DNA from: Psychrobacillus sp. INOP01
Lineage (GTDB): Bacteria; Bacillota; Bacilli; Bacillales_A; Planococcaceae
Assembly: GCF_018140925.1 (NCBI RefSeq)
Contig: NZ_CP073315.1
Location: forward strand, 2,480,001 to 2,544,000
Direction of reading: 5' to 3'
Length of the DNA stretch: 64,000 nt
Shown: positions 1 to 64,000 of the stretch, piece by piece
Position numbering within the stretch: the stretch's first letter is position 1
Layout: each line of letters starts with the position of its first letter
Notes under the pieces: model-generated
The model's input: the letters and a program-made list of their open reading frames with translations, nothing else
Databases searched by the model: none
What the model was told of the DNA's origin: nothing
Position numbers and translations under genes: made by a program

Positions 1-2
1 TA

Positions 3-1538
3 CTCCAACAATTTCTCGTTTCTGCTGCTGGTTATAAGCAAGTGCTTCAACAAATGGAAAGCGCTCTAGATACCCTCGAACCAGATACGACGGGTCATAT
101 TGTGGAGCAATTTCTAGAGGGTGAAGTAGAGCAGGGACTTACTACAATCGCACAACTGACTGAAAATCTAACGAATGAGTCAAACAGTATTATGGACCAG
201 GTCAGCGATATCGTGGCCCTTCCGCATCTAGACGATAGTGGAGTACAGGAAGGCGTTCTAGATGCAAAAAGAAAGCGAGACGATACAGTAAGTAGACTTC
301 AAGAATTTGATGCAACCCAGACAGCCGCTTTACTACCTTTCGAGCAAGACATGCAGGCAATGGATACGTGGATCAATAACATGGAAGAGATGTTCGCAAG
401 TAATCTCACGGATATCCACTTTCAAACAGATCGTTGGGCGGAGTTAGTTGCATGTAGTCGCCCATTAACCATTTCCACGCCAACGATTGAAGGAGAAATG
501 TGCCTACGTGAAGAAGAGGAAGAAAAGTCGGTTGTAGATACTGGTTTAGAAGTAGTAGATGGAATTTTAAGTGGTCTATTTGATGTAGGGAAAGATTTGG
601 TTACAGGTATTGTAGATATATTCCAAGACCCGAAAGCCACACTGGAAGCTACGGTGGAGGCAGTTACTAATCCCGTAGAGACATATAACACGATAAAATC
701 GGCCATCACCACTTCCTATGAACGCGATATGGTCAATGGTGATGCCAATTCCCGTGCTCATTGGGTAACCTATGCATTAGGCACTGTTGCCACTTCAGTA
801 GTTGGAACAAAGAGTGTCGGTGCACTTACCAAATCAGGGGTTAAGGTCACAAAGGCAGTTGTTCCAAAAGTAGCCGGAGCAGTAAATAATGCCTCGGCAT
901 CATTAGCTAATCTATTACCTTACGGACCCCGTCCACAGTTTGCGATCGCAGGTGAAGTTCCTTATAACACAGTGAATGCAACGGGCTTGAGGGATCAGGT
1001 GACTTCTATAGTGAGGGCTGAAAGTGGAGTTAAGGGTACGGTTAAAGATAGGCAGATATACTATACTAGAGGTTTTGACGTAGAGCCTAAATATAGCTCT
1101 TATGAGCAAAGGGTAAAAACCACACCTGTTAATAAAGGCGAATGGAGTAGCGAACGAGCAGAGTCGTTATTTATCTCGGATAAGACTGGAGAAGTTAAAA
1201 AATATCTTGATGAAGCCGGTGTAGACGGAGTTGATTACAAAAACGGAATGCCTGACTTTTCACCATTTTCCAAAGGTGAAATAAAATTAGAAAACATGAC
1301 TAATGATAGAAAATCAAATTTTTCAACTGCTGATGAAGAATTGGCTAAAAAGTGGAGTACACCAGATAAAAAGTGGACAGCAGAAGATGTAGCTGATTGG
1401 CGAGAAGATAATAAATATACTTGGCATGAACTTAATGACTTGGAAACAATACAATTGGTACCTAGTAAAATTAATAGTGTTTTTAAACATTTGGGTGGAG
1501 TTGGCGAATATAATATAAAAGTTAAGATAGGAGAGTAA
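3..1538 (+). CDS. LXG-type polymorphic toxin, 3' part (type VII effector with C-terminal nuclease-like domain)
   Basis: The reading frame is open to the left edge, so the start lies outside the window; a GTG at 42 is internal. The N-terminal part is helical with repeated acidic and hydrophobic stretches, as in LXG/WXG-type secretion domains. A small hydrophobic linker (GILSGLFDVGKDLVTGIVDIF) typical of the pre-toxin region follows mid-protein. The last 80 or so residues contain YTWHELNDLETIQLVP and HLGGVGEYN, resembling the HNH/Endo VII toxin superfamily (WHH/GH-E group), which cuts nucleic acid. The next gene is placed as an immunity gene. The 3' end is more AT-rich than the 5' part, as expected for exchangeable toxin tips. 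The toxin class is recognised by motif only. Confidence 0.75.
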   Translation, partial: LQQFLVSAAGYKQVLQQMESALDTLEPDTTGHIVEQFLEGEVEQGLTTIAQLTENLTNESNSIMDQVSDIVALPHLDDSGVQEGVLDAKRKRDDTVSRLQEFDATQTAALLPFEQDMQAMDTWINNMEEMFASNLTDIHFQTDRWAELVACSRPLTISTPTIEGEMCLREEEEEKSVVDTGLEVVDGILSGLFDVGKDLVTGIVDIFQDPKATLEATVEAVTNPVETYNTIKSAITTSYERDMVNGDANSRAHWVTYALGTVATSVVGTKSVGALTKSGVKVTKAVVPKVAGAVNNASASLANLLPYGPRPQFAIAGEVPYNTVNATGLRDQVTSIVRAESGVKGTVKDRQIYYTRGFDVEPKYSSYEQRVKTTPVNKGEWSSERAESLFISDKTGEVKKYLDEAGVDGVDYKNGMPDFSPFSKGEIKLENMTNDRKSNFSTADEELAKKWSTPDKKWTAEDVADWREDNKYTWHELNDLETIQLVPSKINSVFKHLGGVGEYNIKVKIGE

Positions 1539-1544
1539 TTAAGA

Positions 1545-2030
1545 ATGACAATGATTAATGATGATTTATTTGGAAAACTTGAATATAAAAATAATTTCTG
1601 GAGAGGAAAAACAACTATTAGAATGTTTGACTTGGAGAAAGAAATATTTTTAAGTATTGATGCACATGAAAGTGCTGATTTTTCAAATGTACAAAGAGAA
1701 GCATTTTTTAATTTTATTCAAAATATGAAAAATATAATAAATGAGGCAGAAGAGCAAGTATATGACTACTATAGTGAGAATTATGAAGAGTATAGAGAGA
1801 TGTTAGGGAATAAATCAGAAGCAGATAATTCTGCTCCAAAAATTGAATCTACCTCAGATTTAAAAAGTCTAGTGAAGCCAACTGAATTAATTGTAAGAAG
1901 AGTAAGAAAGAATGGAAAAAGAAGACTAGGTTTGCTTTGTGATGTCTCTTGGGATATTGAAAATGGATTAGGAATAAAAATTGAAGATGAAATTGTAGAA
2001 GAAGTAGGTTATCAAGATATTGTACTATAA
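1545..2030 (+). CDS. Probable immunity protein for the upstream toxin
   Basis: This 161-residue protein starts 6 nt after the toxin stop, with GGAGAG inside the toxin's last codons as ribosome binding site. It is soluble and acidic, without signal peptide or membrane segment. The N-terminal part (about 1-60) alternates beta-rich segments with a conserved-looking LFGKLEYKNNFWRGK start. The C-terminal part carries a basic RRVRKNGKRR patch followed by an acidic tail. Its style resembles the DUF6985/DUF2004-like proteins often found behind polymorphic toxins, but I cannot confirm the family. Position and AT-rich composition matching the toxin tip support the immunity role. A second ATG at 1551 is possible. 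Confidence 0.6.
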   Translation: MTMINDDLFGKLEYKNNFWRGKTTIRMFDLEKEIFLSIDAHESADFSNVQREAFFNFIQNMKNIINEAEEQVYDYYSENYEEYREMLGNKSEADNSAPKIESTSDLKSLVKPTELIVRRVRKNGKRRLGLLCDVSWDIENGLGIKIEDEIVEEVGYQDIVL

Positions 2031-2101
2031 CTTACCTAAATATATTAATGCTAAGATTGACCTTGAATGACTAACAACTAATTCAAGGCATGAATATAGC
2101 A

Positions 2102-2141
2102 AAAAGTAGATATCTCCACATAAGTAGAGGTATCTACTTTT
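2102..2141. terminator. Bidirectional terminator
   Basis: A long hairpin with arms AAAGTAGATA and TATCTACTTT and runs of A before and T after it can end both the immunity gene (plus) and the small peptide gene at 2179-2265 (minus). Confidence 0.65.
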
Positions 2142-2178
2142 CTATGTTTCCAAATCTCTTTAATAATCTAAATCTCTC

Positions 2179-2265
2179 CTAGGCTAAAATAGTTTGTAAT
2201 ATTAACTTTAATAATTCTTCTGTTGTTTCTGGTAATTGTTCTGGTAAGCTTAATGGATGTTTCAT
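2179..2265 (-). CDS. 28-residue peptide gene, function unknown
   Basis: A short minus-strand frame begins ATG at 2265 and stops TAG at 2179. It has a textbook ribosome binding site (AAAGGAGG, 7 nt before ATG). The product starts MKHPLSLPEQ, continues LPETTEE and ends LKLILQTILA: an acidic middle followed by an amphipathic leucine-rich tail, with no signal peptide. A clearly homologous locus, broken by a frameshift, occurs at 19471-19527 with a similar upstream region, so this is a real repeated gene and not chance. A terminator follows at 2102-2141. I do not recognise the family; a regulatory or signalling micropeptide is one possibility. Confidence 0.6.
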   Translation of the reverse strand: MKHPLSLPEQLPETTEELLKLILQTILA

Positions 2266-2293
2266 TTCTGTTCCTCCTTTAATCTCGTATTCT

Positions 2294-2311
2294 ATTAACA
2301 ATATAGGCAAT
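2294..2311. promoter_or_regulatory. Imperfect palindrome upstream of the 28-residue peptide gene
   Basis: On the minus strand the sequence reads ATTGCC-TATATT-GTTAAT. The same element before the paralogous locus (19556-19573) reads ATTACC-TATATT-GGCAAT, and the flanks are conserved as well. This suggests a shared operator between the promoter and the ribosome binding site. Confidence 0.4.
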
Positions 2312-2398
2312 CTAGTTAGAATTTATGCATGATATTATAAAAAAGTTTTTGAATCTTTTAAAAGGAGATTTGGTTGTTCTTTTGACTAGAATGCCTAT

Positions 2399-2427
2399 TT
2401 GACGTTTTGGTCAATATTCTATATTAT
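2399..2427 (+). promoter_or_regulatory. Sigma-A promoter of queF
   Basis: TTGACG (2399-2404) and TATTAT (2422-2427) are separated by 17 nt. Transcription would start near 2434, just before the preQ1 aptamer. Confidence 0.65.
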
Positions 2428-2449
2428 GATTTAGTACCCGTACTTGACC

Positions 2450-2537
2450 GGGAGAGGTTCATAGCTTATACCCTCTATAAAAAACTATGGATACATGACT
2501 TTTCGCCATGTCCATATAATTTGGACGTGGCTTTTTT
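2450..2537 (+). promoter_or_regulatory. preQ1-I riboswitch with terminator upstream of queF
   Basis: The aptamer spans about 2452-2489. It has the AGAGGTTC 5' stem, CCCTCT partner and ATAAAAAACTA tail of the small preQ1-I class. It is followed by a hairpin (GCCATGTCCA 2505-2514, TGGACGTGGC 2522-2531) and a run of six T, giving transcription attenuation when preQ1 is bound. The regulated gene is queF, consistent with feedback on queuosine precursor synthesis. Confidence 0.88.
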
Positions 2538-2623
2538 GTTTTTATCCTTTTGTTTGCATAGATTGGTTTGTGAAGCCTCTTTTGAAAGTGTTGGGAAACA
2601 TTTTTTATAGGAGGTTTTTTATT

Positions 2624-3124
2624 ATGTCTGGAAGAAGTCATGATGAAGGTTTGAAGGATTTAACATTGTTAGGTAACCAAGGCACAAAATATTCATTTGA
2701 TTATGCACCTGAGGTATTGGAGTCGGTAGATAATCTTCATTCTACTCGGGATTATTTTGTTAAGTTTAACTGCCCAGAATTTACAAGCTTATGCCCAATT
2801 ACAAATCAGCCGGATTTTGCGACGATGTATATTTCGTATATTCCGGATAAAAAAATTGTAGAAAGTAAATCGTTAAAGTTGTATTTGTTCAGCTTTAGAA
2901 ATCACGGTGATTTCCATGAGGACTGTGTGAATATCATCATGAACGATTTAATTGAATTACTAGACCCAAGATATATTGAGGTTTGGGGGAAATTCACTCC
3001 ACGTGGAGGTATTTCTATTGACCCTTGGTGTAACTATGGAAGACCAGGGTCGAAATATGTAGAAATGGCGGATTTCCGTTTAATGAACCATGATTTATAT
3101 CCAGAGAAAATTGATAATCGTTAA
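2624..3124 (+). CDS. queF: NADPH-dependent 7-cyano-7-deazaguanine reductase QueF
   Basis: QueF reduces the nitrile of preQ0 to the amine of preQ1 in queuosine biosynthesis, in the cytoplasm. The 166-residue protein is the short, unimodular Bacillus-type form. It contains [11 protein letters not shown] with the catalytic cysteine at about residue 57, QPDF with the catalytic aspartate at about 64, and the NADPH-binding [20 protein letters not shown] signature. The start at 2624 is chosen because TAGGAGG lies 8 nt upstream and the family begins there; the frame stays open upstream but overlaps the riboswitch terminator. A preQ1 riboswitch precedes it, and a second one follows before queC. Very high similarity to B. 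subtilis QueF by eye. Confidence 0.95.
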
Positions 3125-3145
3125 TTGAATAATCCTTTTTGAAGG

Positions 3146-3215
3146 AAGAGGTTTTAGCTACCCTCTTTAAAAAACTAAGAAGATTACAGCATTCTTTCTT
3201 AGAATGCTGTTTTTT
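3146..3215 (+). promoter_or_regulatory. Second preQ1-I riboswitch with terminator, upstream of queC
   Basis: The aptamer core at about 3146-3179 has AGAGGTTTTAGCTACCCTCT and an A-rich tail ending AAACTAAG. A terminator hairpin follows (ACAGCATTCT 3186-3195, AGAATGCTGT 3201-3210) with a T run. It sits in the 112-nt gap between queF and queC, so read-through from queF meets a second preQ1 check before queC. Confidence 0.88.
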
Positions 3216-3236
3216 CGTTATAAGGGAGTTTTACGG

Positions 3237-3908
3237 ATGAAGCAGGAAAAGGCAATTATTGTGTTTAGTGGTGGTCAGGATAGCACGACCTGTCTGTTTT
3301 GGGCGAAGGAACGTTTTAAAGAAATCGAGGCGGTGACGTTTGACTATGGGCAAAGACATAGTCTTGAAATTGAGTGTGCTAGGGAGATAGCTAAAGAGCT
3401 TGGTGTAAAGCATCACATACTGGATATGTCGCTTTTAAATCAGCTCGCACCGAATGCATTGACGCGAGATGACATAAAAGTAGAGGACGGAGAAGAAGGT
3501 GAGTTGCCTTCGACTTTTGTGCCTGGTCGAAATCTGCTCTTTCTATCATTTGCTGGTGTTTTAGCAAGCCAGGTAGGTGCCAAGCATATCGTAACTGGTG
3601 TGTGTGAAACTGATTTTAGTGGCTATCCGGATTGTCGTGATATTTTTGTGAAATCCTTAAACGTAACGTTAAATCTTTCTATGGATACAACCTTTGTGAT
3701 TGATACACCACTCATGTGGTTAAACAAAGAGCAAACATGGGAGCTTGCAGATCAGCTTGGAGCACTAGAGTTTGTCCGAGAAAAAACGTTGACCTGCTAT
3801 AACGGAGTAATAGCGGACGGTTGTGGGGAGTGTCCAGCATGTAAGCTGAGAAATAAAGGGCTGGATGAGTATATAAGCTCTAAATCTAATGAAGGAGTAA
3901 CATCATGA
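3237..3908 (+). CDS. queC: 7-cyano-7-deazaguanine synthase QueC
   Basis: QueC converts 7-carboxy-7-deazaguanine, ammonia and ATP into preQ0. The PP-loop ATPase motif SGGQDS is at residues 11-16. The zinc-binding cysteines lie near the C-terminus (CYNG, then CGECPACK). The length of 223 residues is usual. ATG 3237 is preferred, with AAGGGAG 8 nt upstream; an in-frame TTG/ATG further upstream would lie in the terminator. The stop overlaps the next start (ATGA), so queC and the transporter are translationally coupled. queD and queE, usual partners in Bacillus, are not in this window. Confidence 0.95.
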
Positions 3909-4444
3909 GAATCTTATTTTATTTAATATCTATTGTGACTGCTAATGTCGTAACGGCAGCTTTCGCACCATTACAGTTTGGTATGTTTATCGTCCCTATG
4001 GGAACACTATTAATAGGAGCTACCTTCATTTTCCGAGATCTTGTGCAAAACAAATACGGTAGAGCAAAGACATACATATTTATTTTTGTAGCTTTAGCAT
4101 TTTCTGCATTAGCCTCATTTATGTTGGGGGATACTCTATTAATAGTACTCGCTTCAGCAATTTCATTTGTTGTCGCTGAAACAGCAGATACAGAGATTTA
4201 CACAAGATTGAAACTACCAATGGCTTGGCGTGTATTTTATAGTGGGATTGTTGGAGGATTCTTGGATTCAGTCATTTTTGTTGTGATTGGTTTAAGTCCG
4301 CTTGGAGCGAATTTTCTTCCATGGGAAGCAGTACCAGCTGCTATTGTAGGGCAAATTGTCGTGAAAACCGTTATTCAGATGTTTGGAGCACTTATTTTAA
4401 ACCAAGTGTTGATAGTTAAGGAAAAACGTCTTCTTTCTGAATGA
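3905..4444 (+). CDS. VUT-family (YhhQ-like) putative queuosine precursor transporter
   Basis: This 179-residue integral membrane protein has about six hydrophobic helices. It carries the [20 protein letters not shown] signature typical of the VUT/DUF165 family, whose E. coli member YhhQ imports preQ0/preQ1. Its start overlaps the queC stop by 4 nt and the pair lies behind a preQ1 riboswitch. Both facts support import of a queuosine precursor. The substrate (preQ0, preQ1 or queuine) cannot be told from sequence. It is distinct from the ECF S-component QueT. Confidence 0.85.
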
Positions 4445-4471
4445 TTATATATAAAGCGTAATATTATAATT

Positions 4472-4500
4472 TAGCCTTCCAATAGATTTGGAAGGCTATT
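4472..4500 (+). terminator. Terminator after the que transporter
   Basis: A hairpin with arms TAGCCTTCCAA and TTGGAAGGCTA is followed by a short T-rich tail. Confidence 0.6.
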
Positions 4501-4788
4501 TGTTAGGTTTTCTCAAAATATTTACTTTTAAGAATCAACTGTATATTACTGTTTCAATTAAAAACTAAATGTTTACGTGATATCAAATTTTTTGTTCGTT
4601 TTTTAAAAATTCGACCTTGTTGATAGAAGCGGAAGGAGTCCGCCTGGATACCTTTAATTTTTGATAATGATTTAATGGAATAATGCTGAAGTACTAATAC
4701 TACTGTATTTAGTAATTACTTGAATAGCCTAGTAATCTAAAGTAGACTAATAATTACCATAAAGAGACAACTGAGGAGTGATTTGCCG
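4501..4788. other. Intergenic stretch without a recognised gene
   Basis: Only AT-rich sequence is seen. It includes a short GC-richer scrap (GCGGAAGGAGTCCGCC, near 4630) that looks like a degenerate piece of a dispersed intergenic repeat; a related scrap lies near 42915. A promoter for the next gene must lie here but no strong match stands out. Confidence 0.4.
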
Positions 4789-5412
4789 ATGGAAATTTCT
4801 ATTACAAAAGCTTTACGCGAATTAAAGACATTGGATGCACGCATTTTAAAGAAGATTAACGAAACGACTTTCGCAGCTTCCAAAAAACCAAAAGAGAATA
4901 TTCGTGGTTTTAAGACAGTTAATGAGTTTGAAAAGGAAGCGAAAGAAAACCTCCAATCTATAAAAGATTTGATGGATCGCAGAAAACAAATCAAAAAATC
5001 GATTGTAGAGTCTAACGCAACAACTTTAGTAGAGGTTTCTGGTGTGAAAATGACGGTGGCTGATGCAATTGAGCGTAAAAACTTTATTGAAATCGAAAAA
5101 ACACTCCTTCGTAAAATGAATACCGATTATGCTCAGTCTCAAGAAAAAGTAGAGGTTAATAACGAAATTGCCCAAGATAGATTAGATACTCAGTTAAATA
5201 ACATGATTTCTAAAGATGGTAAAACAGACTTAACTGCGGTAGAAGGATACAAAAAGCTATTTTGGGAATCAGAGGAAACGAAACTAATTGATCCTATTCA
5301 TGTAAAAGAAATTGCGACAAAAATGGCTCTAGATATTGAGTCATTTGAAGATGATGTAGATGTAGCGCTAAGTGAAATTAATGCGAGTACATTAATCACT
5401 ATTAAGCAATAA
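4789..5412 (+). CDS. Conserved-looking coiled-coil protein of unknown function
   Basis: This soluble, strongly charged protein of 207 residues is almost entirely helical. It opens with EISITKALRELKTLDARI and has long heptad-like stretches with many Lys and Glu. There is no signal peptide, membrane segment, cysteine motif or catalytic signature. ATG 4789 is chosen because GAGGAG lies 10 nt upstream, whereas the in-frame TTG at 4783 is too close. It is flanked by a terminator on the left and a 380-nt non-coding stretch on the right, so it is monocistronic. Similar proteins occur as phage-like or orphan genes in Bacillales, but I do not recognise a named family. Confidence 0.7.
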   Translation: MEISITKALRELKTLDARILKKINETTFAASKKPKENIRGFKTVNEFEKEAKENLQSIKDLMDRRKQIKKSIVESNATTLVEVSGVKMTVADAIERKNFIEIEKTLLRKMNTDYAQSQEKVEVNNEIAQDRLDTQLNNMISKDGKTDLTAVEGYKKLFWESEETKLIDPIHVKEIATKMALDIESFEDDVDVALSEINASTLITIKQ

Positions 5413-5677
5413 GTATCTTAAGAACTTATTGCTGTTATAGCGAAAAAGAAGAAAGTTTCCCCGTTTGCAGGGTCTGGGTAAATCCCTGCTCCCAACTATA
5501 GCATTTACGAAAGCTAAAAAGCTTAAAGTTCAACCTTTAAAGTTAAAAGGTTAACCATCAACGCTCTTACATTCTAACGTTCAATCTTCAGCGATAAACA
5601 ATCTATAAAATCTCGGATAGCAGGTTTAAAAGGATTTGAAACTTCCTTTCTTCTCCTCCGAGCAGCTATGACAGCAC
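5413..5677. other. Non-coding stretch with long-range complementarity
   Basis: No reading frame is evident. The segment near 5440-5460 (AAGAAGAAAGTTTC) is partly complementary to one near 5637-5655 (GAAACTTCCTTTCTTC), and a GCAGGG/CCCTGC pair lies near 5467-5494. A structured transcript is possible but unproven. Confidence 0.3.
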
Positions 5678-5712
5678 AAAAAAGAGTGGTCCCTTGGGGT
5701 CACTCTTTTTAT
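5678..5712. terminator. Terminator hairpin (repeat copy 1)
   Basis: Arms AAAGAGTGGTCCC and GGGGTCACTCTTT are flanked by A and T runs. The 60 nt around it recur almost unchanged at 13648-13712, including the preceding GAGCAGCTATG. Confidence 0.65.
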
Positions 5713-5725
5713 TTGCAATTAAATC

Positions 5726-5805
5726 GACCTCGTGTAAGAAACAATCACGTCAGTTCAAACAAACATGAATATTTAAATTTTCACGTTTGTTTCTTACGAA
5801 GGGGC
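5726..5805. repeat. Palindromic repeat element, copy 1 (with internal insertion)
   Basis: TGTAAGAAACA (left) and CACGTTTGTTTCTTAC (right) form a hairpin closely related to the near-perfect one at 11586-11647. This copy carries about 17 extra nucleotides in the left arm. The right arm supplies the stop codon and the last codons of the IclR gene on the minus strand. Confidence 0.6.
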
Positions 5806-6543
5806 AGAGTTACTTGATTTTAGTTTTGCGGAAATATTATTACCGGTTTCGATTACTTTACTTGTTAAGAATGCGAGACGTTCTTCCGTTAGGTTGAAGC
5901 TGACGACACCAACGCTTATGGCACCTATGATTTGTCCAAGACTGTCCTTGATAGAAACTGCGATTGAAGATGTGCCTTCCGTTCGTTCTGAGTGGCTTAT
6001 TGCATATCCCTGCTTCGTAATATGACTGAGTGTTTGTAAAAAGTTAGGGATTTCTCCAACTGGTAAAAGCTGCGACAATATACTTTCTGATTGGGAACTA
6101 GGCATGGCTGCAAGCATTGATTTGTTGGCAGCACCGATGTGCATTGGAATACGCAATCCTAGTTGGTCGTATATTCGAATCGGATTATTCTCGCTATCAA
6201 TTCTTTCTACAATCATTGCTTCTATGCCAACAGGTTTGCTTAAATAGACACTCTCTTCTACTTCTTTAGACAAGCGTTCCAGCTCGGGTCTGACTTTACT
6301 GACGTAGTCTATCGTATCGTACACTTGTAGACCATATTCTAACCAAACCATGCCAAGACGGTACAACTTGGAGTGTTCATCTTGCTCTACCATGCTTTGT
6401 TTAATCATCGCTTGTAATAATCTATGCATCGTGCTTAGTGGGAGCTCACATTGTTTGGAAAGCTCAGAAATACTTATTCCTTTATCATTTGCATGCGCTG
6501 CTAAAACCTTTGCAACAGACATCGCTCGAGTAATGGATTGCAT
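5794..6543 (-). CDS. IclR-family transcriptional regulator
   Basis: The 249-residue protein has an N-terminal winged helix-turn-helix (about 1-60, ISISELSKQCELPLSTMHRLL) and a C-terminal IclR effector-binding domain (about 75-245, with RIPMHIGAANKSMLAAM and GAISVGVVSF). It is divergent from the arginine-derivative cluster (6694-11533) and two palindromes lie in front of that cluster, so it is the likely regulator. The start ATG 6543 has a GGCGGTGA ribosome binding site; a GTG at 6552 overlaps that site and is less likely. The 3' end runs into a dispersed palindromic repeat. Its ligand is unknown. Confidence 0.92.
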   Translation of the reverse strand: MQSITRAMSVAKVLAAHANDKGISISELSKQCELPLSTMHRLLQAMIKQSMVEQDEHSKLYRLGMVWLEYGLQVYDTIDYVSKVRPELERLSKEVEESVYLSKPVGIEAMIVERIDSENNPIRIYDQLGLRIPMHIGAANKSMLAAMPSSQSESILSQLLPVGEIPNFLQTLSHITKQGYAISHSERTEGTSSIAVSIKDSLGQIIGAISVGVVSFNLTEERLAFLTSKVIETGNNISAKLKSSNSAPS

Positions 6544-6602
6544 GTAAATCACCGCCTATTTTATATTATTCTAAAAATTAGCATTTAAATATTCAAAATA
6601 CA

Positions 6603-6631
6603 TTGACATCATATCATGAAACGCATATATT
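6603..6631 (+). promoter_or_regulatory. Sigma-A promoter of the DDAH-permease-RocB cluster
   Basis: A perfect TTGACA (6603-6608) and TATATT (6626-6631) are 17 nt apart. The start point would be near 6638, immediately upstream of the paired palindromes. Confidence 0.6.
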
Positions 6632-6643
6632 TTAAATATAATA

Positions 6644-6681
6644 TTTCCGATATTCAGAAACGTTTTCCGATATGCGGAAAA
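6644..6681. promoter_or_regulatory. Two tandem palindromic operators, probably for the IclR regulator
   Basis: TTTCCGATATTCAGAAA (6644-6660) and TTTTCCGATATGCGGAAAA (6663-6681) are variants of one inverted repeat, TTTCCG-N5-CGGAAA. IclR proteins commonly bind such palindromes. They lie just after the predicted start point and touch the ribosome binding site, which suits repression. Confidence 0.6.
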
Positions 6682-6693
6682 GGAGGCGAAGAA

Positions 6694-7566
6694 ATGTCTT
6701 ATAACTCATCTATGTATAAAAAGCTAGAGCGAGTAATTGTAAAACATCCGAACGAAGCTTTTATTAGTCAAGAACACTTATCAGATCAATGGAAAACATT
6801 CAATTATCTCCAAGAACCAAATTTTGAGGAAGCTGTTCGTGAGTATAAATCATTCATCGAGATTTTAGAAAAGCATGTCTCAGAAATCGACTATTTGCCA
6901 AAATCGGACAAAGTAGGTTTAGATTCTATTTACGCGCATGACCCAGTGAAATTTACGCCAGCTGGTGCCATTATTTTAAGGTCAGGTAAGAAATTAAGAC
7001 AGCCTGAAGCAGCCATTTATAAAGATTTTTTACAAGAAAAAGAGATTCCGATTATTGGAGAGTTAACTGGTGAAGCAGTATCAGACGGTGGAGATATCGT
7101 CTGGTTAGATGATAAAACTCTTGCAGTGGGTCGCGGATATCGTACAAACGACGAAGCAATTCGCCAACTAAAAGAAATAACAGCTCCATACGTAGATGAG
7201 TTCATCGTTGTACAGCTTCCACATGATCAAGGAGAAGAAGAATGTTTACATTTGATGTCTTTCATTAGCATGGTTGATAAAGATTTAGCAGCGGTGCATT
7301 CACCATTAATGCCGGTATTTTTCCGTCAGTTACTAATTAAGCGTGGTATTCAATTAGTGGAAGTACCAAAAGCAGAATACGATAATCTTGGATGTAATGT
7401 ACTAGCGCTTGCACCTCGTGTTTGTGTAATAGTCGAAGGCAATGAATCGACCAAACAGCAATTGCTTGATGCAGGAGCAACAGTTTATGAATACAAAGGA
7501 CGAGAAATCAGTGTATTAGGTACTGGTGGTCCAACATGTCTAACAAGTCCAGTCATTAGAAATTAA
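6694..7566 (+). CDS. Dimethylarginine dimethylaminohydrolase / amidinotransferase-family hydrolase
   Basis: This 290-residue protein of the guanidino-modifying superfamily hydrolyses or transfers groups from arginine-like substrates. Visible catalytic features are an Asp in YAHDPVKF (about 83), GGD at 132-134, the His in EECLHLM (about 186) and the nucleophilic Cys in GGPTCLTSP (about 282). ATG 6694 is chosen with AAGGAGG 8 nt upstream; an upstream in-frame ATG lies within the operator region. It is longer and more divergent than the adjacent DDAH, so its substrate may differ (for example methylated arginine or citrulline-type). It is the first gene of the cluster, 13 nt before the next. Confidence 0.82.
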   Translation: MSYNSSMYKKLERVIVKHPNEAFISQEHLSDQWKTFNYLQEPNFEEAVREYKSFIEILEKHVSEIDYLPKSDKVGLDSIYAHDPVKFTPAGAIILRSGKKLRQPEAAIYKDFLQEKEIPIIGELTGEAVSDGGDIVWLDDKTLAVGRGYRTNDEAIRQLKEITAPYVDEFIVVQLPHDQGEEECLHLMSFISMVDKDLAAVHSPLMPVFFRQLLIKRGIQLVEVPKAEYDNLGCNVLALAPRVCVIVEGNESTKQQLLDAGATVYEYKGREISVLGTGGPTCLTSPVIRN

Positions 7567-7579
7567 GGGGGAACACAAA

Positions 7580-8347
7580 ATGAGTAAATTTCAACATGTA
7601 ATCGCTAAAACGCCAGGTAAAAGCTATGTAGAAGGATTAACAACTTCAGATCTTGGGAAACCGGATTATGAAAAACTATTAGTACAGCATGAGGCTTATG
7701 TGGAAGCATTAAAAAAATGTGGAGTGGAGGTAACGCTGCTTTCAGCAAGTGAAGAATTTCCAGATTCGACGTTTGTAGAAGATGCTGCAGTGTTGACATC
7801 TGAATTTGCTGTTGTTACAAATCCGGGAGCGGAATCTAGAAATGGAGAAATCGTTGAAATTGAAAGCGCTTTAAAAAAATTTTATAAGAAGTTTCATTAT
7901 ATAAAATCACCTGGAACACTTGATGGTGGAGATATTCTTCAAGCGGACAATAAATTCTACATCGGAATTTCTGAACGTACCAATGAAGAAGGTGCCCGCC
8001 AGTTAAAAGAAATTCTAGAAGGCGAAGGTTTTGAAGCAACAATCATCCCGTTACAAAAATTCTTCCATTTGAAAACTGGTATCGCTTATTTAGGGAATAA
8101 CAAAATGGTCGTTGCAGGTGAATTTGTCGATCATCCAGTTTTTAATTCATACGACAAAATCATTATTACTAATGAAGATGAATACTCAGCAAACTGTATT
8201 CGTGTAAACGATTATGTAATTATTCCAGAAGGGTACAGCGAAACAAAACGCAAAATCAACGAAGCTGGCTATGAAACAATTGAACTTGATATGTCTGAAG
8301 TTCGCAAGCAAGACGGCGGTCTTAGTTGCCTATCACTGAGATTCTAA
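7580..8347 (+). CDS. Dimethylarginine dimethylaminohydrolase (DDAH)
   Basis: The predicted reaction is hydrolysis of N-omega-methylated arginines to citrulline and (di)methylamine. The 255-residue length matches bacterial DDAH. Catalytic residues are at family positions: Glu/Asp in TFVEDAAV (about 67), DGGD (115-118), His in FFHLKTGIAYL (about 163) and Cys in GGLSCLSLRF (about 250). The His and Cys offsets are almost those of the Pseudomonas enzyme. The AAGGGGG ribosome binding site is 13 nt after the previous stop. Its place between a second hydrolase, a permease and a RocB-like deacylase suggests catabolism of modified arginine. The exact substrate is inferred. Confidence 0.88.
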   Translation: MSKFQHVIAKTPGKSYVEGLTTSDLGKPDYEKLLVQHEAYVEALKKCGVEVTLLSASEEFPDSTFVEDAAVLTSEFAVVTNPGAESRNGEIVEIESALKKFYKKFHYIKSPGTLDGGDILQADNKFYIGISERTNEEGARQLKEILEGEGFEATIIPLQKFFHLKTGIAYLGNNKMVVAGEFVDHPVFNSYDKIIITNEDEYSANCIRVNDYVIIPEGYSETKRKINEAGYETIELDMSEVRKQDGGLSCLSLRF

Positions 8348-8448
8348 CGAATTATAAGGGGTGCCAGGCATCCCTTATAATCCTGTAATAATCAAAAAAA
8401 GAAGCGCATTTGGTTAAGTTAAATAGATTACATGGGGGAGGGAAAAAT

Positions 8449-9870
8449 ATGTCCAATAATGGGGATTCAACACAACAAAATGTATTAAATCGCTCGATGA
8501 AAAGCCGTCATTTACTTATGTTGTCACTTGGCGGGGTAATTGGGACGGGGTTATTTTTAAATGCAGGTTATACGATTAATCAGGCAGGTCCAGGAGGGGC
8601 AATACTTGGTTACCTATTTGGTGGGTTAATATTGTATATGGTGATGGTATGTCTTGGCGAGCTTGCTGTTCATATGCCGGTAACGGGTTCTTTTCAAACT
8701 TATGCGACGCGATTTATTAGTCCATCTGCAGGATTTTCACTTGGATGGATGTATTTTGTAGGTTCGGCTGCTACAGCTGGTGTCGAGTTTACGGCTGCTG
8801 GAATACTAATGCAGCATTGGTTCCCAGATGTTCCAATCTGGATTTGGTGTGCAATTTTCATGGTTTTATTATTTGCTTTGAATGCGCTTACAACGAGAGC
8901 TTTTGCTGAGGCGGAATTTTGGTTTGCAGGTATTAAGGTCGTGGCGGTAGTTCTGTTTATAATCATTGGGGCTGCAGCAATTTTCGGCCTTATTCCATTG
9001 GAAGAAAGAGCAACACCATTTGCTACTAATTTAGCTCCTACAGGATTGTTTCCAGCCGGGATTGCTATTGTTTTTGTGACAATGATGAATGTTATCTTTT
9101 CCTACCAAGGATCTGAGTTAGTAGGTATTGCAGCAGGAGAAACGGAAAATCCAGAAAAGAATATCCCAAAAGCTATTCGAACAATTCTTTTTAGAATCGT
9201 CGTGTTTTATATTGCTTCTATTATTGTATTATCTGCTATTTTCCCAGCATCCGAACTTGGACTGCTTGAAAGTCCATTTGTTACTTTAATGAATTTAGCG
9301 GGAATACCGTATGCTGGTAGTATTATGAATTTTGTTATTTTAACTGCTATTTTGTCAGTAGGGAATTCATGTTTATATGCTTCCACCCGTCTATTGTGGT
9401 CGATGGCAAAAGAAGGTATGGCACCAAAAGTGTTCGGTCGTTTATCTAAACGAAAAGTTCCACTTACTGCTTTAATATTCACAATGGCTTTTTCTTTACT
9501 ATCATTATTAACAAGTGTAATGCAGGCAGATACAGTATTCGTTTTATTGATGTCGATCGCAGGGATTTCTGTTACTATTTCATGGATGGGAATTGCGGCA
9601 TCTCAATTAATGTTCCGTCGTCAGTATATGAAGAATGGTGGGAACCTGGATGATTTAGGCTATAAAGTTCGCTTCTATCCATTAGTTCCGATAATTTGTA
9701 TTGCGTTTTGTTTACTGATATTAGTATTTTTAGCGTTTGATCCGACACAGCGGGTTGGCCTTTATTATGGAGTAGGATTTTTCATCGCTTGTATGCTCTT
9801 CTATAAATTGAGATTAGAAAAGAATAATAAAGCAGAAGTAACAAATAGTAATATTGTTCAAGAAAATTAA
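8449..9870 (+). CDS. Amino-acid permease, APC superfamily (AAT family)
   Basis: The 473-residue membrane protein has about twelve transmembrane helices. It has the family signature SRHLLMLSLGGVIGTGLFLNAG near the N-terminus (residue 20 on) and GETENPEKNIPKAIR in the middle. Relatives import basic or other amino acids (LysP, GabP, RocE). ATG 8449 has GGGGGAGG 8 nt upstream; an upstream start at 8410 lacks a site. It lies 100 nt after ddah and 64 nt before the RocB-like gene, so import of the arginine derivative degraded by its neighbours is likely. Confidence 0.93.
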   Translation: MSNNGDSTQQNVLNRSMKSRHLLMLSLGGVIGTGLFLNAGYTINQAGPGGAILGYLFGGLILYMVMVCLGELAVHMPVTGSFQTYATRFISPSAGFSLGWMYFVGSAATAGVEFTAAGILMQHWFPDVPIWIWCAIFMVLLFALNALTTRAFAEAEFWFAGIKVVAVVLFIIIGAAAIFGLIPLEERATPFATNLAPTGLFPAGIAIVFVTMMNVIFSYQGSELVGIAAGETENPEKNIPKAIRTILFRIVVFYIASIIVLSAIFPASELGLLESPFVTLMNLAGIPYAGSIMNFVILTAILSVGNSCLYASTRLLWSMAKEGMAPKVFGRLSKRKVPLTALIFTMAFSLLSLLTSVMQADTVFVLLMSIAGISVTISWMGIAASQLMFRRQYMKNGGNLDDLGYKVRFYPLVPIICIAFCLLILVFLAFDPTQRVGLYYGVGFFIACMLFYKLRLEKNNKAEVTNSNIVQEN

Positions 9871-9934
9871 AATATTTTTTCTGAATATTGGTAATCGTTG
9901 TTATATTTGGTATTAGTAATAAAGGGGAATTTTA

Positions 9935-11533
9935 ATGAGTCAATTATTATGGAGTACATCAGAAACGCTTCGGGCGTTGTTATGCGAATTAGTTAGTTGG
10001 GATAGTATTACTTTAACAGAAGGTGAAACTACTTTTGCTCCGAAAGTATTGGATAAATTAAGAGAGTTGAAGTATTTTCAAGAACACCCGAGTCATTTGC
10101 AGTTGCATGATGCTGGACTGGGCAGACATGCTGTTACTGCATTGTATAAACACCCAGATGCTGTTGAAACGGTCGTTTTGATCAGTCATTTTGATACGGT
10201 TCAAACAGAGGAGTATGGTATTTTGCAGCCACTCGCTTATTTTCCAGAGGAGTTGACGCAGAAGTTAATGGAAGATCCGAGTGATTTACCAGAATCAGCT
10301 CGTATCGATTTAGAAACTGGAAAGTATTTATTTGGTCGAGGCACGATGGACATGAAAATGGGGCTTGCGCTCCATATGCAATTGATAGAAAAAGCAAGTG
10401 TCGAGGAGTGGCCGATCAATCTTGTATTGACGACCGTTCCGGATGAGGAAGTGAATTCTGCAGGAATGCGTGCAGCGGTAACTCAGTTAGTACGTCTTCG
10501 TGAGGAATTTGGATTGACTTATAAATTATTTTTGAATAGTGAACCATCGTTTTCTCAAAACCCAACGGATATCGCGGAGTATATTTATTCAGGAACGATC
10601 GGTAAAATTATGCCCGCTGCTTTATTTTATGGGAAAGAAACGCATGTTGGAGAACCGATGAAAGGGATGACAGCGAACTATATCGCATCCTATTTGACAC
10701 AACGTATGGAATGGAATTCATTATTCCGTGAGACGAATCTTGGGGAAAGTACTCCGCTTCCAGTTTCCTTGCAGCAAAAGGATTTAAAGCTGTCTTATTC
10801 TACACAAACACCATATCGTGCAGTATCATTGTATAATGTATTTGTATTTAAACGTACTGCATCAGAAGTGATGGATCTTTTTGAACAAGTGGCAACAGAG
10901 GCGATGGATGCTTTAAATACCGACTATCAGAAGATATGCCAACGTGAGGAAGTAAAAGGCGTAGGGGAAGTCAAAGTACTTCGTTATGAACAACTGCTTG
11001 CCTATGCAAATCAAAAACTAGGAGCAGAAGAAGTAGAACGATTAAAACAGGAAGCACTTGTGCAGGAAGATTGGGACGATCGTGAAAAATCATTGCGTAT
11101 CGTTGATAATTTGATGATCGAGTGCCAAGAATTAGCTCCTGCGACAATAATTCTATTCGCCCCACCTTACTATCCAGCGGTCAATACATCCAATGATCTG
11201 ATTATTATAGAAGCGGTAGAGCTAATGAAGAAATCAGCGCAATCATTCAATAATAAAATCGACCAAATCCACTACTTTAACGGAATATGTGATTTAAGCT
11301 ACGTAAATTACGAAAATGTTGGCAATGGATGGACAGCTTTCGAAAATAATACACCGATTTGGGGAGACACATACAGTATCCCATTCGAAGACATGGCACA
11401 ATTGAAAGGTCCAGTATTAAATGTCGGTCCTTTCGGTAAAGACGCGCATCAAAAGACCGAAAGATTGCATGTAGACAGTGCATTCGTCGAAATGCCCGTA
11501 ATGCTAGAAACATTATTGAAAAGCTTATATTAA
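9935..11533 (+). CDS. RocB-like M20-family peptidase/deacylase
   Basis: This 532-residue protein resembles RocB, an M20-family metallohydrolase associated with arginine and ornithine degradation in Bacillus. Zinc-ligand motifs are visible: SHFDTVQTEE (about 88), FGRGTMDMKMGLALHM (about 132) and the Glu pair in PDEEVNSAGMRAA (about 168). A distal conserved block GPFGKDAHQKTERLH lies near residue 505. The ribosome binding site is AAAGGGG. It closes the IclR-controlled cluster and is followed by a strong terminator. A role in removing an acyl or similar group from arginine derivatives fits the context, but the substrate is not known. Confidence 0.9.
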   Translation: MSQLLWSTSETLRALLCELVSWDSITLTEGETTFAPKVLDKLRELKYFQEHPSHLQLHDAGLGRHAVTALYKHPDAVETVVLISHFDTVQTEEYGILQPLAYFPEELTQKLMEDPSDLPESARIDLETGKYLFGRGTMDMKMGLALHMQLIEKASVEEWPINLVLTTVPDEEVNSAGMRAAVTQLVRLREEFGLTYKLFLNSEPSFSQNPTDIAEYIYSGTIGKIMPAALFYGKETHVGEPMKGMTANYIASYLTQRMEWNSLFRETNLGESTPLPVSLQQKDLKLSYSTQTPYRAVSLYNVFVFKRTASEVMDLFEQVATEAMDALNTDYQKICQREEVKGVGEVKVLRYEQLLAYANQKLGAEEVERLKQEALVQEDWDDREKSLRIVDNLMIECQELAPATIILFAPPYYPAVNTSNDLIIIEAVELMKKSAQSFNNKIDQIHYFNGICDLSYVNYENVGNGWTAFENNTPIWGDTYSIPFEDMAQLKGPVLNVGPFGKDAHQKTERLHVDSAFVEMPVMLETLLKSLY

Positions 11534-11541
11534 TAGGTAAG

Positions 11542-11575
11542 GTGACTCCAGAACTATATATGGAGTCACTTTTTT
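11542..11575 (+). terminator. Terminator of the arginine-derivative cluster
   Basis: Perfect arms GTGACTCCA and TGGAGTCAC are followed by six T. Confidence 0.85.
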
Positions 11576-11585
11576 GTTTATAATC

Positions 11586-11647
11586 GACCCTGTGTAAGAA
11601 ACAAACATGAATGTTTAAACTTTCACGTTTGTGTCTTACACAGGGTC
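11586..11647. repeat. Palindromic repeat element, copy 2
   Basis: The left arm starts GACCCTGTGTAAGAAACAAA and the right arm ends TTACACAGGGTC. The two 26-nt arms match at nearly every base around a short loop (TGTTTAAAC). There is no T run, so it is not a plain terminator. It is the closest relative of the element at 5726-5805 and looks like a small non-autonomous (MITE/REP-type) repeat. Confidence 0.6.
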
Positions 11648-11664
11648 ATTTAATCTACTTTCTA

Positions 11665-11690
11665 AAAACTTTTTTCAAAGTTGTATGTCT
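11665..11690 (+). promoter_or_regulatory. Probable autoregulated ECF promoter
   Basis: AAAACT (11665-11670) and a GTC-containing -10 (TATGTCT, 11684-11690) are separated by 17 nt between AAC and GTC, the pattern of ECF sigma promoters in Bacillus. It lies directly before an ECF sigma gene. Confidence 0.5.
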
Positions 11691-11723
11691 AATAGATAGG
11701 GACAAATGAATTGGGGTGAAATC

Positions 11724-12245
11724 TTGAGCGAAAAGATATTAGTGAAGAAAGCGATTAAAGGTGACGAAGAGGCATTTTTAGCATTAATCCACTCATATGA
11801 AGAAGCATTATATCGAACAGCTATCTCGTATTTGAAAAATGAAGGAGATGCACTGGAGGCTGTCCAAGAAGTGACATATAGGGCTTATCGAAGTTTAAAA
11901 ACAGTTAAGGAGCCTGCCTATTTTAAAACATGGCTCATTCGGATTATGATGAATTATTGCCAGGATGTTATAAAGAAAAGTAAGAGAGAAGTGCTGGAGG
12001 AAAGAATACTTAACTTACAGGGAATAACCGAAGATTTTACCTTTTTAGAGGTCGAGGAGGCGCTTTTAAGTTTATCCGATTACGATAGAGAGTTACTGCA
12101 TTTAAAATACTTTGAAGATGTCAAGATAAAGGACATCGCCGTTATGTGGAATACCCCAGAAGGAACGATTAAAACACGGCTACATAAAGCTTTACGAGCA
12201 CTTAGGGCGAGATTTGAAGAGAAAGGAGAGGTTAAACGTGTTTGA
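11724..12245 (+). CDS. RNA polymerase ECF-type sigma factor
   Basis: This is a short sigma-70 factor with region 2 (about 20-85, including SYLKNEGDALEAVQEVTYRAYRS-like helices) and region 4 (about 115-170, YFEDVKIKDIAVMWNTPEGTIKTRLHKA). TTG 11724 with GGGGTGA upstream is preferred. The ATG at 11706 would leave a leader of only a few bases from the predicted ECF promoter and lacks a good ribosome binding site. Its stop overlaps the start of the DUF4179 gene by 8 nt, the standard sigma/anti-sigma arrangement. It resembles the SigV/SigX group; the stimulus is unknown. Confidence 0.9.
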   Translation: MSEKILVKKAIKGDEEAFLALIHSYEEALYRTAISYLKNEGDALEAVQEVTYRAYRSLKTVKEPAYFKTWLIRIMMNYCQDVIKKSKREVLEERILNLQGITEDFTFLEVEEALLSLSDYDRELLHLKYFEDVKIKDIAVMWNTPEGTIKTRLHKALRALRARFEEKGEVKRV

Positions 12246-13614
12246 GGATGAAAAAAGAAAATTGGAGCAGAGAAAGAAATCAATTGGTCAGGTCGAAATA
12301 TCAAAGGACAAGCTACATTCGGCCGTACGAAGTGGATTTGAGAAGGCAAAAAAGGAACAAACGTTAAAAAGAACCAAGATAATAAAACGGAGCTCATGGT
12401 CGATTGTAATTGCGGCGATCCTTCTCATCTCGTTTGTCACATCCATCTCTGTATCTACTGTGTTCGCTAACAAAATTGCATCTATACCAGGGATGGAACG
12501 TATTGTTGCACTTATACAGCAAGATAGGGGCTTAACCGCTGCAGTTGAAAACGACTTTTATCAGCCATTGAATCTCTCTCAAGAAAAAAACGGTATTAAG
12601 GTGACCCTTGATGGGGTAATTGCAGACAAAAAGGGAATGGTTATTTTTTACTCTGTCCGTACAGAAGATATAGACGTAAGCTCACTTGAACTCAAATATC
12701 TCCAACTATGGTCAGGTATGAATACTCGGTATGGTCTTGAGTTAATGAATTATGTCTTTCCCTTGACTCCAAAGTCAGACTCCAAAGTTTTCAGTGGTTC
12801 TGAACATATCCAGACGGTTCCGTATAGTAAGGACCTTTCTTGGAAGATAGGACTAAAAAATGGAGAAAAAATTGAGCATTTCAAAATTCCATTTACGTAT
12901 AAAAAGATGAATGTAGAGAGTAAGAATATCCTTGTAAACAAGGATGTTCAAATTGAGGGGCAAAACTTTAAAGTAAAGGAGTTAATAGTCGATCCAATAC
13001 GCACAGTTGTTAAGATAGAAGAAAACCCTAATAACACAAAGAAACTTCTTGCTCGACCATTTGATGAATTAGAACTGATAGATGAAAAGGGAAGGAAATG
13101 GTCTGCTATCCCTGGAAATGCATATAAAACACTAGAGGAAGGTAATTTTTGGGAAGTACCACTAAAAGAAAGTTTTTACTTTCATGAGCCCAAAAATTTA
13201 ACGTTAACATTTGGAAAAATCGCGGCGATGGATAAAGAGGAAGCCTATATTTTAATTGATACGGGATCCAAAAAGTTTATAGAAAAGCCTGCTCAATCAA
13301 TATTCTCAAATTTGCAAGTGAAGGATAATCGTGTCAGTTTTACTATTAATATCGATAAAGATTACGATATGAATATGGTAGGATTTATAAAATTTACAGA
13401 TGCCGATGAAAAAGAATTTTATATACACTATGGGGGACGTACACCACTCTATTCTAACTATGTAAAAGGTTCAAAGATTAACTTTCTTGGAGAGGTGAAA
13501 ATCGAATTTGAACTACCAGACAAGTCGGTTACTCCTTTTGCAAATCCGATACGGTTGGATCTCGATTTTTACCCTTCTTGGATAGAAGAAGATGTGGAGA
13601 TAGAAGTCAAATAA
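12238..13614 (+). CDS. DUF4179-type membrane anti-sigma factor
   Basis: The protein is about 458 residues. An N-terminal cytoplasmic charged region (about 1-50) should bind the sigma factor, one transmembrane helix (about 54-78, IVIAAILLISFVTSISVS) follows, and then a large extracytoplasmic DUF4179 domain. The start is GTG 12238 with AAAGGAGAGG 8 nt upstream; a TTG at 12214 precedes the site and is rejected. The overlap with the sigma gene implies co-translation. Regulated proteolysis of the outer domain would release the sigma factor, by analogy with related anti-sigmas. Confidence 0.85.
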   Translation: MFEDEKRKLEQRKKSIGQVEISKDKLHSAVRSGFEKAKKEQTLKRTKIIKRSSWSIVIAAILLISFVTSISVSTVFANKIASIPGMERIVALIQQDRGLTAAVENDFYQPLNLSQEKNGIKVTLDGVIADKKGMVIFYSVRTEDIDVSSLELKYLQLWSGMNTRYGLELMNYVFPLTPKSDSKVFSGSEHIQTVPYSKDLSWKIGLKNGEKIEHFKIPFTYKKMNVESKNILVNKDVQIEGQNFKVKELIVDPIRTVVKIEENPNNTKKLLARPFDELELIDEKGRKWSAIPGNAYKTLEEGNFWEVPLKESFYFHEPKNLTLTFGKIAAMDKEEAYILIDTGSKKFIEKPAQSIFSNLQVKDNRVSFTINIDKDYDMNMVGFIKFTDADEKEFYIHYGGRTPLYSNYVKGSKINFLGEVKIEFELPDKSVTPFANPIRLDLDFYPSWIEEDVEIEVK

Positions 13615-13671
13615 TAAAAAGAGTTTCTGAAAAACTTTTTTCAATGTTCCTGCGAGCAGCTATGGCAACAC

Positions 13672-13704
13672 AAAAAGAGTGGTCCCTTGGGATCACTCTT
13701 TTTG
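13672..13704. terminator. Terminator hairpin (repeat copy 2)
   Basis: Arms AAAAAGAGTGGTCCC and GGGATCACTCTTTTT repeat the hairpin at 5678-5712, including flanking GCGAGCAGCTATG and TTTGCAATTA. It can serve both the anti-sigma gene and the convergent purine phosphorylase gene. Confidence 0.7.
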
Positions 13705-13769
13705 TTTGCAATTAGTTTTTTCATTCAGGAAACATTACTTTTTTGCCGTCAGGGTCGGAACTATTTAAT

Positions 13770-14588
13770 TCAAATCTCTTTCAAAATCCCTTTGACTAAT
13801 TCAACAAATTTGACTCTAACTTTCCCGGCAACATCAATTACCTCATCATGGTTTAATGGTTGATCTAATATCCCACATGCCATATTCGTTAAGCAAGAAA
13901 TACCAAGTACTTTCATACCACCATGAGTAGCTACAATCGCTTCTGGCACTGTTGACATACCTACTGCGTCAGCTCCTAATGTACGAATCATACGGATTTC
14001 TGCTGGAGTTTCGTAAGTAGGTCCGCTCCACCAAGCATACACTCCCTGTTGCAATTGTATGTTTTGTTCGTTCGCTACTTTGGTTGCAATACTACGTAGC
14101 TCCTTGTTATATACTTCTGATAAATCAGGGAAACGAGTACCTAATTCGTCATTATTAGGTCCCATTAACGGATTGGTCCCGACAAGATTAATATGGTCCG
14201 TAATTAACATTAAATCTCCTGGATTAAAACTTGTATTCACGGCACCACAAGCATTTGTAATAATAACATTTTCTATACCAAGTGCTTTCATTACACGTAC
14301 TGGGAATGTTACTTCATCCAAAGTAAAACCTTCATAATAATGAAAGCGACCTTTCATCGCCGCCACTGTCTTTCCATTTAATTCTCCAATCACAAGTTCG
14401 TTCGCATGACCAATTGCTTCAGATTTTGCAAAGTGAGGAATTTCGCTATATGGAATTTTGACTGGGTTCTTAATTTCATCAGCAAGCGTACCTAAGCCTG
14501 AGCCTAGAATCATTCCGATCACAGGACGGTGGTCTGTCTTACTCATAATGAAATCTCTAGTTTCTAAAATATCTTCGATGTTGTGCAT
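13770..14588 (-). CDS. punA: Purine-nucleoside phosphorylase (PunA/PupG type)
   Basis: This enzyme phosphorolyses guanosine/inosine-type nucleosides to base and ribose-1-phosphate. The 272-residue, trimeric-type PNP shows the GMILGSGLGTLAD phosphate-binding loop (about 24-36), GRFHYYEG, the NACGAVN block and the purine-specifying CLTNMACG segment. ATG 14588 has AAGGGGG 7 nt upstream. It is monocistronic, between two bidirectional terminators. With the guanine deaminase gene at 60515-61870 it points to purine salvage, although the two are far apart. Confidence 0.95.
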   Translation of the reverse strand: MHNIEDILETRDFIMSKTDHRPVIGMILGSGLGTLADEIKNPVKIPYSEIPHFAKSEAIGHANELVIGELNGKTVAAMKGRFHYYEGFTLDEVTFPVRVMKALGIENVIITNACGAVNTSFNPGDLMLITDHINLVGTNPLMGPNNDELGTRFPDLSEVYNKELRSIATKVANEQNIQLQQGVYAWWSGPTYETPAEIRMIRTLGADAVGMSTVPEAIVATHGGMKVLGISCLTNMACGILDQPLNHDEVIDVAGKVRVKFVELVKGILKEI

Positions 14589-14748
14589 CAATAATTCCCC
14601 CTTGATAGTTACGTTAAAAAAATATACAAATTGTGTTATCGATAAAAGTTTAATAGAGGGGAGGAACATTGTAAAGAAACAACATGGTAGTTTGCACCGG
14701 TGGCAATACTCAAAGTTTTAATAATCCTGTCATTTAATCATAAAAAAT

Positions 14749-14781
14749 AACCCATCCTTGAGTAGATAGCTCGGATGGGTT
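14749..14781. terminator. Terminator hairpin
   Basis: Arms AACCCATCC and GGATGGGTT lie between the punA upstream region and the end of the chemoreceptor gene; it serves the minus-strand chemoreceptor transcript. Confidence 0.6.
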
Positions 14782-14846
14782 AATCTTATTTGCTATTCAA
14801 TTCCTTGAAGGGAACTTCTATTATATTTGAGCCCCTGATACAATAC

Positions 14847-16580
14847 TTAAACCAATTTAAAATCAGAGACAACATCTTGAAGTTTCTCGGACATTTCTGC
14901 TAAAGATCGGGAAGCCGCAGTCATCTCAACCATGGAAGCGTACTGCTCTTGTGCAGCAGCTACTACATTTTGAGTATAATCGGTTGATTTTTCTGTGACA
15001 TCTTTCGTATTGTCTACTTCATTTACAAGAACATCTGTATTATTATTTATTTCTTGAATTTCTGCTGAAATTATTGATAGTTTATTATTTATTAAACTAA
15101 CATCAGTTGCTATTTTTTCAAAGGTACTTCCAGCGTTGGAAACGAAACTCATACCAGTCTCAATTGCTGTTTTTCCTTCGTTCACGGTTTGAACGGTATG
15201 TTTTGTATTGACTTGGATTTCGCCTATTAAAGTAGAAATATTTTTAGCAGCATTTCCAGATTCTTCTGCTAGTTTGCGTACTTCGTCTGCTACAACCGCA
15301 AATCCTTTGCCGTGTTCCCCTGCTCTTGCTGCTTCAATTGCAGCGTTTAAGGCAAGTAAATTTGTTTGTTCCGCAATACCTGTAATCACATTAATAATTT
15401 CTCCAATTTCTTGTGATTTACGTTCAAGGATTACCATTGATTCTGTTGTTATCGTACTCTGATTATTGATTTGCTTCATTTGTTCTACCGTTTGCGTAAT
15501 AACTTCATTCCCTGATAGGGAAACTTTAGATGTTTCAATAGAAAGGTCATTTACTTCCTTAATATTCGACGTTATTTCAGTAATACTAGATGAAATTTGA
15601 CTAACAGAGTTTTTTGCTTCCTCCATACCAAATAACTGTTTTTCTTGACCAGAAGAAATTTGCTGAATGGAATCCGTAATTTCCTCTGAAGCTCTACTAG
15701 TTTCTTCACTACTTGCGGTAAGTTCCTCAGACGTTGCCGCTACTTGTTGTGCTGAGCTAGAAACAGAATCGATAACATCTTTTAAATTAGACGCCATTGT
15801 GTTTATGCCAGTAGCCAAATCACCAAGCTCATCTTTATTTTTTATCTGAATATTTTTACTGGATAAGTCTTGATGAGCAATTTTTTTCACATTTTCAACG
15901 ATTAATTGAATCGGAATTGCTAAATGTCTTGAAAACAGAACAATAACAATAGTACCCAACAAGATACTCACTGCTAGCGTAATGATAAGTGTTTTAAGGA
16001 TTGAGTTAGTCCCTTCATTAAAGGCTTCCATATAGGTTCCAGCACTTATCACCCATCCCCAGTTTGGATCTAGCGCATTATAAGTAACTTTTCTAGCTGC
16101 AGTATCTGGCTGATTTGGTAAGTCCCATTTATAATACGTAAATCCACCACCATCCTGCGCCACCTTTATGATATCCTGTACAACATAATTACCATCAACA
16201 TCTTGCATGTCCCAACCACTAGTTCCTTCTATAGTAGGATGCGCTACTTCTAATCCATCTTCCAAGTAAGCTGCAAAATATCCGTTCGCACCTAAGTCTA
16301 CCTTAGACGATATCGTACGTTTACCATCACTTTGTAAATCCCCGATTAAATATTGTTTTACTTTTTCCTGTGCATCCTCTAGGGATATATCTCCGTTTTC
16401 AACTGCGTAATTCATTGAATCAATTAATTGGAGTGCCATCTCTACGCCGTTTTTGAGTGTTTTTTCTCCCAACTCATCCAAATTGTTTTTAGCAGAAAAA
16501 TAACTGCTAACACCAATTGTGACACTTGGAATTAGTAATAAACAAATAGAAATAATGAATAGCTTTGTACGTATTTTCAC
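14847..16580 (-). CDS. Methyl-accepting chemotaxis protein with Cache-type sensor domain
   Basis: The 577-residue transmembrane receptor has TM1 at about 7-28 and an extracellular single-Cache domain to about 185 ([15 protein letters not shown], then [13 protein letters not shown]). TM2 is at about 192-215, HAMP at about 217-270, and a long signalling coiled coil. The hairpin tip is intact: [20 protein letters not shown] and [18 protein letters not shown]. Cache domains of this type usually sense small organic acids or amino acids. It starts at GTG 16580 with GGAGG 7 nt upstream. No other chemotaxis gene is adjacent. Confidence 0.95.
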
Positions 16581-16959
16581 TGTTAAATCCTCCGATTCTC
16601 TATAGCTATTAACTTGATTGGATGTAGTTATTTTTCTTAAAACATTTTAATATCAAATAAATATCTAAATTATATATTATTAACTACATTTTATTATCGA
16701 CTATAACTTTGTAATCTTTAGTAAATATCAAAATGATAAGAAAGGACTATTTAAGTGAAGGGGAAAAGTACTATAAAATGCAAAGTAATCAGTGAGTGAT
16801 GTCTGCTAATCCCCTTTTTCCTCTTACTTATTGTTCTGCAAAAATAAGATATGCAAGACAAACAAGGTTATTAGTAATGTATTATAGTATAATTACATTA
16901 TTTGCAAGATATTTGTCGAATAATCTACTTTTGAATAGAAATAAGCTAAGGAAGTACAT
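16581..16959. other. Intergenic stretch between divergent genes
   Basis: The stretch is AT-rich with no convincing reading frame. It must hold promoters for the chemoreceptor (minus) and the kinase (plus); TATAAT-like sequences occur near 16890, but no clear -35/-10 pair was found. Confidence 0.4.
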
Positions 16960-18279
16960 ATGTATATGAAAAGTCATAAAGTAAAAATAATTTTTGTCTT
17001 ATCTACTGTATTACTACTCTTTTTTTCGGCTTTAAATGTGTATACCTCATACGTGAGAATGAAAAATACAGTCGAAGAATCAGTTGCAAACCAAAGTTTA
17101 GAGGCGGCTAAGTCCATAGCTTCCTCTATAGATGTAGAAACGTATCAGAAATTTTTGGATAACCCGGAGAAAAATGAATATTTTCGAGAAATTGAAATCT
17201 ATTTAAGTGATGCGCGCGAAAAGTTGGGCTCCCTATATGTTTATACACTAAAGGTCGATAATCCTAAAGTATCTAAACAGATGATTTTAGGGCACTCTGG
17301 CAAGTTAGAGAGTTTAGATAATTATCGGATAGGTGATGCATGTACAGTACCAGAAGAGCAGGTAAAAAAAGCCTATGAGGGAAAGACATATGTAACCAAA
17401 GTACTGAAGGATCCAAGTTATGGAGATTACTTATCTGTTGGAGCACCGATAAAGAACGATGAAGGAAAAATCTTAGGTTATTTAGGTATCGATACGAGTG
17501 CAGATACAATCAATCAGATTAAAGGAGAAGCGTTAGAAAGGAATACTGTAATGCTTGTATTCAACGGTGTATTCATTTTCATCGTGATAGGCTCCTTTTT
17601 GTTTATGCAGAGATGGTACCAAAGAGAGGTCGCAAAGGAAGTGGGACATACAGAGGAGACATATCAAACAGAAATAAAAACATTAATAACCTCTGTGTCT
17701 TCAGTGCGACACGATTTTAGCAATCATATTCTAGTTTTACATGGACTCCTAAAAATAGGAGAATCTGATAAGGCATTACAATATGCAACCTCTCTTTTTA
17801 ATGAAGTAAAAACGATTGAATCCATTAAAGTAAGTATAGATCATCCAGGTCTTTCGATATTGTTGCAAACAAAGAAGATAGCGGCACAAAATCATCGCAT
17901 TGATATGGATATAGCAATCTCTCATGTTTCGTTCGAGAGAATAAAAACGACTGATTTAATCATTATTTTATCGAATTTAATCGATAATGCTATGGATGCA
18001 TCGATAGCGTTACCAGAGGGAGAACGAAAAATAACGATAGAATGTACGGCAAATAATACTCATTATCTATTTAAGATTACAAATACTGGTCCACAGATTC
18101 GCGAGAAAGAACAAATTTTTAAACAAGGGTATTCAACAAAGAATGAAGAAAAAGGAAAAATAAGAGGACAAGGATTATTTATAGTGAAGGAAGTTGTAAA
18201 TAAATATAATGGGAAAATTTCAATTGAATCAACAGCGGAATCAGAAACAACGGCCATTGTGGAAATTCCACTAAAGTAA
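16960..18279 (+). CDS. Orphan sensor kinase with GHKL-type histidine kinase domain
   Basis: The 439-residue protein has TM1 (about 8-28), an extracytoplasmic region (about 30-190, Cache-like, with YGDYLSVGAPI and GYLGIDTSAD), TM2 (about 198-218) and a Spo0B/CitA-like kinase core. The core includes SVRHDFSNHILVLHGLLKI with the phospho-acceptor His, NLIDNAMDAS and GQGLFIVKEV. This is the layout of AgrC/CitA-type kinases. No response regulator is adjacent: upstream is the divergent chemoreceptor and downstream a terminator. A second ATG at 16966 is equally possible. Confidence 0.88.
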   Translation: MYMKSHKVKIIFVLSTVLLLFFSALNVYTSYVRMKNTVEESVANQSLEAAKSIASSIDVETYQKFLDNPEKNEYFREIEIYLSDAREKLGSLYVYTLKVDNPKVSKQMILGHSGKLESLDNYRIGDACTVPEEQVKKAYEGKTYVTKVLKDPSYGDYLSVGAPIKNDEGKILGYLGIDTSADTINQIKGEALERNTVMLVFNGVFIFIVIGSFLFMQRWYQREVAKEVGHTEETYQTEIKTLITSVSSVRHDFSNHILVLHGLLKIGESDKALQYATSLFNEVKTIESIKVSIDHPGLSILLQTKKIAAQNHRIDMDIAISHVSFERIKTTDLIIILSNLIDNAMDASIALPEGERKITIECTANNTHYLFKITNTGPQIREKEQIFKQGYSTKNEEKGKIRGQGLFIVKEVVNKYNGKISIESTAESETTAIVEIPLK

Positions 18280-18313
18280 ATTTGCTTTTTCATTGTTATG
18301 TGGCTTGCTATAC

Positions 18314-18353
18314 AAAATAGATACTTCTACATATGTAGAGTATCTATTTTTTT
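18314..18353. terminator. Bidirectional terminator
   Basis: Arms AAAATAGATAC and GTATCTATTTT with flanking A and T runs lie between the convergent kinase and EamA genes. Confidence 0.75.
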
Positions 18354-18354
18354 A

Positions 18355-19230
18355 CTATTTGTTTTTAGTTTGAAGAGATATGGAAACACCTATGACAATT
18401 ATAAAAGCGCCAATCAGTTGTAGGAGTTGAATGCTAATACCTAACAGGAAGAAACCAAATACCATTGCCACGAATGGTTCAAGGTTTAACAAAAGTGCAG
18501 CTTTGGTAGCACCGACTTTGTGAATAGAATTATTCCATAAATACGTACATAAACCATGCATGATAATTGCAGTAATTATTAGTAACAACCAATAGGAAAG
18601 TGGTACGGACAATACAACATAGGTTTTATGCCAAGGCACGAAAGGAAGGAGACCTATTAAACCGAAGACATTGCTATACCAAGTGATAGTAGAAGGAGAA
18701 ATCGATTTCGATAAATGTTGTACAAAGACTAAAAACACTGAAAAAGAAAGCATAGTTAAACTGATTAATAACTCACCTTTACCAAAGCTTGGAACAAGGA
18801 AAGATCCCTTTGTAATAACTAACCAAACCCCAATTAAAGCAACAAAGGAGCCAATCCAAAATTGAAGTTTTTTTCTCTCATTAAAGTAATAAGAGGAGAG
18901 TAAAGCGGTGACTATAGGTGATAAAGCGAGGATTAATGCCGCTGTGACAGGCTCTGTATATTGAAGACTTGCGTAAAAACTCCACTGGTTCAACGATATT
19001 CCTACAAAACCAGCAATAGCTAGCCATATGTAATTGTGGATAGTTAACTTTTGGTTTTTTATATTTCTATACGTCAAAAAAAATAGGAATATAAGTATAA
19101 ATATTAAACGAAAAAACGCAATAATGCTTGGATCAAATACATCGACTAAAATAGATCCGAATACGAAATTGCTTCCCCAAGCAATAACGCAAAGAATAAG
19201 AATAAAATAAATAAACCACTGTTTGTTCAT
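18355..19230 (-). CDS. EamA-family (DMT) transporter
   Basis: This 291-residue protein has ten hydrophobic helices in two EamA repeats. The first includes CVIAWGSNFVFGSILVD and FFRLIFILIFLF; the second includes LNLEPFVAMVFGFFLLGI near the C-terminus. These drug/metabolite transporters usually export amino acids or other metabolites; the substrate cannot be predicted. The ribosome binding site (AAGGAAGA) is further from the ATG than usual. The gene is monocistronic and convergent with the orphan kinase. Confidence 0.92.
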   Translation of the reverse strand: MNKQWFIYFILILCVIAWGSNFVFGSILVDVFDPSIIAFFRLIFILIFLFFLTYRNIKNQKLTIHNYIWLAIAGFVGISLNQWSFYASLQYTEPVTAALILALSPIVTALLSSYYFNERKKLQFWIGSFVALIGVWLVITKGSFLVPSFGKGELLISLTMLSFSVFLVFVQHLSKSISPSTITWYSNVFGLIGLLPFVPWHKTYVVLSVPLSYWLLLIITAIIMHGLCTYLWNNSIHKVGATKAALLLNLEPFVAMVFGFFLLGISIQLLQLIGAFIIVIGVSISLQTKNK

Positions 19231-19319
19231 AAATATTAATATATCTTCCTTTCAGCTGGATATAATTCGGAAAGAAAGGTAGATTCTTTCTTCTTTCTGG
19301 TCTATTCTAACATAAAAAC

Positions 19320-19352
19320 AGCCCATCTTTGAGATACTCCTTAGATGGGCTA
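19320..19352. terminator. Terminator hairpin
   Basis: Arms AGCCCATCT and AGATGGGCT; on the minus strand it is followed by a T run and would end the short transcript of the decayed peptide locus at 19471-19527. Confidence 0.6.
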
Positions 19353-19470
19353 TTTCTATTTTTTACTTAGGGTAGAGTATATCCATTCAAAATACCTTTT
19401 CCTTATTGCTTCAAATTGATCTCGTTTTATAAAATCATCCTTATCCTAATATGATTTATTAATATTAACT

Positions 19471-19527
19471 TCAAAAATTCTTCGTTTTTTCTGGCAGTTG
19501 ATCCAGTAAACTGAATAGATTTTTCAT
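19471..19527 (-). pseudogene. Frameshifted paralogue of the 28-residue peptide gene
   Basis: This minus-strand locus starts ATG 19527 with AGGAGG 7 nt upstream and encodes MKNLFSLLDQLPEKTKNF before TGA. Restoring one base in the run of A within the PEK codons returns a frame continuing EEFLKLILI, which matches the LPETTEELLKLIL part of the peptide at 2179-2265. The upstream 70 nt and the downstream terminator arrangement are also shared. It is therefore either a decayed copy or one with a one-base deletion in a homopolymer, which could also be a sequencing error. Confidence 0.5.
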
Positions 19528-19555
19528 ATCTATTCCTCCTAAAGTCTCTTATTCT

Positions 19556-19573
19556 ATTGCCAATATAGGTAAT
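19556..19573. promoter_or_regulatory. Palindrome upstream of the decayed peptide locus
   Basis: On the minus strand it reads ATTACC-TATATT-GGCAAT, nearly perfect as an inverted repeat, and is aligned with the element at 2294-2311. Conserved flanks include AGATTACC and AATAGAATA. Confidence 0.4.
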
Positions 19574-19711
19574 CTACTTTGAATTTATACATAATATAAA
19601 CTATACATTCGATAATTATAAAATAGTTATAAAACTTTATTCACATACTAGCAGGAGATCTGAGTACAGTTCTTGAACTAATATAAAAATGTATATTTAG
19701 GAGGAATATGG

Positions 19712-20089
19712 ATGGGGATTTTAGATGGGTTAATGGGAAATGCATCTGAGATAGAAAATGATAAAGTTGAAAGTGAATTGAAGGATTTACTTGCTCCTTC
19801 TGAGAAGGTGGAGCATGCGTATAAACTTATACGGGATTTGATAGTTTTCACGGATAAACGATTATTATTAATCGATAAACAAGGTATGACTGGAAAAAAA
19901 GTAGAGTATCATTCGATTCCATATAAAAGTGTCGTTCATTTTTCAATTGAAACAGCAGGCACTTTCGACTTGGATGCTGAGTTAAAGATTTGGTTATCGG
20001 GAAGTGTAGCCCCAATTCAGAAGAAATTCAACAAATCCTTAAACATATATAAAGTTCAAAGTGTATTAGCCGAATATGTAATGAAGTAA
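19712..20089 (+). CDS. Bacterial PH-domain protein
   Basis: The 125-residue protein matches the bPH_1-type domain. It opens GILDGLMGNASEI and has the beta-rich core EHAYKLIRDLIVFTDKRLLL, then HSIPYKSVVHFSIETAGTFD. It is cytoplasmic, with no signal peptide. The family is common in Bacillales and has no firm biochemical role. The ribosome binding site is AGGAGG 7 nt before the ATG. It lies just ahead of a histidine phosphatase gene and is probably co-transcribed with it. Confidence 0.88.
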   Translation: MGILDGLMGNASEIENDKVESELKDLLAPSEKVEHAYKLIRDLIVFTDKRLLLIDKQGMTGKKVEYHSIPYKSVVHFSIETAGTFDLDAELKIWLSGSVAPIQKKFNKSLNIYKVQSVLAEYVMK

Positions 20090-20103
20090 GAGGAGGTATG
20101 CAG

Positions 20104-20700
20104 GTGGAGTTACTTATCGTTAGACACGGACAATCAGAAGCAGATTTGTTAGGTGTTCATGAAGGAAGGGCAGACTTTCCTTTAACCAAACTGGGAGAAC
20201 AACAAGCGAGAAATATGGCGGCGTACGTATCAGAGCATCTTCCACCCGATATTATCCTAGCTAGTCCTTTATTAAGAGCTAAGAGTACTGCTGAAACCTT
20301 ACAAAAATTCATAGACTGCGAATTGCTTTTAAAAGATGATCTAATGGAGCTTAACAATGGTGTGCTAGCAGGACTTTCTAAAGAGGAAGCCTTGGTAAAA
20401 TACCCATTACCCCCAAAAGGGAGACCTATTCATATTCCTATTGAACAAGGTGAATCAGAATTAGAGCTTCGTTTCCGAGCAGAAAAAGTTTTTCATAAAA
20501 TCTTGCTAGATTATCAAAGTTACAATCGGGTGGCGATTGTCTCTCATGGAGGACTTATTTCTCAGTTCATCAAGGCTTTTCTACAGCAACCAAATACAAG
20601 TGAAAATATATTTGCGACTGGCGATACGGGGATTCATCTATTAGAAATAAAAGAGAATGCAAGAGTTGTTAGATTTCTAAACAAACAGGAGCATCTATAA
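20104..20700 (+). CDS. Histidine phosphatase family protein (phosphoglycerate mutase-like)
   Basis: The protein is a branch-1 histidine phosphatase. The RHG motif is LLIVRHGQSEAD near the N-terminus; LRAKSTAETL and the second catalytic His in IVSHGGLISQF (about 150) are also present. Its 198 residues are typical of small-molecule phosphatases related to PhoE/CobC. GTG 20104 is preferred because AGGAGG ends 7 nt upstream; the ATG at 20098 is only 1 nt from the site. The substrate is unknown. Confidence 0.9.
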   Translation: MELLIVRHGQSEADLLGVHEGRADFPLTKLGEQQARNMAAYVSEHLPPDIILASPLLRAKSTAETLQKFIDCELLLKDDLMELNNGVLAGLSKEEALVKYPLPPKGRPIHIPIEQGESELELRFRAEKVFHKILLDYQSYNRVAIVSHGGLISQFIKAFLQQPNTSENIFATGDTGIHLLEIKENARVVRFLNKQEHL

Positions 20701-20983
20701 GTGGTGGCTAAATGAATTTACATTCAAGCATCACAGGTGATGTTGAGCCTGTAGTTTTTTAAAATATAGGGTCTTTAAATTGCACTATTTACGAAACATA
20801 ATAATGTCTTACATATGTTGATATACTTTTTAAGAGCGCATACAAAAAATCAGCCGATTAATATCACGGTTGATTTTTTTATTTTTCAGATTCAAAGGGA
20901 AGCTTTTAGAGGTTTTTTTCTTTAGATATTTCAAGTATGATGAGTATTAGAAAATTTAGAAAAAGGAAAAGGTGAGTGTAACG
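20701..20983. other. Intergenic stretch with terminator
   Basis: No gene is seen. A terminator (AATCAGCCG and CGGTTGATT with seven T, 20849-20881) ends the phosphatase transcript; the rest is AT-rich leader for the LytS-type gene. Confidence 0.55.
20849..20881 (+). terminator. Terminator before the LytS-type gene
   Basis: Arms AATCAGCCG and CGGTTGATT, one G-U pair, then a T run. Confidence 0.75.
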
Positions 20984-22774
20984 ATGATTTTTGTTTTAGC
21001 TACGCTAATGATAGAAAAAGTAGGCATTATCGTTATTGTTGCATTCTTACTTTCTCAAATAAAGTCATTTCGTCAGGTTATTCACAACGAACATAATTGG
21101 AGCGAGAAAGTTATTCTCATTTTGATTTTTGGAGCTTTTGGATTGATTAGTAATTATACAGGAATTGAAATTCAGCGAGGGACGATTGAAAATAGTGGTT
21201 GGCTTGCAGGGATTGACCCTGATAATGCGATTGCCAACACACGAGTAATGGGAATTGTGATTGGTGGGATATTAGGAGGTCCAGTTGTTGGGTTAGGCGC
21301 AGGTCTAATTGCTGGTATCCATAGGTATTCTCTTGGCGGCTTTACAGCATTAGCCTGTTCACTGGCTGTTGTTTTAGCTGGTATTTTTTCTGGATATTTC
21401 TCGAGAAAGCAATTAAAGCGTGATAAGAAAATAACACCAGTTTACGCTGCCAAGTTAGGGATGACATTAGAGGCTATACAAATGATAACTATATTAGCAT
21501 TTGCAAAACCATTTGAAGAGGCTTGGGCACTTGTGCAAGTCATTGGAATTCCGATGATTTTAGTGAATGGATTAGGAATGTTCCTATTCATGTATATTAT
21601 TCAATCCATTGTTCGTGATGAAGAACGTGCACGAGCAAATCAAACAAGCCAAGCTTTTTATATTGCTGATCAAACCCTACCTTTTTTCCGGCAAGGATTA
21701 AATACTGATTCGTGTAAAGAAATTGCAGAAATCATGTTAAAGTTAACAACTGCTGATGCAGTTGCAATAACAGATGAAGATAAAGTATTAGCACACGTAG
21801 GGGCTGAATCAGACCACCATATTCCCGAGGGAGAACTAACAACAGGATTAACTAAAAAAGTACTAGAAACGGGTAGAATTGCAGTAGCGAAAACTAAGGA
21901 AGAAATTTTCTGTTCACACAGTAATTGCACGTTAGAAGCGGCAATCGTATTACCATTGAAGATACAAAACAAAACTGCAGGCACTTTAAAAATGTATTTT
22001 ATAAAGCCGAGTAAACTAAATAATGTTCAGCAGCAACTAGCGGAAGGACTTGCAAACCTTTTTTCTACACAGCTTCAGCTAGCGGAGGCAGAAAAACAAA
22101 CAAAGTTATTAAAAGATGCAGAGATAAAAGCATTGCATGCGCAAATTCATCCACATTTTCTATTTAATAGTCTTCATTCTATTTCTATCTTATGTCGAAC
22201 AGATGCACAAAAAGCTAGAAAATTATTGTTGGAGCTAAGTTCATTTCTTCGAGGGAATATTCAAGGGGCTAGGCAAATGCTTATTCCATTAGAAAAGGAA
22301 ATAGAAAACGTGCAGGCATATTTATCGCTAGAACAAACACGATTTCCGGACAAGTATCACATCGAGTTTGAAATTGAAAATGGATTAGAAAAGATTTCCA
22401 TTCCTCCATTTACACTACAACCGCTTGTCGAGAATGCCATTAACTATGCGTTCAAGAGTTTAGCTGGTATAGGAAAGATAAAAATTAATATTTACTCATT
22501 GAATAACAATTTGCGTATTGTTGTCTCAGATAATGGGGTAGGGATTCCTACTAAAAAAATGGATTTATTGGGTAAACAAATCATGGTTTCAAAAAAAGGA
22601 ACGGGTACTGCAATATTTAATATAAGTAAGCGTTTAGCTGGAATTTATAATGGTCAAGCAAAGTTAGAAATAACGAGTGAATTGAATAGAGGGACATCTA
22701 TAGCAATCTCTATCCCACTTGATAGTAAAGGAGTTTTACATCAAAATGTTGAAAGCATATATAGTGGAAGATGA
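20984..22774 (+). CDS. LytS/BtsS-type sensor histidine kinase
   Basis: The roughly 596-residue kinase has an N-terminal 5TMR-LYT membrane domain (about 1-215) and a GAF-like domain (about 235-355). The His_kinase region has HAQIHPHFLFNSLHSIS (phospho-acceptor His near 385) and a HATPase domain (PLVENAINYAF and ISDNGVGIP-type motif VVSDNGVGIP). ATG 20984 has an AAAAGGTGA site; a GTG at 20972 overlaps it. The gene overlaps the response regulator start by 29 nt. It is followed by a CstA-family transporter, the arrangement of BtsS/BtsR-BtsT and LytST-type pyruvate systems, so external pyruvate is the likely cue. Confidence 0.92.
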   Translation: MIFVLATLMIEKVGIIVIVAFLLSQIKSFRQVIHNEHNWSEKVILILIFGAFGLISNYTGIEIQRGTIENSGWLAGIDPDNAIANTRVMGIVIGGILGGPVVGLGAGLIAGIHRYSLGGFTALACSLAVVLAGIFSGYFSRKQLKRDKKITPVYAAKLGMTLEAIQMITILAFAKPFEEAWALVQVIGIPMILVNGLGMFLFMYIIQSIVRDEERARANQTSQAFYIADQTLPFFRQGLNTDSCKEIAEIMLKLTTADAVAITDEDKVLAHVGAESDHHIPEGELTTGLTKKVLETGRIAVAKTKEEIFCSHSNCTLEAAIVLPLKIQNKTAGTLKMYFIKPSKLNNVQQQLAEGLANLFSTQLQLAEAEKQTKLLKDAEIKALHAQIHPHFLFNSLHSISILCRTDAQKARKLLLELSSFLRGNIQGARQMLIPLEKEIENVQAYLSLEQTRFPDKYHIEFEIENGLEKISIPPFTLQPLVENAINYAFKSLAGIGKIKINIYSLNNNLRIVVSDNGVGIPTKKMDLLGKQIMVSKKGTGTAIFNISKRLAGIYNGQAKLEITSELNRGTSIAISIPLDSKGVLHQNVESIYSGR

Positions 22775-23483
22775 ACCATTGGCAAGGGAGGAATTAAAAT
22801 ATCTTCTCACAGAAAGTAAACAAGTTGATATTGTTGGTGAAGCGGATTGTCTTAAAGATGCTATAAAGGATATATCCAAAAATCGACCGGATCTTGTTTT
22901 CTTGGACATTGATTTAGATGGAGATAACGGTTTAGACTTAGCTAAAAGATTACTTCAGCTCAAACCAACTCCTGCAATTGTATTTGCTACTGCATACGAT
23001 GAATATGCCTTACAAGCCTTTGAACTGAATGCAATCGACTACATTTTAAAACCATTTGACGAGGAGCGTATCCGAAAAACACTGGAGAAGATTATTCAAG
23101 TTGGTAAAATTGGAAATGAAAAAAGTACTTTCACTTCTTTGGTCAACAAAGTTAACTCAGGAAAAACAGCAGTCCTTGTGGATGAAAGAATAGTCTTACT
23201 AGAGAATGATTCCATCATTTATTTGGAAGCATTTGAAGGGAAGTGTAAGGTCAAAACAATGAATGATGAATACGTTGTTAGTGATTCACTCGTTATATTA
23301 GAGAAAAAATTGAGCAACACACAATTTATGAGAGTTCATCGAAGCTTTATTGTGAACATGGATCACATTGTTGAAATTCATCCTTGGTTTAATTCTACCT
23401 ATAATGTTTTACTGAAAGATCACTCAAAGGTTCCGGTTAGTCGAACATATGTAAAAGATTTTAAATTGTACGTTAATTTTTAA
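22746..23483 (+). CDS. LytTR-family response regulator (LytR/BtsR type)
   Basis: The 245-residue regulator has a receiver domain (about 1-120; VFLDIDLDGDNG with the phospho-acceptor Asp near 54, AIDYILKPFDEERI) and a C-terminal LytTR DNA-binding domain (about 140-240; FMRVHRSFIVNMDHI, VPVSRTYVKDFK). ATG 22746 lies inside the end of the kinase gene, with GGAG 11 nt upstream, so the two are coupled. LytTR proteins bind direct repeats about 21 bp apart; such repeats are present before the downstream transporter gene. Confidence 0.93.
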   Translation: MLKAYIVEDEPLAREELKYLLTESKQVDIVGEADCLKDAIKDISKNRPDLVFLDIDLDGDNGLDLAKRLLQLKPTPAIVFATAYDEYALQAFELNAIDYILKPFDEERIRKTLEKIIQVGKIGNEKSTFTSLVNKVNSGKTAVLVDERIVLLENDSIIYLEAFEGKCKVKTMNDEYVVSDSLVILEKKLSNTQFMRVHRSFIVNMDHIVEIHPWFNSTYNVLLKDHSKVPVSRTYVKDFKLYVNF

Positions 23484-23486
23484 AAA

Positions 23487-23541
23487 AATGTATTTCATTT
23501 CCCCATTTTTGTAGTTCATACTTGAAAATTTGTAATTCAAC
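23487..23541 (+). promoter_or_regulatory. Three LytTR-type direct repeats, 21-bp phased
   Basis: AATGTATTTCATT (from 23487), TTTGTAGTTCATA (from 23508) and TTTGTAATTCAAC (from 23529) share NNTGTANTTCA with start-to-start distances of exactly 21 bp. A weak promoter follows (TATGAT at 23573-23578 without a good -35), consistent with activation by the preceding LytTR regulator. Confidence 0.65.
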
Positions 23542-23610
23542 TAGAATATGAATTTATCAATCTCAAATTTAGTATGATTACTATACAAAAGAAGATGGGG
23601 GTAAAGAGAA

Positions 23611-25413
23611 ATGAATGCGGTTACAATTGTTATTGGCTCTATTTGTATATTATTAATAGCTTATCGTTTATATGGTACGTTCATGGCTGCAAAGGTCTTG
23701 AAGTTAGATGATTCAAAACCCACTCCGGCTCATGAACTGGAAGATGGTAAAGATTATGTACCCACGAACAAATGGGTTACGTTTGGTCATCATTTTGCGG
23801 CGATTGCTGCGGCGGGTCCGTTAGTTGGACCGATATTAGCAGCACAATTTGGTTATTTACCAGGACTGCTTTGGCTTCTAATTGGGGCAGTAATTGGTGG
23901 AGCAGTTCACGACATGGTTGTGCTCTTTGCTTCCATGCGTCAAGATGGTAAATCTCTATCAGAAATAGCAAAAAAAGAGCTCGGTCCTGTCGCGGGCTTC
24001 TGTGCTGGTCTTGCAATGTTATTTATTATTACAATCACTATGGCTGGTCTTTCATTGGTAGTACTAGGTGCTTTAGAAAGGAACCCATGGGGAACCTTTG
24101 CTGTAGGAATTACAATTCCAATTGCAATGGGTGTTGGTTTGTATCATAAAAAAACTGGAAATTTAAAAGGTGCTACAATCGTTGGTTTTGGACTTATTAT
24201 GGCAGCTATCCTTTGGGGGCCAAATATCCAAGGTACGGCATTAGGTGATTTCTTAACATTAGAAAAAAGTACAATTGCTATAGCGTTACCTATTTATGCA
24301 TTCTTTGCTGCGGCATTACCAGTTTGGTTATTGCTCGCACCTCGCGATTATTTGAGTACTTTTATGAAAATCGGAGTATTCTTAGCCTTAATCATTGGGG
24401 TATTCTATGTAAATCCTGCAGTTCAATTTCCTGCATTTACTGAATTCATTAATGGAGGTGGTCCAGTAATCGCTGGTCCAGTTTGGCCATTTATTTCTAT
24501 TACCATTGCGTGTGGAGCAATCTCAGGGTTCCATGCATTCGTTGGTTCAGGGACAACTCCGAAAATGATCAATCGTTGGAGTGATATTAAAGGAGTCGCT
24601 TTTGGTGCAATGCTTGTGGAGTGTTTAGTTGCAATTATGGCTTTAATCGCTGCTGTGTCTTTAATGCCAGGAGATTATTTTGCTATAAACTCCACGCCAG
24701 AGAAATTTGCAACATTAGGAATGGAAACAGTACACCTAGATAAGCTTAGTGAAGAAATTGGGATGGATCTCGAAGGAAGAACGGGGGGAGCTGTTACACT
24801 CGCTGTAGGAATGACGTATATCTTTACGGAGATTCCAATTTTCGAAAAAATGGCTTCGTATTTCTATCAGTTTGTTATTCTGTTTGAAGCGGTCTTTATC
24901 CTGACAGCCATTGACTCTGGCACACGAGTTGCTCGGTATCTCATACAAGACTTCGGTGGGACATTCTTTAAACCGTTAAAACGAAATTCATTAGGCGCAA
25001 CTATTTTTGCGAGTTCGTTAGCCTGCTTTATGTGGGGATACTTACTGTATTCTGGTGATATAAGCTCTGTATGGGCATTATTCGGGGTATCTAATCAGTT
25101 AATGGCTTCTATTGGCTTGATTATCGGGGCTACAATTGTACTGAAGATTGCTGAAAAACGATGGTATATACTCACATGTCTGATTCCACTATCTTATCTA
25201 TATGTAACTGTAAATGTAGCGGGATACTGGATGGTGAAAAATGTTTACTGGAATTCAGCAAGTCCTGGTTACAATCTTTTAAATGGATCGCTTTCCGTTA
25301 TCATGCTAATTCTAGGTCTCATTATTCTTGTTACTTCTATACGTAAGTGGATGGAACTTTGGAAACTACCGCAAGATGTTCTCGTAGAGCGTGCGGCAAA
25401 AGGAACTATTTAA
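23611..25413 (+). CDS. cstA: CstA-family carbon starvation protein, probable pyruvate (peptide) transporter
   Basis: The 600-residue polytopic membrane protein has the CstA signatures TFGHHFAAIAAAGPLVGPILAA (abbreviated core GHHFAAIAAAGP), GAVIGGAVHDMVVLFASMR, SGFHAFVGSGTTPKMI and DSGTRVARYLIQD. It carries about fifteen hydrophobic helices. E. coli relatives BtsT and CstA take up pyruvate. Placement behind a LytS/LytR pair and behind three phased repeats supports regulated pyruvate uptake. GGGGG serves as ribosome binding site. Confidence 0.93.
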   Translation: MNAVTIVIGSICILLIAYRLYGTFMAAKVLKLDDSKPTPAHELEDGKDYVPTNKWVTFGHHFAAIAAAGPLVGPILAAQFGYLPGLLWLLIGAVIGGAVHDMVVLFASMRQDGKSLSEIAKKELGPVAGFCAGLAMLFIITITMAGLSLVVLGALERNPWGTFAVGITIPIAMGVGLYHKKTGNLKGATIVGFGLIMAAILWGPNIQGTALGDFLTLEKSTIAIALPIYAFFAAALPVWLLLAPRDYLSTFMKIGVFLALIIGVFYVNPAVQFPAFTEFINGGGPVIAGPVWPFISITIACGAISGFHAFVGSGTTPKMINRWSDIKGVAFGAMLVECLVAIMALIAAVSLMPGDYFAINSTPEKFATLGMETVHLDKLSEEIGMDLEGRTGGAVTLAVGMTYIFTEIPIFEKMASYFYQFVILFEAVFILTAIDSGTRVARYLIQDFGGTFFKPLKRNSLGATIFASSLACFMWGYLLYSGDISSVWALFGVSNQLMASIGLIIGATIVLKIAEKRWYILTCLIPLSYLYVTVNVAGYWMVKNVYWNSASPGYNLLNGSLSVIMLILGLIILVTSIRKWMELWKLPQDVLVERAAKGTI

Positions 25414-25448
25414 TATAAACCAGATTTTTTTATGGGTATTTAAAATAA

Positions 25449-25491
25449 CAATAGCCTTCCAATCAATTATGATTGGAAGGCTATTGTTTTT
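25449..25491 (+). terminator. Strong terminator after cstA
   Basis: Perfect 17-nt arms CAATAGCCTTCCAATCA and TGATTGGAAGGCTATTG, then a T-rich tail. Confidence 0.88.
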
Positions 25492-25561
25492 GTTTTAGTG
25501 CTAAAAGTAAGGAGTGGATAGCTCTCAAGAGTGCAAAGAGAAGAACTTGTAAATATAATTG

Positions 25562-25603
25562 AAAAAGCTACTAACTTCTTTTCGAAAGAAGTTAGTAGCT
25601 TTT
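25562..25603. terminator. Bidirectional terminator
   Basis: Perfect arms AAAAGCTACTAACTTCTTTT and its complement around a CG loop; it can also end the minus-strand GMC oxidoreductase operon. Confidence 0.85.
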
Positions 25604-25694
25604 CAAGTTGTTGGCTAATTCTATAAATAGAAATCATTTTTTAATAGTTAAGCAAATATTAATTACATACTTTACTTTCATAAGTGTCTCGTTT

Positions 25695-27410
25695 TTAAAC
25701 TAAAGATCCACCATTTTTTAAGTATTTTTCAATACCTTCAGCTGCACGATACGCAAGAGCTCCAACTGTGCCTGTAGGATTCATACCAGAATTATGCGGG
25801 AAAGCTGATGCACCAGGAACAAATACATTTTCACAATCCCACATTTGAAGGTAGTTGTTTAATGCGCTTGTTTTTGAATCAGCACCCATGATAACTCCGC
25901 CGGTGTTATGCGTTGTTTGATATTTTGTTGTATCCCAATCCTCTTGATCTCCTGGGGAATTAATGATGTCTGCTCCCATTTCTTCAAGAATCTTCGTTGT
26001 GATATCTCTAATATATTTCTGTTGATTTCTTTCATTGTCTTTATAGTTAAATGTCATACGTAATAATGGATCGCCGAATTGATCTTTGTACGTAGGGTCT
26101 AGGTCAATATAGTTTTCTTTGTTTGGCATAACTGAGCCTTGAGAACCTACTGATAAGCTGCGGTTCGTCCAATAAATAGATTCATCTTTAAACTCTTTAC
26201 CCCAAGTTGGTGTACCTTTAGGAACAGAATTATTGGAAATAGGGCGTTTCCCGTAATGGCCAAGTGCAATGTTACCACCGTGAATAAAATTCAGATCGGT
26301 ATGATCAAAATTGTCTCCATTAAAATCGTCTATTACTCCAGCTAGTGAACCTGTACCTGCATATAAATTAAATTCTTTCTCCTTAAAGAAACCTGTTGAA
26401 GCAGCTGACGTCATTTGGTAAGCATAGTTCTTTCCGATTACGCCAGTTCCCGACTCTGGATTATAAGGACTTCCAAGTTGAGAGTTTAATAGAATTCTAA
26501 TGTTATTAAGTGCATATGCTGATACAACAACAACGTCTGCTTCTTGGATATATTCTTCCCCTGTGCGTGTATCAACATATAAAACTCCAGTAGCTTTTCC
26601 GTTTGTATGGAGAACTTTACGGACAACGCAGTGAGTTCTTACTTCGAAATTACCCGTTTCTTTTGCCACTGGTAAAACAGTTACGACTGGAGACGCTTTT
26701 GCTCCATATTCACAGCCAAAACGCTCACAGAAACCGCAATATTGACATGCTGCTCTTGAAATTCCATCTGGATTTGTGTAGCTTTCAGAAAGAGTAGCTG
26801 CCGGTGCAATATAAGGATGATATCCTAATTTTTTTGAGGCTTCCTTAAACATTTTCATAGAAGGTGTCTCTTTTAGCGGAACTGTAGGGTATTTAACTTC
26901 AGGGACTTCTGGATGAGGATTAGTTTCACCAGAGATACCAGCCATTGCCTCAAACTTTTCAAAATATGGTACTAATTCGTTGTAAGTAATACCCCAGTCC
27001 TGAAGGGGCATATCCGCTGGAATTTTATCTTTTCCATAACGTTCTACAGTTTTTGAGTAAATTTCAAAATCATAAGGGAAAAATCGGTATGTTAAGCCGT
27101 TCCAGTGTTCTCCCGAACCACCAACACCATCTCCGATTAAGAATGATCCATGTTGACGATAAGGTAGAGCTCTCTTTGAACGATCATGACGTACTGTCAA
27201 CGTCTCTTTGGAAAGGTCTTGCATCATTTCATTTCTTTGTTGATATCTTAGTTCATCGTGAACCATTAAGTAATCTTCCGTCTTTCTTTCTTTGCCGCGT
27301 TCTAAACCTACCACTTTATATCCTTTTTTAGTAAGTTCTGCAGCAATGATTCCACCGGTCCAGCCCACACCTGCTAATACTATGTCTGTTTTTGGTAATT
27401 TTTTTGCCAT
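25695..27410 (-). CDS. GMC-family flavoprotein oxidoreductase (gluconate 2-dehydrogenase alpha type), copy 1
   Basis: The 571-residue FAD enzyme oxidises sugars, sugar acids or polyols. The dinucleotide-binding GVGWTGGIIAAELTKKG motif is at residues 15-31. GDGVGGSGEHWNG (about 93), a cysteine-rich CQYCGFCERFGCEYG segment (about 222-236; possible iron-sulphur or structural site) and the C-terminal GMC block with FPHNSGMNPTGTVGALAYR and catalytic His/Asn (about 535-553) are present. It has no signal peptide, so export would depend on the Tat signal of its partner encoded just upstream (20 nt). Its paralogue is at 39081-40805. The substrate is unknown. Confidence 0.93.
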   Translation of the reverse strand: MAKKLPKTDIVLAGVGWTGGIIAAELTKKGYKVVGLERGKERKTEDYLMVHDELRYQQRNEMMQDLSKETLTVRHDRSKRALPYRQHGSFLIGDGVGGSGEHWNGLTYRFFPYDFEIYSKTVERYGKDKIPADMPLQDWGITYNELVPYFEKFEAMAGISGETNPHPEVPEVKYPTVPLKETPSMKMFKEASKKLGYHPYIAPAATLSESYTNPDGISRAACQYCGFCERFGCEYGAKASPVVTVLPVAKETGNFEVRTHCVVRKVLHTNGKATGVLYVDTRTGEEYIQEADVVVVSAYALNNIRILLNSQLGSPYNPESGTGVIGKNYAYQMTSAASTGFFKEKEFNLYAGTGSLAGVIDDFNGDNFDHTDLNFIHGGNIALGHYGKRPISNNSVPKGTPTWGKEFKDESIYWTNRSLSVGSQGSVMPNKENYIDLDPTYKDQFGDPLLRMTFNYKDNERNQQKYIRDITTKILEEMGADIINSPGDQEDWDTTKYQTTHNTGGVIMGADSKTSALNNYLQMWDCENVFVPGASAFPHNSGMNPTGTVGALAYRAAEGIEKYLKNGGSLV

Positions 27411-27430
27411 GTCTCATAAGCTCCCTTCGA

Positions 27431-28204
27431 TTAATGTTTATGTTGTGAATTCAAGCTTGTTGGTTCAATTTTTACAAATTCATCTTTTTCAATAATATTT
27501 GCGTAGCTCATTTGATGACCTGGGAAGTTTTTCATCTTCCATCCTGCCATATCTTTATTTCCGCCGTATAAAGGATCTGCATAAGCACCTTCAATAGTTG
27601 CACTTTTTAGTAAGGCAAAAAAGTAAGTAGAAGTTACAGCACCGTTTAAAGTGACTTCGCCTTCTTCAAACGCTTGTAAAATAGACACTTGCTCTTCCTC
27701 TGTAATTTCAGAGAATTTTGCTTTATATTGTTTTGCTGCTTCTGAATTTAACGCTTCAATACCTAAATTGAAAATTTGTTGTCTGTTTAGATGTGTTTGA
27801 TGTCCAAACAGTGATGAAGCTTCTGCTGGATAAAAAGGTGCAGACATATATTCTTTTGAATTCAGCCCCCAACTTCCAGCAAGCTGATGATCGATATAAT
27901 ATGTAACGAGTAATTCTTTAGCCCCTGGTCCAACCTCTGATTTGGGGAAAATTTGTTCTGCTGCTGCATCAATCGTATCGAATTGTGCCTTGTCGAAATA
28001 CATTAGTGCTTGGTTGAAATTTACTGCAGTTGCTGTAGAGTGAACACCTGTTTCATGAGTTTGAGTTGTTGAGTCTTTACCTAGTAAAGAACCAAGAGCT
28101 CCACCTAGGACAACCCCACCTACTGTTAACCCAGAATTCTTGATAAAGGTACGTCTTGATGAACGTTTGTCTAAGTATGGAGCATTTTTTTCCTGTTCTG
28201 ACAT
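27431..28204 (-). CDS. Gluconate 2-dehydrogenase subunit 3 family protein with Tat signal, copy 1
   Basis: The 257-residue partner subunit has a twin-arginine signal: DKRSSRRTFIKNSGLTVGG then VVLGGALGSLL (about 13-43). The subunit-3 domain follows (YFDKAQFDTIDAAAEQIFP, GAKELLVTYYIDHQLAGSWG, YADPLYGGNKDMAGWKMKNF). In known enzymes this gamma subunit chaperones the flavoprotein and carries it through the Tat system. The operon order is small membrane protein, this gene, GMC subunit. tatA is encoded divergently about 850 nt away. Its paralogue at 38284-39057 has the same length. Confidence 0.92.
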   Translation of the reverse strand: MSEQEKNAPYLDKRSSRRTFIKNSGLTVGGVVLGGALGSLLGKDSTTQTHETGVHSTATAVNFNQALMYFDKAQFDTIDAAAEQIFPKSEVGPGAKELLVTYYIDHQLAGSWGLNSKEYMSAPFYPAEASSLFGHQTHLNRQQIFNLGIEALNSEAAKQYKAKFSEITEEEQVSILQAFEEGEVTLNGAVTSTYFFALLKSATIEGAYADPLYGGNKDMAGWKMKNFPGHQMSYANIIEKDEFVKIEPTSLNSQHKH

Positions 28205-28283
28205 AATATAACCTCCAGTGTAAATTAGTAAAAAATGGATGTAGTTGTTTATTTAGGTAAATAATAAACGAAAAATATGCTCA

Positions 28284-28541
28284 TTAATGAACAATGGTAT
28301 GCCAGTTGTAAACTAATGAGAATAAAATGGTATAAACCAATAAAGAAGCAATAAAATATATATGTTTTGTTCCTGTCCAGCAAAGAACGATGATAGCTAG
28401 TCCAATACCTGAACCTAATAATGCAAACCAAGGAAATTCATTGTTATAGAAAAAAAGACCTAGTGATAAGTCAGCTGCTATAAATAATGCAAAAAGAACT
28501 TGATTCAAGAGTTTTAATTCTTCTAAATTATATTGAGTCAC
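28284..28541 (-). CDS. Small three-helix membrane protein of the GMC oxidoreductase cassette, copy 1
   Basis: The 85-residue protein starts MTQYNLEELKLLNQ and has three hydrophobic helices (about 13-30, 36-55, 60-80), with FPWFALLGSGIGLAIIVLCW at the centre. It begins at GTG 28541 with AAAAGGAG upstream. A homologue of the same length opens the second cassette (37951-38208), so the association with the oxidoreductase pair is conserved. Known three-component enzymes have a multihaem cytochrome c subunit instead; none is encoded here. A role as membrane anchor or electron-transfer partner is an inference. I do not recognise a named family. Confidence 0.75.
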   Translation of the reverse strand: MTQYNLEELKLLNQVLFALFIAADLSLGLFFYNNEFPWFALLGSGIGLAIIVLCWTGTKHIYFIASLLVYTILFSLVYNWHTIVH

Positions 28542-28809
28542 TTTTGTTCTCCTTTTACTAATAAACTATTTAAAATGTTACTATACAAAACAACCGTTAC
28601 CCAGTTTACTCCTTTTTTTTCACATTTTCTACACATTTGTAATGAAAATAAAATATAATTTTATTCTGAAAATAACATTAAATTACTTTTTTCTACAAAT
28701 AAATGGGAAGGATATAGCGTGTTAGTGGTACAAAAAAACTAATTTCATCTCTCTATAGACTTGCTAAAGGACTAGGTACAAACAAAGTTATCTTAGAGGA
28801 GGAGACAGC

Positions 28810-28899
28810 ATGCCAAATATCGGCGTACTGGGTTTACAAATTTTTTTAAAGAAGCGAGAAAGTACATATTTGTTGTTCCTGTCCAGCAAAGAACTATAA
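28810..28899 (+). pseudogene. Truncated tatA fused to a fragment of the small-membrane-protein gene
   Basis: After GAGGAGG, the frame MPNIGVLGLQ repeats the first codons of tatA at 29049, including the leader. It diverges after nine codons. The stretch GTTCCTGTCCAGCAAAGAAC (about 28876-28895) then copies a segment inside the small membrane gene (about 28372-28391). The remaining 29-codon frame is a chimera from a duplication followed by an internal deletion. It is unlikely to make a functional product. Confidence 0.6.
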
Positions 28900-29048
28900 T
28901 AATTTTATATAACTATGTATTTACAAATTGGAACGAAGGAGTATAATGTGTAATTGTTACAAAACAACCAATACTTTTTGTAAGGAAACAACTATTAAGT
29001 AAAAGCCACATGATCATTATATATACTCAGTTATGAGGAGGAAACACT

Positions 29049-29252
29049 ATGCCAAATATCGGCGTACCCGGTTTAATAATTATTTTAATCATTGCATTAA
29101 TCGTATTCGGACCATCTAAATTACCTCAACTAGGTAAAGCAGTTGGACAAACATTAAAAGAATTTAAAAACTCAACAAAAGATATTGTTGACGAAGTAGC
29201 AGATGAATTTAGATTAGATGATAAAGAAACAGACGATAAAAAGAAAATTTAA
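29049..29252 (+). CDS. tatA: Twin-arginine translocase subunit TatA
   Basis: The 67-residue protein has one N-terminal transmembrane helix (about 6-21, [17 protein letters not shown]). The conserved [21 protein letters not shown] hinge and amphipathic helix are present (short form [10 protein letters not shown]), followed by an acidic/basic tail. It is the pore-forming Tat component. tatC is not in the window. It lies next to the operon whose subunit 3 carries a twin-arginine signal, which suggests a dedicated supply of TatA for that enzyme. It has a strong GAGGAGG site and a terminator 5 nt after the stop. Confidence 0.95.
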
Positions 29253-29255
29253 TAT

Positions 29256-29291
29256 AAAAAGCCAACTATTTTATAATAGTTGGCTTTTTTA
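29256..29291. terminator. Terminator after tatA
   Basis: Arms AAAAAGCCAACTATT and AATAGTTGGCTTTTT; bidirectional in form, shared with the convergent ABC ATPase gene. Confidence 0.88.
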
Positions 29292-29366
29292 TTTATGATC
29301 ATATACGGTGGCAGATTCAAAATTAGTTCTGAAATGTATTAGATGCGTTACCTCTATTTACCAACC

Positions 29367-31106
29367 CTAATTTTTCGGAATAGCTACCCAATGCTCTGGG
29401 TATACCTCCACTAACTCGGATTGACTTAATTGGTATTTGTCTATTTCTAAATTTTCTTCCATAAGGGACCGTTTTTTCTTTGCTTCAATTTTAGGGTCTG
29501 GAATTGGAATTGCAGCTAGTAATGACTTTGTATAAGGGTGCTGAGGATTAGAATATAACTCCTCACTTTCTGCAAGCTCTACAATTTTTCCTGAGTACAT
29601 AACTGCTACTCTATCACTAATATGCTTGACCATTGATAAGTCATGCGCAATAAATAAATAAGTAAGTCCCAAACGATGTTGGAGGTCCTCTAGCAACTCG
29701 ACGATTTGTGATTGTATAGAGACATCTAAAGCAGACAATGGTTCATCGCAAACGATAAAATCAGGTTCTACAGCAAGTGCACGAGCAATTCCAATTCTTT
29801 GACGTTGTCCACCAGAAAATTCATGTGGATAACGCATTGCATGTTCAGGTTTTAGACCTACCATAATGAGTAATTCTTCCACACGCTTTTTTCTTTCCTC
29901 ATTGCTTTTACTTAAACGATGTATATCTAGAGCTTGCCCGATTATATCCAGCACTTTAAATCGTGGATTTAATGAAGAATAGGGATCCTGAAAAATCATT
30001 TGCATATGCCGGCGCATTGTTTTCATTTCATTTTTACTAAGTCTATTTATCGCTAAACCTTGATATAATACGTCGCCGTCTGTTGGTTCATGAAGCCGCA
30101 ATATTGCTCTGCCAGTTGTAGACTTACCTGAACCGGATTCTCCTACTAGCCCTAACGTTTCACCAGGTTTTATGAAAAAGCTAATATCATCGACAGCTTT
30201 TAGTACATTTCCTTTTCCTGAATCGAAATGCTGCTTAAGAGAGCGTACATCCAGTAGAGGCTTTCCGTCTTCTGCTCCAATTGAACGGAGAGAAGGGCGT
30301 TTAGGTTTTTTTTTCTGATCTAAACGTGGGAGAGCTTTGAGTAGCTTTTTTGTATATTCATGTTGAGGGTTTTCAAAGATTTCTTCCGTTGTCCCAGTTT
30401 CGACAATTTCCCCATCTTTCATGACTGCTACTCGGTCACACATCCCTGCAACTACACCTAAATCATGTGTGATTAAAATAATAGATGTTCCAAAACGGGT
30501 CTGCATGTCTTTCATCAGGTTTAATATTTGTGCTTGAATCGTGACATCAAGTGCAGTTGTAGGCTCATCCGCAATCAGTAGAGTAGGGCGACATGCCAAT
30601 GCTATCGCTATCATGACCCTTTGACGCATTCCTCCAGAAAATTCATGGGGATACTGATTGAACCGTTCTTTACTATTTTTAATCCCTACTAGCTTAAGTA
30701 GTTCAAGCGCTTGTTTTTTTGCTTCCTTTTTGGATAACTTTTGGTGTTTGATTAAACTTTCAGCTATTTGTTTTCCAATTCGAATAGTAGGATTTAGAGA
30801 GGTCATTGGGTCTTGGAAGATCATACTAATATCTTGACCTCGGATACTTTCCATCTCTTTTTCTGACTTGTTTATAAGATTTTCACCGAGAAATTCAATC
30901 TCGCCGTTTTTCAACAATGAAGGAGGGGAAGGGAGAAGTCTCATGATGGAACGAGCAGTAACACTCTTTCCACTACCGGATTCTCCAACAATCCCAATAG
31001 TTTCTCCTTTTTTCACTTCAAAACTGACACCTCGCACAGCTTCAAATTCCTTGTCGCTGGTTAGAAACGAGATATGTAAATCTTTTACCTTTAGAACCGT
31101 CTCCAA
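29367..31106 (-). CDS. Fused double ATP-binding protein of an oligopeptide-type ABC transporter
   Basis: Two complete ABC ATPases of the DppD and DppF type are joined in 579 residues. The first (about 1-260) has [12 protein letters not shown]-type [13 protein letters not shown] and [12 protein letters not shown]. The second (about 275-545) has [33 protein letters not shown] and [12 protein letters not shown]. Both have oligopeptide-family C-terminal tails. It starts at TTG 31106 with AGGTG upstream. It is divergent from the permease genes, which share the 126-nt gap. It energises import through the permeases at 31233-34188. Confidence 0.94.
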
Positions 31107-31153
31107 CGTAAAACACCTACCTAATTATTTATGTGTAATTTAAACAAATATCA

Positions 31154-31182
31154 TTGACTAACTAAAATTTCCTATCTATACT
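31154..31182 (+). promoter_or_regulatory. Sigma-A promoter of the ABC permease operon
   Basis: TTGACT (31154-31159) and TATACT (31177-31182) are separated by 17 nt. Confidence 0.6.
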
Positions 31183-31232
31183 TTACTAAACCACTAGGAA
31201 TTATAATATATCAGAAAGGAGGTAAATAGTCG

Positions 31233-32678
31233 ATGGGATTGCATAAAGAACCATCGGTCAAGTTTGGTTTTTCTGATCATCTTTCATATGTTTTTGAAAA
31301 AATGATGAAGAGGACGTCATACAAATACTTGCTGTTAGTATTAGGATTCCCCTTACACCTTATTATTTTTTTCTTTTACCGATTAAAAAGAAAAAATGAT
31401 ACATATTTTACTATCCATAAAAAAATAAATGACTCTTTAAAAACAGCAGGGCTGAGAGAAAAATTATTAAGTGAATACAAGGAACAGTATGTTTGTAAAC
31501 TTGATTTCTTTCATGAAAAAGTGGATGAAAAGCAAATGAACATTGAAGTAGATAGGCTTGCACAAGAACGATACTCGAAAATACTTGTGGAAAAAATTGA
31601 GGATGAGTATGAACAGCAGGGCTTAGTAAAACTCAATTATATTTCATATTTTCGAAGTTTACTAAAAAAACCAGTGTTTTTGATTGTTTCATTTATCCCT
31701 GGAGTACTGATGTATATACTGCTGTTTTTGTTTAGTAATTTCTTTATTAAATTTATTTTCGAGCGCCTAGTTATGAGTGTTTTTGTTATTGTAGGTGTCT
31801 CAGTTTTAGTATTTACCATTTTGTATTTGTCACCTTTTGATCCTGCTGCGAATCTTTTGGGTGAAGCTGCAACGAAAGAGCAAATAGCCTCTTTTAATCA
31901 TACTTATGGTTTGGATCTGCCTTACTTGGCGCAATTATGGAATGCTGTAAAAGGGATTTTTACATTCGACTTAGGTGCTTCCTTTACTGGAAATGAAGAA
32001 GTAGCAGCAAGCATTGCTAATAAGTTTCCAATAACTTTAACAATTGCAATTTTTTCACTTTTAATGGCAATTGTTATTGCAATTCCAGTTGGAATCATTT
32101 CAGCTACTAGACAAAATACATTTTTAGATTATTCCTTTATGTTTATTGCATTAATTGGATTATCTATTCCTAATTTTTGGCAGGGCTTAATATTTATATT
32201 GAATTTCTCTATTAAAATGCAATGGTTACCTGCGACATATAATCCGCAGAATATGTTGTCGATTATTATGCCTGTAATAGTTTTAGGGACGGGGCTTACG
32301 GCTTCTGTTGCAAGAATGACTCGCTCCTCTATGCTAGAAATAATAAATGAAGATTATATTATTACGGCAAAGGCTAAAGGACTTAATGAAAGTCAAGTAT
32401 TATGGAAACATGCTATTGGTAACGCAATGATTCCTATTATTACAGTAATTGGCTTGTTGTTTGGGGATATGCTCGGGGGAGCAGCTGTTACTGAGAAAGT
32501 TTTCAATATTAGTGGTATAGGAAGCTATATTGTCGATAAGCAATTTATCCCTGACATTCCTGCCATTATGGGTGGGGTAATTTATATTGCTATAACAATT
32601 TCGTTAGTAAACGTGCTCATCGATATTTTGTATGCGTTTTTTGACCCTCGCATTCGATCTAAGATGAAGCAACTGTAA
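31233..32678 (+). CDS. Oligopeptide-type ABC permease, DppB family, with N-terminal extension
   Basis: The 481-residue permease is about 150 residues longer than usual DppB. The canonical part starts near residue 174 (FIFERLVMSVFVIVGVSVLV) and includes the family ISPFD-like LSPFDPAANLLG, ALIGLSIPNFWQGL and the EAA loop ARMTRSSMLEIINEDYIITAKAKG. The N-terminal extension has a hydrophobic segment (about 31-49), a charged soluble stretch (about 50-148) and another hydrophobic segment (about 151-171). An AAAGGAGG site precedes ATG 31233. The second permease starts 19 nt after its stop. Confidence 0.9.
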   Translation: MGLHKEPSVKFGFSDHLSYVFEKMMKRTSYKYLLLVLGFPLHLIIFFFYRLKRKNDTYFTIHKKINDSLKTAGLREKLLSEYKEQYVCKLDFFHEKVDEKQMNIEVDRLAQERYSKILVEKIEDEYEQQGLVKLNYISYFRSLLKKPVFLIVSFIPGVLMYILLFLFSNFFIKFIFERLVMSVFVIVGVSVLVFTILYLSPFDPAANLLGEAATKEQIASFNHTYGLDLPYLAQLWNAVKGIFTFDLGASFTGNEEVAASIANKFPITLTIAIFSLLMAIVIAIPVGIISATRQNTFLDYSFMFIALIGLSIPNFWQGLIFILNFSIKMQWLPATYNPQNMLSIIMPVIVLGTGLTASVARMTRSSMLEIINEDYIITAKAKGLNESQVLWKHAIGNAMIPIITVIGLLFGDMLGGAAVTEKVFNISGIGSYIVDKQFIPDIPAIMGGVIYIAITISLVNVLIDILYAFFDPRIRSKMKQL

Positions 32679-32697
32679 TTTAAAAGTAGGTGTAGAG

Positions 32698-34188
32698 GTG
32701 AATTCATTTAAAAAACATGCTTTGAAATTGTCTCAGGAGTATACACAAGCAAACTTTGCATGGGTTCTTTCTTTCGTAGTAAGCCTTGTTTTCCTCATCA
32801 ATAGTTTCAACTATAAAGAAGGAACGATTAATTCTCTTGTTTTTACTATATGTATAGTTTATGCCGTATTCACTATATATCAATTATTCCTAACCTGGAA
32901 AATTAAAAAAGATCTTTTGAAATACGGTGCAATACAACCTATTACAAGAAAGCTCGGATATATTCAACTTTTAAGTATATTGAGTGCGAATGTTTTTACA
33001 GCATCATTTGCTTTTAACTTGATTAAAAAGAAAAAAACACCAGAGTACACATTTGCAGTATATATGTTATTTACACAGCTTTTCGTAATTGCAGTCTCGG
33101 CTCTCAACCTATTTAAACCGTATGTTACAGATACTTTTTTGCCTGCAATGGGTACTCTGGTGGGAATCCTGATTTTTCAAATAGTAACTTTAATTCTTGT
33201 ATCGAAATATGTACAGGATGAATCTGCACCATCTTGGTTCCTTATCATTGCAGTATTATTAATTATTTCATCACTAACTGGTAATTTGTTTAATCTGTTA
33301 CTGGGTATTAGTTTAGTTGTTAAGGCTCGCAGCCACGATCGTTCTAGAATTATGAAGTGGAACACGATGTGGAATAAAATTACTCGGAATTCTACTGCGA
33401 TATTAGGAATGTTCTTCATCATACTTATGCTTTCTCTATCAGTTTGTAGCAAGTATACATTCGATTATGATATGGCGGTTGAAAATGACTATGGAAGTTT
33501 GTTACAAAAACCGAATTTAGAACATCCCTTTGGAACTGATGATTTTGGAAGGGACCTATTTTCTAGAATTATCTTTGGAGCAAGAATATCTCTTCTGGTA
33601 GGATTTGCTTCTACAATCATTCCCTTAATTATAGGAGGGTTCCTTGGAGCAATAGCGGGCTATTATACGAAACGTGCGGACAATATTATTATGCGATTAC
33701 TAGATATTTTGTATGCAATCCCAGGAATTTTGCTTGCTATAGCTATTATAGCTGCATTCGGAGCTAACACGATGAATCTAATATTAGCACTTAGTGTTGG
33801 CGCAATTCCAAGCTATGCACGGACGATGAGAGCAAACGTACTCATGGTATCGAACTATGAGTTTGTCGATTCTGCACGAGCGTTAGGAGCTTCTGACTCA
33901 TCTATTATTTTTAAGCAGATTGTACCGAATTCACTTGCGCCGATGATTGTTAAAGCGACTTTAACTATTGGTGGCGCTGTAATTGCAACGAGTAGCTTAA
34001 GTTTCCTTGGACTTGGAGTAGAACCACATATTCCAGAATGGGGAAATATTTTAAAAATAGGGAGTACTTATCTTGAATCGCATTCCTATCTAGCGATTAT
34101 ACCGGGGCTAGCAATTATAGGTCTTGTGTTATCTTTTAACTTTTTAGGAGATGGGTTACGAGATGCTTTTGATCCAAGGATGGATTAA
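32698..34188 (+). CDS. Oligopeptide-type ABC permease, DppC family, with multi-helix N-terminal extension
   Basis: The 496-residue permease carries about 200 extra residues, with five or six hydrophobic helices, before the canonical DppC part (from about 225). The core shows HPFGTDDFGRDLFSRIIFGA, LLDILYAIPGILLAIAI and the EAA loop RTMRANVLMVSNYEFVDSARALGA. It starts at GTG 32698. It lies between the DppB-type permease and the substrate-binding lipoprotein. The extension has no recognised domain and could add membrane helices to the transporter core. Confidence 0.88.
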   Translation: MNSFKKHALKLSQEYTQANFAWVLSFVVSLVFLINSFNYKEGTINSLVFTICIVYAVFTIYQLFLTWKIKKDLLKYGAIQPITRKLGYIQLLSILSANVFTASFAFNLIKKKKTPEYTFAVYMLFTQLFVIAVSALNLFKPYVTDTFLPAMGTLVGILIFQIVTLILVSKYVQDESAPSWFLIIAVLLIISSLTGNLFNLLLGISLVVKARSHDRSRIMKWNTMWNKITRNSTAILGMFFIILMLSLSVCSKYTFDYDMAVENDYGSLLQKPNLEHPFGTDDFGRDLFSRIIFGARISLLVGFASTIIPLIIGGFLGAIAGYYTKRADNIIMRLLDILYAIPGILLAIAIIAAFGANTMNLILALSVGAIPSYARTMRANVLMVSNYEFVDSARALGASDSSIIFKQIVPNSLAPMIVKATLTIGGAVIATSSLSFLGLGVEPHIPEWGNILKIGSTYLESHSYLAIIPGLAIIGLVLSFNFLGDGLRDAFDPRMD

Positions 34189-34214
34189 GTAAAAATATTG
34201 AGGAGGAAATGAAT

Positions 34215-36026
34215 ATGAAGAAAAGTTTGTTGGCAATCCTGTTTACTTTTGTTTTGATATTAGCTGGATGTGTAAATACGAAATCGGATGTTGCGGATAA
34301 AGGAAATGATAACAAGGATGTAAAAACAGATGATAGTGCAGTCACCATTGAACTGTTGGGTATGAGTACTGGGGAAGCGGATATGAATATTGTACGAGAC
34401 CAACTGATTAAAAATGGTTTTGATGTGAAGTTGAATATCCAACCAGATTACGGTAGCTTTACAGCTCAAAAAGATGCTGGTAACTATGATTTAGCATTAT
34501 CTAGCTGGACAACAGTTACAGGAAATCCAGATTATGCTGTACGTTCACTATTCAAATCAGATGGTGATAACAGTATTATGTCTGATGAAGAAGTGGATAA
34601 GTTAATAGAGCAAGCAAGTAAAGAAACGGAAGAAGATTTTACCGAGACATATAAAAAATTAGAACAGCGTCTTGTTCTTGATAAGGCTTATATTGCACCT
34701 CTTTATAATTCGTTTAAAGCACAAGGTGTAAACAAAGAAATTTTAAATGCAGATACTGTTAGACTTGCAAAGTCACGTGCAATTGCATGGGAATCTATTG
34801 ACTTTGCAGACACTTCAAAAAGAGCGACACAACCATTAATAATGCAACAAGCAATCGGTGCACTAACATCTTTAGATCCAATTAAAGGAAATGACGGTTC
34901 TATTAATACGTTAAATACAAATATGTATGTAAGACTTGTAAATTTAACAGATGACGATAAAGTGGTTTCAGATGGCTCATTATCACTTAACCATGCAATT
35001 GCCGAAGGAAATCAATCTTATTACTTCCTTCTTCGTGATGATATCAACTTTGCTGCAGTTAAAGATCAAAAGGCAGTTGATACTGGGGAACGCGTGGGTG
35101 CAGATGATGTTGTATTCTCATTAAACCGTGCTAAGGACGAAAAATCTGTGCCAGATCACCGCACATATAGCTTACACGAAAGTATGGAAGAAATCGAAGT
35201 AGTAACGGACCTAACTGAGCTTGATGTAAAACAATCTGGTAGCGATGTTACTGTAAAAGAAGCACTTGAGGATGGCTTAGATGCTAAAATCACAGAATTG
35301 GTAGAAGACAAAAATGTAGCAGATAATGCAGCGGGTAAATATCAAGTTGTTAAAATTACAACAGTAAATCCATTCCCACAAGTACTAAATTATTTAGCTC
35401 ACCAATCAGCAGGAATAGTATCTAAGAAACAAGTAGAGAGCATTAATACGTACGATGTGGAAACATTCGATGTAAATACAGATATTCCTTATGGAGATCA
35501 AAACACAGTTACAGAAGGTGACAAATATAACAATACGTTATATGCAAGCGGACCTTACATCTTGTCACATAAAAATGATTACGAAGCCATATTCTTAAAA
35601 AATCCAGCGTATATGACAGGAACGGAAAATGAAGCTAAAATCTCTAATGTAACTGTACGTTTCATACAAGATCCGGATAGCGCACTTTCAGCATTACGTA
35701 ATGGAGAAATCCATATATTCAACGGAGTGCCAGAAACAAAATATGACTTAGTAGAGGGCGATAGTAAATTAACCCTTCAAGAAAGTGACAGTAACGCTGT
35801 ATCATATCTATTGTTCAATACTCAAAATCGTGAAGTAGCTGATAGCGAAGATTTAAGAAAAGCTATTCTGTATTCGATTAACCAAGATGAAATTTTGAAT
35901 TACTATCAAGGAAACAAAAATAAAGCAGTTTCTACAGTAAGTCCACTTGTTGATACTGGAAATGAGTTAGTTGCAGATCAAGCGAAAGTAAAAGAATTCT
36001 TAGAAGCTTATAATGCAAGTAAATAA
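34215..36026 (+). CDS. Substrate-binding lipoprotein of the ABC transporter, apparently circularly permuted
   Basis: This SBP_bac_5-like lipoprotein of about 603 residues has a signal peptide with lipobox LAGC (Cys about 19). Domain order is unusual. Residues about 37-190 resemble the C-terminal lobe of the family (VTIELLGM, YDLALSSWTTVTGNPDY, SDEEVDKLIEQASKET, YIAPLY). Residues from about 205 resemble the N-terminal start (IGALTSLDPIKG, YYFLLRDDINF, GADDVVFSLNRA). The protein then ends at the RKAILYSINQDEI and AKVKEFLEAYNASK block that normally leads into the C-terminal lobe. ATG 34215 has AGGAGG 8 nt upstream; the ATG at 34209 is too close. The ligand is probably a peptide or similar solute. 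Confidence 0.88.
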   Translation: MKKSLLAILFTFVLILAGCVNTKSDVADKGNDNKDVKTDDSAVTIELLGMSTGEADMNIVRDQLIKNGFDVKLNIQPDYGSFTAQKDAGNYDLALSSWTTVTGNPDYAVRSLFKSDGDNSIMSDEEVDKLIEQASKETEEDFTETYKKLEQRLVLDKAYIAPLYNSFKAQGVNKEILNADTVRLAKSRAIAWESIDFADTSKRATQPLIMQQAIGALTSLDPIKGNDGSINTLNTNMYVRLVNLTDDDKVVSDGSLSLNHAIAEGNQSYYFLLRDDINFAAVKDQKAVDTGERVGADDVVFSLNRAKDEKSVPDHRTYSLHESMEEIEVVTDLTELDVKQSGSDVTVKEALEDGLDAKITELVEDKNVADNAAGKYQVVKITTVNPFPQVLNYLAHQSAGIVSKKQVESINTYDVETFDVNTDIPYGDQNTVTEGDKYNNTLYASGPYILSHKNDYEAIFLKNPAYMTGTENEAKISNVTVRFIQDPDSALSALRNGEIHIFNGVPETKYDLVEGDSKLTLQESDSNAVSYLLFNTQNREVADSEDLRKAILYSINQDEILNYYQGNKNKAVSTVSPLVDTGNELVADQAKVKEFLEAYNASK

Positions 36027-36036
36027 TAATTATGGG

Positions 36037-36087
36037 GCGCCGGTTTCTATACAAATTTCGATTTGTATTAGAAGCTGGTGTTTTTTT
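36037..36087 (+). terminator. Terminator of the ABC transporter operon
   Basis: A long stem with ATACAAAT/ATTTGTAT at the tip around TTCG and GCGCCGGTTTCT/AGAAGCTGGTG at the base is followed by seven T. Confidence 0.85.
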
Positions 36088-36336
36088 ATATAAAAGTAAT
36101 AAGGTTTCATGCGGTGAACGCAATTCTCCTTTGCAGCGTACTTCCAGGTTTGGAGCTAGCGTAGCGATGCAGAAACCGTTGGAGATTTCTAAGGTCGTTG
36201 TCTGAGCTTCCTCATTTCATTAAAAAAAGTTCTTCTTACACTATATCAAGGTTTTAAATTACCCAGAAAAAAGCTTTCCTACTACTTAAAGCAAAGCTCC
36301 CGCTTCAAGGAGTTTTGTCTAATAAATTTTGTAATG
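36088..36336. other. Intergenic stretch upstream of the GntR gene
   Basis: GC-richer scraps (AGCGTACTTCCAGG, GGAGCTAGCGTAGCG) look like eroded sequence from a former gene or repeat; no intact frame is seen. Confidence 0.35.
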
Positions 36337-36361
36337 AATATTTCATTTTTGATGAAATATT
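36337..36361. promoter_or_regulatory. Perfect inverted repeat upstream of the GntR gene
   Basis: AATATTTCAT and ATGAAATATT are perfect 10-nt arms around TTTTG. It is a candidate operator for autoregulation. Confidence 0.45.
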
Positions 36362-36475
36362 TCGCAATATCATTTTGTCTTCTTTCATCAAAGGATGTAG
36401 TATTCTTTAAAAAAATAATTTGTAAAGTATAATAAGTGAGTATTTAATTTTAAAATAGCTTCAGGGGGTTAAGAT

Positions 36476-37114
36476 ATGGTTTCAAACAAAATGAATGCAC
36501 AAAAATTGGCTTATGAATACATTCGAGAATCTATGCTTAATGGAACTTATAAAGGAGGAATGAAGCTCGTAGAAGAACGTCTTGCTGATGAGATTGGTGT
36601 TAGTCGTACACCAATTCGTGAAGCGATTAAAAGACTAGAGCAAGAAGGTTTAATTAAGAATAAGCATATTTATAATCCTACAGCACAGGATTTGATATAC
36701 ATATATGAGATACGCATAGTACTAGAAAGTTTTGCAGCAAATAGAGCAGCGAAAAATATGACAGCAGAAAAGGTTAAAGAACTTGAGAATACCATAGAGA
36801 AATCTCGTAATTCGCTTTTGGAAGGACAGTCAAAAAATATATACAATGCAAACCAACGCTTTCATGAATTAATTATAAATGAATGCCAAAACCCAATAAT
36901 GATTGAGAGATTAGAACAAGCTCAGACAATTTTCTATTTATTTAGCCTAAGGCTCGATATATATAGTCGTCCACATATAATAGATGAGCATGAAGAAATT
37001 TACAAAGCCATTAAGAATAAAAATGAACAACTTGCCGGCGAACTAATGTCTAAACATTTATATAAAGACATGAATTTTACTCTGGAGATTATCGGCAGGA
37101 ATGGACAGTTTTAG
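36476..37114 (+). CDS. GntR-family (FCD/FadR-type) transcriptional regulator
   Basis: The 212-residue regulator has an N-terminal winged helix (about 10-70; LADEIGVSRTPIREAIKRLEQEGLI) and an all-helical FCD ligand-binding domain (about 78-205; IRIVLESFAANRAA, FHELIINECQNP, DEHEEIYKAI with metal-type Asp/His positions). A GGGGG site precedes the ATG. It lies between the ABC operon and the second GMC cassette, whose promoter region holds two palindromes of the type bound by this class. Control of that cassette is inferred. FCD ligands are usually organic acids or sugar acids, which suits a sugar-acid dehydrogenase. Confidence 0.92.
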   Translation: MVSNKMNAQKLAYEYIRESMLNGTYKGGMKLVEERLADEIGVSRTPIREAIKRLEQEGLIKNKHIYNPTAQDLIYIYEIRIVLESFAANRAAKNMTAEKVKELENTIEKSRNSLLEGQSKNIYNANQRFHELIINECQNPIMIERLEQAQTIFYLFSLRLDIYSRPHIIDEHEEIYKAIKNKNEQLAGELMSKHLYKDMNFTLEIIGRNGQF

Positions 37115-37382
37115 ATTATAAATAATTCTTTAAATTCTGTTAGGTACACCAAGATGATCAAATTACATTTCCAAAAACGAATTTATCCGCAATTCGAAAA
37201 TTTATAATTTCCTTAACATATATAAAGCACTAATTCATCCAATAAGCAATTGAATTAGTGCTAAAATAACTTATCTTTTGTATATATTTACTTGCAAAAT
37301 CTTCGAAATTATTTACATCTAATAATTAATCAATCGAGTGGTCAGCAAATGCAAATTTAGGATTTTAAAGAGAAGTTATGCC

Positions 37383-37813
37383 TTAAAATCTATCATTGTA
37401 ACTAATATTTGCAGTACTTTCACGATAATTCCAATAAATATTTCTTTCAGTAAAGCTTAACTCTCCGCGAACGGCATAAAATGTTTTTGCATCTCTTATA
37501 CATGTATTTTCCATTAGGAGGTGTTTCTTCTTTATAGTACCCCTGAAGTGTTTTTTCGAGCATCCTTTACAACCTCTTTTAAACCTTAATATAATATCCA
37601 ATTTCCTTTTAAAGTTTTGTTCAAGAAAATGGCCAATTCAATAAAAAAAATGCAGAACCATATTTTGCAAATGCTGCTTTTAATAGAATAACTAATATAT
37701 AGTCTCTCTCCATCATTAAGAAAAACTAAATCTTTTTCCGCTAATAATATTAGACATTTCTTATAACAATCAAGTTGGTGGATAGGAAATAGGCAATGAT
37801 TATATATCCTCAT
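37383..37813 (-). pseudogene. Degenerate gene remnant, possibly comK-like
   Basis: Two overlapping minus-strand frames (37813-37586 and 37601-37383) could be one gene broken by a frameshift near 37590. The first has NHCLFPIHQLDCYKK and the second FRGTIKKKHLL, then FYAVRGELSFTERNIYWNYR. The spacing of the hydrophobic, CysSer and Trp-Asn-Tyr positions is reminiscent of ComK. The match is weak, the region is very AT-rich and neither frame has a good ribosome binding site. It may instead be random AT-rich sequence. Confidence 0.25.
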
Positions 37814-37871
37814 ATGCTAAGTTTTTAATATGTACAAACAACAAAGGAATGTAGTAGAATAATAGATGTTA

Positions 37872-37908
37872 TTTTTGTATGCAAAAATCATCTTTTTGTA
37901 TACAAAAA
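37872..37908. promoter_or_regulatory. Two phased GntR-type palindromes upstream of cassette 2
   Basis: TTTTTGTATGCAAAAA (37872-37887) and TTTTTGTATACAAAAA (37893-37908, perfect) are 21 bp apart start to start. TTGTATACAA is the form commonly bound by FCD-type GntR regulators. They lie 43 nt before the first gene of the cassette. Confidence 0.6.
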
Positions 37909-37950
37909 TTATTTAAAATCTTTTAATTGCATAAAAAAAGGAGAATAAGT

Positions 37951-38208
37951 ATGACCCAATACAATATAGAAGAATTGAGGATGCTCAATCAGGTGCTACT
38001 GGCCCTTTTTATCGTAGCTGATTTTGCACTTTTACTCTTTTTTAATAATAGTCCATTCCCTTGGTTTGCCCTATTAGGTTCTGGAATTGGTTTATCCATC
38101 ATTGTTCTTTGTTGGACAGGAAGAAAACACGCTATTTTTATAGCTTCATTACTTGTTTTTTCAGTTTTTCATACAATTATTTATAATTGGAGCTCTATTG
38201 TGCATTAA
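37951..38208 (+). CDS. Small three-helix membrane protein of the GMC oxidoreductase cassette, copy 2
   Basis: The 85-residue protein (start MTQYNIEELRMLNQVLLALF) has three hydrophobic helices and FPWFALLGSGIGLSIIVLCW. It is clearly homologous to the 28284-28541 protein and of identical length. ATG 37951 has AAAGGAG 9 nt upstream; an in-frame ATG at 37927 lies before the site. It is the first gene of the operon, preceded by paired GntR-type palindromes. Membrane anchoring or electron transfer to the respiratory chain is inferred. Confidence 0.78.
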   Translation: MTQYNIEELRMLNQVLLALFIVADFALLLFFNNSPFPWFALLGSGIGLSIIVLCWTGRKHAIFIASLLVFSVFHTIIYNWSSIVH

Positions 38209-38283
38209 AAGCAGAAAAAATTTTGCACATTTTCTATTTAACTAGTTAAATAGAAAATTACTAAATTTATGGGAGGTTTAATA

Positions 38284-39057
38284 ATGTCAGAACAAGAAAA
38301 GAAAGAGTCCGTTTTAGATAAACGTTCGTCTAGACGTACGTTCATTAAAAACTCTGGTTTGACAGTAGGTGGAGTTGTTTTAGGTGGAGCTTTAGGAAGT
38401 CTTCTAATAAAAGATGATAAATCAACAACACACAATACTGATACTCAGAATCATGCAAAAACGCCTATTGCTAATCCAAATATAGCTCTAATGTTCTTCA
38501 CACCAAATCAATATCAAATTACTCAAGCAGCAGTGGAACGTATTTTCCCTGAAGATGCAAATGGCCCTGGTGCTAAAGAACTTAATGCTGCTGTTTATAT
38601 AGATCACCAATTGGCTGGTCCATGGGGTTCTAACGTAAAAGATTACCGTTTAGGTGCATTTTATAAAGCGGAAGAAAACCAAGGTCCACAAACTAAACTT
38701 CTTCGTAAAGATTTATTCCTAGCTGGTTTAGACAGCTTAAACAAATATAGTAACGATCAATATAAAGCTGACTTTAAAGAGTTAGAAGCTACTCAACAAG
38801 ATGAAGTTCTACTTGCTTTTAGTGAAGATAAAGTTGAATTATACGGAAAAGTTTCCTCTTCTCAATTTTTCAGTTTATTACGCACCTTAACTATTGAGGG
38901 TGTATATGCAGACCCAATGTATGGTGGTAATAATGAAATGGTTGGCTGGAGTATGCGTAAGTATCCAGGATCTCGTATGCAATACGTGGCTGAAATACAA
39001 GATGAAAAGTTTATCGAACTTGAACCACAAAGTTTAAATTCTCATATGGGACATTAA
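38284..39057 (+). CDS. Gluconate 2-dehydrogenase subunit 3 family protein with Tat signal, copy 2
   Basis: The protein has 257 residues, the same as its paralogue. Its twin-arginine signal SSRRTFIKNSGLTVGG is identical in the core. The subunit-3 domain contains YQITQAAVERIFPEDANG, YIDHQLAGPWG and YADPMYGGNNEMVGWSMRK. ATG 38284 has GGGAGG 7 nt upstream. The gene sits 75 nt after the small membrane gene and 23 nt before the flavoprotein gene. It probably escorts the flavoprotein across the membrane through Tat. There is no tatA next to this copy. Confidence 0.92.
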   Translation: MSEQEKKESVLDKRSSRRTFIKNSGLTVGGVVLGGALGSLLIKDDKSTTHNTDTQNHAKTPIANPNIALMFFTPNQYQITQAAVERIFPEDANGPGAKELNAAVYIDHQLAGPWGSNVKDYRLGAFYKAEENQGPQTKLLRKDLFLAGLDSLNKYSNDQYKADFKELEATQQDEVLLAFSEDKVELYGKVSSSQFFSLLRTLTIEGVYADPMYGGNNEMVGWSMRKYPGSRMQYVAEIQDEKFIELEPQSLNSHMGH

Positions 39058-39080
39058 TAATAGAAAGGACTGACATATAA

Positions 39081-40805
39081 ATGGTTACAAAATTACCTAA
39101 AGTACCTGTCGTAGTAGTAGGGATGGGTTGGGCTGGTGGAATCGTCTCAGCTGAACTAACAAAAGCAGGAATAAGTGTTGTTGGATTAGAACGTGGTAAA
39201 GACCGGACAACAGCTGATTATGCAATGGGACATGATGAACTTCGTTATCAACATCGTCAAGAATTAATGCAAGATCTTTCTAAGGAAACTATTACTTATA
39301 GAAATACAGTATCAGGTAAAGCTTTACCGATGCGTCACTACGGTACATTCATCGTAGGAGACGGAGTTGGTGGAGCAGGAAGTCACTGGAATGGACAAAC
39401 TTATCGTTTCTTACCTTATGACTTTGAAATTCGTACAAAAACAATTGAGCGTTACGGAATCGAAAAAATTCCTGCTTGGATGGAAGGTCTTAACGACTGG
39501 GGGATAACTTATGATGAGATGGAACCTTACTATGATACATTCGAAAAAATGGCTGGGATCTCAGGTGAAACAGTAGAACTTTGGGGGAAACGTACTAATC
39601 CATATCCAACGCCACCTCTAGTCAAAACACAATTAATGAAAGAATTCGAAAAAGCAGCTACAAGCTTTGGATACAAGCCTTTCGTTATTCCTGCAGCTAA
39701 CCTTTCTGAATCATATACAAATCCAGACGGCATCTCTCGAGGAGCATGTCAATACTGTGCATACTGTGAAAACTTTGGATGTGAATATGGAGCGAAAGGT
39801 GACCCTGCTGTAACAGTTATTCCGGTTGCAAAACAAACAGGTAAGCTAGACCTTCGTACACATTCTAATGTTTTAGAATTAACTAAAAGTGGTGGTAAAG
39901 CAGACGGAGTTATTTATGTAGATATGCTAACTGGAGAAAAGTTTGAACAACCTGCAGATGTAGTTGTAGTGGCAAGTTATGTATTCAACAATTCTCGTTT
40001 ACTTCTAAACTCTGGTATTGGTACTCCATATGATCCAAAAACAGGTAAAGGGACAATCGGTAAAAACTATTGTTACCAAGTAACTGCTGGTGGTTCACAA
40101 TTATTCTTCGAGGATAGAGAGTTTAACCTATACGGTGGCGCAGGTGCATTAGGTATTGAAATCGCTGAATATATGGGTGATAACTTTGACCATGCTGAAG
40201 TAGACTTCTTACATGGTGCTGGTATTCGTTCAACACAATACGGCGACCGTCCGATTGCAGTAAACCGTGTACCTGCAGGAACACCAGCCTGGGGTGCTGA
40301 GTTCAAAGAGAAATCTATTAAATATGCGAATTCAAACTTCCCAGTTAAAACGCAAGGTGCTTCTTTACCACATAAAGAAAATTACCTAGATCTTGACCCA
40401 GAATTTAAAGACGAATTTGGATATCCACTATTACGCATGACATATGAATATACAGATAATGACCGTGCGATGGGTAAATACATGTCTGCTATCACGCGTA
40501 AATTTGCTGAAGAAATTGGCGCAGATATTATTGATACAAATGAAGTGCAAGCTCCGTTTAACGTAAACAAAGATGGAAACACTCATAACACAGGTGGAGT
40601 AATAATGGGAACAGACCCTGAGAAATCTGCTCTAAACACCTACCTACAAATGTGGGAAGCTGAAAACGTATTTGTTTTAGGTGCATCTGCATTCCCACAT
40701 AATAGTTGCTTTAATCCAACTGGTACACTGGGTGCACTTTCTTATCGTGCTGCAGAGGGTATTCAGAAATATTTAAAAGAAGGCGGATTACTAGTTAAAG
40801 CATAA
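39081..40805 (+). CDS. GMC-family flavoprotein oxidoreductase (gluconate 2-dehydrogenase alpha type), copy 2
   Basis: The 574-residue FAD enzyme is paralogous to the 25695-27410 product. It has GMGWAGGIVSAELTKAG (about 14-30), GDGVGGAGSHWNGQ (about 92), the cysteine cluster CQYCAYCENFGCEYG (about 223-237) and the C-terminal FPHNSCFNPTGTLGALSYR block with the catalytic His-Asn positions. It has no signal peptide of its own. The two copies share much of their sequence but differ across the substrate-side segments, so they may act on different sugars or sugar acids. A large terminator follows. Confidence 0.93.
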   Translation: MVTKLPKVPVVVVGMGWAGGIVSAELTKAGISVVGLERGKDRTTADYAMGHDELRYQHRQELMQDLSKETITYRNTVSGKALPMRHYGTFIVGDGVGGAGSHWNGQTYRFLPYDFEIRTKTIERYGIEKIPAWMEGLNDWGITYDEMEPYYDTFEKMAGISGETVELWGKRTNPYPTPPLVKTQLMKEFEKAATSFGYKPFVIPAANLSESYTNPDGISRGACQYCAYCENFGCEYGAKGDPAVTVIPVAKQTGKLDLRTHSNVLELTKSGGKADGVIYVDMLTGEKFEQPADVVVVASYVFNNSRLLLNSGIGTPYDPKTGKGTIGKNYCYQVTAGGSQLFFEDREFNLYGGAGALGIEIAEYMGDNFDHAEVDFLHGAGIRSTQYGDRPIAVNRVPAGTPAWGAEFKEKSIKYANSNFPVKTQGASLPHKENYLDLDPEFKDEFGYPLLRMTYEYTDNDRAMGKYMSAITRKFAEEIGADIIDTNEVQAPFNVNKDGNTHNTGGVIMGTDPEKSALNTYLQMWEAENVFVLGASAFPHNSCFNPTGTLGALSYRAAEGIQKYLKEGGLLVKA

Positions 40806-40817
40806 ATGACAACTAGT

Positions 40818-40880
40818 TATTCTATAAAAGAGCTCTTGACCCGTATTTAATTCGCGGTCAGGAGTTTTTTTATAGAATAA
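40818..40880 (+). terminator. Terminator of cassette 2
   Basis: A long hairpin with TTCTATAAAA/TTTTATAGAA at the base and CTCTTGACCCG/CGCGGTCAGGAG above, with a T run inside the 3' arm. Confidence 0.75.
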
Positions 40881-41273
40881 AAAGTATATAGCCTTCCTAC
40901 AAAATAACGTCTAGGGCAAGGGCTGTCACCTCGCTATTCCTCATTTGCCTGCTATGAGCAGGACCTTGGATTATTAGGGATAACAACAAGAAAAATAGAC
41001 ATTATAAAAGTAATGTATCTTCGGGAGCTTCTAAACTTTTTTCGAAAATTGTAGGAGAGGGACGGACATCCAAACGTCATCAAGACATCCTCTATAAAAA
41101 TCATTCTCTAATAATTTAGTAATACGTATGTACCTAGTATTTGTTTCACTAAAAGTGAATGTGATTTTAGAAATCAGAAGCAGCCCAAATGCTACTTAAA
41201 GTAAATTCCTATTTCTTTACTTTATACGGTGAGTTTTATACAGGCTTGTTAGAAACTAAAGGTTTATAATTCG
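40881..41273. other. Intergenic stretch without a recognised gene
   Basis: It contains GC-richer scraps (for example TCTAGGGCAAGGGCTGTCAC) resembling eroded dispersed repeat. No plausible frame with a ribosome binding site was seen. Confidence 0.35.
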
Positions 41274-41573
41274 ATGTTTAAGAAAAATATTCCTGTTGCC
41301 TTGCTCACATTGCTTGTCTCGGGTTGTAGTGATAGAGAAGAAGCAGAGGTCACAGGGCAGGTAGAGGATGTAGAGGTAGAAGAAAAACAATCGGTAGAGG
41401 AAACAGACTCAGAAGGAAAGGGAGTTGACCTTACTGTCATTGACCAATTACTTGCCATCAATAAAGAACTAAAGTCCACCAAAGAAAAAGAGGGAGATGA
41501 CGAATATGAACGCATACATCAAAATATCGACGCATGGGTAAAGGAAATAGAAAAAATTAGATCAGAGCAATAA
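41274..41573 (+). CDS. Small acidic lipoprotein, function unknown
   Basis: The 99-residue protein has a lipoprotein signal (FKKNIPVALLTLLVSGC, Cys at about 18). A very acidic low-complexity stretch (about 20-55, many Glu, Val, Asp) and a short charged helical tail (NIDAWVKEIEKIRSE) follow. It would be anchored on the outer face of the membrane. The ribosome binding site is weak. A terminator follows. No family is recognised; such proteins are common and poorly conserved in Bacillales. Confidence 0.6.
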   Translation: MFKKNIPVALLTLLVSGCSDREEAEVTGQVEDVEVEEKQSVEETDSEGKGVDLTVIDQLLAINKELKSTKEKEGDDEYERIHQNIDAWVKEIEKIRSEQ

Positions 41574-41576
41574 ATA

Positions 41577-41627
41577 AATCCCTATGCAGCATACTATCAT
41601 TGAATAGTTTGTTCATAGGGATTTTTA
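41577..41627 (+). terminator. Terminator after the lipoprotein gene
   Basis: Arms AATCCCTATG and CATAGGGAT, then TTTTAG. Confidence 0.5.
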
Positions 41628-41723
41628 GATTGCAGATTGTTGGAAGATTACGACTAACTTCTGTAGTATTTAAATAGAAAATAAATTATCCGCAAAAGAA
41701 GGACGAGTAAAGGAGTTAAAACA

Positions 41724-42848
41724 ATGAAGAAAAAATACGAAAAGATTTTTCAAGAATTTACGTTTCCATCAGGAGTAGAAGTAAAAAATCGAATTATGGT
41801 AGCACCGATGACTAACTATTCCTCTGAAGAAAATGGGGAGGTTTCTCAAAGAGAGCTAGCTTATTATAAAAAGCGTACTGGTGGAGTCGGGACATTCATT
41901 ACCGCTTGTGCGTATGTAAGTAAAGATGGAAAAGGATTTCCGGGGCAATTCGGTATAGATGATGACAAATTTCTTCCGGGATTGAAAGAACTAGCAAAAG
42001 TTATTCAGTCGAATGGGACAAAAGCGATTATCCAAATTTATCATGGGGGCAGACAGTCACCTCCAGAATTACTTCCAGACCAGCAACCAGTTTCGGCTAG
42101 TGCAATCGCCGCAGAACGTGAAGGGGCAATCGTACCGAGAGAGATGACGGAGGATGAAATAAATCATACAATCCAAGCTTTTGGTGATGCTACTAGGAGA
42201 GCTATTGAAGCAGGTTTTGATGGAGTAGAAATCCATGGTGCGAACACTTATTTACTGCAACAATTTTTCTCGCCACATTCAAATAGAAGAGAAGATAACT
42301 GGGGCCGATCACTTGAAAATCGAATGAAGTTTCCTTTAGCAATCGTAGGTTCTATCAAAAAAGCAGTGAAGAAATACGCGAAGACACCATTTATCGTCGG
42401 CTATCGAATATCGCCAGAAGAAGGGAGTAATCCAGGGATTCAATTGGAAGATACACTTCAATTTGTAGATAAGCTAGCAGATCAAGGATTAGATTATTTA
42501 CATGTGTCAGTTAATCATTTCTGGAATGGTTCTTTCCGCGAAAAAGATGAAACACAGTCGAGAATTATTAAGATACATGAAAAGATAGGAGATCGTGTTC
42601 CAGTAGTTGGGGTAGGTTCATTGCATACACCTGATGAAGTAGTAGAAGCACTTGGAACAGGTGTCCCGCTCATTGCACTGGGTCGCGAATTACTAATGGA
42701 ACCGAAGTGGATTGAGAAAGTCCAAGCAGGTGAGGAAGATCAAATACGTAAAACCCTTTCTAGACATGCTCAGGAAGAATTAGTTATTCCTGACCCATTA
42801 TGGGACAGGCTGATGAATGTAAAAGGCTGGTTGCCAGTAGAAGATTAA
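41724..42848 (+). CDS. NADH:flavin oxidoreductase, old yellow enzyme family
   Basis: The 374-residue FMN-dependent TIM-barrel enzyme reduces activated C=C bonds of enones or related compounds using NAD(P)H. Visible are KNRIMVAPMTNYSSEENGE, the substrate-binding IQIYHGGRQS (about 107), GFDGVEIHGANTYLLQQFFSPHSNRR (short core VEIHGANTYLLQQF, about 173-186) and a C-terminal GVGSLHTPDEV, ALGRELLMEP phosphate-binding block. It is of the YqjM/2,4-dienoyl reductase-like class without the C-terminal NAD domain. A ribosome binding site AAAGGAG precedes the ATG. It is monocistronic. Confidence 0.92.
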   Translation: MKKKYEKIFQEFTFPSGVEVKNRIMVAPMTNYSSEENGEVSQRELAYYKKRTGGVGTFITACAYVSKDGKGFPGQFGIDDDKFLPGLKELAKVIQSNGTKAIIQIYHGGRQSPPELLPDQQPVSASAIAAEREGAIVPREMTEDEINHTIQAFGDATRRAIEAGFDGVEIHGANTYLLQQFFSPHSNRREDNWGRSLENRMKFPLAIVGSIKKAVKKYAKTPFIVGYRISPEEGSNPGIQLEDTLQFVDKLADQGLDYLHVSVNHFWNGSFREKDETQSRIIKIHEKIGDRVPVVGVGSLHTPDEVVEALGTGVPLIALGRELLMEPKWIEKVQAGEEDQIRKTLSRHAQEELVIPDPLWDRLMNVKGWLPVED

Positions 42849-42884
42849 AATGCGCAAGCCCCCTTTTCAACGGAAAAAGTGCGT

Positions 42885-42945
42885 CCAAGTGAGAATCCAC
42901 AGGAGGCTTACGGACCACCCGCGGAAAGCGTTCGACTGAAACAGA
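42885..42945. repeat. Fragment of a dispersed GC-rich intergenic repeat
   Basis: GAGGCTTACGGACCACCCGC followed by GGAAAGCGTTCGACTGAAAC is of the style of dispersed intergenic repeats in Planococcaceae. A shorter, eroded scrap of similar sequence is near 4630. Copy number cannot be judged here. Confidence 0.35.
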
Positions 42946-43011
42946 AATCAGCAGTAATATTGGATAGATCCTATTCTTCAAAATACCTAAAACACGGGGT
43001 TTTTGGAACGG

Positions 43012-43055
43012 AAAGGAGCCGAGAAAAGTGATAAGCACTTTTCTTGGCTCCTTTG
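43012..43055. terminator. Terminator hairpin
   Basis: Arms AAAGGAGCCGAGAAAAGTG and CACTTTTCTTGGCTCCTTT; shared by the convergent oxidoreductase and SDR genes. Confidence 0.75.
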
Positions 43056-43102
43056 TTTGGGACAACAGTTTATTCATTTTATAAGTAGAGAATTTAAGCA
43101 TA

Positions 43103-43873
43103 TTAACGTGAAGTATATCCTGCATCTGCATGAATAGTTGTACCCGTCACGTAAGATGACGCATCAGATGCTAACCATAACGAAGCTTGTGCAATTTCGC
43201 GTGGTTGACCAAAACGATTTAACAAACTTAATTGAGGAGCATATTCCTCCTCTGTATATCCGAATTGCTCTAATGCTCCGCGTAGCATAGGTGTATCAAT
43301 TGCACCTGGTGCAACAGAGTTTACACGAATGTTCAATGGGCCATTTTCTAAGGCTGCGACTTTTGTTATTCCTACTACACCGTGTTTAGCAGCAACATAG
43401 GCAATGTTATCTGATTGTGGACGGAAACCACTTACAGAAGAGATATTAATAATAGATCCGCCATGACCTTGTTCGCGCATTTGTTTTAATTCATATTTTA
43501 GGCATAATGCAGTTCCTGTTAAGTCAACACCGATTAGACGGTTCCAATAGTCTTCATCGAAATCATGTGCAGGCTTATCATCTGGAGTAAGTGCAGCGTT
43601 ATTAACTGCAACATCCAATTTACCATACGTATCGACAGCAAATTTAACCATTGCTTGAACAGCCTCTGAATTAGATATGTCCACTTTAACGAATGACGCC
43701 TCACCGCCAGCAGCTTTAATTTCTTCTGCTACAGCTTGTCCTTTTTCTTCATTGAAATCAGCAATAACGACTTTTGCTTTTGCTTCTGCAAATAATATAG
43801 CTGTTTCTTTTCCCATACCCATTGCAGCGCCAGTAACGATTGCTACTTTACCTTCTAAGACCGGAAATGTCAT
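43103..43873 (-). CDS. SDR-family oxidoreductase
   Basis: This 256-residue classical short-chain dehydrogenase shows the NAD(P)-binding TGAAMGMGKETA (about 15-26), NNAA (about 90), catalytic Ser in INISSVSG, YVAAKHG (Tyr and Lys about 159-163) and VNSVAPGAIDTPM. The Asp in VVIADFNEEK after the second strand favours NAD. It is divergent from a TetR regulator (145 nt gap), which is a plausible controller. The substrate cannot be predicted. Confidence 0.92.
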   Translation of the reverse strand: MTFPVLEGKVAIVTGAAMGMGKETAILFAEAKAKVVIADFNEEKGQAVAEEIKAAGGEASFVKVDISNSEAVQAMVKFAVDTYGKLDVAVNNAALTPDDKPAHDFDEDYWNRLIGVDLTGTALCLKYELKQMREQGHGGSIINISSVSGFRPQSDNIAYVAAKHGVVGITKVAALENGPLNIRVNSVAPGAIDTPMLRGALEQFGYTEEEYAPQLSLLNRFGQPREIAQASLWLASDASSYVTGTTIHADAGYTSR

Positions 43874-44018
43874 GATATAAAACCTCCAAATTATTTTGTC
43901 TACACTTCTATTCTAGTGTGGGATAATAACATTACAAGAAACAGAATGTCTTTGAATGTTCACTAATAAACAAACATCCTCACTTTGTGCAATAAAATAA
44001 CTATTCACGGAGGTACAT

Positions 44019-44621
44019 ATGAACGAATTTGCAGATAAGAGAATTCAAAGGTCTAAAGAAATTTTAAAATCAACATTTATAGCTCTGCTAGAACATAAGG
44101 ATTTCAATGATATTAGTGTTACGGAAATTGTTAAAATGGCAAATTATAATCGAGGAACATTTTATAATAACTTTGGGACAAAAGAATATTTATTAGATGA
44201 AATTATACATGAAACCTTAGATGAGTTAAAAAGTGAAATTAGAAAGCCGTACAATCGAACATTAAATGTTAATTTATTGGAGATGAAACCAGAGGATATA
44301 AGTGTATTTCATTATTTTATAAAGGAACAACAGTTATATTCGATATTATTGAGTACGCATATTCGTGTAGATTTTCGTCATCAATTAGCAAAAACAATTG
44401 AAGAATTATTTATCAAAGAATACCAGTTTGAAATTCCAGAACAGCTTCATCTAGATAGCTCCTGGTTATATGTATATAGGGCACATGGCGTTGCAGCTGT
44501 GATGATAAGATGGTTAGAAAATGGCTGTGTGGAATCACCTATGGAAATGTCTAAACAAATTCTATTGTTAATGATAACCGGTACCTCGACATTTATTAAT
44601 AAAAATATGGCAGACAAATAA
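44019..44621 (+). CDS. TetR/AcrR-family transcriptional regulator
   Basis: The 200-residue protein has an N-terminal helix-turn-helix (about 10-55; FNDISVTEIVKMANYNRGTFYNNFGTKEYLL, short core VTEIVKMANYNRGTFY) and a helical ligand domain of the DhaS/TetR_C_7-like kind. It lies between two SDR genes, divergent from one and 103 nt upstream of the other, so it probably regulates one or both. An ACGGAGG site precedes the ATG. Confidence 0.9.
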   Translation: MNEFADKRIQRSKEILKSTFIALLEHKDFNDISVTEIVKMANYNRGTFYNNFGTKEYLLDEIIHETLDELKSEIRKPYNRTLNVNLLEMKPEDISVFHYFIKEQQLYSILLSTHIRVDFRHQLAKTIEELFIKEYQFEIPEQLHLDSSWLYVYRAHGVAAVMIRWLENGCVESPMEMSKQILLLMITGTSTFINKNMADK

Positions 44622-44724
44622 TGCAAAAGGTGCTTCGATTTTCACGAGAAGTTGATTGATTGGAATTTTCCATTTTACAGGTCTATGATAGGAATAGATT
44701 ACTAACATAAAGGAGTTGCTAAAC

Positions 44725-45450
44725 ATGGGACAATCATTAAAAGGTAAAGTGGCGTTTGTAACGGGAGCAGGAAGAGGTATTGGCGAAGCTATAGCAATTG
44801 CTTTGGCAAAAGAAGGAGTAAACGTTGGATTACTTGCAAGAACAGAGGAAGCGTTAAAGGATGTAGCCAAGGAAATAGATGGCTTAAATGTTAAAGTGGC
44901 ATATGCACCTGCAGATGTTTCTTCTTTAGAAGAAGTGGAACAAGCAATAGAGAAATTAACGAATGAATTAGGACCGGCTGATATATTGATCAACAATGCA
45001 GGAATCGGTGGCTTTGTTAAACTAGTAGATACGGATCCTGTGGAGTGGAAGAAGATTATCGATGTTAACTTAATGGGTACTTATTATGTGACACGTACAG
45101 TACTTCCACAGCTAATCGGAAAAAATGGAGGAGATATTATTAATATTTCTTCTACGAATGGATTAAATGGAGCACCTGGTTCAAGTGCTTATAGTGCATC
45201 TAAATTTGGGGTTATTGGACTAACAGAATCATTAGCTCAAGAAGTTCGTCGAAATAATATACGCGTAACAGCATTGACTCCAAGTACAGTAGTAACAGAG
45301 CTTGCTACTAATTCATCCTTAGTGGATAAAGATAAAATTGAACAATTTATGCAACCAGAAGACATAGCGGAGTTCATCGTGTCCCAATTAAAATTAAATC
45401 CAAGAGTCTACGTGAAAACAGCTAGTCTATTAGCGACAAATCCTTTCTAA
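44725..45450 (+). CDS. SDR-family oxidoreductase (3-oxoacyl-ACP reductase-like)
   Basis: The 241-residue FabG-like protein has TGAGRGIGEAIAIALAKEG (about 12-30), NNAGIGG (about 88), INISSTNG with catalytic Ser, and YSASKFG (Tyr/Lys about 155-159). Arg in LLARTEEAL after the second strand points to NADP. ATG 44725 with AAGGAGT 8 nt upstream is chosen over an ATG at 44716, which overlaps the site. It is followed by a terminator. A role in lipid or detoxification metabolism is open. Confidence 0.92.
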   Translation: MGQSLKGKVAFVTGAGRGIGEAIAIALAKEGVNVGLLARTEEALKDVAKEIDGLNVKVAYAPADVSSLEEVEQAIEKLTNELGPADILINNAGIGGFVKLVDTDPVEWKKIIDVNLMGTYYVTRTVLPQLIGKNGGDIINISSTNGLNGAPGSSAYSASKFGVIGLTESLAQEVRRNNIRVTALTPSTVVTELATNSSLVDKDKIEQFMQPEDIAEFIVSQLKLNPRVYVKTASLLATNPF

Positions 45451-45469
45451 ATGTGATTTTTAAACAATC

Positions 45470-45505
45470 AGACCCATTAACCTTTTTAGGTATGGGTCTT
45501 TTTTG
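45470..45505 (+). terminator. Terminator after the FabG-like gene
   Basis: Arms AGACCCAT and ATGGGTCT followed by six T. Confidence 0.75.
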
Positions 45506-45671
45506 TTGAAATGTTTTTTTAATGACTAAGATACCCTTCAATGCTTACATTAAGTAGATGAGGTTGAATGGCCCTGAAGGTAGTCCACGAGACCCTGACC
45601 ATTATTTTTCGATTTAAAAAAATATAAATTGGACAAATGCCTTGCAATTAAAAAAATTCAAGCGTAAAATA

Positions 45672-45699
45672 TAATTAACAAATAACAAACTGTTAATTA
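45672..45699. promoter_or_regulatory. Inverted repeat before the NAD salvage cluster (candidate NrtR operator)
   Basis: TAATTAACA and TGTTAATTA are perfect 9-nt arms with a 10-nt spacer, 23 nt before the regulator start. TTAACA/TGTTAA halves recur before the nicotinamidase gene. Confidence 0.5.
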
Positions 45700-45721
45700 A
45701 AGTAGTGAGGTGGGTAAAGTA

Positions 45722-46522
45722 ATGGGGAAATACAAGTCAGAAGAAGAAATGCTCGAGAACTACGACTCAAACATATATAATACGCCAGATGGATACACCA
45801 GCGACATTGCCGTATTTACAATCATTTCAACCGAAGTAGAAAAGCACAAACCGCCAGTAAAAGAGTTGAAGTTGATGTTGATACAACGAGCAGAGAAGGA
45901 TGCAGATGGGGAACCAAATGTAGAAGGTAGTAAATGGGCATTACCAGGTGGTTTTGTTCAACCAGATGAAACAGCATTTGAAGCAGCCTCGAGAGAGTTA
46001 GAAGAGGAGACAGGGGTAACCAATCTCAAGATTAAACACTTCGGTACCTACGACAAACCTGGACGTGATAAACGTGCTTGGATTATCTCGAATGCCCACT
46101 ATGCAATCGTACCTGAAAACCAATTAGTCAAACGCAAAGCAGCTGATGATGCATCGGATGTTCAATTATTCACCTTAGAAGAAATCAATCAGTTAGAACT
46201 CGCTTTCGACCACGAACAAATAATCGAGGATGCCATTTGGAATATAAAAAAAGACATGGCACTCACTACATTAGCAAAGAACTTTTTACCAAAAGAATTC
46301 GTGTTGTCGGAATTACAAGGCGTACTACTAACCGTATTGGATGATTCATGGATTAAACTGGATTCTCAGTTTTTCAGAAAAGCACCTTCCCTACCATTCA
46401 TAGAAAAAGTAATGGTCAAAGGGGAGTTGAAAAAATCTAATAGATGGTCAAAAAACAAAGCGCAGTTATATAAATTCACCGACTTCGAGCCTTTTGTTTC
46501 CATCTATAATGCAAACTATTAA
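45722..46522 (+). CDS. NrtR-like Nudix-domain regulator / Nudix hydrolase of NAD metabolism
   Basis: The protein has about 266 residues. An N-terminal Nudix domain carries a complete Nudix box (GFVQPDETAFEAAS then RELEEETGV, about 82-105). A C-terminal winged-helix-like region has VLSELQGVLLTVLDDSWIKL and VMVKGELKKSNRWSKNKAQLYKF. This is the architecture of NrtR, an ADP-ribose-responsive repressor of NAD genes; an intact box means hydrolase activity may persist. It heads a row of three NAD salvage genes. GAGGTG lies 11 nt before ATG 45722; an upstream GTG overlaps the site. Confidence 0.85.
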   Translation: MGKYKSEEEMLENYDSNIYNTPDGYTSDIAVFTIISTEVEKHKPPVKELKLMLIQRAEKDADGEPNVEGSKWALPGGFVQPDETAFEAASRELEEETGVTNLKIKHFGTYDKPGRDKRAWIISNAHYAIVPENQLVKRKAADDASDVQLFTLEEINQLELAFDHEQIIEDAIWNIKKDMALTTLAKNFLPKEFVLSELQGVLLTVLDDSWIKLDSQFFRKAPSLPFIEKVMVKGELKKSNRWSKNKAQLYKFTDFEPFVSIYNANY

Positions 46523-46537
46523 TTTTATTCAATTTAT

Positions 46538-46562
46538 TTATTAACAGTTAAACAATTAATAA
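46538..46562. promoter_or_regulatory. Inverted repeat before the nicotinamidase gene
   Basis: TTATTAA and TTAATAA arms with an internal TTAACAGTTAA lie 27 nt before the start codon. The half-sites match those at 45672-45699. Confidence 0.4.
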
Positions 46563-46588
46563 TTAAATTAATATAAAGGGGCGAATAA

Positions 46589-47140
46589 ATGATGAAAAAG
46601 GCATTATTAAACATTGATTACACAGTGGATTTTGTAGCAGATAATGGAAAGTTAACTTGTGGTAAACCAGGGCAGGACATTGAGGGATCTATCGTACAAC
46701 TAACTGAAGATTTTATAGCGAATGGGGACTTCGTGGTGTTTGCTATTGATACGCACCAAGAAGATGACATTTACCATCCTGAATCCAAGTTATTTCCTCC
46801 TCACAACATAGAGGGAACCAAAGGCAGAGATTTGTTTGGAAGACTCAAAGATGTATATGAAAACAACAGAACCAATGAAAAGGTTTATTGGATGAACAAA
46901 ACAAGGTATTCTGCGTTCGCCGGAACAGACTTAGAACTAAAACTTCGTGAAAGACAGATTACAGAAGTTCACCTCGTTGGCGTATGTACCGACATTTGTG
47001 TACTTCATACAGCAGTGGATGCTTTTAACAAAGGCTTTAAAGTAGTCGTTTATAAAGATGCTGTTGCAAGTTTCAACCAACTAGGTCACGAATGGGCTTT
47101 AGGTCATTTCAAAAATAGCATCGGTGCAGAGATCAGATAG
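46589..47140 (+). CDS. pncA: Nicotinamidase (isochorismatase-family cysteine hydrolase)
   Basis: It is predicted to hydrolyse nicotinamide to nicotinate. The 183-residue protein has the family triad: Asp in LLNIDYTVDF (about 10), Lys in WMNKTRYSAF (about 109) and Cys in LVGVCTDICVLHTAVDAF (about 150). A metal-site style AIDTHQEDDIYHPES is also present. It is followed 44 nt later by nicotinate phosphoribosyltransferase, which uses its product. GGGGCGA is the ribosome binding site; ATG 46589 and 46592 are both possible. Confidence 0.88.
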   Translation: MMKKALLNIDYTVDFVADNGKLTCGKPGQDIEGSIVQLTEDFIANGDFVVFAIDTHQEDDIYHPESKLFPPHNIEGTKGRDLFGRLKDVYENNRTNEKVYWMNKTRYSAFAGTDLELKLRERQITEVHLVGVCTDICVLHTAVDAFNKGFKVVVYKDAVASFNQLGHEWALGHFKNSIGAEIR

Positions 47141-47184
47141 ACCCAAATAGTTGCAACCAGGTTAAAAGAAATGGAGGATTTAAT

Positions 47185-48654
47185 ATGACAAAAATTTATA
47201 AAGATGATGGTTTTGCCTTACACACCGACCTTTACCAAATCAATATGGCAGAAACGTACTGGGAAGATAATATACACAACAGAAAAGCTGTTTTTGAAGT
47301 GTATTTTAGAAAGCTGCCATTCGGTAACGGGTACGCGGTGTATGCCGGACTAGAAAGAATTGTCGAATACATCTCTAACTTCCAGTTCACAAAGAGTGAT
47401 ATAGAATACCTTCAAAATGAACTAGGTTACAAAGAAGACTTTTTAGCATACCTTCAAAAGCTGAGATTCACTGGCACGATTCGTTCGATGAAAGAAGGAG
47501 AATTGGTCTTCCATAACGAACCTATGTTACGTATCGAAGCTCCTTTAGCAGAAGGGCAATTGATAGAAACGGCTATACTGAACATAGTCAATTATCAAAC
47601 GTTAATCGCGACAAAGGCTTCTCGAATGAAACAAGTGATTGGTGATCAGACCGCTATGGAATTCGGGACCAGACGTGCTCAAGAGATGGATGCAGCAATT
47701 TGGGGAACAAGAGCTGCCTTTATCGGAGGGTTTGAGGCAACAAGCAACGTGAGAGCTGGAAAATTATTTGGAATTCCTGTATCCGGTACGCATGCCCATT
47801 CCATGGTTCAAGCGTATCGAGATGAATATACAGCATTTCACAAGTATGCAAAAAGACATAAAGATTGCACCTTCTTAGTTGATACCTACGATACTTTAAA
47901 ATCTGGGGTTCCTACTGCTATCAAAGTAGCAAAAGAACTAGGAGATAAAATCAACTTCAAAGCAATTCGACTTGATAGTGGTGACTTGGCTTATTTATCA
48001 AAAGAAGCTAGAAAGATGTTAGACAAAGCCGGTTTCAAACATACGAAAATTGTAGCATCCAATGATTTGGATGAATATACAATCTCTCAATTAAAACATC
48101 AAGGAGCAAAAATTGATGCGTGGGGAATTGGTACCAAACTAATTACTGCTTATGACCAAGCGGCACTCGGAGCAGTTTACAAATTGGTCTCCATTGAAGA
48201 TGATAATGGAAATATGGTAGATACTATTAAGATTTCAGGGAATCCAGAGAAAGTTACCACACCTGGACTTAAAAAAGTCTACCGCATTATTAATCTGACG
48301 AGTAATAAGTCAGAAGGTGATTACATTGCCATGGATGATGAAAAACCAGAGCAAGAAGAAAAATTGAAAATGTTCCATCCGGTTCATACGTATATCAGTA
48401 AGTTCGTGACAAATTACGAAGCAAAAGAACTTCATCATGACATATTTGTGGACGGAAAACAGGTGTACGAATTGCCAGGAATCTTAGGGATTCAACAGGA
48501 TGTAAAAGAAAACTTGTTGTTCCTATGGGATGAATATAAACGACTTCTAAATCCCGAAGAATACCCAGTTGACTTAAGTCAGAAATGTTGGGATAACAAA
48601 ATCGCTAATATTGAGCAGGTGAAAGAAAAAGTAGAACAATTGAGAACACGATGA
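47185..48654 (+). CDS. pncB: Nicotinate phosphoribosyltransferase
   Basis: This enzyme makes nicotinate mononucleotide from nicotinate and PRPP with ATP. The 489-residue protein is of the long Bacillus type. It has HTDLYQINMAETYW at the N-terminus, MEFGTRRAQEMDAAIWG (about 154) and GTHAHSMVQAYRDE (about 194). It also has the phosphoribosyl region FKAIRLDSGDLAYLSKEARK (short core AIRLDSGDLAYL, about 263) and GIGTKLITAYDQAALGAVYKL (short core WGIGTKLITAYD). A GGAGG site precedes the ATG. It sits in the NAD salvage unit between pncA and nadD. Confidence 0.95.
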   Translation: MTKIYKDDGFALHTDLYQINMAETYWEDNIHNRKAVFEVYFRKLPFGNGYAVYAGLERIVEYISNFQFTKSDIEYLQNELGYKEDFLAYLQKLRFTGTIRSMKEGELVFHNEPMLRIEAPLAEGQLIETAILNIVNYQTLIATKASRMKQVIGDQTAMEFGTRRAQEMDAAIWGTRAAFIGGFEATSNVRAGKLFGIPVSGTHAHSMVQAYRDEYTAFHKYAKRHKDCTFLVDTYDTLKSGVPTAIKVAKELGDKINFKAIRLDSGDLAYLSKEARKMLDKAGFKHTKIVASNDLDEYTISQLKHQGAKIDAWGIGTKLITAYDQAALGAVYKLVSIEDDNGNMVDTIKISGNPEKVTTPGLKKVYRIINLTSNKSEGDYIAMDDEKPEQEEKLKMFHPVHTYISKFVTNYEAKELHHDIFVDGKQVYELPGILGIQQDVKENLLFLWDEYKRLLNPEEYPVDLSQKCWDNKIANIEQVKEKVEQLRTR

Positions 48655-48777
48655 AATTACATGTGGTCCCTTGTTTATAATAGCTCATTATTATGGCATC
48701 ACATTAGAGAAAGCTTTTCAGTACCTATTAAACTGTTTAGTCGGTAAAACTAATTTTGATTACCTGGAGGAAACCTC

Positions 48778-49434
48778 ATGGCTAAGATAGGAATTTACGG
48801 GTCATCCTTTGATCCCATAACCAATGTACATCTTTTTACGGCGAGCACAATAGCGAATCGATGCAAGTTAGATAAGGTCATCTTTTTACCTTGCTCCAAC
48901 AAAAGAAAAGACAAAGCGATGAAAACAGAGGACGAACATCGCTGGAACATGTTAGAAATGGCGATTAAATCTGACGAAAAATTCACCCTAGATGATTTTG
49001 AAATGAAGCAAGATGCCTGGAAAATCTCTACCTATGAGACAATGGATCATTTAAAGAAAGTATATCCAGAGGATGATTTATATTTCATTATGGGAGCAGA
49101 CTTATTAGTGGATATCGGGGAAGGCAAATGGGGTAACGCAGACAAATTAGTAAGAGAAAATAAATTTATTGTCATGGCCAGAGATGGCATTGATATGTTG
49201 AAAGCGATAAGTGGTTCGCCTTTGCTGCGCAATAACGACGATGGAAGTACTTTTCACTTAATCGATAAGGGCATTGCCATGGAAATCAGTTCTACCTATA
49301 TTCGGGATGAATTTGCTGTAGGGGGAGAAGCGAAATACCTTTTACCTACAAATTGCTATAACTACATTAAAAGGAATGAATTATACGGATGGAAAAATTC
49401 ATACGAGGAAAATCAGGCAAAGAGAGTACTATAA
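48778..49434 (+). CDS. nadD: Nicotinate-nucleotide adenylyltransferase (NadD-like)
   Basis: It adenylylates nicotinate mononucleotide to deamido-NAD. The 218-residue protein has GIYGSSFDPITNVHLFTA near the N-terminus, FIMGADLLVDI in the middle and the ISSTYIRDE motif near residue 173. The usual (H/T)xGH signature reads TNVH here, with Val in place of Gly. A GGAGG site precedes ATG 48778. It lies 123 nt after pncB; an AACTGTTTA sequence in the gap resembles the cluster's half-sites. It may be a salvage-dedicated second adenylyltransferase. Confidence 0.88.
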   Translation: MAKIGIYGSSFDPITNVHLFTASTIANRCKLDKVIFLPCSNKRKDKAMKTEDEHRWNMLEMAIKSDEKFTLDDFEMKQDAWKISTYETMDHLKKVYPEDDLYFIMGADLLVDIGEGKWGNADKLVRENKFIVMARDGIDMLKAISGSPLLRNNDDGSTFHLIDKGIAMEISSTYIRDEFAVGGEAKYLLPTNCYNYIKRNELYGWKNSYEENQAKRVL

Positions 49435-49473
49435 GATTGAGCTATGTTGAAGATAATATTTAGTTTTATAGAA

Positions 49474-49512
49474 AAGTGAGCTTGGAGAAACATGTCCAGG
49501 CTCACTTTTTCC
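49474..49512. terminator. Terminator at the end of the NAD salvage unit
   Basis: Arms AAGTGAGCTTGGA and TCCAGGCTCACTT, then a T run; shared with the convergent LysR gene. Confidence 0.75.
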
Positions 49513-49526
49513 TTCAATTAGTCGAT

Positions 49527-50402
49527 TTAATCTACTATATCCCAAAACTGTGCGGCTACTTTTGAGGTAGGTGCATCTTTTAGTCTTAAGATGACTGGCT
49601 CCACGCTATTACTATATTCTTCCAATTCAAATAGTGTTAGATTTTCTAAAAAGGTAGCTGCATAATCCATGCTTGGAATAATGGATACTCCCAAAGCTTT
49701 ACTGACAAGTGATGCTACCATGGATATATCCTTGCATTCAATTATAATATTTGGTTCTATGTCATGTTCTTCAAACGCTCTACGTATATCCCCATGAAAA
49801 GAATGTCCTTCCATTGCACCCAGCATAATAAAAGGTAATTTGGCAATTTGTTTAAATGTCACATGTGGGTGTGAAAATGATGTTAACCAACTAGTTGGGA
49901 CAATTATGACATACGGTTGTTTCTTCAATATTTTAATCTCATAGTGTTCGCTATTGCTTAAGCGTAAAAGGAAGGCCAAATCTATTTCTCTTTGTTCGAG
50001 TCGTTTTAATAATTCCTCTGAGTTACCGTTAATAATACTGATTTTGACGTTTGGGAATTGTGTTCTATACATGCTAATATAGTCGATCAGCATGTTCGAG
50101 CATGCGGAAGAAACACCAATACGTACAGTTCCAGCTATACCTTGTTCTACTTCTTGAATTTTTTGCTTCACATCCTGCATTTGCAAAAGCATTTGCTCCG
50201 CGTATTGATATAATATTTCACCTGTTTCAGTCAGTTCCCATTTTTTACGATAACGATGGATTAAAGTTGTGCCAAGCTCGGTTTCTAGTTTCTTTAAGAG
50301 CTGACTGAGTGGTGGCTGCGCGATATGAAGTGCTTCTGCAGCTTTAGAAATACTAGAATGTTTTACAATTTCTCTAAAGTAATGTAATTGTCGAATATCC
50401 AT
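49527..50402 (-). CDS. LysR-family transcriptional regulator
   Basis: The 291-residue regulator has the N-terminal helix-turn-helix (MDIRQLHYFREIV, SISKAAEALHIAQPPLSQLL, about 1-60) and a type-2 periplasmic-binding-like effector domain (GTVRIGVSSACSNML at about 90 on). ATG 50402 with GGGGTGC is chosen because the family starts at MDIRQL; the frame is open further upstream. It is divergent from a YczE-like membrane protein gene, with a perfect palindrome in between, so it likely controls that gene. The effector is unknown. Confidence 0.93.
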   Translation of the reverse strand: MDIRQLHYFREIVKHSSISKAAEALHIAQPPLSQLLKKLETELGTTLIHRYRKKWELTETGEILYQYAEQMLLQMQDVKQKIQEVEQGIAGTVRIGVSSACSNMLIDYISMYRTQFPNVKISIINGNSEELLKRLEQREIDLAFLLRLSNSEHYEIKILKKQPYVIIVPTSWLTSFSHPHVTFKQIAKLPFIMLGAMEGHSFHGDIRRAFEEHDIEPNIIIECKDISMVASLVSKALGVSIIPSMDYAATFLENLTLFELEEYSNSVEPVILRLKDAPTSKVAAQFWDIVD

Positions 50403-50416
50403 ATATGCACCCCTGT

Positions 50417-50434
50417 CATATGCATTTGCATATG
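50417..50434. promoter_or_regulatory. Perfect palindrome between the LysR and YczE-like genes
   Basis: CATATGCA and TGCATATG around TT; a further CATATG lies near 50460. It is a candidate LysR-type operator. Confidence 0.5.
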
Positions 50435-50518
50435 AATAGTTTATCATATATATATTTTTCATATGTTAAATGCGATGTTATGATAATTAGGAGATTAAAA
50501 AAGGAAGCGAAGTTATTT

Positions 50519-51190
50519 ATGAATCATAAAAATGTTACAATGAAGCGCCTTGTCTTGTATGTGGGTGGCTTATTTTTTTTGACGCTTGGAGTTAGTTTGT
50601 CAATTCAAGCGGGACTTGGTGTATCGCCCGTTTCTTCTTTGGCATATGCACTTGTTTTAACGTCAGGATTATCCATTGGTATTACTACAGTCCTTGCAAA
50701 TATATTATTTATCCTTGTTCAAATCATGTTAAACAAACGTATTGATATAAAAGATTTTATACTTCAACTAATTATTTCGTTTGTATTTGGATTCTTTATG
50801 GATGCTACATTGTTCCTCGTACAGTTACTACCACCACCTGAATCTATAGTATTACGCTGTGTATATCTAATTATTAGTTTATTTGTCGTGTCAGCAGGAT
50901 TAATCGGTTATTTCACTGCAAAACTACCACTAATGCCCTATGATGCATTAACTTATGTTATTAGCGAACGGTTCAAAATAAAGTTTAGTAAAGCAAAAAT
51001 TATGGGTGACTTACTAAATGTTTTTGTCGCAGCGACGCTTTGTTTAGTTTTTATACAGTCCTTTGGATCAATAGGCATCGGAACACTAGTAGCGGCTTAT
51101 TTTATAGGGAAAATTTTAGGCTGGATGATATCGCACTATCAAAAAAAACTGAAACAATGGGTATTTGAAAATGAAAAAGTGAACGAATAA
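50519..51190 (+). CDS. YczE/YyaS/YitT-family membrane protein
   Basis: The roughly 223-residue integral membrane protein has five or six hydrophobic helices. It has the family start RLVLYVGGLFFLTLGVSLSIQAGLGVSP and PLMPYDALTYVIS further on (short cores GVSLSIQAGLGVSP and PLMPYDALTYVI). ATG 50519 is preferred with AAGGAAG 11 nt upstream; an ATG at 50480 is possible. The family is poorly characterised. Divergence from the LysR gene suggests LysR control. A terminator follows. Confidence 0.85.
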   Translation: MNHKNVTMKRLVLYVGGLFFLTLGVSLSIQAGLGVSPVSSLAYALVLTSGLSIGITTVLANILFILVQIMLNKRIDIKDFILQLIISFVFGFFMDATLFLVQLLPPPESIVLRCVYLIISLFVVSAGLIGYFTAKLPLMPYDALTYVISERFKIKFSKAKIMGDLLNVFVAATLCLVFIQSFGSIGIGTLVAAYFIGKILGWMISHYQKKLKQWVFENEKVNE

Positions 51191-51208
51191 GTGGAAAGTA
51201 AAAAATAC

Positions 51209-51246
51209 AAAAAACGGGCACAACGCTTTGTTGTGTCCGTTTTTGA
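51209..51246. terminator. Bidirectional terminator
   Basis: Arms AAAACGGGCACAAC and GTTGTGTCCGTTTT with flanking A and T runs, between the YczE-like gene and the convergent 57-residue gene. Confidence 0.8.
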
Positions 51247-51256
51247 CATCTTAGAT

Positions 51257-51430
51257 TTAGTAAGATCTATCCCTCTCACTCATATCACGTCGATTTGGAG
51301 ACATTGACCCTTGCTTAGGTGTTAAATAACCAAGCTCGGCTAACTCTAGAGAAATCTCTTCTTTCTTACTATTTGGTCGTTTCGCCATAGAACCTCTTTT
51401 ATTAGCTCCTAGATGAGTACCATTTTTCAT
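51257..51430 (-). CDS. 57-residue basic protein, function unknown
   Basis: A minus-strand frame runs from ATG 51430 to TAA 51257 with GAGAGGGG 8 nt upstream. The product starts MKNGTHLGANKRGSMAKRPN, then KKEEISLELAELGYLTPKQG, and ends with a Ser/Arg/Asp-rich tail (SPNRRDMSERDRSY). It is rich in Lys, Arg and Glu and looks like a small cytoplasmic or spore-associated conserved protein. A bidirectional terminator directly follows its stop. I do not recognise the family. The ribosome binding site, terminator and non-random composition support a real gene. Confidence 0.6.
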   Translation of the reverse strand: MKNGTHLGANKRGSMAKRPNSKKEEISLELAELGYLTPKQGSMSPNRRDMSERDRSY

Positions 51431-51875
51431 AAGAAAACCCCTCTCGACGATTTTTGATGCTTACTTAATATGGTTTGAAAAACTGAAAAAATGCAATTTA
51501 TTTTTTGCTGAAATGTAAAATGAAAAAGTAACAATAAACCACAAAAACTAGTTACTTCAGGCTGCGATTGTACTAGGAAGTAAAGGGTCTCTATTTGTAT
51601 ATATGGAAAGTAATCAGATAGAAATATGCTGAATAAATTTAGTGGTTAAGGATTTCTTTCAGAGCACTGGATTGATCAAAGCGCTTAAGAGCTATAAGAG
51701 CGATTGAAGGATTTCGCTAGTAATGTAGCGAATATTGAAGAGGTGAGTTTTTAGGGGCAAACATTTTTGCAATAACAGCTATTAGATCTTAAAGTAGTGC
51801 TGTTTGCGATAAAAAATGGGACTTATTTGAATACAGTTCTGGAAAAAGAGTTTAAAAGTAAAGGTGGGTGATTAG
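51431..51875. other. Intergenic stretch without a recognised gene
   Basis: The sequence has several short repeats of AGCGCTTAAGAGC-like words near 51680-51730 but no plausible frame. The leader of the oxidoreductase gene with its GGTGGGTGA site ends it. Confidence 0.35.
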
Positions 51876-52868
51876 ATGGAGAATATTCGGTGGGGAGTAT
51901 TAAGTACGGCGAATATCGCACAGAAACAACTAATACCCGCAATTGATAGAGCAAGTAATGCTGAGCTAATAGCTATTGCGAGTCGAGGAAGCCAAGTGCA
52001 TCCAGTAGCTTCCAAATTAGGTATTGCTAAAGCCTATGAAAGCTATGAAGAGCTTCTTAATGATTCAGATATTGAAGCTGTCTACATTCCGCTTCCTAAT
52101 CATTTGCATAAAGAATGGGTAATTAAAGCTGCTAAGCAAGGAAAGCATATACTATGCGAAAAGCCAGTTGCGTTAACAGCTGTCGAGGCAGAAGAAATGG
52201 TGGAAATATGTCGCGAAAATAACGTGAAATTCATGGAAGCCTTCATGTATCAGCTGCATCCACAGCATCAGCGCGTTAAAGAAATTTTATCATCCGGCGA
52301 AATTGGGGACATAAAGCTTATTAAATCGAGTCATTCTTTTCATTTACAATCCCGTGTCGATAAATTTAGAATGGACAAAGCGATGGGTGGAGGCTCTCTT
52401 TATGATGTTGGTTGCTATAGCATTCATGCGATTCGCTACTTGTTAGATTCCGAACCAGTTTCTGTGCAATGCTTTGCGGAACTTGATCCTGAAACTGGTG
52501 TAGATATAAGCACATTTGGATATTTGAACATGGGCGGTGGAGTACGTGCCATGTTTGACTGCAGTTTTGATATGACTGGAAGAAATGAATATGAAGTAAT
52601 AGGTACAAAAGGCACGATCAAAGTACCTTTTGCCTTCCGACCAGATAATAACGGAGGAGTAGGGAAAGTTATTACTCAAGTCGCAGACATGGTCCGTGAA
52701 GAAAATGTATATGGGGATCTATATCGACTAGAGGTGGAGCATTTTTCTAATGTAATACAAATGAATAGTGATCCAGAAATTACAGGAAATTCTACTATTA
52801 ATAATATGCGAGTAATAGAAGCTTGTTATCAATCTATACAAACCGGTGAACTCGTAGAGATGAAGTAA
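51876..52868 (+). CDS. Gfo/Idh/MocA-family oxidoreductase
   Basis: The 330-residue NAD(P)-dependent sugar-type dehydrogenase has an N-terminal Rossmann fold (WGVLSTANIAQKQLIPAI, IASRG; EKPVALTAVEAEEMV with the EKP motif near 95) and a C-terminal alpha/beta domain (GGGSLYDVGCYSIHAIRYLL with the catalytic Asp/His). Relatives oxidise sugars, inositols or reduce their keto forms. The next gene, a galactose mutarotase, starts about 30 nt later, so the two form a sugar-metabolism operon. The substrate is unknown. Confidence 0.92.
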   Translation: MENIRWGVLSTANIAQKQLIPAIDRASNAELIAIASRGSQVHPVASKLGIAKAYESYEELLNDSDIEAVYIPLPNHLHKEWVIKAAKQGKHILCEKPVALTAVEAEEMVEICRENNVKFMEAFMYQLHPQHQRVKEILSSGEIGDIKLIKSSHSFHLQSRVDKFRMDKAMGGGSLYDVGCYSIHAIRYLLDSEPVSVQCFAELDPETGVDISTFGYLNMGGGVRAMFDCSFDMTGRNEYEVIGTKGTIKVPFAFRPDNNGGVGKVITQVADMVREENVYGDLYRLEVEHFSNVIQMNSDPEITGNSTINNMRVIEACYQSIQTGELVEMK

Positions 52869-52900
52869 AGAAGTAATATAGGAGAGGATTGAATTGCTTA

Positions 52901-53959
52901 GTGTTAGTGGAAGAGAAAATATTTGGATTTATAGATGGTCTGCCGGTTACATTATTTACCGTAAGAAATAAAAACGGTTTTGAAGTATCCTGCATGAATT
53001 ATGGATGCGTAATTACTGAGATTTTAGCATCTGATCGAGCTCAACAATACGAAAATGTTGTTCTCGGATATGATACGTTAGAGGAATACGATCATAATCC
53101 AAAGTACTTAGGAGCAGTTGTAGGTCGAGTTGCTGGTCGCATCAGTGGAGACTCTTTTTGTATAGGAGAGGATATCTACAATCTCCAAAAAAATGATAAA
53201 AATAATCATATACATGGAGGTCTCAATGGATTTAGTCATACAATATGGAATGCTACTGTGTTGGAAGGAGACCAAGATACTACAATTGAGTTTACCTATT
53301 TAAGCGCAGATGGGGAAGAAGGATACCCTGGTAATCTAGAAATGAAAGTAAATTACACCATTTTACACGAGGAAGACACGCTATTAATTACATACACTGG
53401 TATTTCTGATAAAGACACATTAGTAAATGTAACGAATCACTCATATTTTAATCTTAGTGGGAATTTGAAAAGGGATGTATTAGGCCATGCACTAACGATG
53501 GATAGTCCTTTGTATTTAGAGTTAAATGAGGAGTTTCTTCCGACCGGAAATATAGTGCCGGTTGAGAACTCTGTATTTGATTTTAGAGAAGGTCGTAAAA
53601 TAATGGATGGAGTGGCCTCTGTTCATCCACAAAATGTATTAGTCGGAAACGGTTACGACCATCCATTTTTATTTACTGAAAACGAACTTAATGCAATGTT
53701 ATTAACAGAAGCAGAAAGTGGTCGTAAACTAGTAGTAGAAACGACAGAGTCTGCAGTCGTTTTCTATACAGGAAATAACATGGGCAATACGGAAATTATG
53801 AGAGGCGAAGAGCTAAGAGATTATTTAGGTTTATGCCTGGAAACGCAAGGGCCACCTGATTCAATTCATCATCCTCATTTCCTTTCGTCTATTCTACGAG
53901 CAGGGGATGAGTACAAGACCACAACAATTTATTCTTTCGGAGTTATAGCAGAAGAATAA
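52901..53959 (+). CDS. Aldose 1-epimerase (galactose mutarotase)
   Basis: It interconverts alpha and beta anomers of hexoses. It is about 352 residues long. It has NYGCVITEILASDR, VVGRVAGRISGD, the first catalytic His in NHIHGGLNGFSH (about 100), the second in VTNHSYFNLSG (about 180) and GLCLETQGPPDSIHHPHF near the C-terminus. The start is uncertain: TTG 52889 is almost on the GGAGAGG site, so GTG 52901 is given. It is co-directional with the Gfo/Idh/MocA gene. A strong terminator follows. Confidence 0.9.
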   Translation: MLVEEKIFGFIDGLPVTLFTVRNKNGFEVSCMNYGCVITEILASDRAQQYENVVLGYDTLEEYDHNPKYLGAVVGRVAGRISGDSFCIGEDIYNLQKNDKNNHIHGGLNGFSHTIWNATVLEGDQDTTIEFTYLSADGEEGYPGNLEMKVNYTILHEEDTLLITYTGISDKDTLVNVTNHSYFNLSGNLKRDVLGHALTMDSPLYLELNEEFLPTGNIVPVENSVFDFREGRKIMDGVASVHPQNVLVGNGYDHPFLFTENELNAMLLTEAESGRKLVVETTESAVVFYTGNNMGNTEIMRGEELRDYLGLCLETQGPPDSIHHPHFLSSILRAGDEYKTTTIYSFGVIAEE

Positions 53960-53963
53960 TACA

Positions 53964-54008
53964 TAAAAAAGCCGAGAGAAGTTTAAGACACTTCTTCCGG
54001 CTTTTTTT
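53964..54008. terminator. Bidirectional terminator
   Basis: Arms AAAAAAGCCG and CGGCTTTTTT with an inner AGAAGT/ACTTCT stem; shared by mutarotase and the convergent aldo/keto reductase. Confidence 0.85.
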
Positions 54009-54009
54009 A

Positions 54010-54822
54010 TTAGAATTGAATTTCGTCTGGGTCAGGACCCATGCGAACATTTGTAGCTAGTTTAGCAATTGCGTCCATATCTTCAGACGATAATTTGAAG
54101 TCAAAGACATTAAAGTTTTCTTGAATACGACTAGGAGTAATTGATTTTGGTAAAGCAACTCGTCCTAATTGTAAGTGCCAGCGAAGCACAATTTGTGATG
54201 GAGACTTCCCATATTTTTCAGCCAACTGGTGGAATAAATCAAAATCCAAGAATTTCCCTTGCATAAGGGGACTCCAAGCTTCTACATGAATACCTTTGTC
54301 GGATAAATAATTCACATAGTTCTGCTGTGGTAATTGGGGGTGTAGCTCGATTTGATTGATCATAGGCGTCATCAATCCAGCTGCCTCTAATTGCTCCAAG
54401 TGGTGTTCTTTGAAGTTAGACACACCAATTGACTTTATTTTTCCTTCATTGTACAGCTCAACAAGTGCACGCCAAGCTTCTACAATACCGTCAACTGGCC
54501 AATGGATTAAGCATAAATCTAGATAGTCCGTGTTTAAACGGTTAAGGGACTCTTGAAATGCTTCTTTTGTACGGCCTGCACGAACGTCATCGTTCCAAAT
54601 TTTTGAAGTTAGGAAGATATCTTCACGAGCAACACCAGAAGCAGCAATTCCTTTTGCCACTCCTTCTTCGTTACCGTAAGTAGCTGCAGTATCAATATGA
54701 CGATAGCCGACGCGAAGAGCCTCTTCTACAGCAGCTGGAGCTTCTGTTTCGTTATCAACTTGCCAAACACCAAAACCAATTTGAGGGATTTTCAATCCAT
54801 TACTAAGTGTTAGAAATTCCAT
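54010..54822 (-). CDS. Aldo/keto reductase
   Basis: The 270-residue NADPH-dependent TIM-barrel reductase has a visible tetrad: Asp44 and Tyr49 in GYRHIDTAATYGNE, Lys in LTSKIWND (about 77) and His in LCLIHWPVDG (about 108). GVSNFKEHHLEQL and the C-terminal cofactor block VALPKSITPSRIQENFNVF are present. It belongs to the AKR5/YvgN-type 2,5-diketo-gluconate/glyoxal reductase group. GAGAGGAG precedes the ATG. It is probably monocistronic; the radical SAM gene lies 68 nt upstream on the same strand. Confidence 0.94.
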   Translation of the reverse strand: MEFLTLSNGLKIPQIGFGVWQVDNETEAPAAVEEALRVGYRHIDTAATYGNEEGVAKGIAASGVAREDIFLTSKIWNDDVRAGRTKEAFQESLNRLNTDYLDLCLIHWPVDGIVEAWRALVELYNEGKIKSIGVSNFKEHHLEQLEAAGLMTPMINQIELHPQLPQQNYVNYLSDKGIHVEAWSPLMQGKFLDFDLFHQLAEKYGKSPSQIVLRWHLQLGRVALPKSITPSRIQENFNVFDFKLSSEDMDAIAKLATNVRMGPDPDEIQF

Positions 54823-54890
54823 GTATATATCTCTCCTCTCGAAAGTCTAATATTACCACTTGCACCACTTCGTTTCTATAAGTAAGTGCA

Positions 54891-55766
54891 TTAAACTCCA
54901 AACCTCTGTCTATATCCACATTTTCTGCACATTTCTTCCACTGCTTCTCTTCTTGTAAATCCATCATACAAATTATTCGCTCGTTCACTCTCAATAATGT
55001 CTGAAAAAGAACTATTATTAATATTACCTAAGTTAATCACACCTTCTCCATCTAGACAACATGGTACGACAGTTCCATCGACAAGTATAGCCGCTTGGTT
55101 TCGGAGGGCGTGACAAAATCCTTTTCCATCATCCTCTGGTGCAAATAAGCTAGGCCATTGAAACTCATGATCTTGGTTTAAATATACATTATGTGCAATT
55201 TTAATCCCTTTACCCGGTTGTACTTTTTCTTCAATTTTAAAATCTAGATTATATTCTTTTTCAAGTATTTCCAGTGTTTCTCGATTTCTACGTTGAGCAA
55301 CTTCTGAAACCTGATCCCTCTGTAAGTTCCATAATCGATAGGAGATGATAATATTGTGTTCCTTGGCTTCTCGAACAAAATCCAGAATATCTCCTAGATA
55401 TTTCTCGCGATTTTCGGACCCTTCATGACCATCGAAGCTATGTAAAGAGAAATTAATTTGGCGCAGTGCTGGTTTTCCTAAAAGTTTATGTCTATTTTTA
55501 TTGATAAGGGTGCCATTTGTCGTTATATTAACTTTAAAACCCTTGGCATGACTGGCATCTAATAATTGATCGACTCGTGGATGTAAAAGTGGCTCACCTT
55601 TTACATGGAGGTAAATATATTTTGTATGTGGTCGAATTTGATCTAATGTTTTGTTAAATGCATCTAGTTTGAGAATATTCTTTGCTCTACTTGTCGGTGG
55701 ACAGAAGCTACAAGCAAGATTACAAACGCTAGTAATTTCAATATACATTTTTTTAAAGGTTTTCAA
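54891..55766 (-). CDS. Radical SAM protein with SPASM-type C-terminal cysteines
   Basis: The 291-residue protein binds a [4Fe-4S] cluster through CNLACSFC (Cys about 15, 19, 22). The GEPLLHP and NITTNGTLI radical-SAM motifs follow. The C-terminal region has FCHALRNQAAILVDGTVVPC (about 222-241) and CRKCGYRQRFG, a short SPASM auxiliary-cluster pattern. No peptide precursor gene is evident nearby. Homologues are common as stand-alone genes in Bacillales with no assigned substrate. Confidence 0.9.
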   Translation of the reverse strand: MKTFKKMYIEITSVCNLACSFCPPTSRAKNILKLDAFNKTLDQIRPHTKYIYLHVKGEPLLHPRVDQLLDASHAKGFKVNITTNGTLINKNRHKLLGKPALRQINFSLHSFDGHEGSENREKYLGDILDFVREAKEHNIIISYRLWNLQRDQVSEVAQRRNRETLEILEKEYNLDFKIEEKVQPGKGIKIAHNVYLNQDHEFQWPSLFAPEDDGKGFCHALRNQAAILVDGTVVPCCLDGEGVINLGNINNSSFSDIIESERANNLYDGFTRREAVEEMCRKCGYRQRFGV

Positions 55767-55845
55767 GGTATGTACTCCATTCCATTTCTTATTACTCTCA
55801 TTTTATCAGAATATCACCTTAAGTTGACTAGTTTTGAACATAATA

Positions 55846-55886
55846 AAACACCTCCAAATGGCAACTTGTCCAATTGGAGATGTTAT
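55846..55886. terminator. Terminator hairpin
   Basis: Arms AACACCTCCAAAT and AATTGGAGATGTT with one or two mismatches, after the acidic protein gene on the minus strand. Confidence 0.5.
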
Positions 55887-55891
55887 TAAAA

Positions 55892-56530
55892 TTAAAGATC
55901 TATAATTTCATCGTATCCGACCATTCTATCCATATGACTAGCGATCATTGCTATAATAGTACTGGCTTCATCTTTTTTGAAGGTAAAGGTGCTTTCATCT
56001 TCGAGCTCCTCGTCATCTGTCCAAATACGATTCACCCTACGGAGAACACCATCGCCATTTGAACTGTCTACACCGAACTGATAAGTTACTTCAATTTCAT
56101 CTTCTATTAGAAATGCAGTGACTTCAGGAGTTTCCCATTCCACATCAATTTCCTCGACTGTAATTTCGTCGTCTTCGTCATCTTCCATATAAACCAATTC
56201 ACTATCAGTATCGTCCATAAGAAACTCGTGAAAGCTTTCATGGACAACTTCTATAATATCAGTAATATCATCCAATATTATTCTAGTAGGTTGGAGAAGT
56301 TCGACATCGAAGCTTTCTACATAGAACTCTTCGTTATATGGATCAAACAGAATGGTACAAAAATAGTCTCGCTCTTCCTCTTCGGTACTAACAAAAAATT
56401 CAATTCTTGGATGTTTAGAAGCGCGATTAATATTCATATGGCCGACTTGGTCGTACTCCTCACAAATCGAGTTCAAATGATCCTGTAGCTCCTCTGATAC
56501 TCTGTCAAACCATTCCGTAGTAATAGTCAT
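55892..56530 (-). CDS. Acidic protein of unknown function
   Basis: The 212-residue soluble protein is extremely rich in Asp and Glu, with a poly-acidic segment near residues 105-130 (MDDTDSELVYMEDDEDDE). There is a structured-looking N-terminal part (WFDRVSEELQDHLNSICEEY) and a C-terminal part ending IIAMIASHMDRMVGYDEI. No signal peptide, membrane helix or known motif is seen. It is convergent to nothing and divergent from tlp. I do not recognise the family, but the codon use and ribosome binding site (GAGGGGCGG) support a real gene. Confidence 0.72.
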   Translation of the reverse strand: MTITTEWFDRVSEELQDHLNSICEEYDQVGHMNINRASKHPRIEFFVSTEEEERDYFCTILFDPYNEEFYVESFDVELLQPTRIILDDITDIIEVVHESFHEFLMDDTDSELVYMEDDEDDEITVEEIDVEWETPEVTAFLIEDEIEVTYQFGVDSSNGDGVLRRVNRIWTDDEELEDESTFTFKKDEASTIIAMIASHMDRMVGYDEIIDL

Positions 56531-56676
56531 TACCGCCCCTCATCATTTTCTCCTACTATCTTGTCCCAATTGGAAATTATTATTCCAGCGAATAAAAGAA
56601 ATTTAGAAAATCCGAATATTTTTAAAGAGATAGGGGACGATAAAATGCGTATGACAAAAAACAAGGAGGAACTGAA

Positions 56677-56904
56677 ATGACTAATAACAATAAACCAAAA
56701 CCAGATGACCGATCAGATAACGTAAAAAAGTTGAAAAAAATGGTGAAAAACACGACCGAGAACATGGAAGCTGCGGAAGAAACGATGGAACACACTACTG
56801 GAAATGATCGAGAAGCCGTCCGAGAGAAAAATGAACGTCGAAAAGAAAGTATTGAAGGTTTTCGAAGAGAAATATTAGACGAGGCAGAAGCTCGCAAAAA
56901 ATAA
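56677..56904 (+). CDS. tlp: Small acid-soluble spore protein Tlp
   Basis: The 75-residue protein matches Tlp, a minor spore core protein. It has KPKPDDRSDNVKKLKKMVKN at the start and EKNERRKESIEGFRREI near the end. It is hydrophilic and helical, without cysteine (the thioredoxin-like name is historical). In Bacillus it is made in the forespore under sigma-G. AAGGAGG precedes the ATG. A terminator follows directly. Its presence marks the organism as a spore former. Confidence 0.95.
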   Translation: MTNNNKPKPDDRSDNVKKLKKMVKNTTENMEAAEETMEHTTGNDREAVREKNERRKESIEGFRREILDEAEARKK

Positions 56905-56909
56905 CAAAA

Positions 56910-56950
56910 AAAGAAAACCTATTGATCATTGCATCAATAGGTTTTCTTAC
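56910..56950 (+). terminator. Terminator of tlp
   Basis: Arms AAGAAAACCTATTGAT and ATCAATAGGTTTTCTT. Confidence 0.85.
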
Positions 56951-56957
56951 ATTATGA

Positions 56958-57028
56958 AGCGGGTGAAGAGAATCGAACTCTCATCATCAGCTTGGAAGGC
57001 TGAGGTTTTACCACTAAACTACACCCGC
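56958..57028 (-). tRNA. tRNA-Gly (TCC)
   Basis: The minus strand folds as a cloverleaf starting GCGGGTG and ending CACCCGC. The anticodon loop CTTCCAA gives anticodon TCC, and GTTCGATTC is the T loop. No CCA is encoded. It is the last gene of a five-tRNA row read from 57639 downward. Confidence 0.93.
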
Positions 57029-57034
57029 ACAATA

Positions 57035-57110
57035 TGGTGGCTCAGGACGGAATCGAACCGCCGACACAAGGATTTTCAGTCCTTTGCTCTACCGACTGAG
57101 CTACTGAGCC
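57035..57110 (-). tRNA. tRNA-Phe (GAA)
   Basis: The minus strand starts GGCTCAG and ends CTGAGCCACCA. The anticodon stem-loop GGACTGAAAATCC has anticodon GAA. CCA is encoded. Confidence 0.95.
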
Positions 57111-57250
57111 TCATCGATTTACGCTAAGCTGAGCATCTCTTCGTCAGCTTCACTTGCTCTATCAGTCACGTACTTGAGTACGCTCCTTCTTTCGCTCGAT
57201 TGCTTCCTCGACCTGCTTGCTTATCCTAAATCTCAAATTAAAATAATAAA

Positions 57251-57326
57251 TGGCGGTCCCGACCGGGATCGAACCGGCGATCTCCTGCGTGACAGGCAGG
57301 CATGTTAACCGCTACACCACGGGACC
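57251..57326 (-). tRNA. tRNA-Asp (GTC)
   Basis: The minus strand starts GGTCCCG and ends CGGGACCGCCA. The anticodon loop CTGTCAC gives GTC. CCA is encoded. A 140-nt spacer separates it from tRNA-Phe. Confidence 0.95.
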
Positions 57327-57329
57327 ATT

Positions 57330-57404
<75 letters not shown>

Positions 57405-57492
57405 ACAATAAAATACGTACAAATATTATCATACTACGCTCAAAGAAAGTAAGACACCTGCTTCGGTGTTAATCGCTTTCTTCGTGAAGCCA

Positions 57493-57513
57493 TTTGCTCC
57501 ACCCGCGACAATA
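57493..57513 (-). pseudogene. Fragment of a tRNA-fMet gene
   Basis: TTGCTCCACCCGCGACAATA repeats the 5' end of the intact initiator gene (57390-57410) with one base missing, including the bases just outside it. No cloverleaf remains. Confidence 0.5.
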
Positions 57514-57546
57514 ATAAATTTACAACTATTAACAATAAAATAAAAA

Positions 57547-57639
57547 TGGAGGAGGAAGAGGGATTCGAACCCCCGCGCGGTATGACCCGCCTGTCGGTTT
57601 TCAAGACCGATCCCTTCAGCCGAACTTGGGTATTCCTCC
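57547..57639 (-). tRNA. tRNA-Ser (TGA)
   Basis: The minus strand starts GGAGGAA and ends TTCCTCC-T-CCA. The anticodon loop CTTGAAA gives TGA, and the long variable arm is that of serine tRNAs. The discriminator base reads T, where G is usual. Confidence 0.92.
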
Positions 57640-57907
57640 AAAGAAAATAATAGATTGGATATTTTCCAAATCATCATTTGCGACTTTTATATTATATAAC
57701 ATTATCGAACAGAAAGGCAATGTTTTTTTGAGAAAAATTTAAATTAGTTTCTAAAACGGTTGATATTGGTAAATTCTTTGTGTTTTGGTTTCCGAAAATC
57801 TTGCAAAGTTAAAGTTATGTAAATTCATTATCTCTTTATTTCACAACCTTAAACATACACTTCTATTTTTGGGACATCATAAGGAAAAGTAATATGAGGT
57901 GATGTAA

Positions 57908-59440
57908 ATGATTATCGAAAGGTCATCGGAATGGGCAGAGGGTTTTATTAAACGATTGGAAAATGTTGAGCCATGGGATAATTGGACTCTTTATAATATG
58001 AGCTATGATATTGCAAAAAATAATTTAATCACAGAGTTTACAGGTCTTCAATCTCCTAAGTATTTGACTAATTTAAAGCCACTTGAACATCAATTAAAGG
58101 TTGCGGAAACAGTTATTGAAAGAATGAATGGAAAAGCAATATTGGCTGATGAGGTGGGGCTTGGTAAAACAATTGAAGCTGGTTTGATATTGAAGGAATA
58201 TCTTGTTCGTGGACTGGTAAAGAAGGCTTTAATATTGGCCCCCGCTTCACTTATCAATCAATGGGTGGAGGAGCTGCATTATAAATTTTATATACCAGCT
58301 GTGCCTTATAAGAAAAATACTCCATTAGAGCATTGTGATGTTGTCGTTCTGAGTATGGATACAGCGAAAAAAAGTCCTCACAGAGAACTTATCTTTGCGC
58401 AGGATTATGACATGATTATTATTGATGAAGCGCATAAGTTAAAAAACCACAAAACCAAAATCTACGAGTTTGTACAAAGTTTAAAGAAGAAGTTTTGCTT
58501 ACTATTAACTGCTACCCCTGTTCAAAATGATGTATTTGAATTATTTAACCTTATTTCGTTACTAAAACCTGGACATCTTGGAAATTATGAGGCGTTTCAA
58601 TCGGCATTCTCTGCTAGCAAACATGATTTAGAGCATGATGATTACTTGAAGGAGTTAGTAAACCAGGTGATGGTTCGAAATCGTAGACAGGACACGGGAA
58701 TAGAGTGGACGAATCGCCAAGTAAATATTATTCCAATACAGTTTACGAACGAAGAAAAAGAAGTGTACGAAATGATAGTGGATTTAAAAAACATCTCACC
58801 TGTATTTTCAGGTGCCTTTTCGATGATTACACTGCAGAAGGAAATGTGTAGTAGCAAGGAGGCTACATTTCTTACATTAAATAAAATGCGGCAAAATTGT
58901 GGAAATCCAGAGGAAAACGCTTCTGTAGAAAATGTTATGCAAAGATTAATGGCGTTAGAAATAAATTCAAAAGCAGAGAAAGCATACGAAATAATATCAC
59001 AAGCGAAGGATAAAGTAATTATTTTTACAGAATATAAAGCAAGCCAAGCATACTTACAGTGGTATTTACACACAAAAGGTATTACGAGTGTGCTTTTTAA
59101 TGGGAAATTCAATAAAAACAAGCGGGACTATATGAAGCATTTATTTAAAGAGCATGCTCAAGTATTGATAGCCACTGAATCAGGTGGGGAAGGGATTAAC
59201 CTTCAATTCTGTCATCATGTGATCAATTATGATTTGCCATGGAATCCGATGAAGTTGGAACAGCGTATAGGACGTGTACACCGGCTGGGGCAAGAACATG
59301 ACGTTCATATTTATAATTTGGCAATTGATAACACGATTGAGATAGATATATTGCGACTACTCTACAAAAAAATTGATGTATTTGAAAAGGTTGTAGGTGA
59401 TTTAGATGATATATTGTCCGCTTTCCAAAAAACGATATAA
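57908..59440 (+). CDS. yqhH: SNF2-family helicase YqhH
   Basis: The 510-residue RapA/SNF2-type helicase has Walker A (LADEVGLGKTIEAGL, about 79-93), Walker B (MIIIDEAHKLKN, about 175), motif III (LLTATPVQND) and the C-terminal helicase half (FTEYKASQAYLQWYL; INLQFCHHVINYDLPWNPMK; QRIGRVHRLGQ). It is compact, with no extra domains. The pair with yqhG 26 nt downstream matches the yqhH-yqhG arrangement of Bacillus. The cellular role is not established. Start ATG 57908 has GAGGTGA. Confidence 0.92.
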   Translation: MIIERSSEWAEGFIKRLENVEPWDNWTLYNMSYDIAKNNLITEFTGLQSPKYLTNLKPLEHQLKVAETVIERMNGKAILADEVGLGKTIEAGLILKEYLVRGLVKKALILAPASLINQWVEELHYKFYIPAVPYKKNTPLEHCDVVVLSMDTAKKSPHRELIFAQDYDMIIIDEAHKLKNHKTKIYEFVQSLKKKFCLLLTATPVQNDVFELFNLISLLKPGHLGNYEAFQSAFSASKHDLEHDDYLKELVNQVMVRNRRQDTGIEWTNRQVNIIPIQFTNEEKEVYEMIVDLKNISPVFSGAFSMITLQKEMCSSKEATFLTLNKMRQNCGNPEENASVENVMQRLMALEINSKAEKAYEIISQAKDKVIIFTEYKASQAYLQWYLHTKGITSVLFNGKFNKNKRDYMKHLFKEHAQVLIATESGGEGINLQFCHHVINYDLPWNPMKLEQRIGRVHRLGQEHDVHIYNLAIDNTIEIDILRLLYKKIDVFEKVVGDLDDILSAFQKTI

Positions 59441-59466
59441 ATTGGGACATGTAAAGGAGGATATAA

Positions 59467-60246
59467 ATGTATCCGCAACAAGTTCAACAGTACTTACGAA
59501 CTTTTTTCTCTGAAAATAATTGTCAGTTCGTGAATGACACAGATCACTATCTTACTGTTCAGCTGACGATTGATATGGATAAACGAATTATGAATAGACC
59601 TTATTATTGGCAATACGTAGAAAGCGTAGGGGCGGTACCTTGTCCGTCACAACTTACATTAATAACGGACCAAACAAAGCTGAAAGATAATATTAAGGGG
59701 GAATTGGTACATTTCGGATCACCAAGACTTGGCCAACTCTTTCAAGCAACGTATGAAATGGGTGCTTTTATCCAAATGTTTGAGCAAATGGAGGAGACGA
59801 TAAACCGTCCAATACTAACTCCTTGGCTAGGGGTGAACTATAAAATTTCCTATTACAGTAACCAAACGAAAGAAATGCTCCATTCACTAGGCATTAATCT
59901 AATGAATGGCAATATAATAACGGATTTTCATGCTTCTTTAAGCGAGATGAATATTGCATCTACAATGCCAAAAAATGCTTTTTTATTGCCTTACGTTATA
60001 AAACCAGTTCGGGGTTTAGAGCGCTTAGATGGAGTGGTTGAAAACGTCATTCAGCAGGATGATCATTCATGGGCCGAACAAGCAAAAAAAAGATGGCAGA
60101 GAGATATACGGGTGTTAGAATTCTTTTATGAGGGAGTAGAAGAAAGGCCAGAATGCTACGAGATGGAGAAAACTGCATTACAGCAACAATACGAAGCAAG
60201 AATAAAGATAGAAATTATAAATGGAGGTCTATTTTACTTAAAATAG
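59467..60246 (+). CDS. yqhG: YqhG-family protein
   Basis: The 259-residue cytoplasmic protein is recognised by similarity to B. subtilis YqhG. It has VQQYLRTFFSENNCQ at the start, LTVQLTIDMDKRIMNRPYYW, then VHFGSPRLGQLFQ. It has no catalytic motif or membrane helix and its function is unknown. AAAGGAGG precedes the ATG. It is translated with yqhH. The last codons form half of a hairpin, so the 3' end of the gene is part of the transcript's end structure. Confidence 0.9.
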   Translation: MYPQQVQQYLRTFFSENNCQFVNDTDHYLTVQLTIDMDKRIMNRPYYWQYVESVGAVPCPSQLTLITDQTKLKDNIKGELVHFGSPRLGQLFQATYEMGAFIQMFEQMEETINRPILTPWLGVNYKISYYSNQTKEMLHSLGINLMNGNIITDFHASLSEMNIASTMPKNAFLLPYVIKPVRGLERLDGVVENVIQQDDHSWAEQAKKRWQRDIRVLEFFYEGVEERPECYEMEKTALQQQYEARIKIEIINGGLFYLK

Positions 60247-60294
60247 ACCTCTCTAAAAACCCATCTTGAGTCTTTACTCAAGATGGGTTTCATG
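60223..60294 (+). terminator. Two consecutive hairpins ending the yqhH-yqhG transcript
   Basis: The first (GGAGGTCTATTTT and AAAATAGACCTC) overlaps the stop codon of yqhG. The second (AAACCCATCTTGAGT and ACTCAAGATGGGTTT) follows at once. Confidence 0.75.
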
Positions 60295-60467
60295 TTATTT
60301 GCTTACACTTCACGGGTAGGTTATCAACTAATCTGGGAAAAACAAGATATTTTCGTACGAAGTAGACGCTTTTAATACTGATCATCTGTTTAGAGCCTGT
60401 TGCCTATCAACGGTGTATCAGTGACTGGCTTGCGAGGTACATATGTAAAACTTTTTAAAATCAGTAC

Positions 60468-60506
60468 AAAAAGGCTTTCGAAGCAAAAACTTCGAAAGCT
60501 TTCCTA
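60468..60506. terminator. Terminator of the guanine deaminase gene (minus)
   Basis: Arms AAGGCTTTCGAAG and CTTCGAAAGCTTT. Confidence 0.65.
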
Positions 60507-60514
60507 TTATTTTA

Positions 60515-61870
60515 TTAACCGCGAGAGTGGACTTTTTCGCCTTGAACCCAAACTTCTCGTATATTTTCAGGTCGTATAAGATACATCATTTTTTGAAAGG
60601 CATCCTGTAAGTCTTCATTAGAATCATAAAGAGGGAGGTTAGTTGTGTCGATTACTTGTACATCCCAAATATAATTTTCAGCTAAACGACCAATAGGCAG
60701 GCTGAGACTGTTACCTCCACCTGCAGTTGCCAGGTAGAACGCTTCGTTGACCGTGACGCGTGACCTAGGAACTCCGCGTTCATCTGCCGGTAGTTTTGTA
60801 TTCACCCCGTCCTCTAGCATTCTAGAGGAGATTACCGATTGTTTTATATTGTCGTAAAGGCTAGGAGAAAAACCGCCAGAAATATCTGTCCCTAACCCGA
60901 TTTCTACACCCTTTGAATGGAAATGTGCGATAGGGATGACACTATTGGCAAAGTAGGCATTGGAAATAGGGCAATGAGCTATTGCAGTTCCTGTTTCAAC
61001 AAATAAATCAGCATCCTCGTCACTTAGGAAATTACAGTGTGCCATTACGGATTTATCACTTAACAGACCAAAATCATATAAAGCGAACGCATCGTTTTTC
61101 TGGAACCGATCCTGAACGTATTTATGCTCCCAATCACTCTCACTACAGTGAGACTGTATATGCGTATTATACTTAGCAGCAAGATCTCCCAATCCTTGTA
61201 ATGCCTCATCAGTACAACTTGGTATAAATCGTGGAGTTACAACTGGATATACTCCTTGCTTAGAACTCCCACCTAATGCTTTGACGGCTAGTATAAATTC
61301 TTCTGTATCGGCTAAAGCAGTACTTGTATCTGCGTCACGATAGAAGTCTGGGTTTTGTTCGGGATTATCCATGACTACTTTTCCAACGAGTCCACGTTGT
61401 CCTTTGTCCGCGCATATTTGTGCGAGTAATATACTTGCCTCTTTATGCACTGTTGCGAAATAAAGAACAGTCGTCGTTCCATTTGCTAGAAGGGTACTGA
61501 CAACATCGTGATACACTTTTTTTGCAAAATCTAAATCGGAGAACTTAGATTCAATTGGAAATGTATATGTATTTAACCAATCATTAAGTGGGATATCCAG
61601 CGCTGTTCCTGCCTGCGCCCATTGTGGAGCATGGACGTGTAAATCGACAAACCCAGGCAAGAAATATTGATGATCCTCTAATTGATGAAAATTTTCTTTT
61701 CCTTTATAGGAATTGACTAAATCTTGATATTCTGAATGTTCCGGAGCAATAATTTTATCAATCATTCCATCTGCATTCACAAAGAAAAGATTATCTTTCA
61801 ATATTTGTACTTCTGTTGGAGATTTACTCGTAAAAGCTGTCCCTAGAAAAATCTGAGTGTACTCTTTCAT
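60515..61870 (-). CDS. guaD: Guanine deaminase (amidohydrolase family)
   Basis: It is predicted to deaminate guanine to xanthine. The 451-residue metal-dependent amidohydrolase shows PGFVDLHVHAPQWAQ with HxH metal ligands (about 76-80), the HCSESDWEH region (about 246), AHCNFLSDED and GLGTDISGGFSP with the catalytic Asp (about 332). This fits the GDA (animal/E. coli GuaD) type rather than the short cytidine-deaminase-like form of B. subtilis. AAGGTGG precedes the ATG. It is monocistronic; no purine riboswitch was seen upstream. Confidence 0.92.
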   Translation of the reverse strand: MKEYTQIFLGTAFTSKSPTEVQILKDNLFFVNADGMIDKIIAPEHSEYQDLVNSYKGKENFHQLEDHQYFLPGFVDLHVHAPQWAQAGTALDIPLNDWLNTYTFPIESKFSDLDFAKKVYHDVVSTLLANGTTTVLYFATVHKEASILLAQICADKGQRGLVGKVVMDNPEQNPDFYRDADTSTALADTEEFILAVKALGGSSKQGVYPVVTPRFIPSCTDEALQGLGDLAAKYNTHIQSHCSESDWEHKYVQDRFQKNDAFALYDFGLLSDKSVMAHCNFLSDEDADLFVETGTAIAHCPISNAYFANSVIPIAHFHSKGVEIGLGTDISGGFSPSLYDNIKQSVISSRMLEDGVNTKLPADERGVPRSRVTVNEAFYLATAGGGNSLSLPIGRLAENYIWDVQVIDTTNLPLYDSNEDLQDAFQKMMYLIRPENIREVWVQGEKVHSRG

Positions 61871-62079
61871 AAAATTCCCACCTTATTTAAATAAGTTTAT
61901 TGTACCAAAATAATTAATCAATTACCTTTAGTTTAATAAGGAATCAGTCTAAGAACGCAACATTATGGTGCTTCAACGGAAAATGTATGTCAGAAACGGA
62001 AATCATCGGCATCATTTATTTTTTTAAAGTACCATGAACCGAATGTCAAGGTACATTTCTATATAATTTCTTATCATAA

Positions 62080-62112
62080 AAAAAAGCACAGAAAAGTATC
62101 TATGCTTTTTTT
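62080..62112 (-). terminator. Terminator of the ydaT-like gene
   Basis: AAAAAAGCACAGA and TCTATGCTTTTTT pair with one mismatch; the minus strand ends in a T run. Confidence 0.6.
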
Positions 62113-62476
62113 AATCGTATAAAGTATCCTGTATTGAGCCATCTTCCTCATAAATCGTTAATATTCCGTTTTGTTCATTCACGTATGGTTTTGCTTTTTG
62201 AAGTAATTCCGCTTTCGTATCCTCTACAAAAATAGCTCGTTTGCCGTCTACCTTCCTGAGCACCCAGTCAGTTTCACGAGAAATAACTTCGTAGGTGACA
62301 CGATCCTCTTCATCCCCGTGTATTGCTTTTCGTGCCTGAGAAGTAGCAATGGAAATGGCTCTATCCTCCTCGTAATTATCTCGTAATAGGGCATTGGCAA
62401 TTTCAATGGCTTTCTCTCGTACATCTGCATCTAAGTTTTTCATAGAATCTGGATAATCATTTTTATCCCATGGCAT
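62111..62476 (-). CDS. YdaT-like protein with DUF2188 domain
   Basis: The 121-residue protein has an N-terminal ChaB/YdaT-like segment (MPWDKNDYPDSMKNLDADVR, then AIEIANALLRDNYEEDRAIS; about 1-55) and a C-terminal DUF2188 domain (VISRETDWVLRKVDGKRAIF, KPYVNEQNG; about 62-118). B. subtilis YdaT has the same opening. The protein is cytoplasmic and has been linked to general stress only by family resemblance. AAGGAGG precedes the ATG. Confidence 0.85.
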   Translation of the reverse strand: MPWDKNDYPDSMKNLDADVREKAIEIANALLRDNYEEDRAISIATSQARKAIHGDEEDRVTYEVISRETDWVLRKVDGKRAIFVEDTKAELLQKAKPYVNEQNGILTIYEEDGSIQDTLYD

Positions 62477-62766
62477 TTTTAACGCCTCCTTAGCATTCGT
62501 TTTCCCGTTTCTAAGGGGCTGAAACGTTTTACGAAGTTATTTGGAACATTAAAGGATGAAGAGGTGGGTGTTCGTTGGTGGTGTGATCGCATTGCTTATT
62601 TTATCGAAATGGCATACATAACATACTGAAGCAGTAATATTACAAATGTTGCATTCTGTCGAATCTTGTCATATAAATGATATTTTCACCTAATGATAAT
62701 GCAATGGTTCTGTCATATGTAGGTGGTATGATGAATCTCGTTAGTGAAAAGGAGGAAATTCATTTT

Positions 62767-63501
62767 ATGAAAAAACACATTATTGCACTAACCGCAATTG
62801 TAACACTATCAGTAGGGGCGGCAGGACAAGCGTCTGCGTCAAGCGTTCATACGGTAGAAAAAGGAGATACACTTTGGTCAATTTCTCAAGCAGAGAATGT
62901 TAGTGTGCAAGACTTACAACAATGGAACGATCTTAATTCAACCGTTATATACCCATCTCAACAATTAAGAGTGGAGGGAGCTCTAGAAACGTATATAGTT
63001 GTTTCAGGAGATACATTATCTGATATTGCAGAAAAATATGATATGACTGTAGAACAATTAATGTCGAACAATCAGCTAACAAGTGATTTAATCATACCCG
63101 GTGATAAATTAGTGTTGAAAGGATCGAAGGTTGCACAACCCGAGGTAAAAGGAGCTACGAAGACTTCTGTTACATCTAATGCTCCATCAGAGACTAAACC
63201 GGCTACTACAGCGAAAGAGTTAACAATGACTTCCACAGCATATACAGCGTCATGCGAAGGATGCTCTGGAATCACAGCGACTGGCATTAATCTAAAGGCG
63301 AATCCAAACCAAAAAGTTATTTCTGTTGATCCAAATGTAATTCCATTAGGATCTCGAGTATGGGTAGAGGGTTATGGAGAAGCGATTGCTGGTGATACTG
63401 GCGGTGCCATAAAAGGAAATAAAATAGATATTTTCATCCCAACAAAACAAGCAGCAATCAATTGGGGACGCAAAACAGTGAAGGTTAAAATTTTAAATTA
63501 A
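62767..63501 (+). CDS. Secreted cell-wall protein with two LysM domains and a 3D domain (YocH-like)
   Basis: The 244-residue protein has a signal peptide (KKHIIALTAIVTLSVGAAG, cleaved near ASAS, about 1-27). LysM repeats follow at about 29-72 (HTVEKGDTLWSISQAENV) and 77-120 (YIVVSGDTLSDIAEKYDM), then a Thr/Ala linker. The C-terminal 3D (Asp-Asp-Asp) domain carries STAYTASCEGCSGITATG, ISVDPNVIPLGSRV and GDTGGAIKGNKIDIF. It resembles YocH and Stp/Rpf-type muralytic proteins. ATG 62767 with AAGGAGG 10 nt upstream and the signal peptide decide the start; the frame is open upstream. Confidence 0.93.
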   Translation: MKKHIIALTAIVTLSVGAAGQASASSVHTVEKGDTLWSISQAENVSVQDLQQWNDLNSTVIYPSQQLRVEGALETYIVVSGDTLSDIAEKYDMTVEQLMSNNQLTSDLIIPGDKLVLKGSKVAQPEVKGATKTSVTSNAPSETKPATTAKELTMTSTAYTASCEGCSGITATGINLKANPNQKVISVDPNVIPLGSRVWVEGYGEAIAGDTGGAIKGNKIDIFIPTKQAAINWGRKTVKVKILN

Positions 63502-63515
63502 TCGGTGTGAATAAA

Positions 63516-63556
63516 GAGAGACTCGGCGAAGTTAAATTCGCTGGGTCTCTCTTACT
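63516..63556 (+). terminator. Terminator of the yocH-like gene
   Basis: Arms AAGAGAGACTCGGCGAA and TTCGCTGGGTCTCTCTT. Confidence 0.85.
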
Positions 63557-63663
63557 TTGTAAGAATCAGGTATAACGGATTCTATCGATAGCATCCTTCC
63601 ATTAGTGTATGGGATAATCCAGAGAATCTTACACTTGTTAATATGTAAAAAACTCCATTAGAA

Positions 63664-63698
63664 AAATATTAAGGTCTAAGGTCTATCCTAATATTTTA
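63664..63698. terminator. Hairpin, possible terminator of the right-edge gene
   Basis: Arms AAATATTAAGG and CCTAATATTTT; downstream of the minus-strand fragment at the window edge. Confidence 0.4.
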
Positions 63699-63777
63699 CT
63701 AATGAAGTTACAACCTACGAATCATGATGGAAGTCACGACCAACCATTTATAATAATTTTAAAAATGAAGTAGCTTT

Positions 63778-64000
63778 TTATTCCCAATGAATAGCTTCTA
63801 TTTTATCTATATCAACAGATATAGTTTGTATACCATTTGAAAAGAAGGCGATTCCTGTTTTTTGATTGACTAGAGTTATTTTTTCTACAACAATTGCTAA
63901 TCCATCTACAGTTATTTCTGTAATAGGTTAGTTTGGAGGAAGTTTGGAAAGAAATGTTCCTATATTTCCTTTTGAATATAAAGTTTTTTCTATTAACTCT
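63778..64000 (-). pseudogene. Broken gene fragment running off the right edge
   Basis: The minus strand has a coding-like frame: ELIEKTLYSKGNIGTFLSKL, PPN, a TAA stop at 63928-63930, then PITEITVDGLAIVVEKITLV and onward to IEAIHWE and stop at 63778. The phrase on both sides of the internal stop looks protein-like and in the same frame. No ribosome binding site or good start lies between the stop and the second part. It is either a pseudogene or carries a point error. The family is not recognised. Confidence 0.4.

Follow-up and report, generated by a model that had tools for sequence, protein, structure and literature searches.

ORF 34215-36026 of the window (the whole stretch of 64,000 nucleotides analysed here) was confirmed by sequence comparison to encode a cluster C (SBP_bac_5) substrate-binding lipoprotein (SBP) in which the segments are circularly permuted. 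This window SBP is a real, little-noticed variant of a common protein family, and relatives in many Bacillales have the same arrangement. The permuted cluster C clade spans several Bacillales families, very probably including the staphylococcal glutathione-binding lipoprotein GisD.

Segment order of the lipoprotein

The features of the gene, all on the + strand, are as follows.

34215..36026, +, circularly permuted SBP_bac_5 lipoprotein (603 aa from 34215; 605 aa from the alternative start 34209)
34215..34271, +, signal peptide and lipobox LAGC, the lipidated Cys being residue 21 (sequence)
34335..34805, +, segment that ends ordinary SBPs (later lobe III and end of lobe I), residues 43-199 (phmmer, rotation scan)
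34806..34832, +, short linker between the two old termini, residues 200-208 (junction alignment)
34833..36023, +, segment found at the start of ordinary SBPs (lobes I and II and the first part of lobe III), residues 209-605 (PF00496, phmmer, rotation scan)

Lobe names were assigned from what we take to be the lobe boundaries of OppA. Judged by the spacing to the ribosome-binding site GAGGAGG (34200-34206), the ATG at 34215, which lies 8 nt past it, is a better start than the ATG at 34209, which lies 2 nt past it; residues of the window SBP are counted from 34209 throughout. The ORF, lipobox and motifs given in the preliminary description are all present, in the order it claimed, with the C-terminal family motifs directly after the lipobox and the N-terminal motifs later. 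The first block comprises lipobox C21 (invariant in a 38-row alignment of permuted SBPs), a strand and helix at 45-68, YDLALSSW at 93-100, DEEVDKLIEQA at 126-136 and YIAPLY at 161-166, and the second comprises SLDPIKG at 221-227, YYFLLRDD at 271-278 and GADDVVFSLNRA at 297-308.

Family membership was evident from the match to PF00496 (SBP_bac_5; 132.3 bits, cut-off 32.4). In native order this match fell into two stretches, the better of which (132.3 bits) paired residues 265-598 with positions 13-273 of the 368-position profile. When the protein was reordered as residues 204-605 followed by 43-203, a single stretch of 142.7 bits covered profile positions 13-367 of 368. Searches with phmmer crossed in the same manner: query residues 58-166 matched 378-490 of 5u4o (i-Evalue 6.4e-9), 42-171 matched 356-488 of OppA (1b05), and 444-599 matched 207-364 of a DppA (5f1q). 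A profile of 38 permuted relatives gave the same crossed matching. Reordering turned the two stretches on 5u4o into one, and raised the score against GsiB (1uqw) from 36 to 46 bits.

In a rotation scan with five-residue steps, the scoring profile was made of 29 ordinary SBPs taken from three genomes. For the window SBP, the best single-domain score rose from 76.2 bits in native order to 142.1 bits when cut at the old ends; cuts as far as about residue 410 gave this score too, since the best domain extends no further. A Staphylococcus-like relative (L073) rose from 85.2 to 133.9 bits, also cut at the old ends. Three of four ordinary controls, all four being members of the scoring profile themselves, peaked at their natural start, and the fourth (L195) tied with it. 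Together with the single-stretch Pfam match after reordering, the scan indicates circular permutation, and with its segment order permuted the window SBP is a permuted variant of SBP_bac_5 and not a canonical member.

A truncated SBP fused to an unrelated N-terminal domain, with no permutation, would fit the best native PF00496 stretch, which spans profile positions 13-273 only. Such a fusion is very improbable: the N-terminal block (about 42-178) matches the C-terminal half of SBPs, and reordering yields a single Pfam match of almost full length as well as the highest rotation score. The view that simple truncation or fusion could not produce this order was thus borne out by the reordered match and the rotation score, and, as far as sequence can do so, the phmmer crossing, the reordered Pfam match and the rotation scan rule out both. 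The two findings named beforehand as contrary to permutation were not obtained: residues 37-190 are not an unrelated domain, since 43-178 are homologous to the SBP_bac_5 C-terminal half, and no ordinary C-terminal lobe follows as a second copy in the window SBP.

Where the old ends meet, about nine residues connect WESIDF (194-199, old C terminus) with PLIMQQ (209-214, old N terminus), and the alignment around the junction contained no leftover signal peptide or lipobox. The preliminary description had placed the beginning of the old N-terminal part near residue 205; that part is indeed present, but begins near 209, with SLDPIKG at 221. It had also claimed that the protein ends exactly where the C-terminal lobe would start, which does not hold, as the protein runs part-way into that lobe and stops after helix 591-604, the helix that precedes the GYPxGF loop in ordinary SBPs. 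With the OppA boundaries adopted here, the break is inside lobe III, that is, inside the C-terminal lobe and not at its edge. At the new N terminus the lipobox is followed by about 20 low-confidence residues and then strand 45-52. An AlphaFold2 model built with 38 sequences reached pLDDT 85.0 and pTM 0.81; its best two Foldseek matches were DppA and GsiB, with 424 and 411 aligned columns. Among the matches listed, TM was at most 0.53, as expected from an order-dependent aligner applied to a permuted fold, yet such low values are no proof of permutation.

Distribution and ancestry of the permuted form

Colinear permuted relatives were found in 82/200 genomes of the family, 107/261 of the order and 35/398 of the class, one of the last being a 219-residue remnant. 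The remnant (L078, genome G583, 8144-8830) retains approximately the last 219 residues of a permuted SBP, and neither PermB nor PermC, the permeases of the cassette described below, was matched within 16 kb. In the phylum samples, where scoring in the search for distant relatives covered no more than the three best first-look candidates of each genome, permuted relatives occurred in Bacilli only (4/398 and 3/348 genomes). A named collection of 300 relatives, of which 80 were kept, included Psychrobacillus, Sporosarcina, Bacillus and allies, Paenibacillus, Brevibacillus and others; all 80 kept loci are colinear with the window SBP to at least residue 598, L121 only from residue 58 owing to an early stop. 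Homologues having both the same order and the same enlarged permeases are thus widespread in family, order and class genomes and among the named loci.

The spread of the gene also bears on whether an assembly error or a pseudogene could account for the unusual order. Nothing at the window gene points to this, the broken copies lying elsewhere (L159, and L121 with its early stop), and against it stand the same order in 82 of the 200 family genomes, the colinearity of all 80 kept loci and a dN/dS of about 0.06, so that it can be regarded as extremely improbable. Overall dN/dS was 0.052-0.065 against six close copies, the most distant of which, with a dS of 2.1, is near saturation. An assembly artefact is accordingly ruled out by the spread across family and order genomes and named loci, together with dN/dS.

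When 38 reordered and 29 ordinary SBPs were placed in one tree, the permuted proteins formed one side of a branch with 100/100 support and a length of 3.05, and a single origin is therefore the simplest reading; the tree did not single out a nearest ordinary relative. The window genome carries one full-length permuted SBP and, in addition, four ordinary SBP_bac_5 genes. Among genomes of the same genus the permuted gene was present in 9/19, the window genome included, and this patchiness suggests repeated loss or transfer. One whole cassette (L160, NZ_OK052578.1) lies on a 362-kb Metabacillus plasmid typed as non-mobilizable, so the cassette is not confined to chromosomes. A record titled Arthrobacter (L097, NZ_JADHDX010000017.1) contains a Bacillales-type cassette with an SBP 76% identical to that of the window, and may be misnamed.

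The transport cassette and its putative promoter

The gene lies at the end of a cassette with the following further features.

29367..31106, -, fused double ATP-binding subunit, 579 aa, divergently transcribed (ORF list)
31154..31182, +, promoter-like -35 TTGACT / 17 / -10 TATACT before the permease-SBP operon (consensus scan, 10/12)
31177..31204, +, conserved TATACTATACCGATCGGAATAATGCAATT-like element overlapping the -10, CymR-operator-like (15/19 specified consensus positions)
31233..32678, +, PermB, OppB/DppB-type permease with about 170 extra N-terminal residues (PF00528 at 283-475, PF19300 at 172-272)
32698..34188, +, PermC, OppC/DppC-type permease with about 215 extra N-terminal residues (PF00528 at 313-495; OppC_N at 221-272 below cut-off)

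The oversized permeases reported beside the SBP were verified, both PermB and PermC being enlarged at the N terminus. No Pfam match was found before residue 172 of PermB or residue 221 of PermC, and hydropathy indicated about two extra membrane segments in PermB and about six in PermC. The order divergent ATPase, PermB, PermC, SBP was found in 78/80 named loci, including one (L136) with both permeases split over two frames; in the two departing loci, the ATPase is split over two frames (L092) or the cassette is cut by the contig end (L129). The PermB extension aligned from query residue 40 or earlier in 79/80 named loci and the PermC extension in 76/80, the exceptions being L115, L123 and L158, with later starts, and L129, which is cut. 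A match to the first 215 residues of PermC was obtained in 26/299 class genomes (residues 107-208 only in G291), and in 26/26 the extension adjoins a permuted SBP. This association is the one observation in favour of the earlier suggestion that permutation could alter how the SBP docks to the permeases. The closest permease models, Opp2B, Opp4C, nickel, GsiC and GsiD, all scored below cut-off.

A different arrangement was seen in L076 (genome G615, family f22, that of a Brevibacillus thermoruber contig; 6895-13804), where PermB, PermC, two ATPases and the SBP follow on the same strand, two separate ATPases taking the place of the divergent fused one; this arrangement is possibly either older or rebuilt. 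Flanking genes of the 80 named loci gave no functional hint, the commonest neighbour cluster being near 12/80 only. In the window, a GntR/FCD regulator (36476-37114, +) lies directly downstream of the SBP. Two paralogous Tat-type proteins, labelled by eye as gluconate dehydrogenase subunit 3-like, flank the cassette, and the second is followed by an ORF which, also by eye, resembles a GMC-type oxidoreductase (27431-28204, -, and 38269-40805, +).

The promoter score was not significant alone, since the consensus scan of the region found 22 promoters against 21.7 in shuffles; the -10 is conserved across relatives. The TATACTATACCGATCGGAATAATGCAATT-like element reached at least 18/29 matches in 78/84 promoters (1680 shuffles: mean 15.0, maximum 20) and exceeded the shuffle maximum of 20 in 66/84, counts to be read with the consensus having been taken from some of the same promoters, with the promoters being related, and with L077 and L150 being the same contig stretch. 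The 19-position CymR operator consensus used here reportedly goes back to Even et al. in 2006. It was matched at 15/19 or better by 66/84 related promoters, against 77/1680 shuffles and 4/84 for the mirrored consensus; the window promoter scored 15/19 and L073 12/19. A B. subtilis cysK site contains AGTCGGAAATT (PMC11487621).

Genome-wide, CymR scans were not selective, with 226 and 217 sites compared with 159 and 188 when the consensus was mirrored, and with 47 and 41 against 33 and 35 in a second pair of scans. Near the eight best CymR-like sites of the window genome were four sulfur-related-looking genes (YeiH-type, SfnB-like, MetE-like and cystine-SBP-like), all below NCBIfam cut-offs, the neighbours scored (nine and ten proteins, six/eight loci) having been picked by eye. 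An Rfam scan of 26000-40000 gave no match.

Cargo, proposed mechanism and known systems

The glutathione import system of S. aureus is encoded by gisABCD-ggt (PMC10355420, for layout and role). In three Staphylococcus-like loci (L073-L075, family f9) the cassette occurs at about 40-50% identity and is followed by gamma-glutamyltranspeptidase. The SBP of L073 is colinear with the window SBP over 587 residues (40.5%, E 6e-157), the next best match being an ordinary SBP at E 1e-9, and its other subunits are 43-50% identical to those of the window (ATPase 49.5%). Over its longest pieces, the S. aureus-labelled L159 shares 73-78% identity with L073; the piece containing the SBP, equivalent to residues 1-226 of the window SBP, runs across the permutation junction. 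In the record itself (NZ_CP077929.1, a 'plasmid') the Gis locus is present as broken and inverted copies, which looks like an assembly artefact. Because cassette plus ggt in the Staphylococcus-like loci equals the published gisABCD-ggt layout, GisD is very probably permuted, with L073-L075 and L159 standing in for the named gisD gene. The string 'permut' does not occur in the main text of PMC10355420 or PMC12510641.

Outside the Staphylococcus-like genomes, genome context failed as support for glutathione. No ggt was found in the window genome, or in up to 8 kb of sequence on each side of the 80 named loci. In a sample of 78 genomes, with carrier status taken from the family, order, class and phylum searches, family genomes that carry the permuted SBP had ggt no more often (22/32) than non-carriers (25/32); ggt was present in 7/8 carriers and 3/3 non-carriers of other families and in 3/3 Staphylococcus-like genomes.

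The ligand amino group is bound by an Asp, D408 in DppA and D432 in GSSG-bound GbpA (PMC3295651). This position is Val103 in 38/38 permuted rows, evidence against glutathione being bound as it is in GbpA. It is Ser in GsiB; GsiB too being without the Asp, glutathione could still be the ligand. A likely role is that of an importer of a cysteine-containing small peptide, perhaps CymR-controlled. The chance that the cargo is a cysteine-containing or gamma-glutamyl peptide is about even, and that it is glutathione itself distinctly lower.

The same permuted importer might instead carry an ordinary di- or oligopeptide, a nickel chelate or another cluster C ligand in Bacillales, glutathione having come later in Staphylococcus together with ggt. 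The lack of ggt in the flanks of the 80 named loci (up to 8 kb per side) and of co-occurrence in the tested genomes, the identity of only about 41% to the Staphylococcus-like form, and the sub-threshold scores of Opp2B, Opp4C, nickel, GsiC and GsiD would agree with such a cargo. The amine-binding Asp of dipeptide binders is, however, missing in all 38 rows, and most relatives have the CymR-like element at the operon promoter; an ordinary cargo is thus given a little less than an even chance.

Returning to a cysteine-containing or gamma-glutamyl cargo, we infer that the gene product serves a Gis-type ABC importer as its lipid-anchored substrate-binding subunit. Permutation would have happened once, in an ancestral cluster C (SBP_bac_5) protein, most simply via tandem duplication and trimming, of which no intermediate was seen, with the old ends fused by about nine residues and the new ends in a loop inside lobe III. 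Venus flytrap closure around the ligand would be retained, with the lipid tether, formerly on lobe I, moved to lobe III. The cargo, probably a small peptide with cysteine or a gamma-glutamyl group (glutathione, for example), would be passed to PermB and PermC, whose membrane extensions have so far been seen only in this cassette, and import, powered by the divergent fused ATPase, may occur under cysteine shortage through CymR-type control. As a whole, this explanation of a once-permuted SBP of a Gis-type importer, with its probable cargo and CymR-type control, is held with good confidence. An unlikely extension would make GisD and its Bacillales orthologues the first described permuted cluster C subclass, in which the permutation co-evolved with the permease extensions, and the tether on lobe III lets the extended permeases hold the SBP in a fixed pose, with a docking cycle unlike that of Dpp/Opp.

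If GisD is permuted, this would help to explain why ordinary alignment shows it as unlike GsiB, from which it is stated to differ in sequence (PMC10355420). The permutation is also a warning that transfer of ligand contacts and lobe numbering by homology goes wrong across the clade. Since the cassette nearly always has permeases with extra membrane segments, it also offers a natural experiment on the position of the lipid tether in ABC import.

The window locus has the Gis-type layout of a divergent fused ATPase, two permeases extended at the N terminus by additional membrane segments and a lipoprotein SBP, which is in the same permuted order in L073-L075 and, in part, L159. It differs from GisABCD-Ggt in being about 41% identical to the Staphylococcus-like form, in a PermC of 496 aa compared with 390 aa, and in that ggt was not found in or near the Bacillales cassette; as ggt is missing from the window genome and the 80 named loci, the system is not classed as GisABCD-Ggt. 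DppA, GsiB and GbpA are of the same SBP_bac_5 family and among the top structure and sequence matches of the window SBP, but have the canonical order, and DppA and GbpA carry the amine-binding Asp where the window SBP has Val103.

No permuted cluster C protein was recognised in open-licence titles and abstracts, among the matches listed, and none of 29 solved sequences matching the permuted profile did so over its whole length. Within the same titles and abstracts, and the matches listed, the only natural permuted SBP recognised was TpMglB-2 (Tp0684) of Treponema, a circularly permuted glucose-binding lipoprotein described as 'Type Ic / Cluster Bc', for which the authors proposed that tethering may have favoured permutation (PMC4990184). 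Both are naturally permuted, tethered substrate-binding lipoproteins with the permuted part within one lobe. TpMglB-2, however, is a cluster B sugar binder of another fold class in which the N lobe is permuted, whereas the window SBP, by its PF00496 match and its structural matches to DppA and GsiB, does not have the Type I / cluster B sugar-binding fold and belongs to cluster C, with the break in lobe III.
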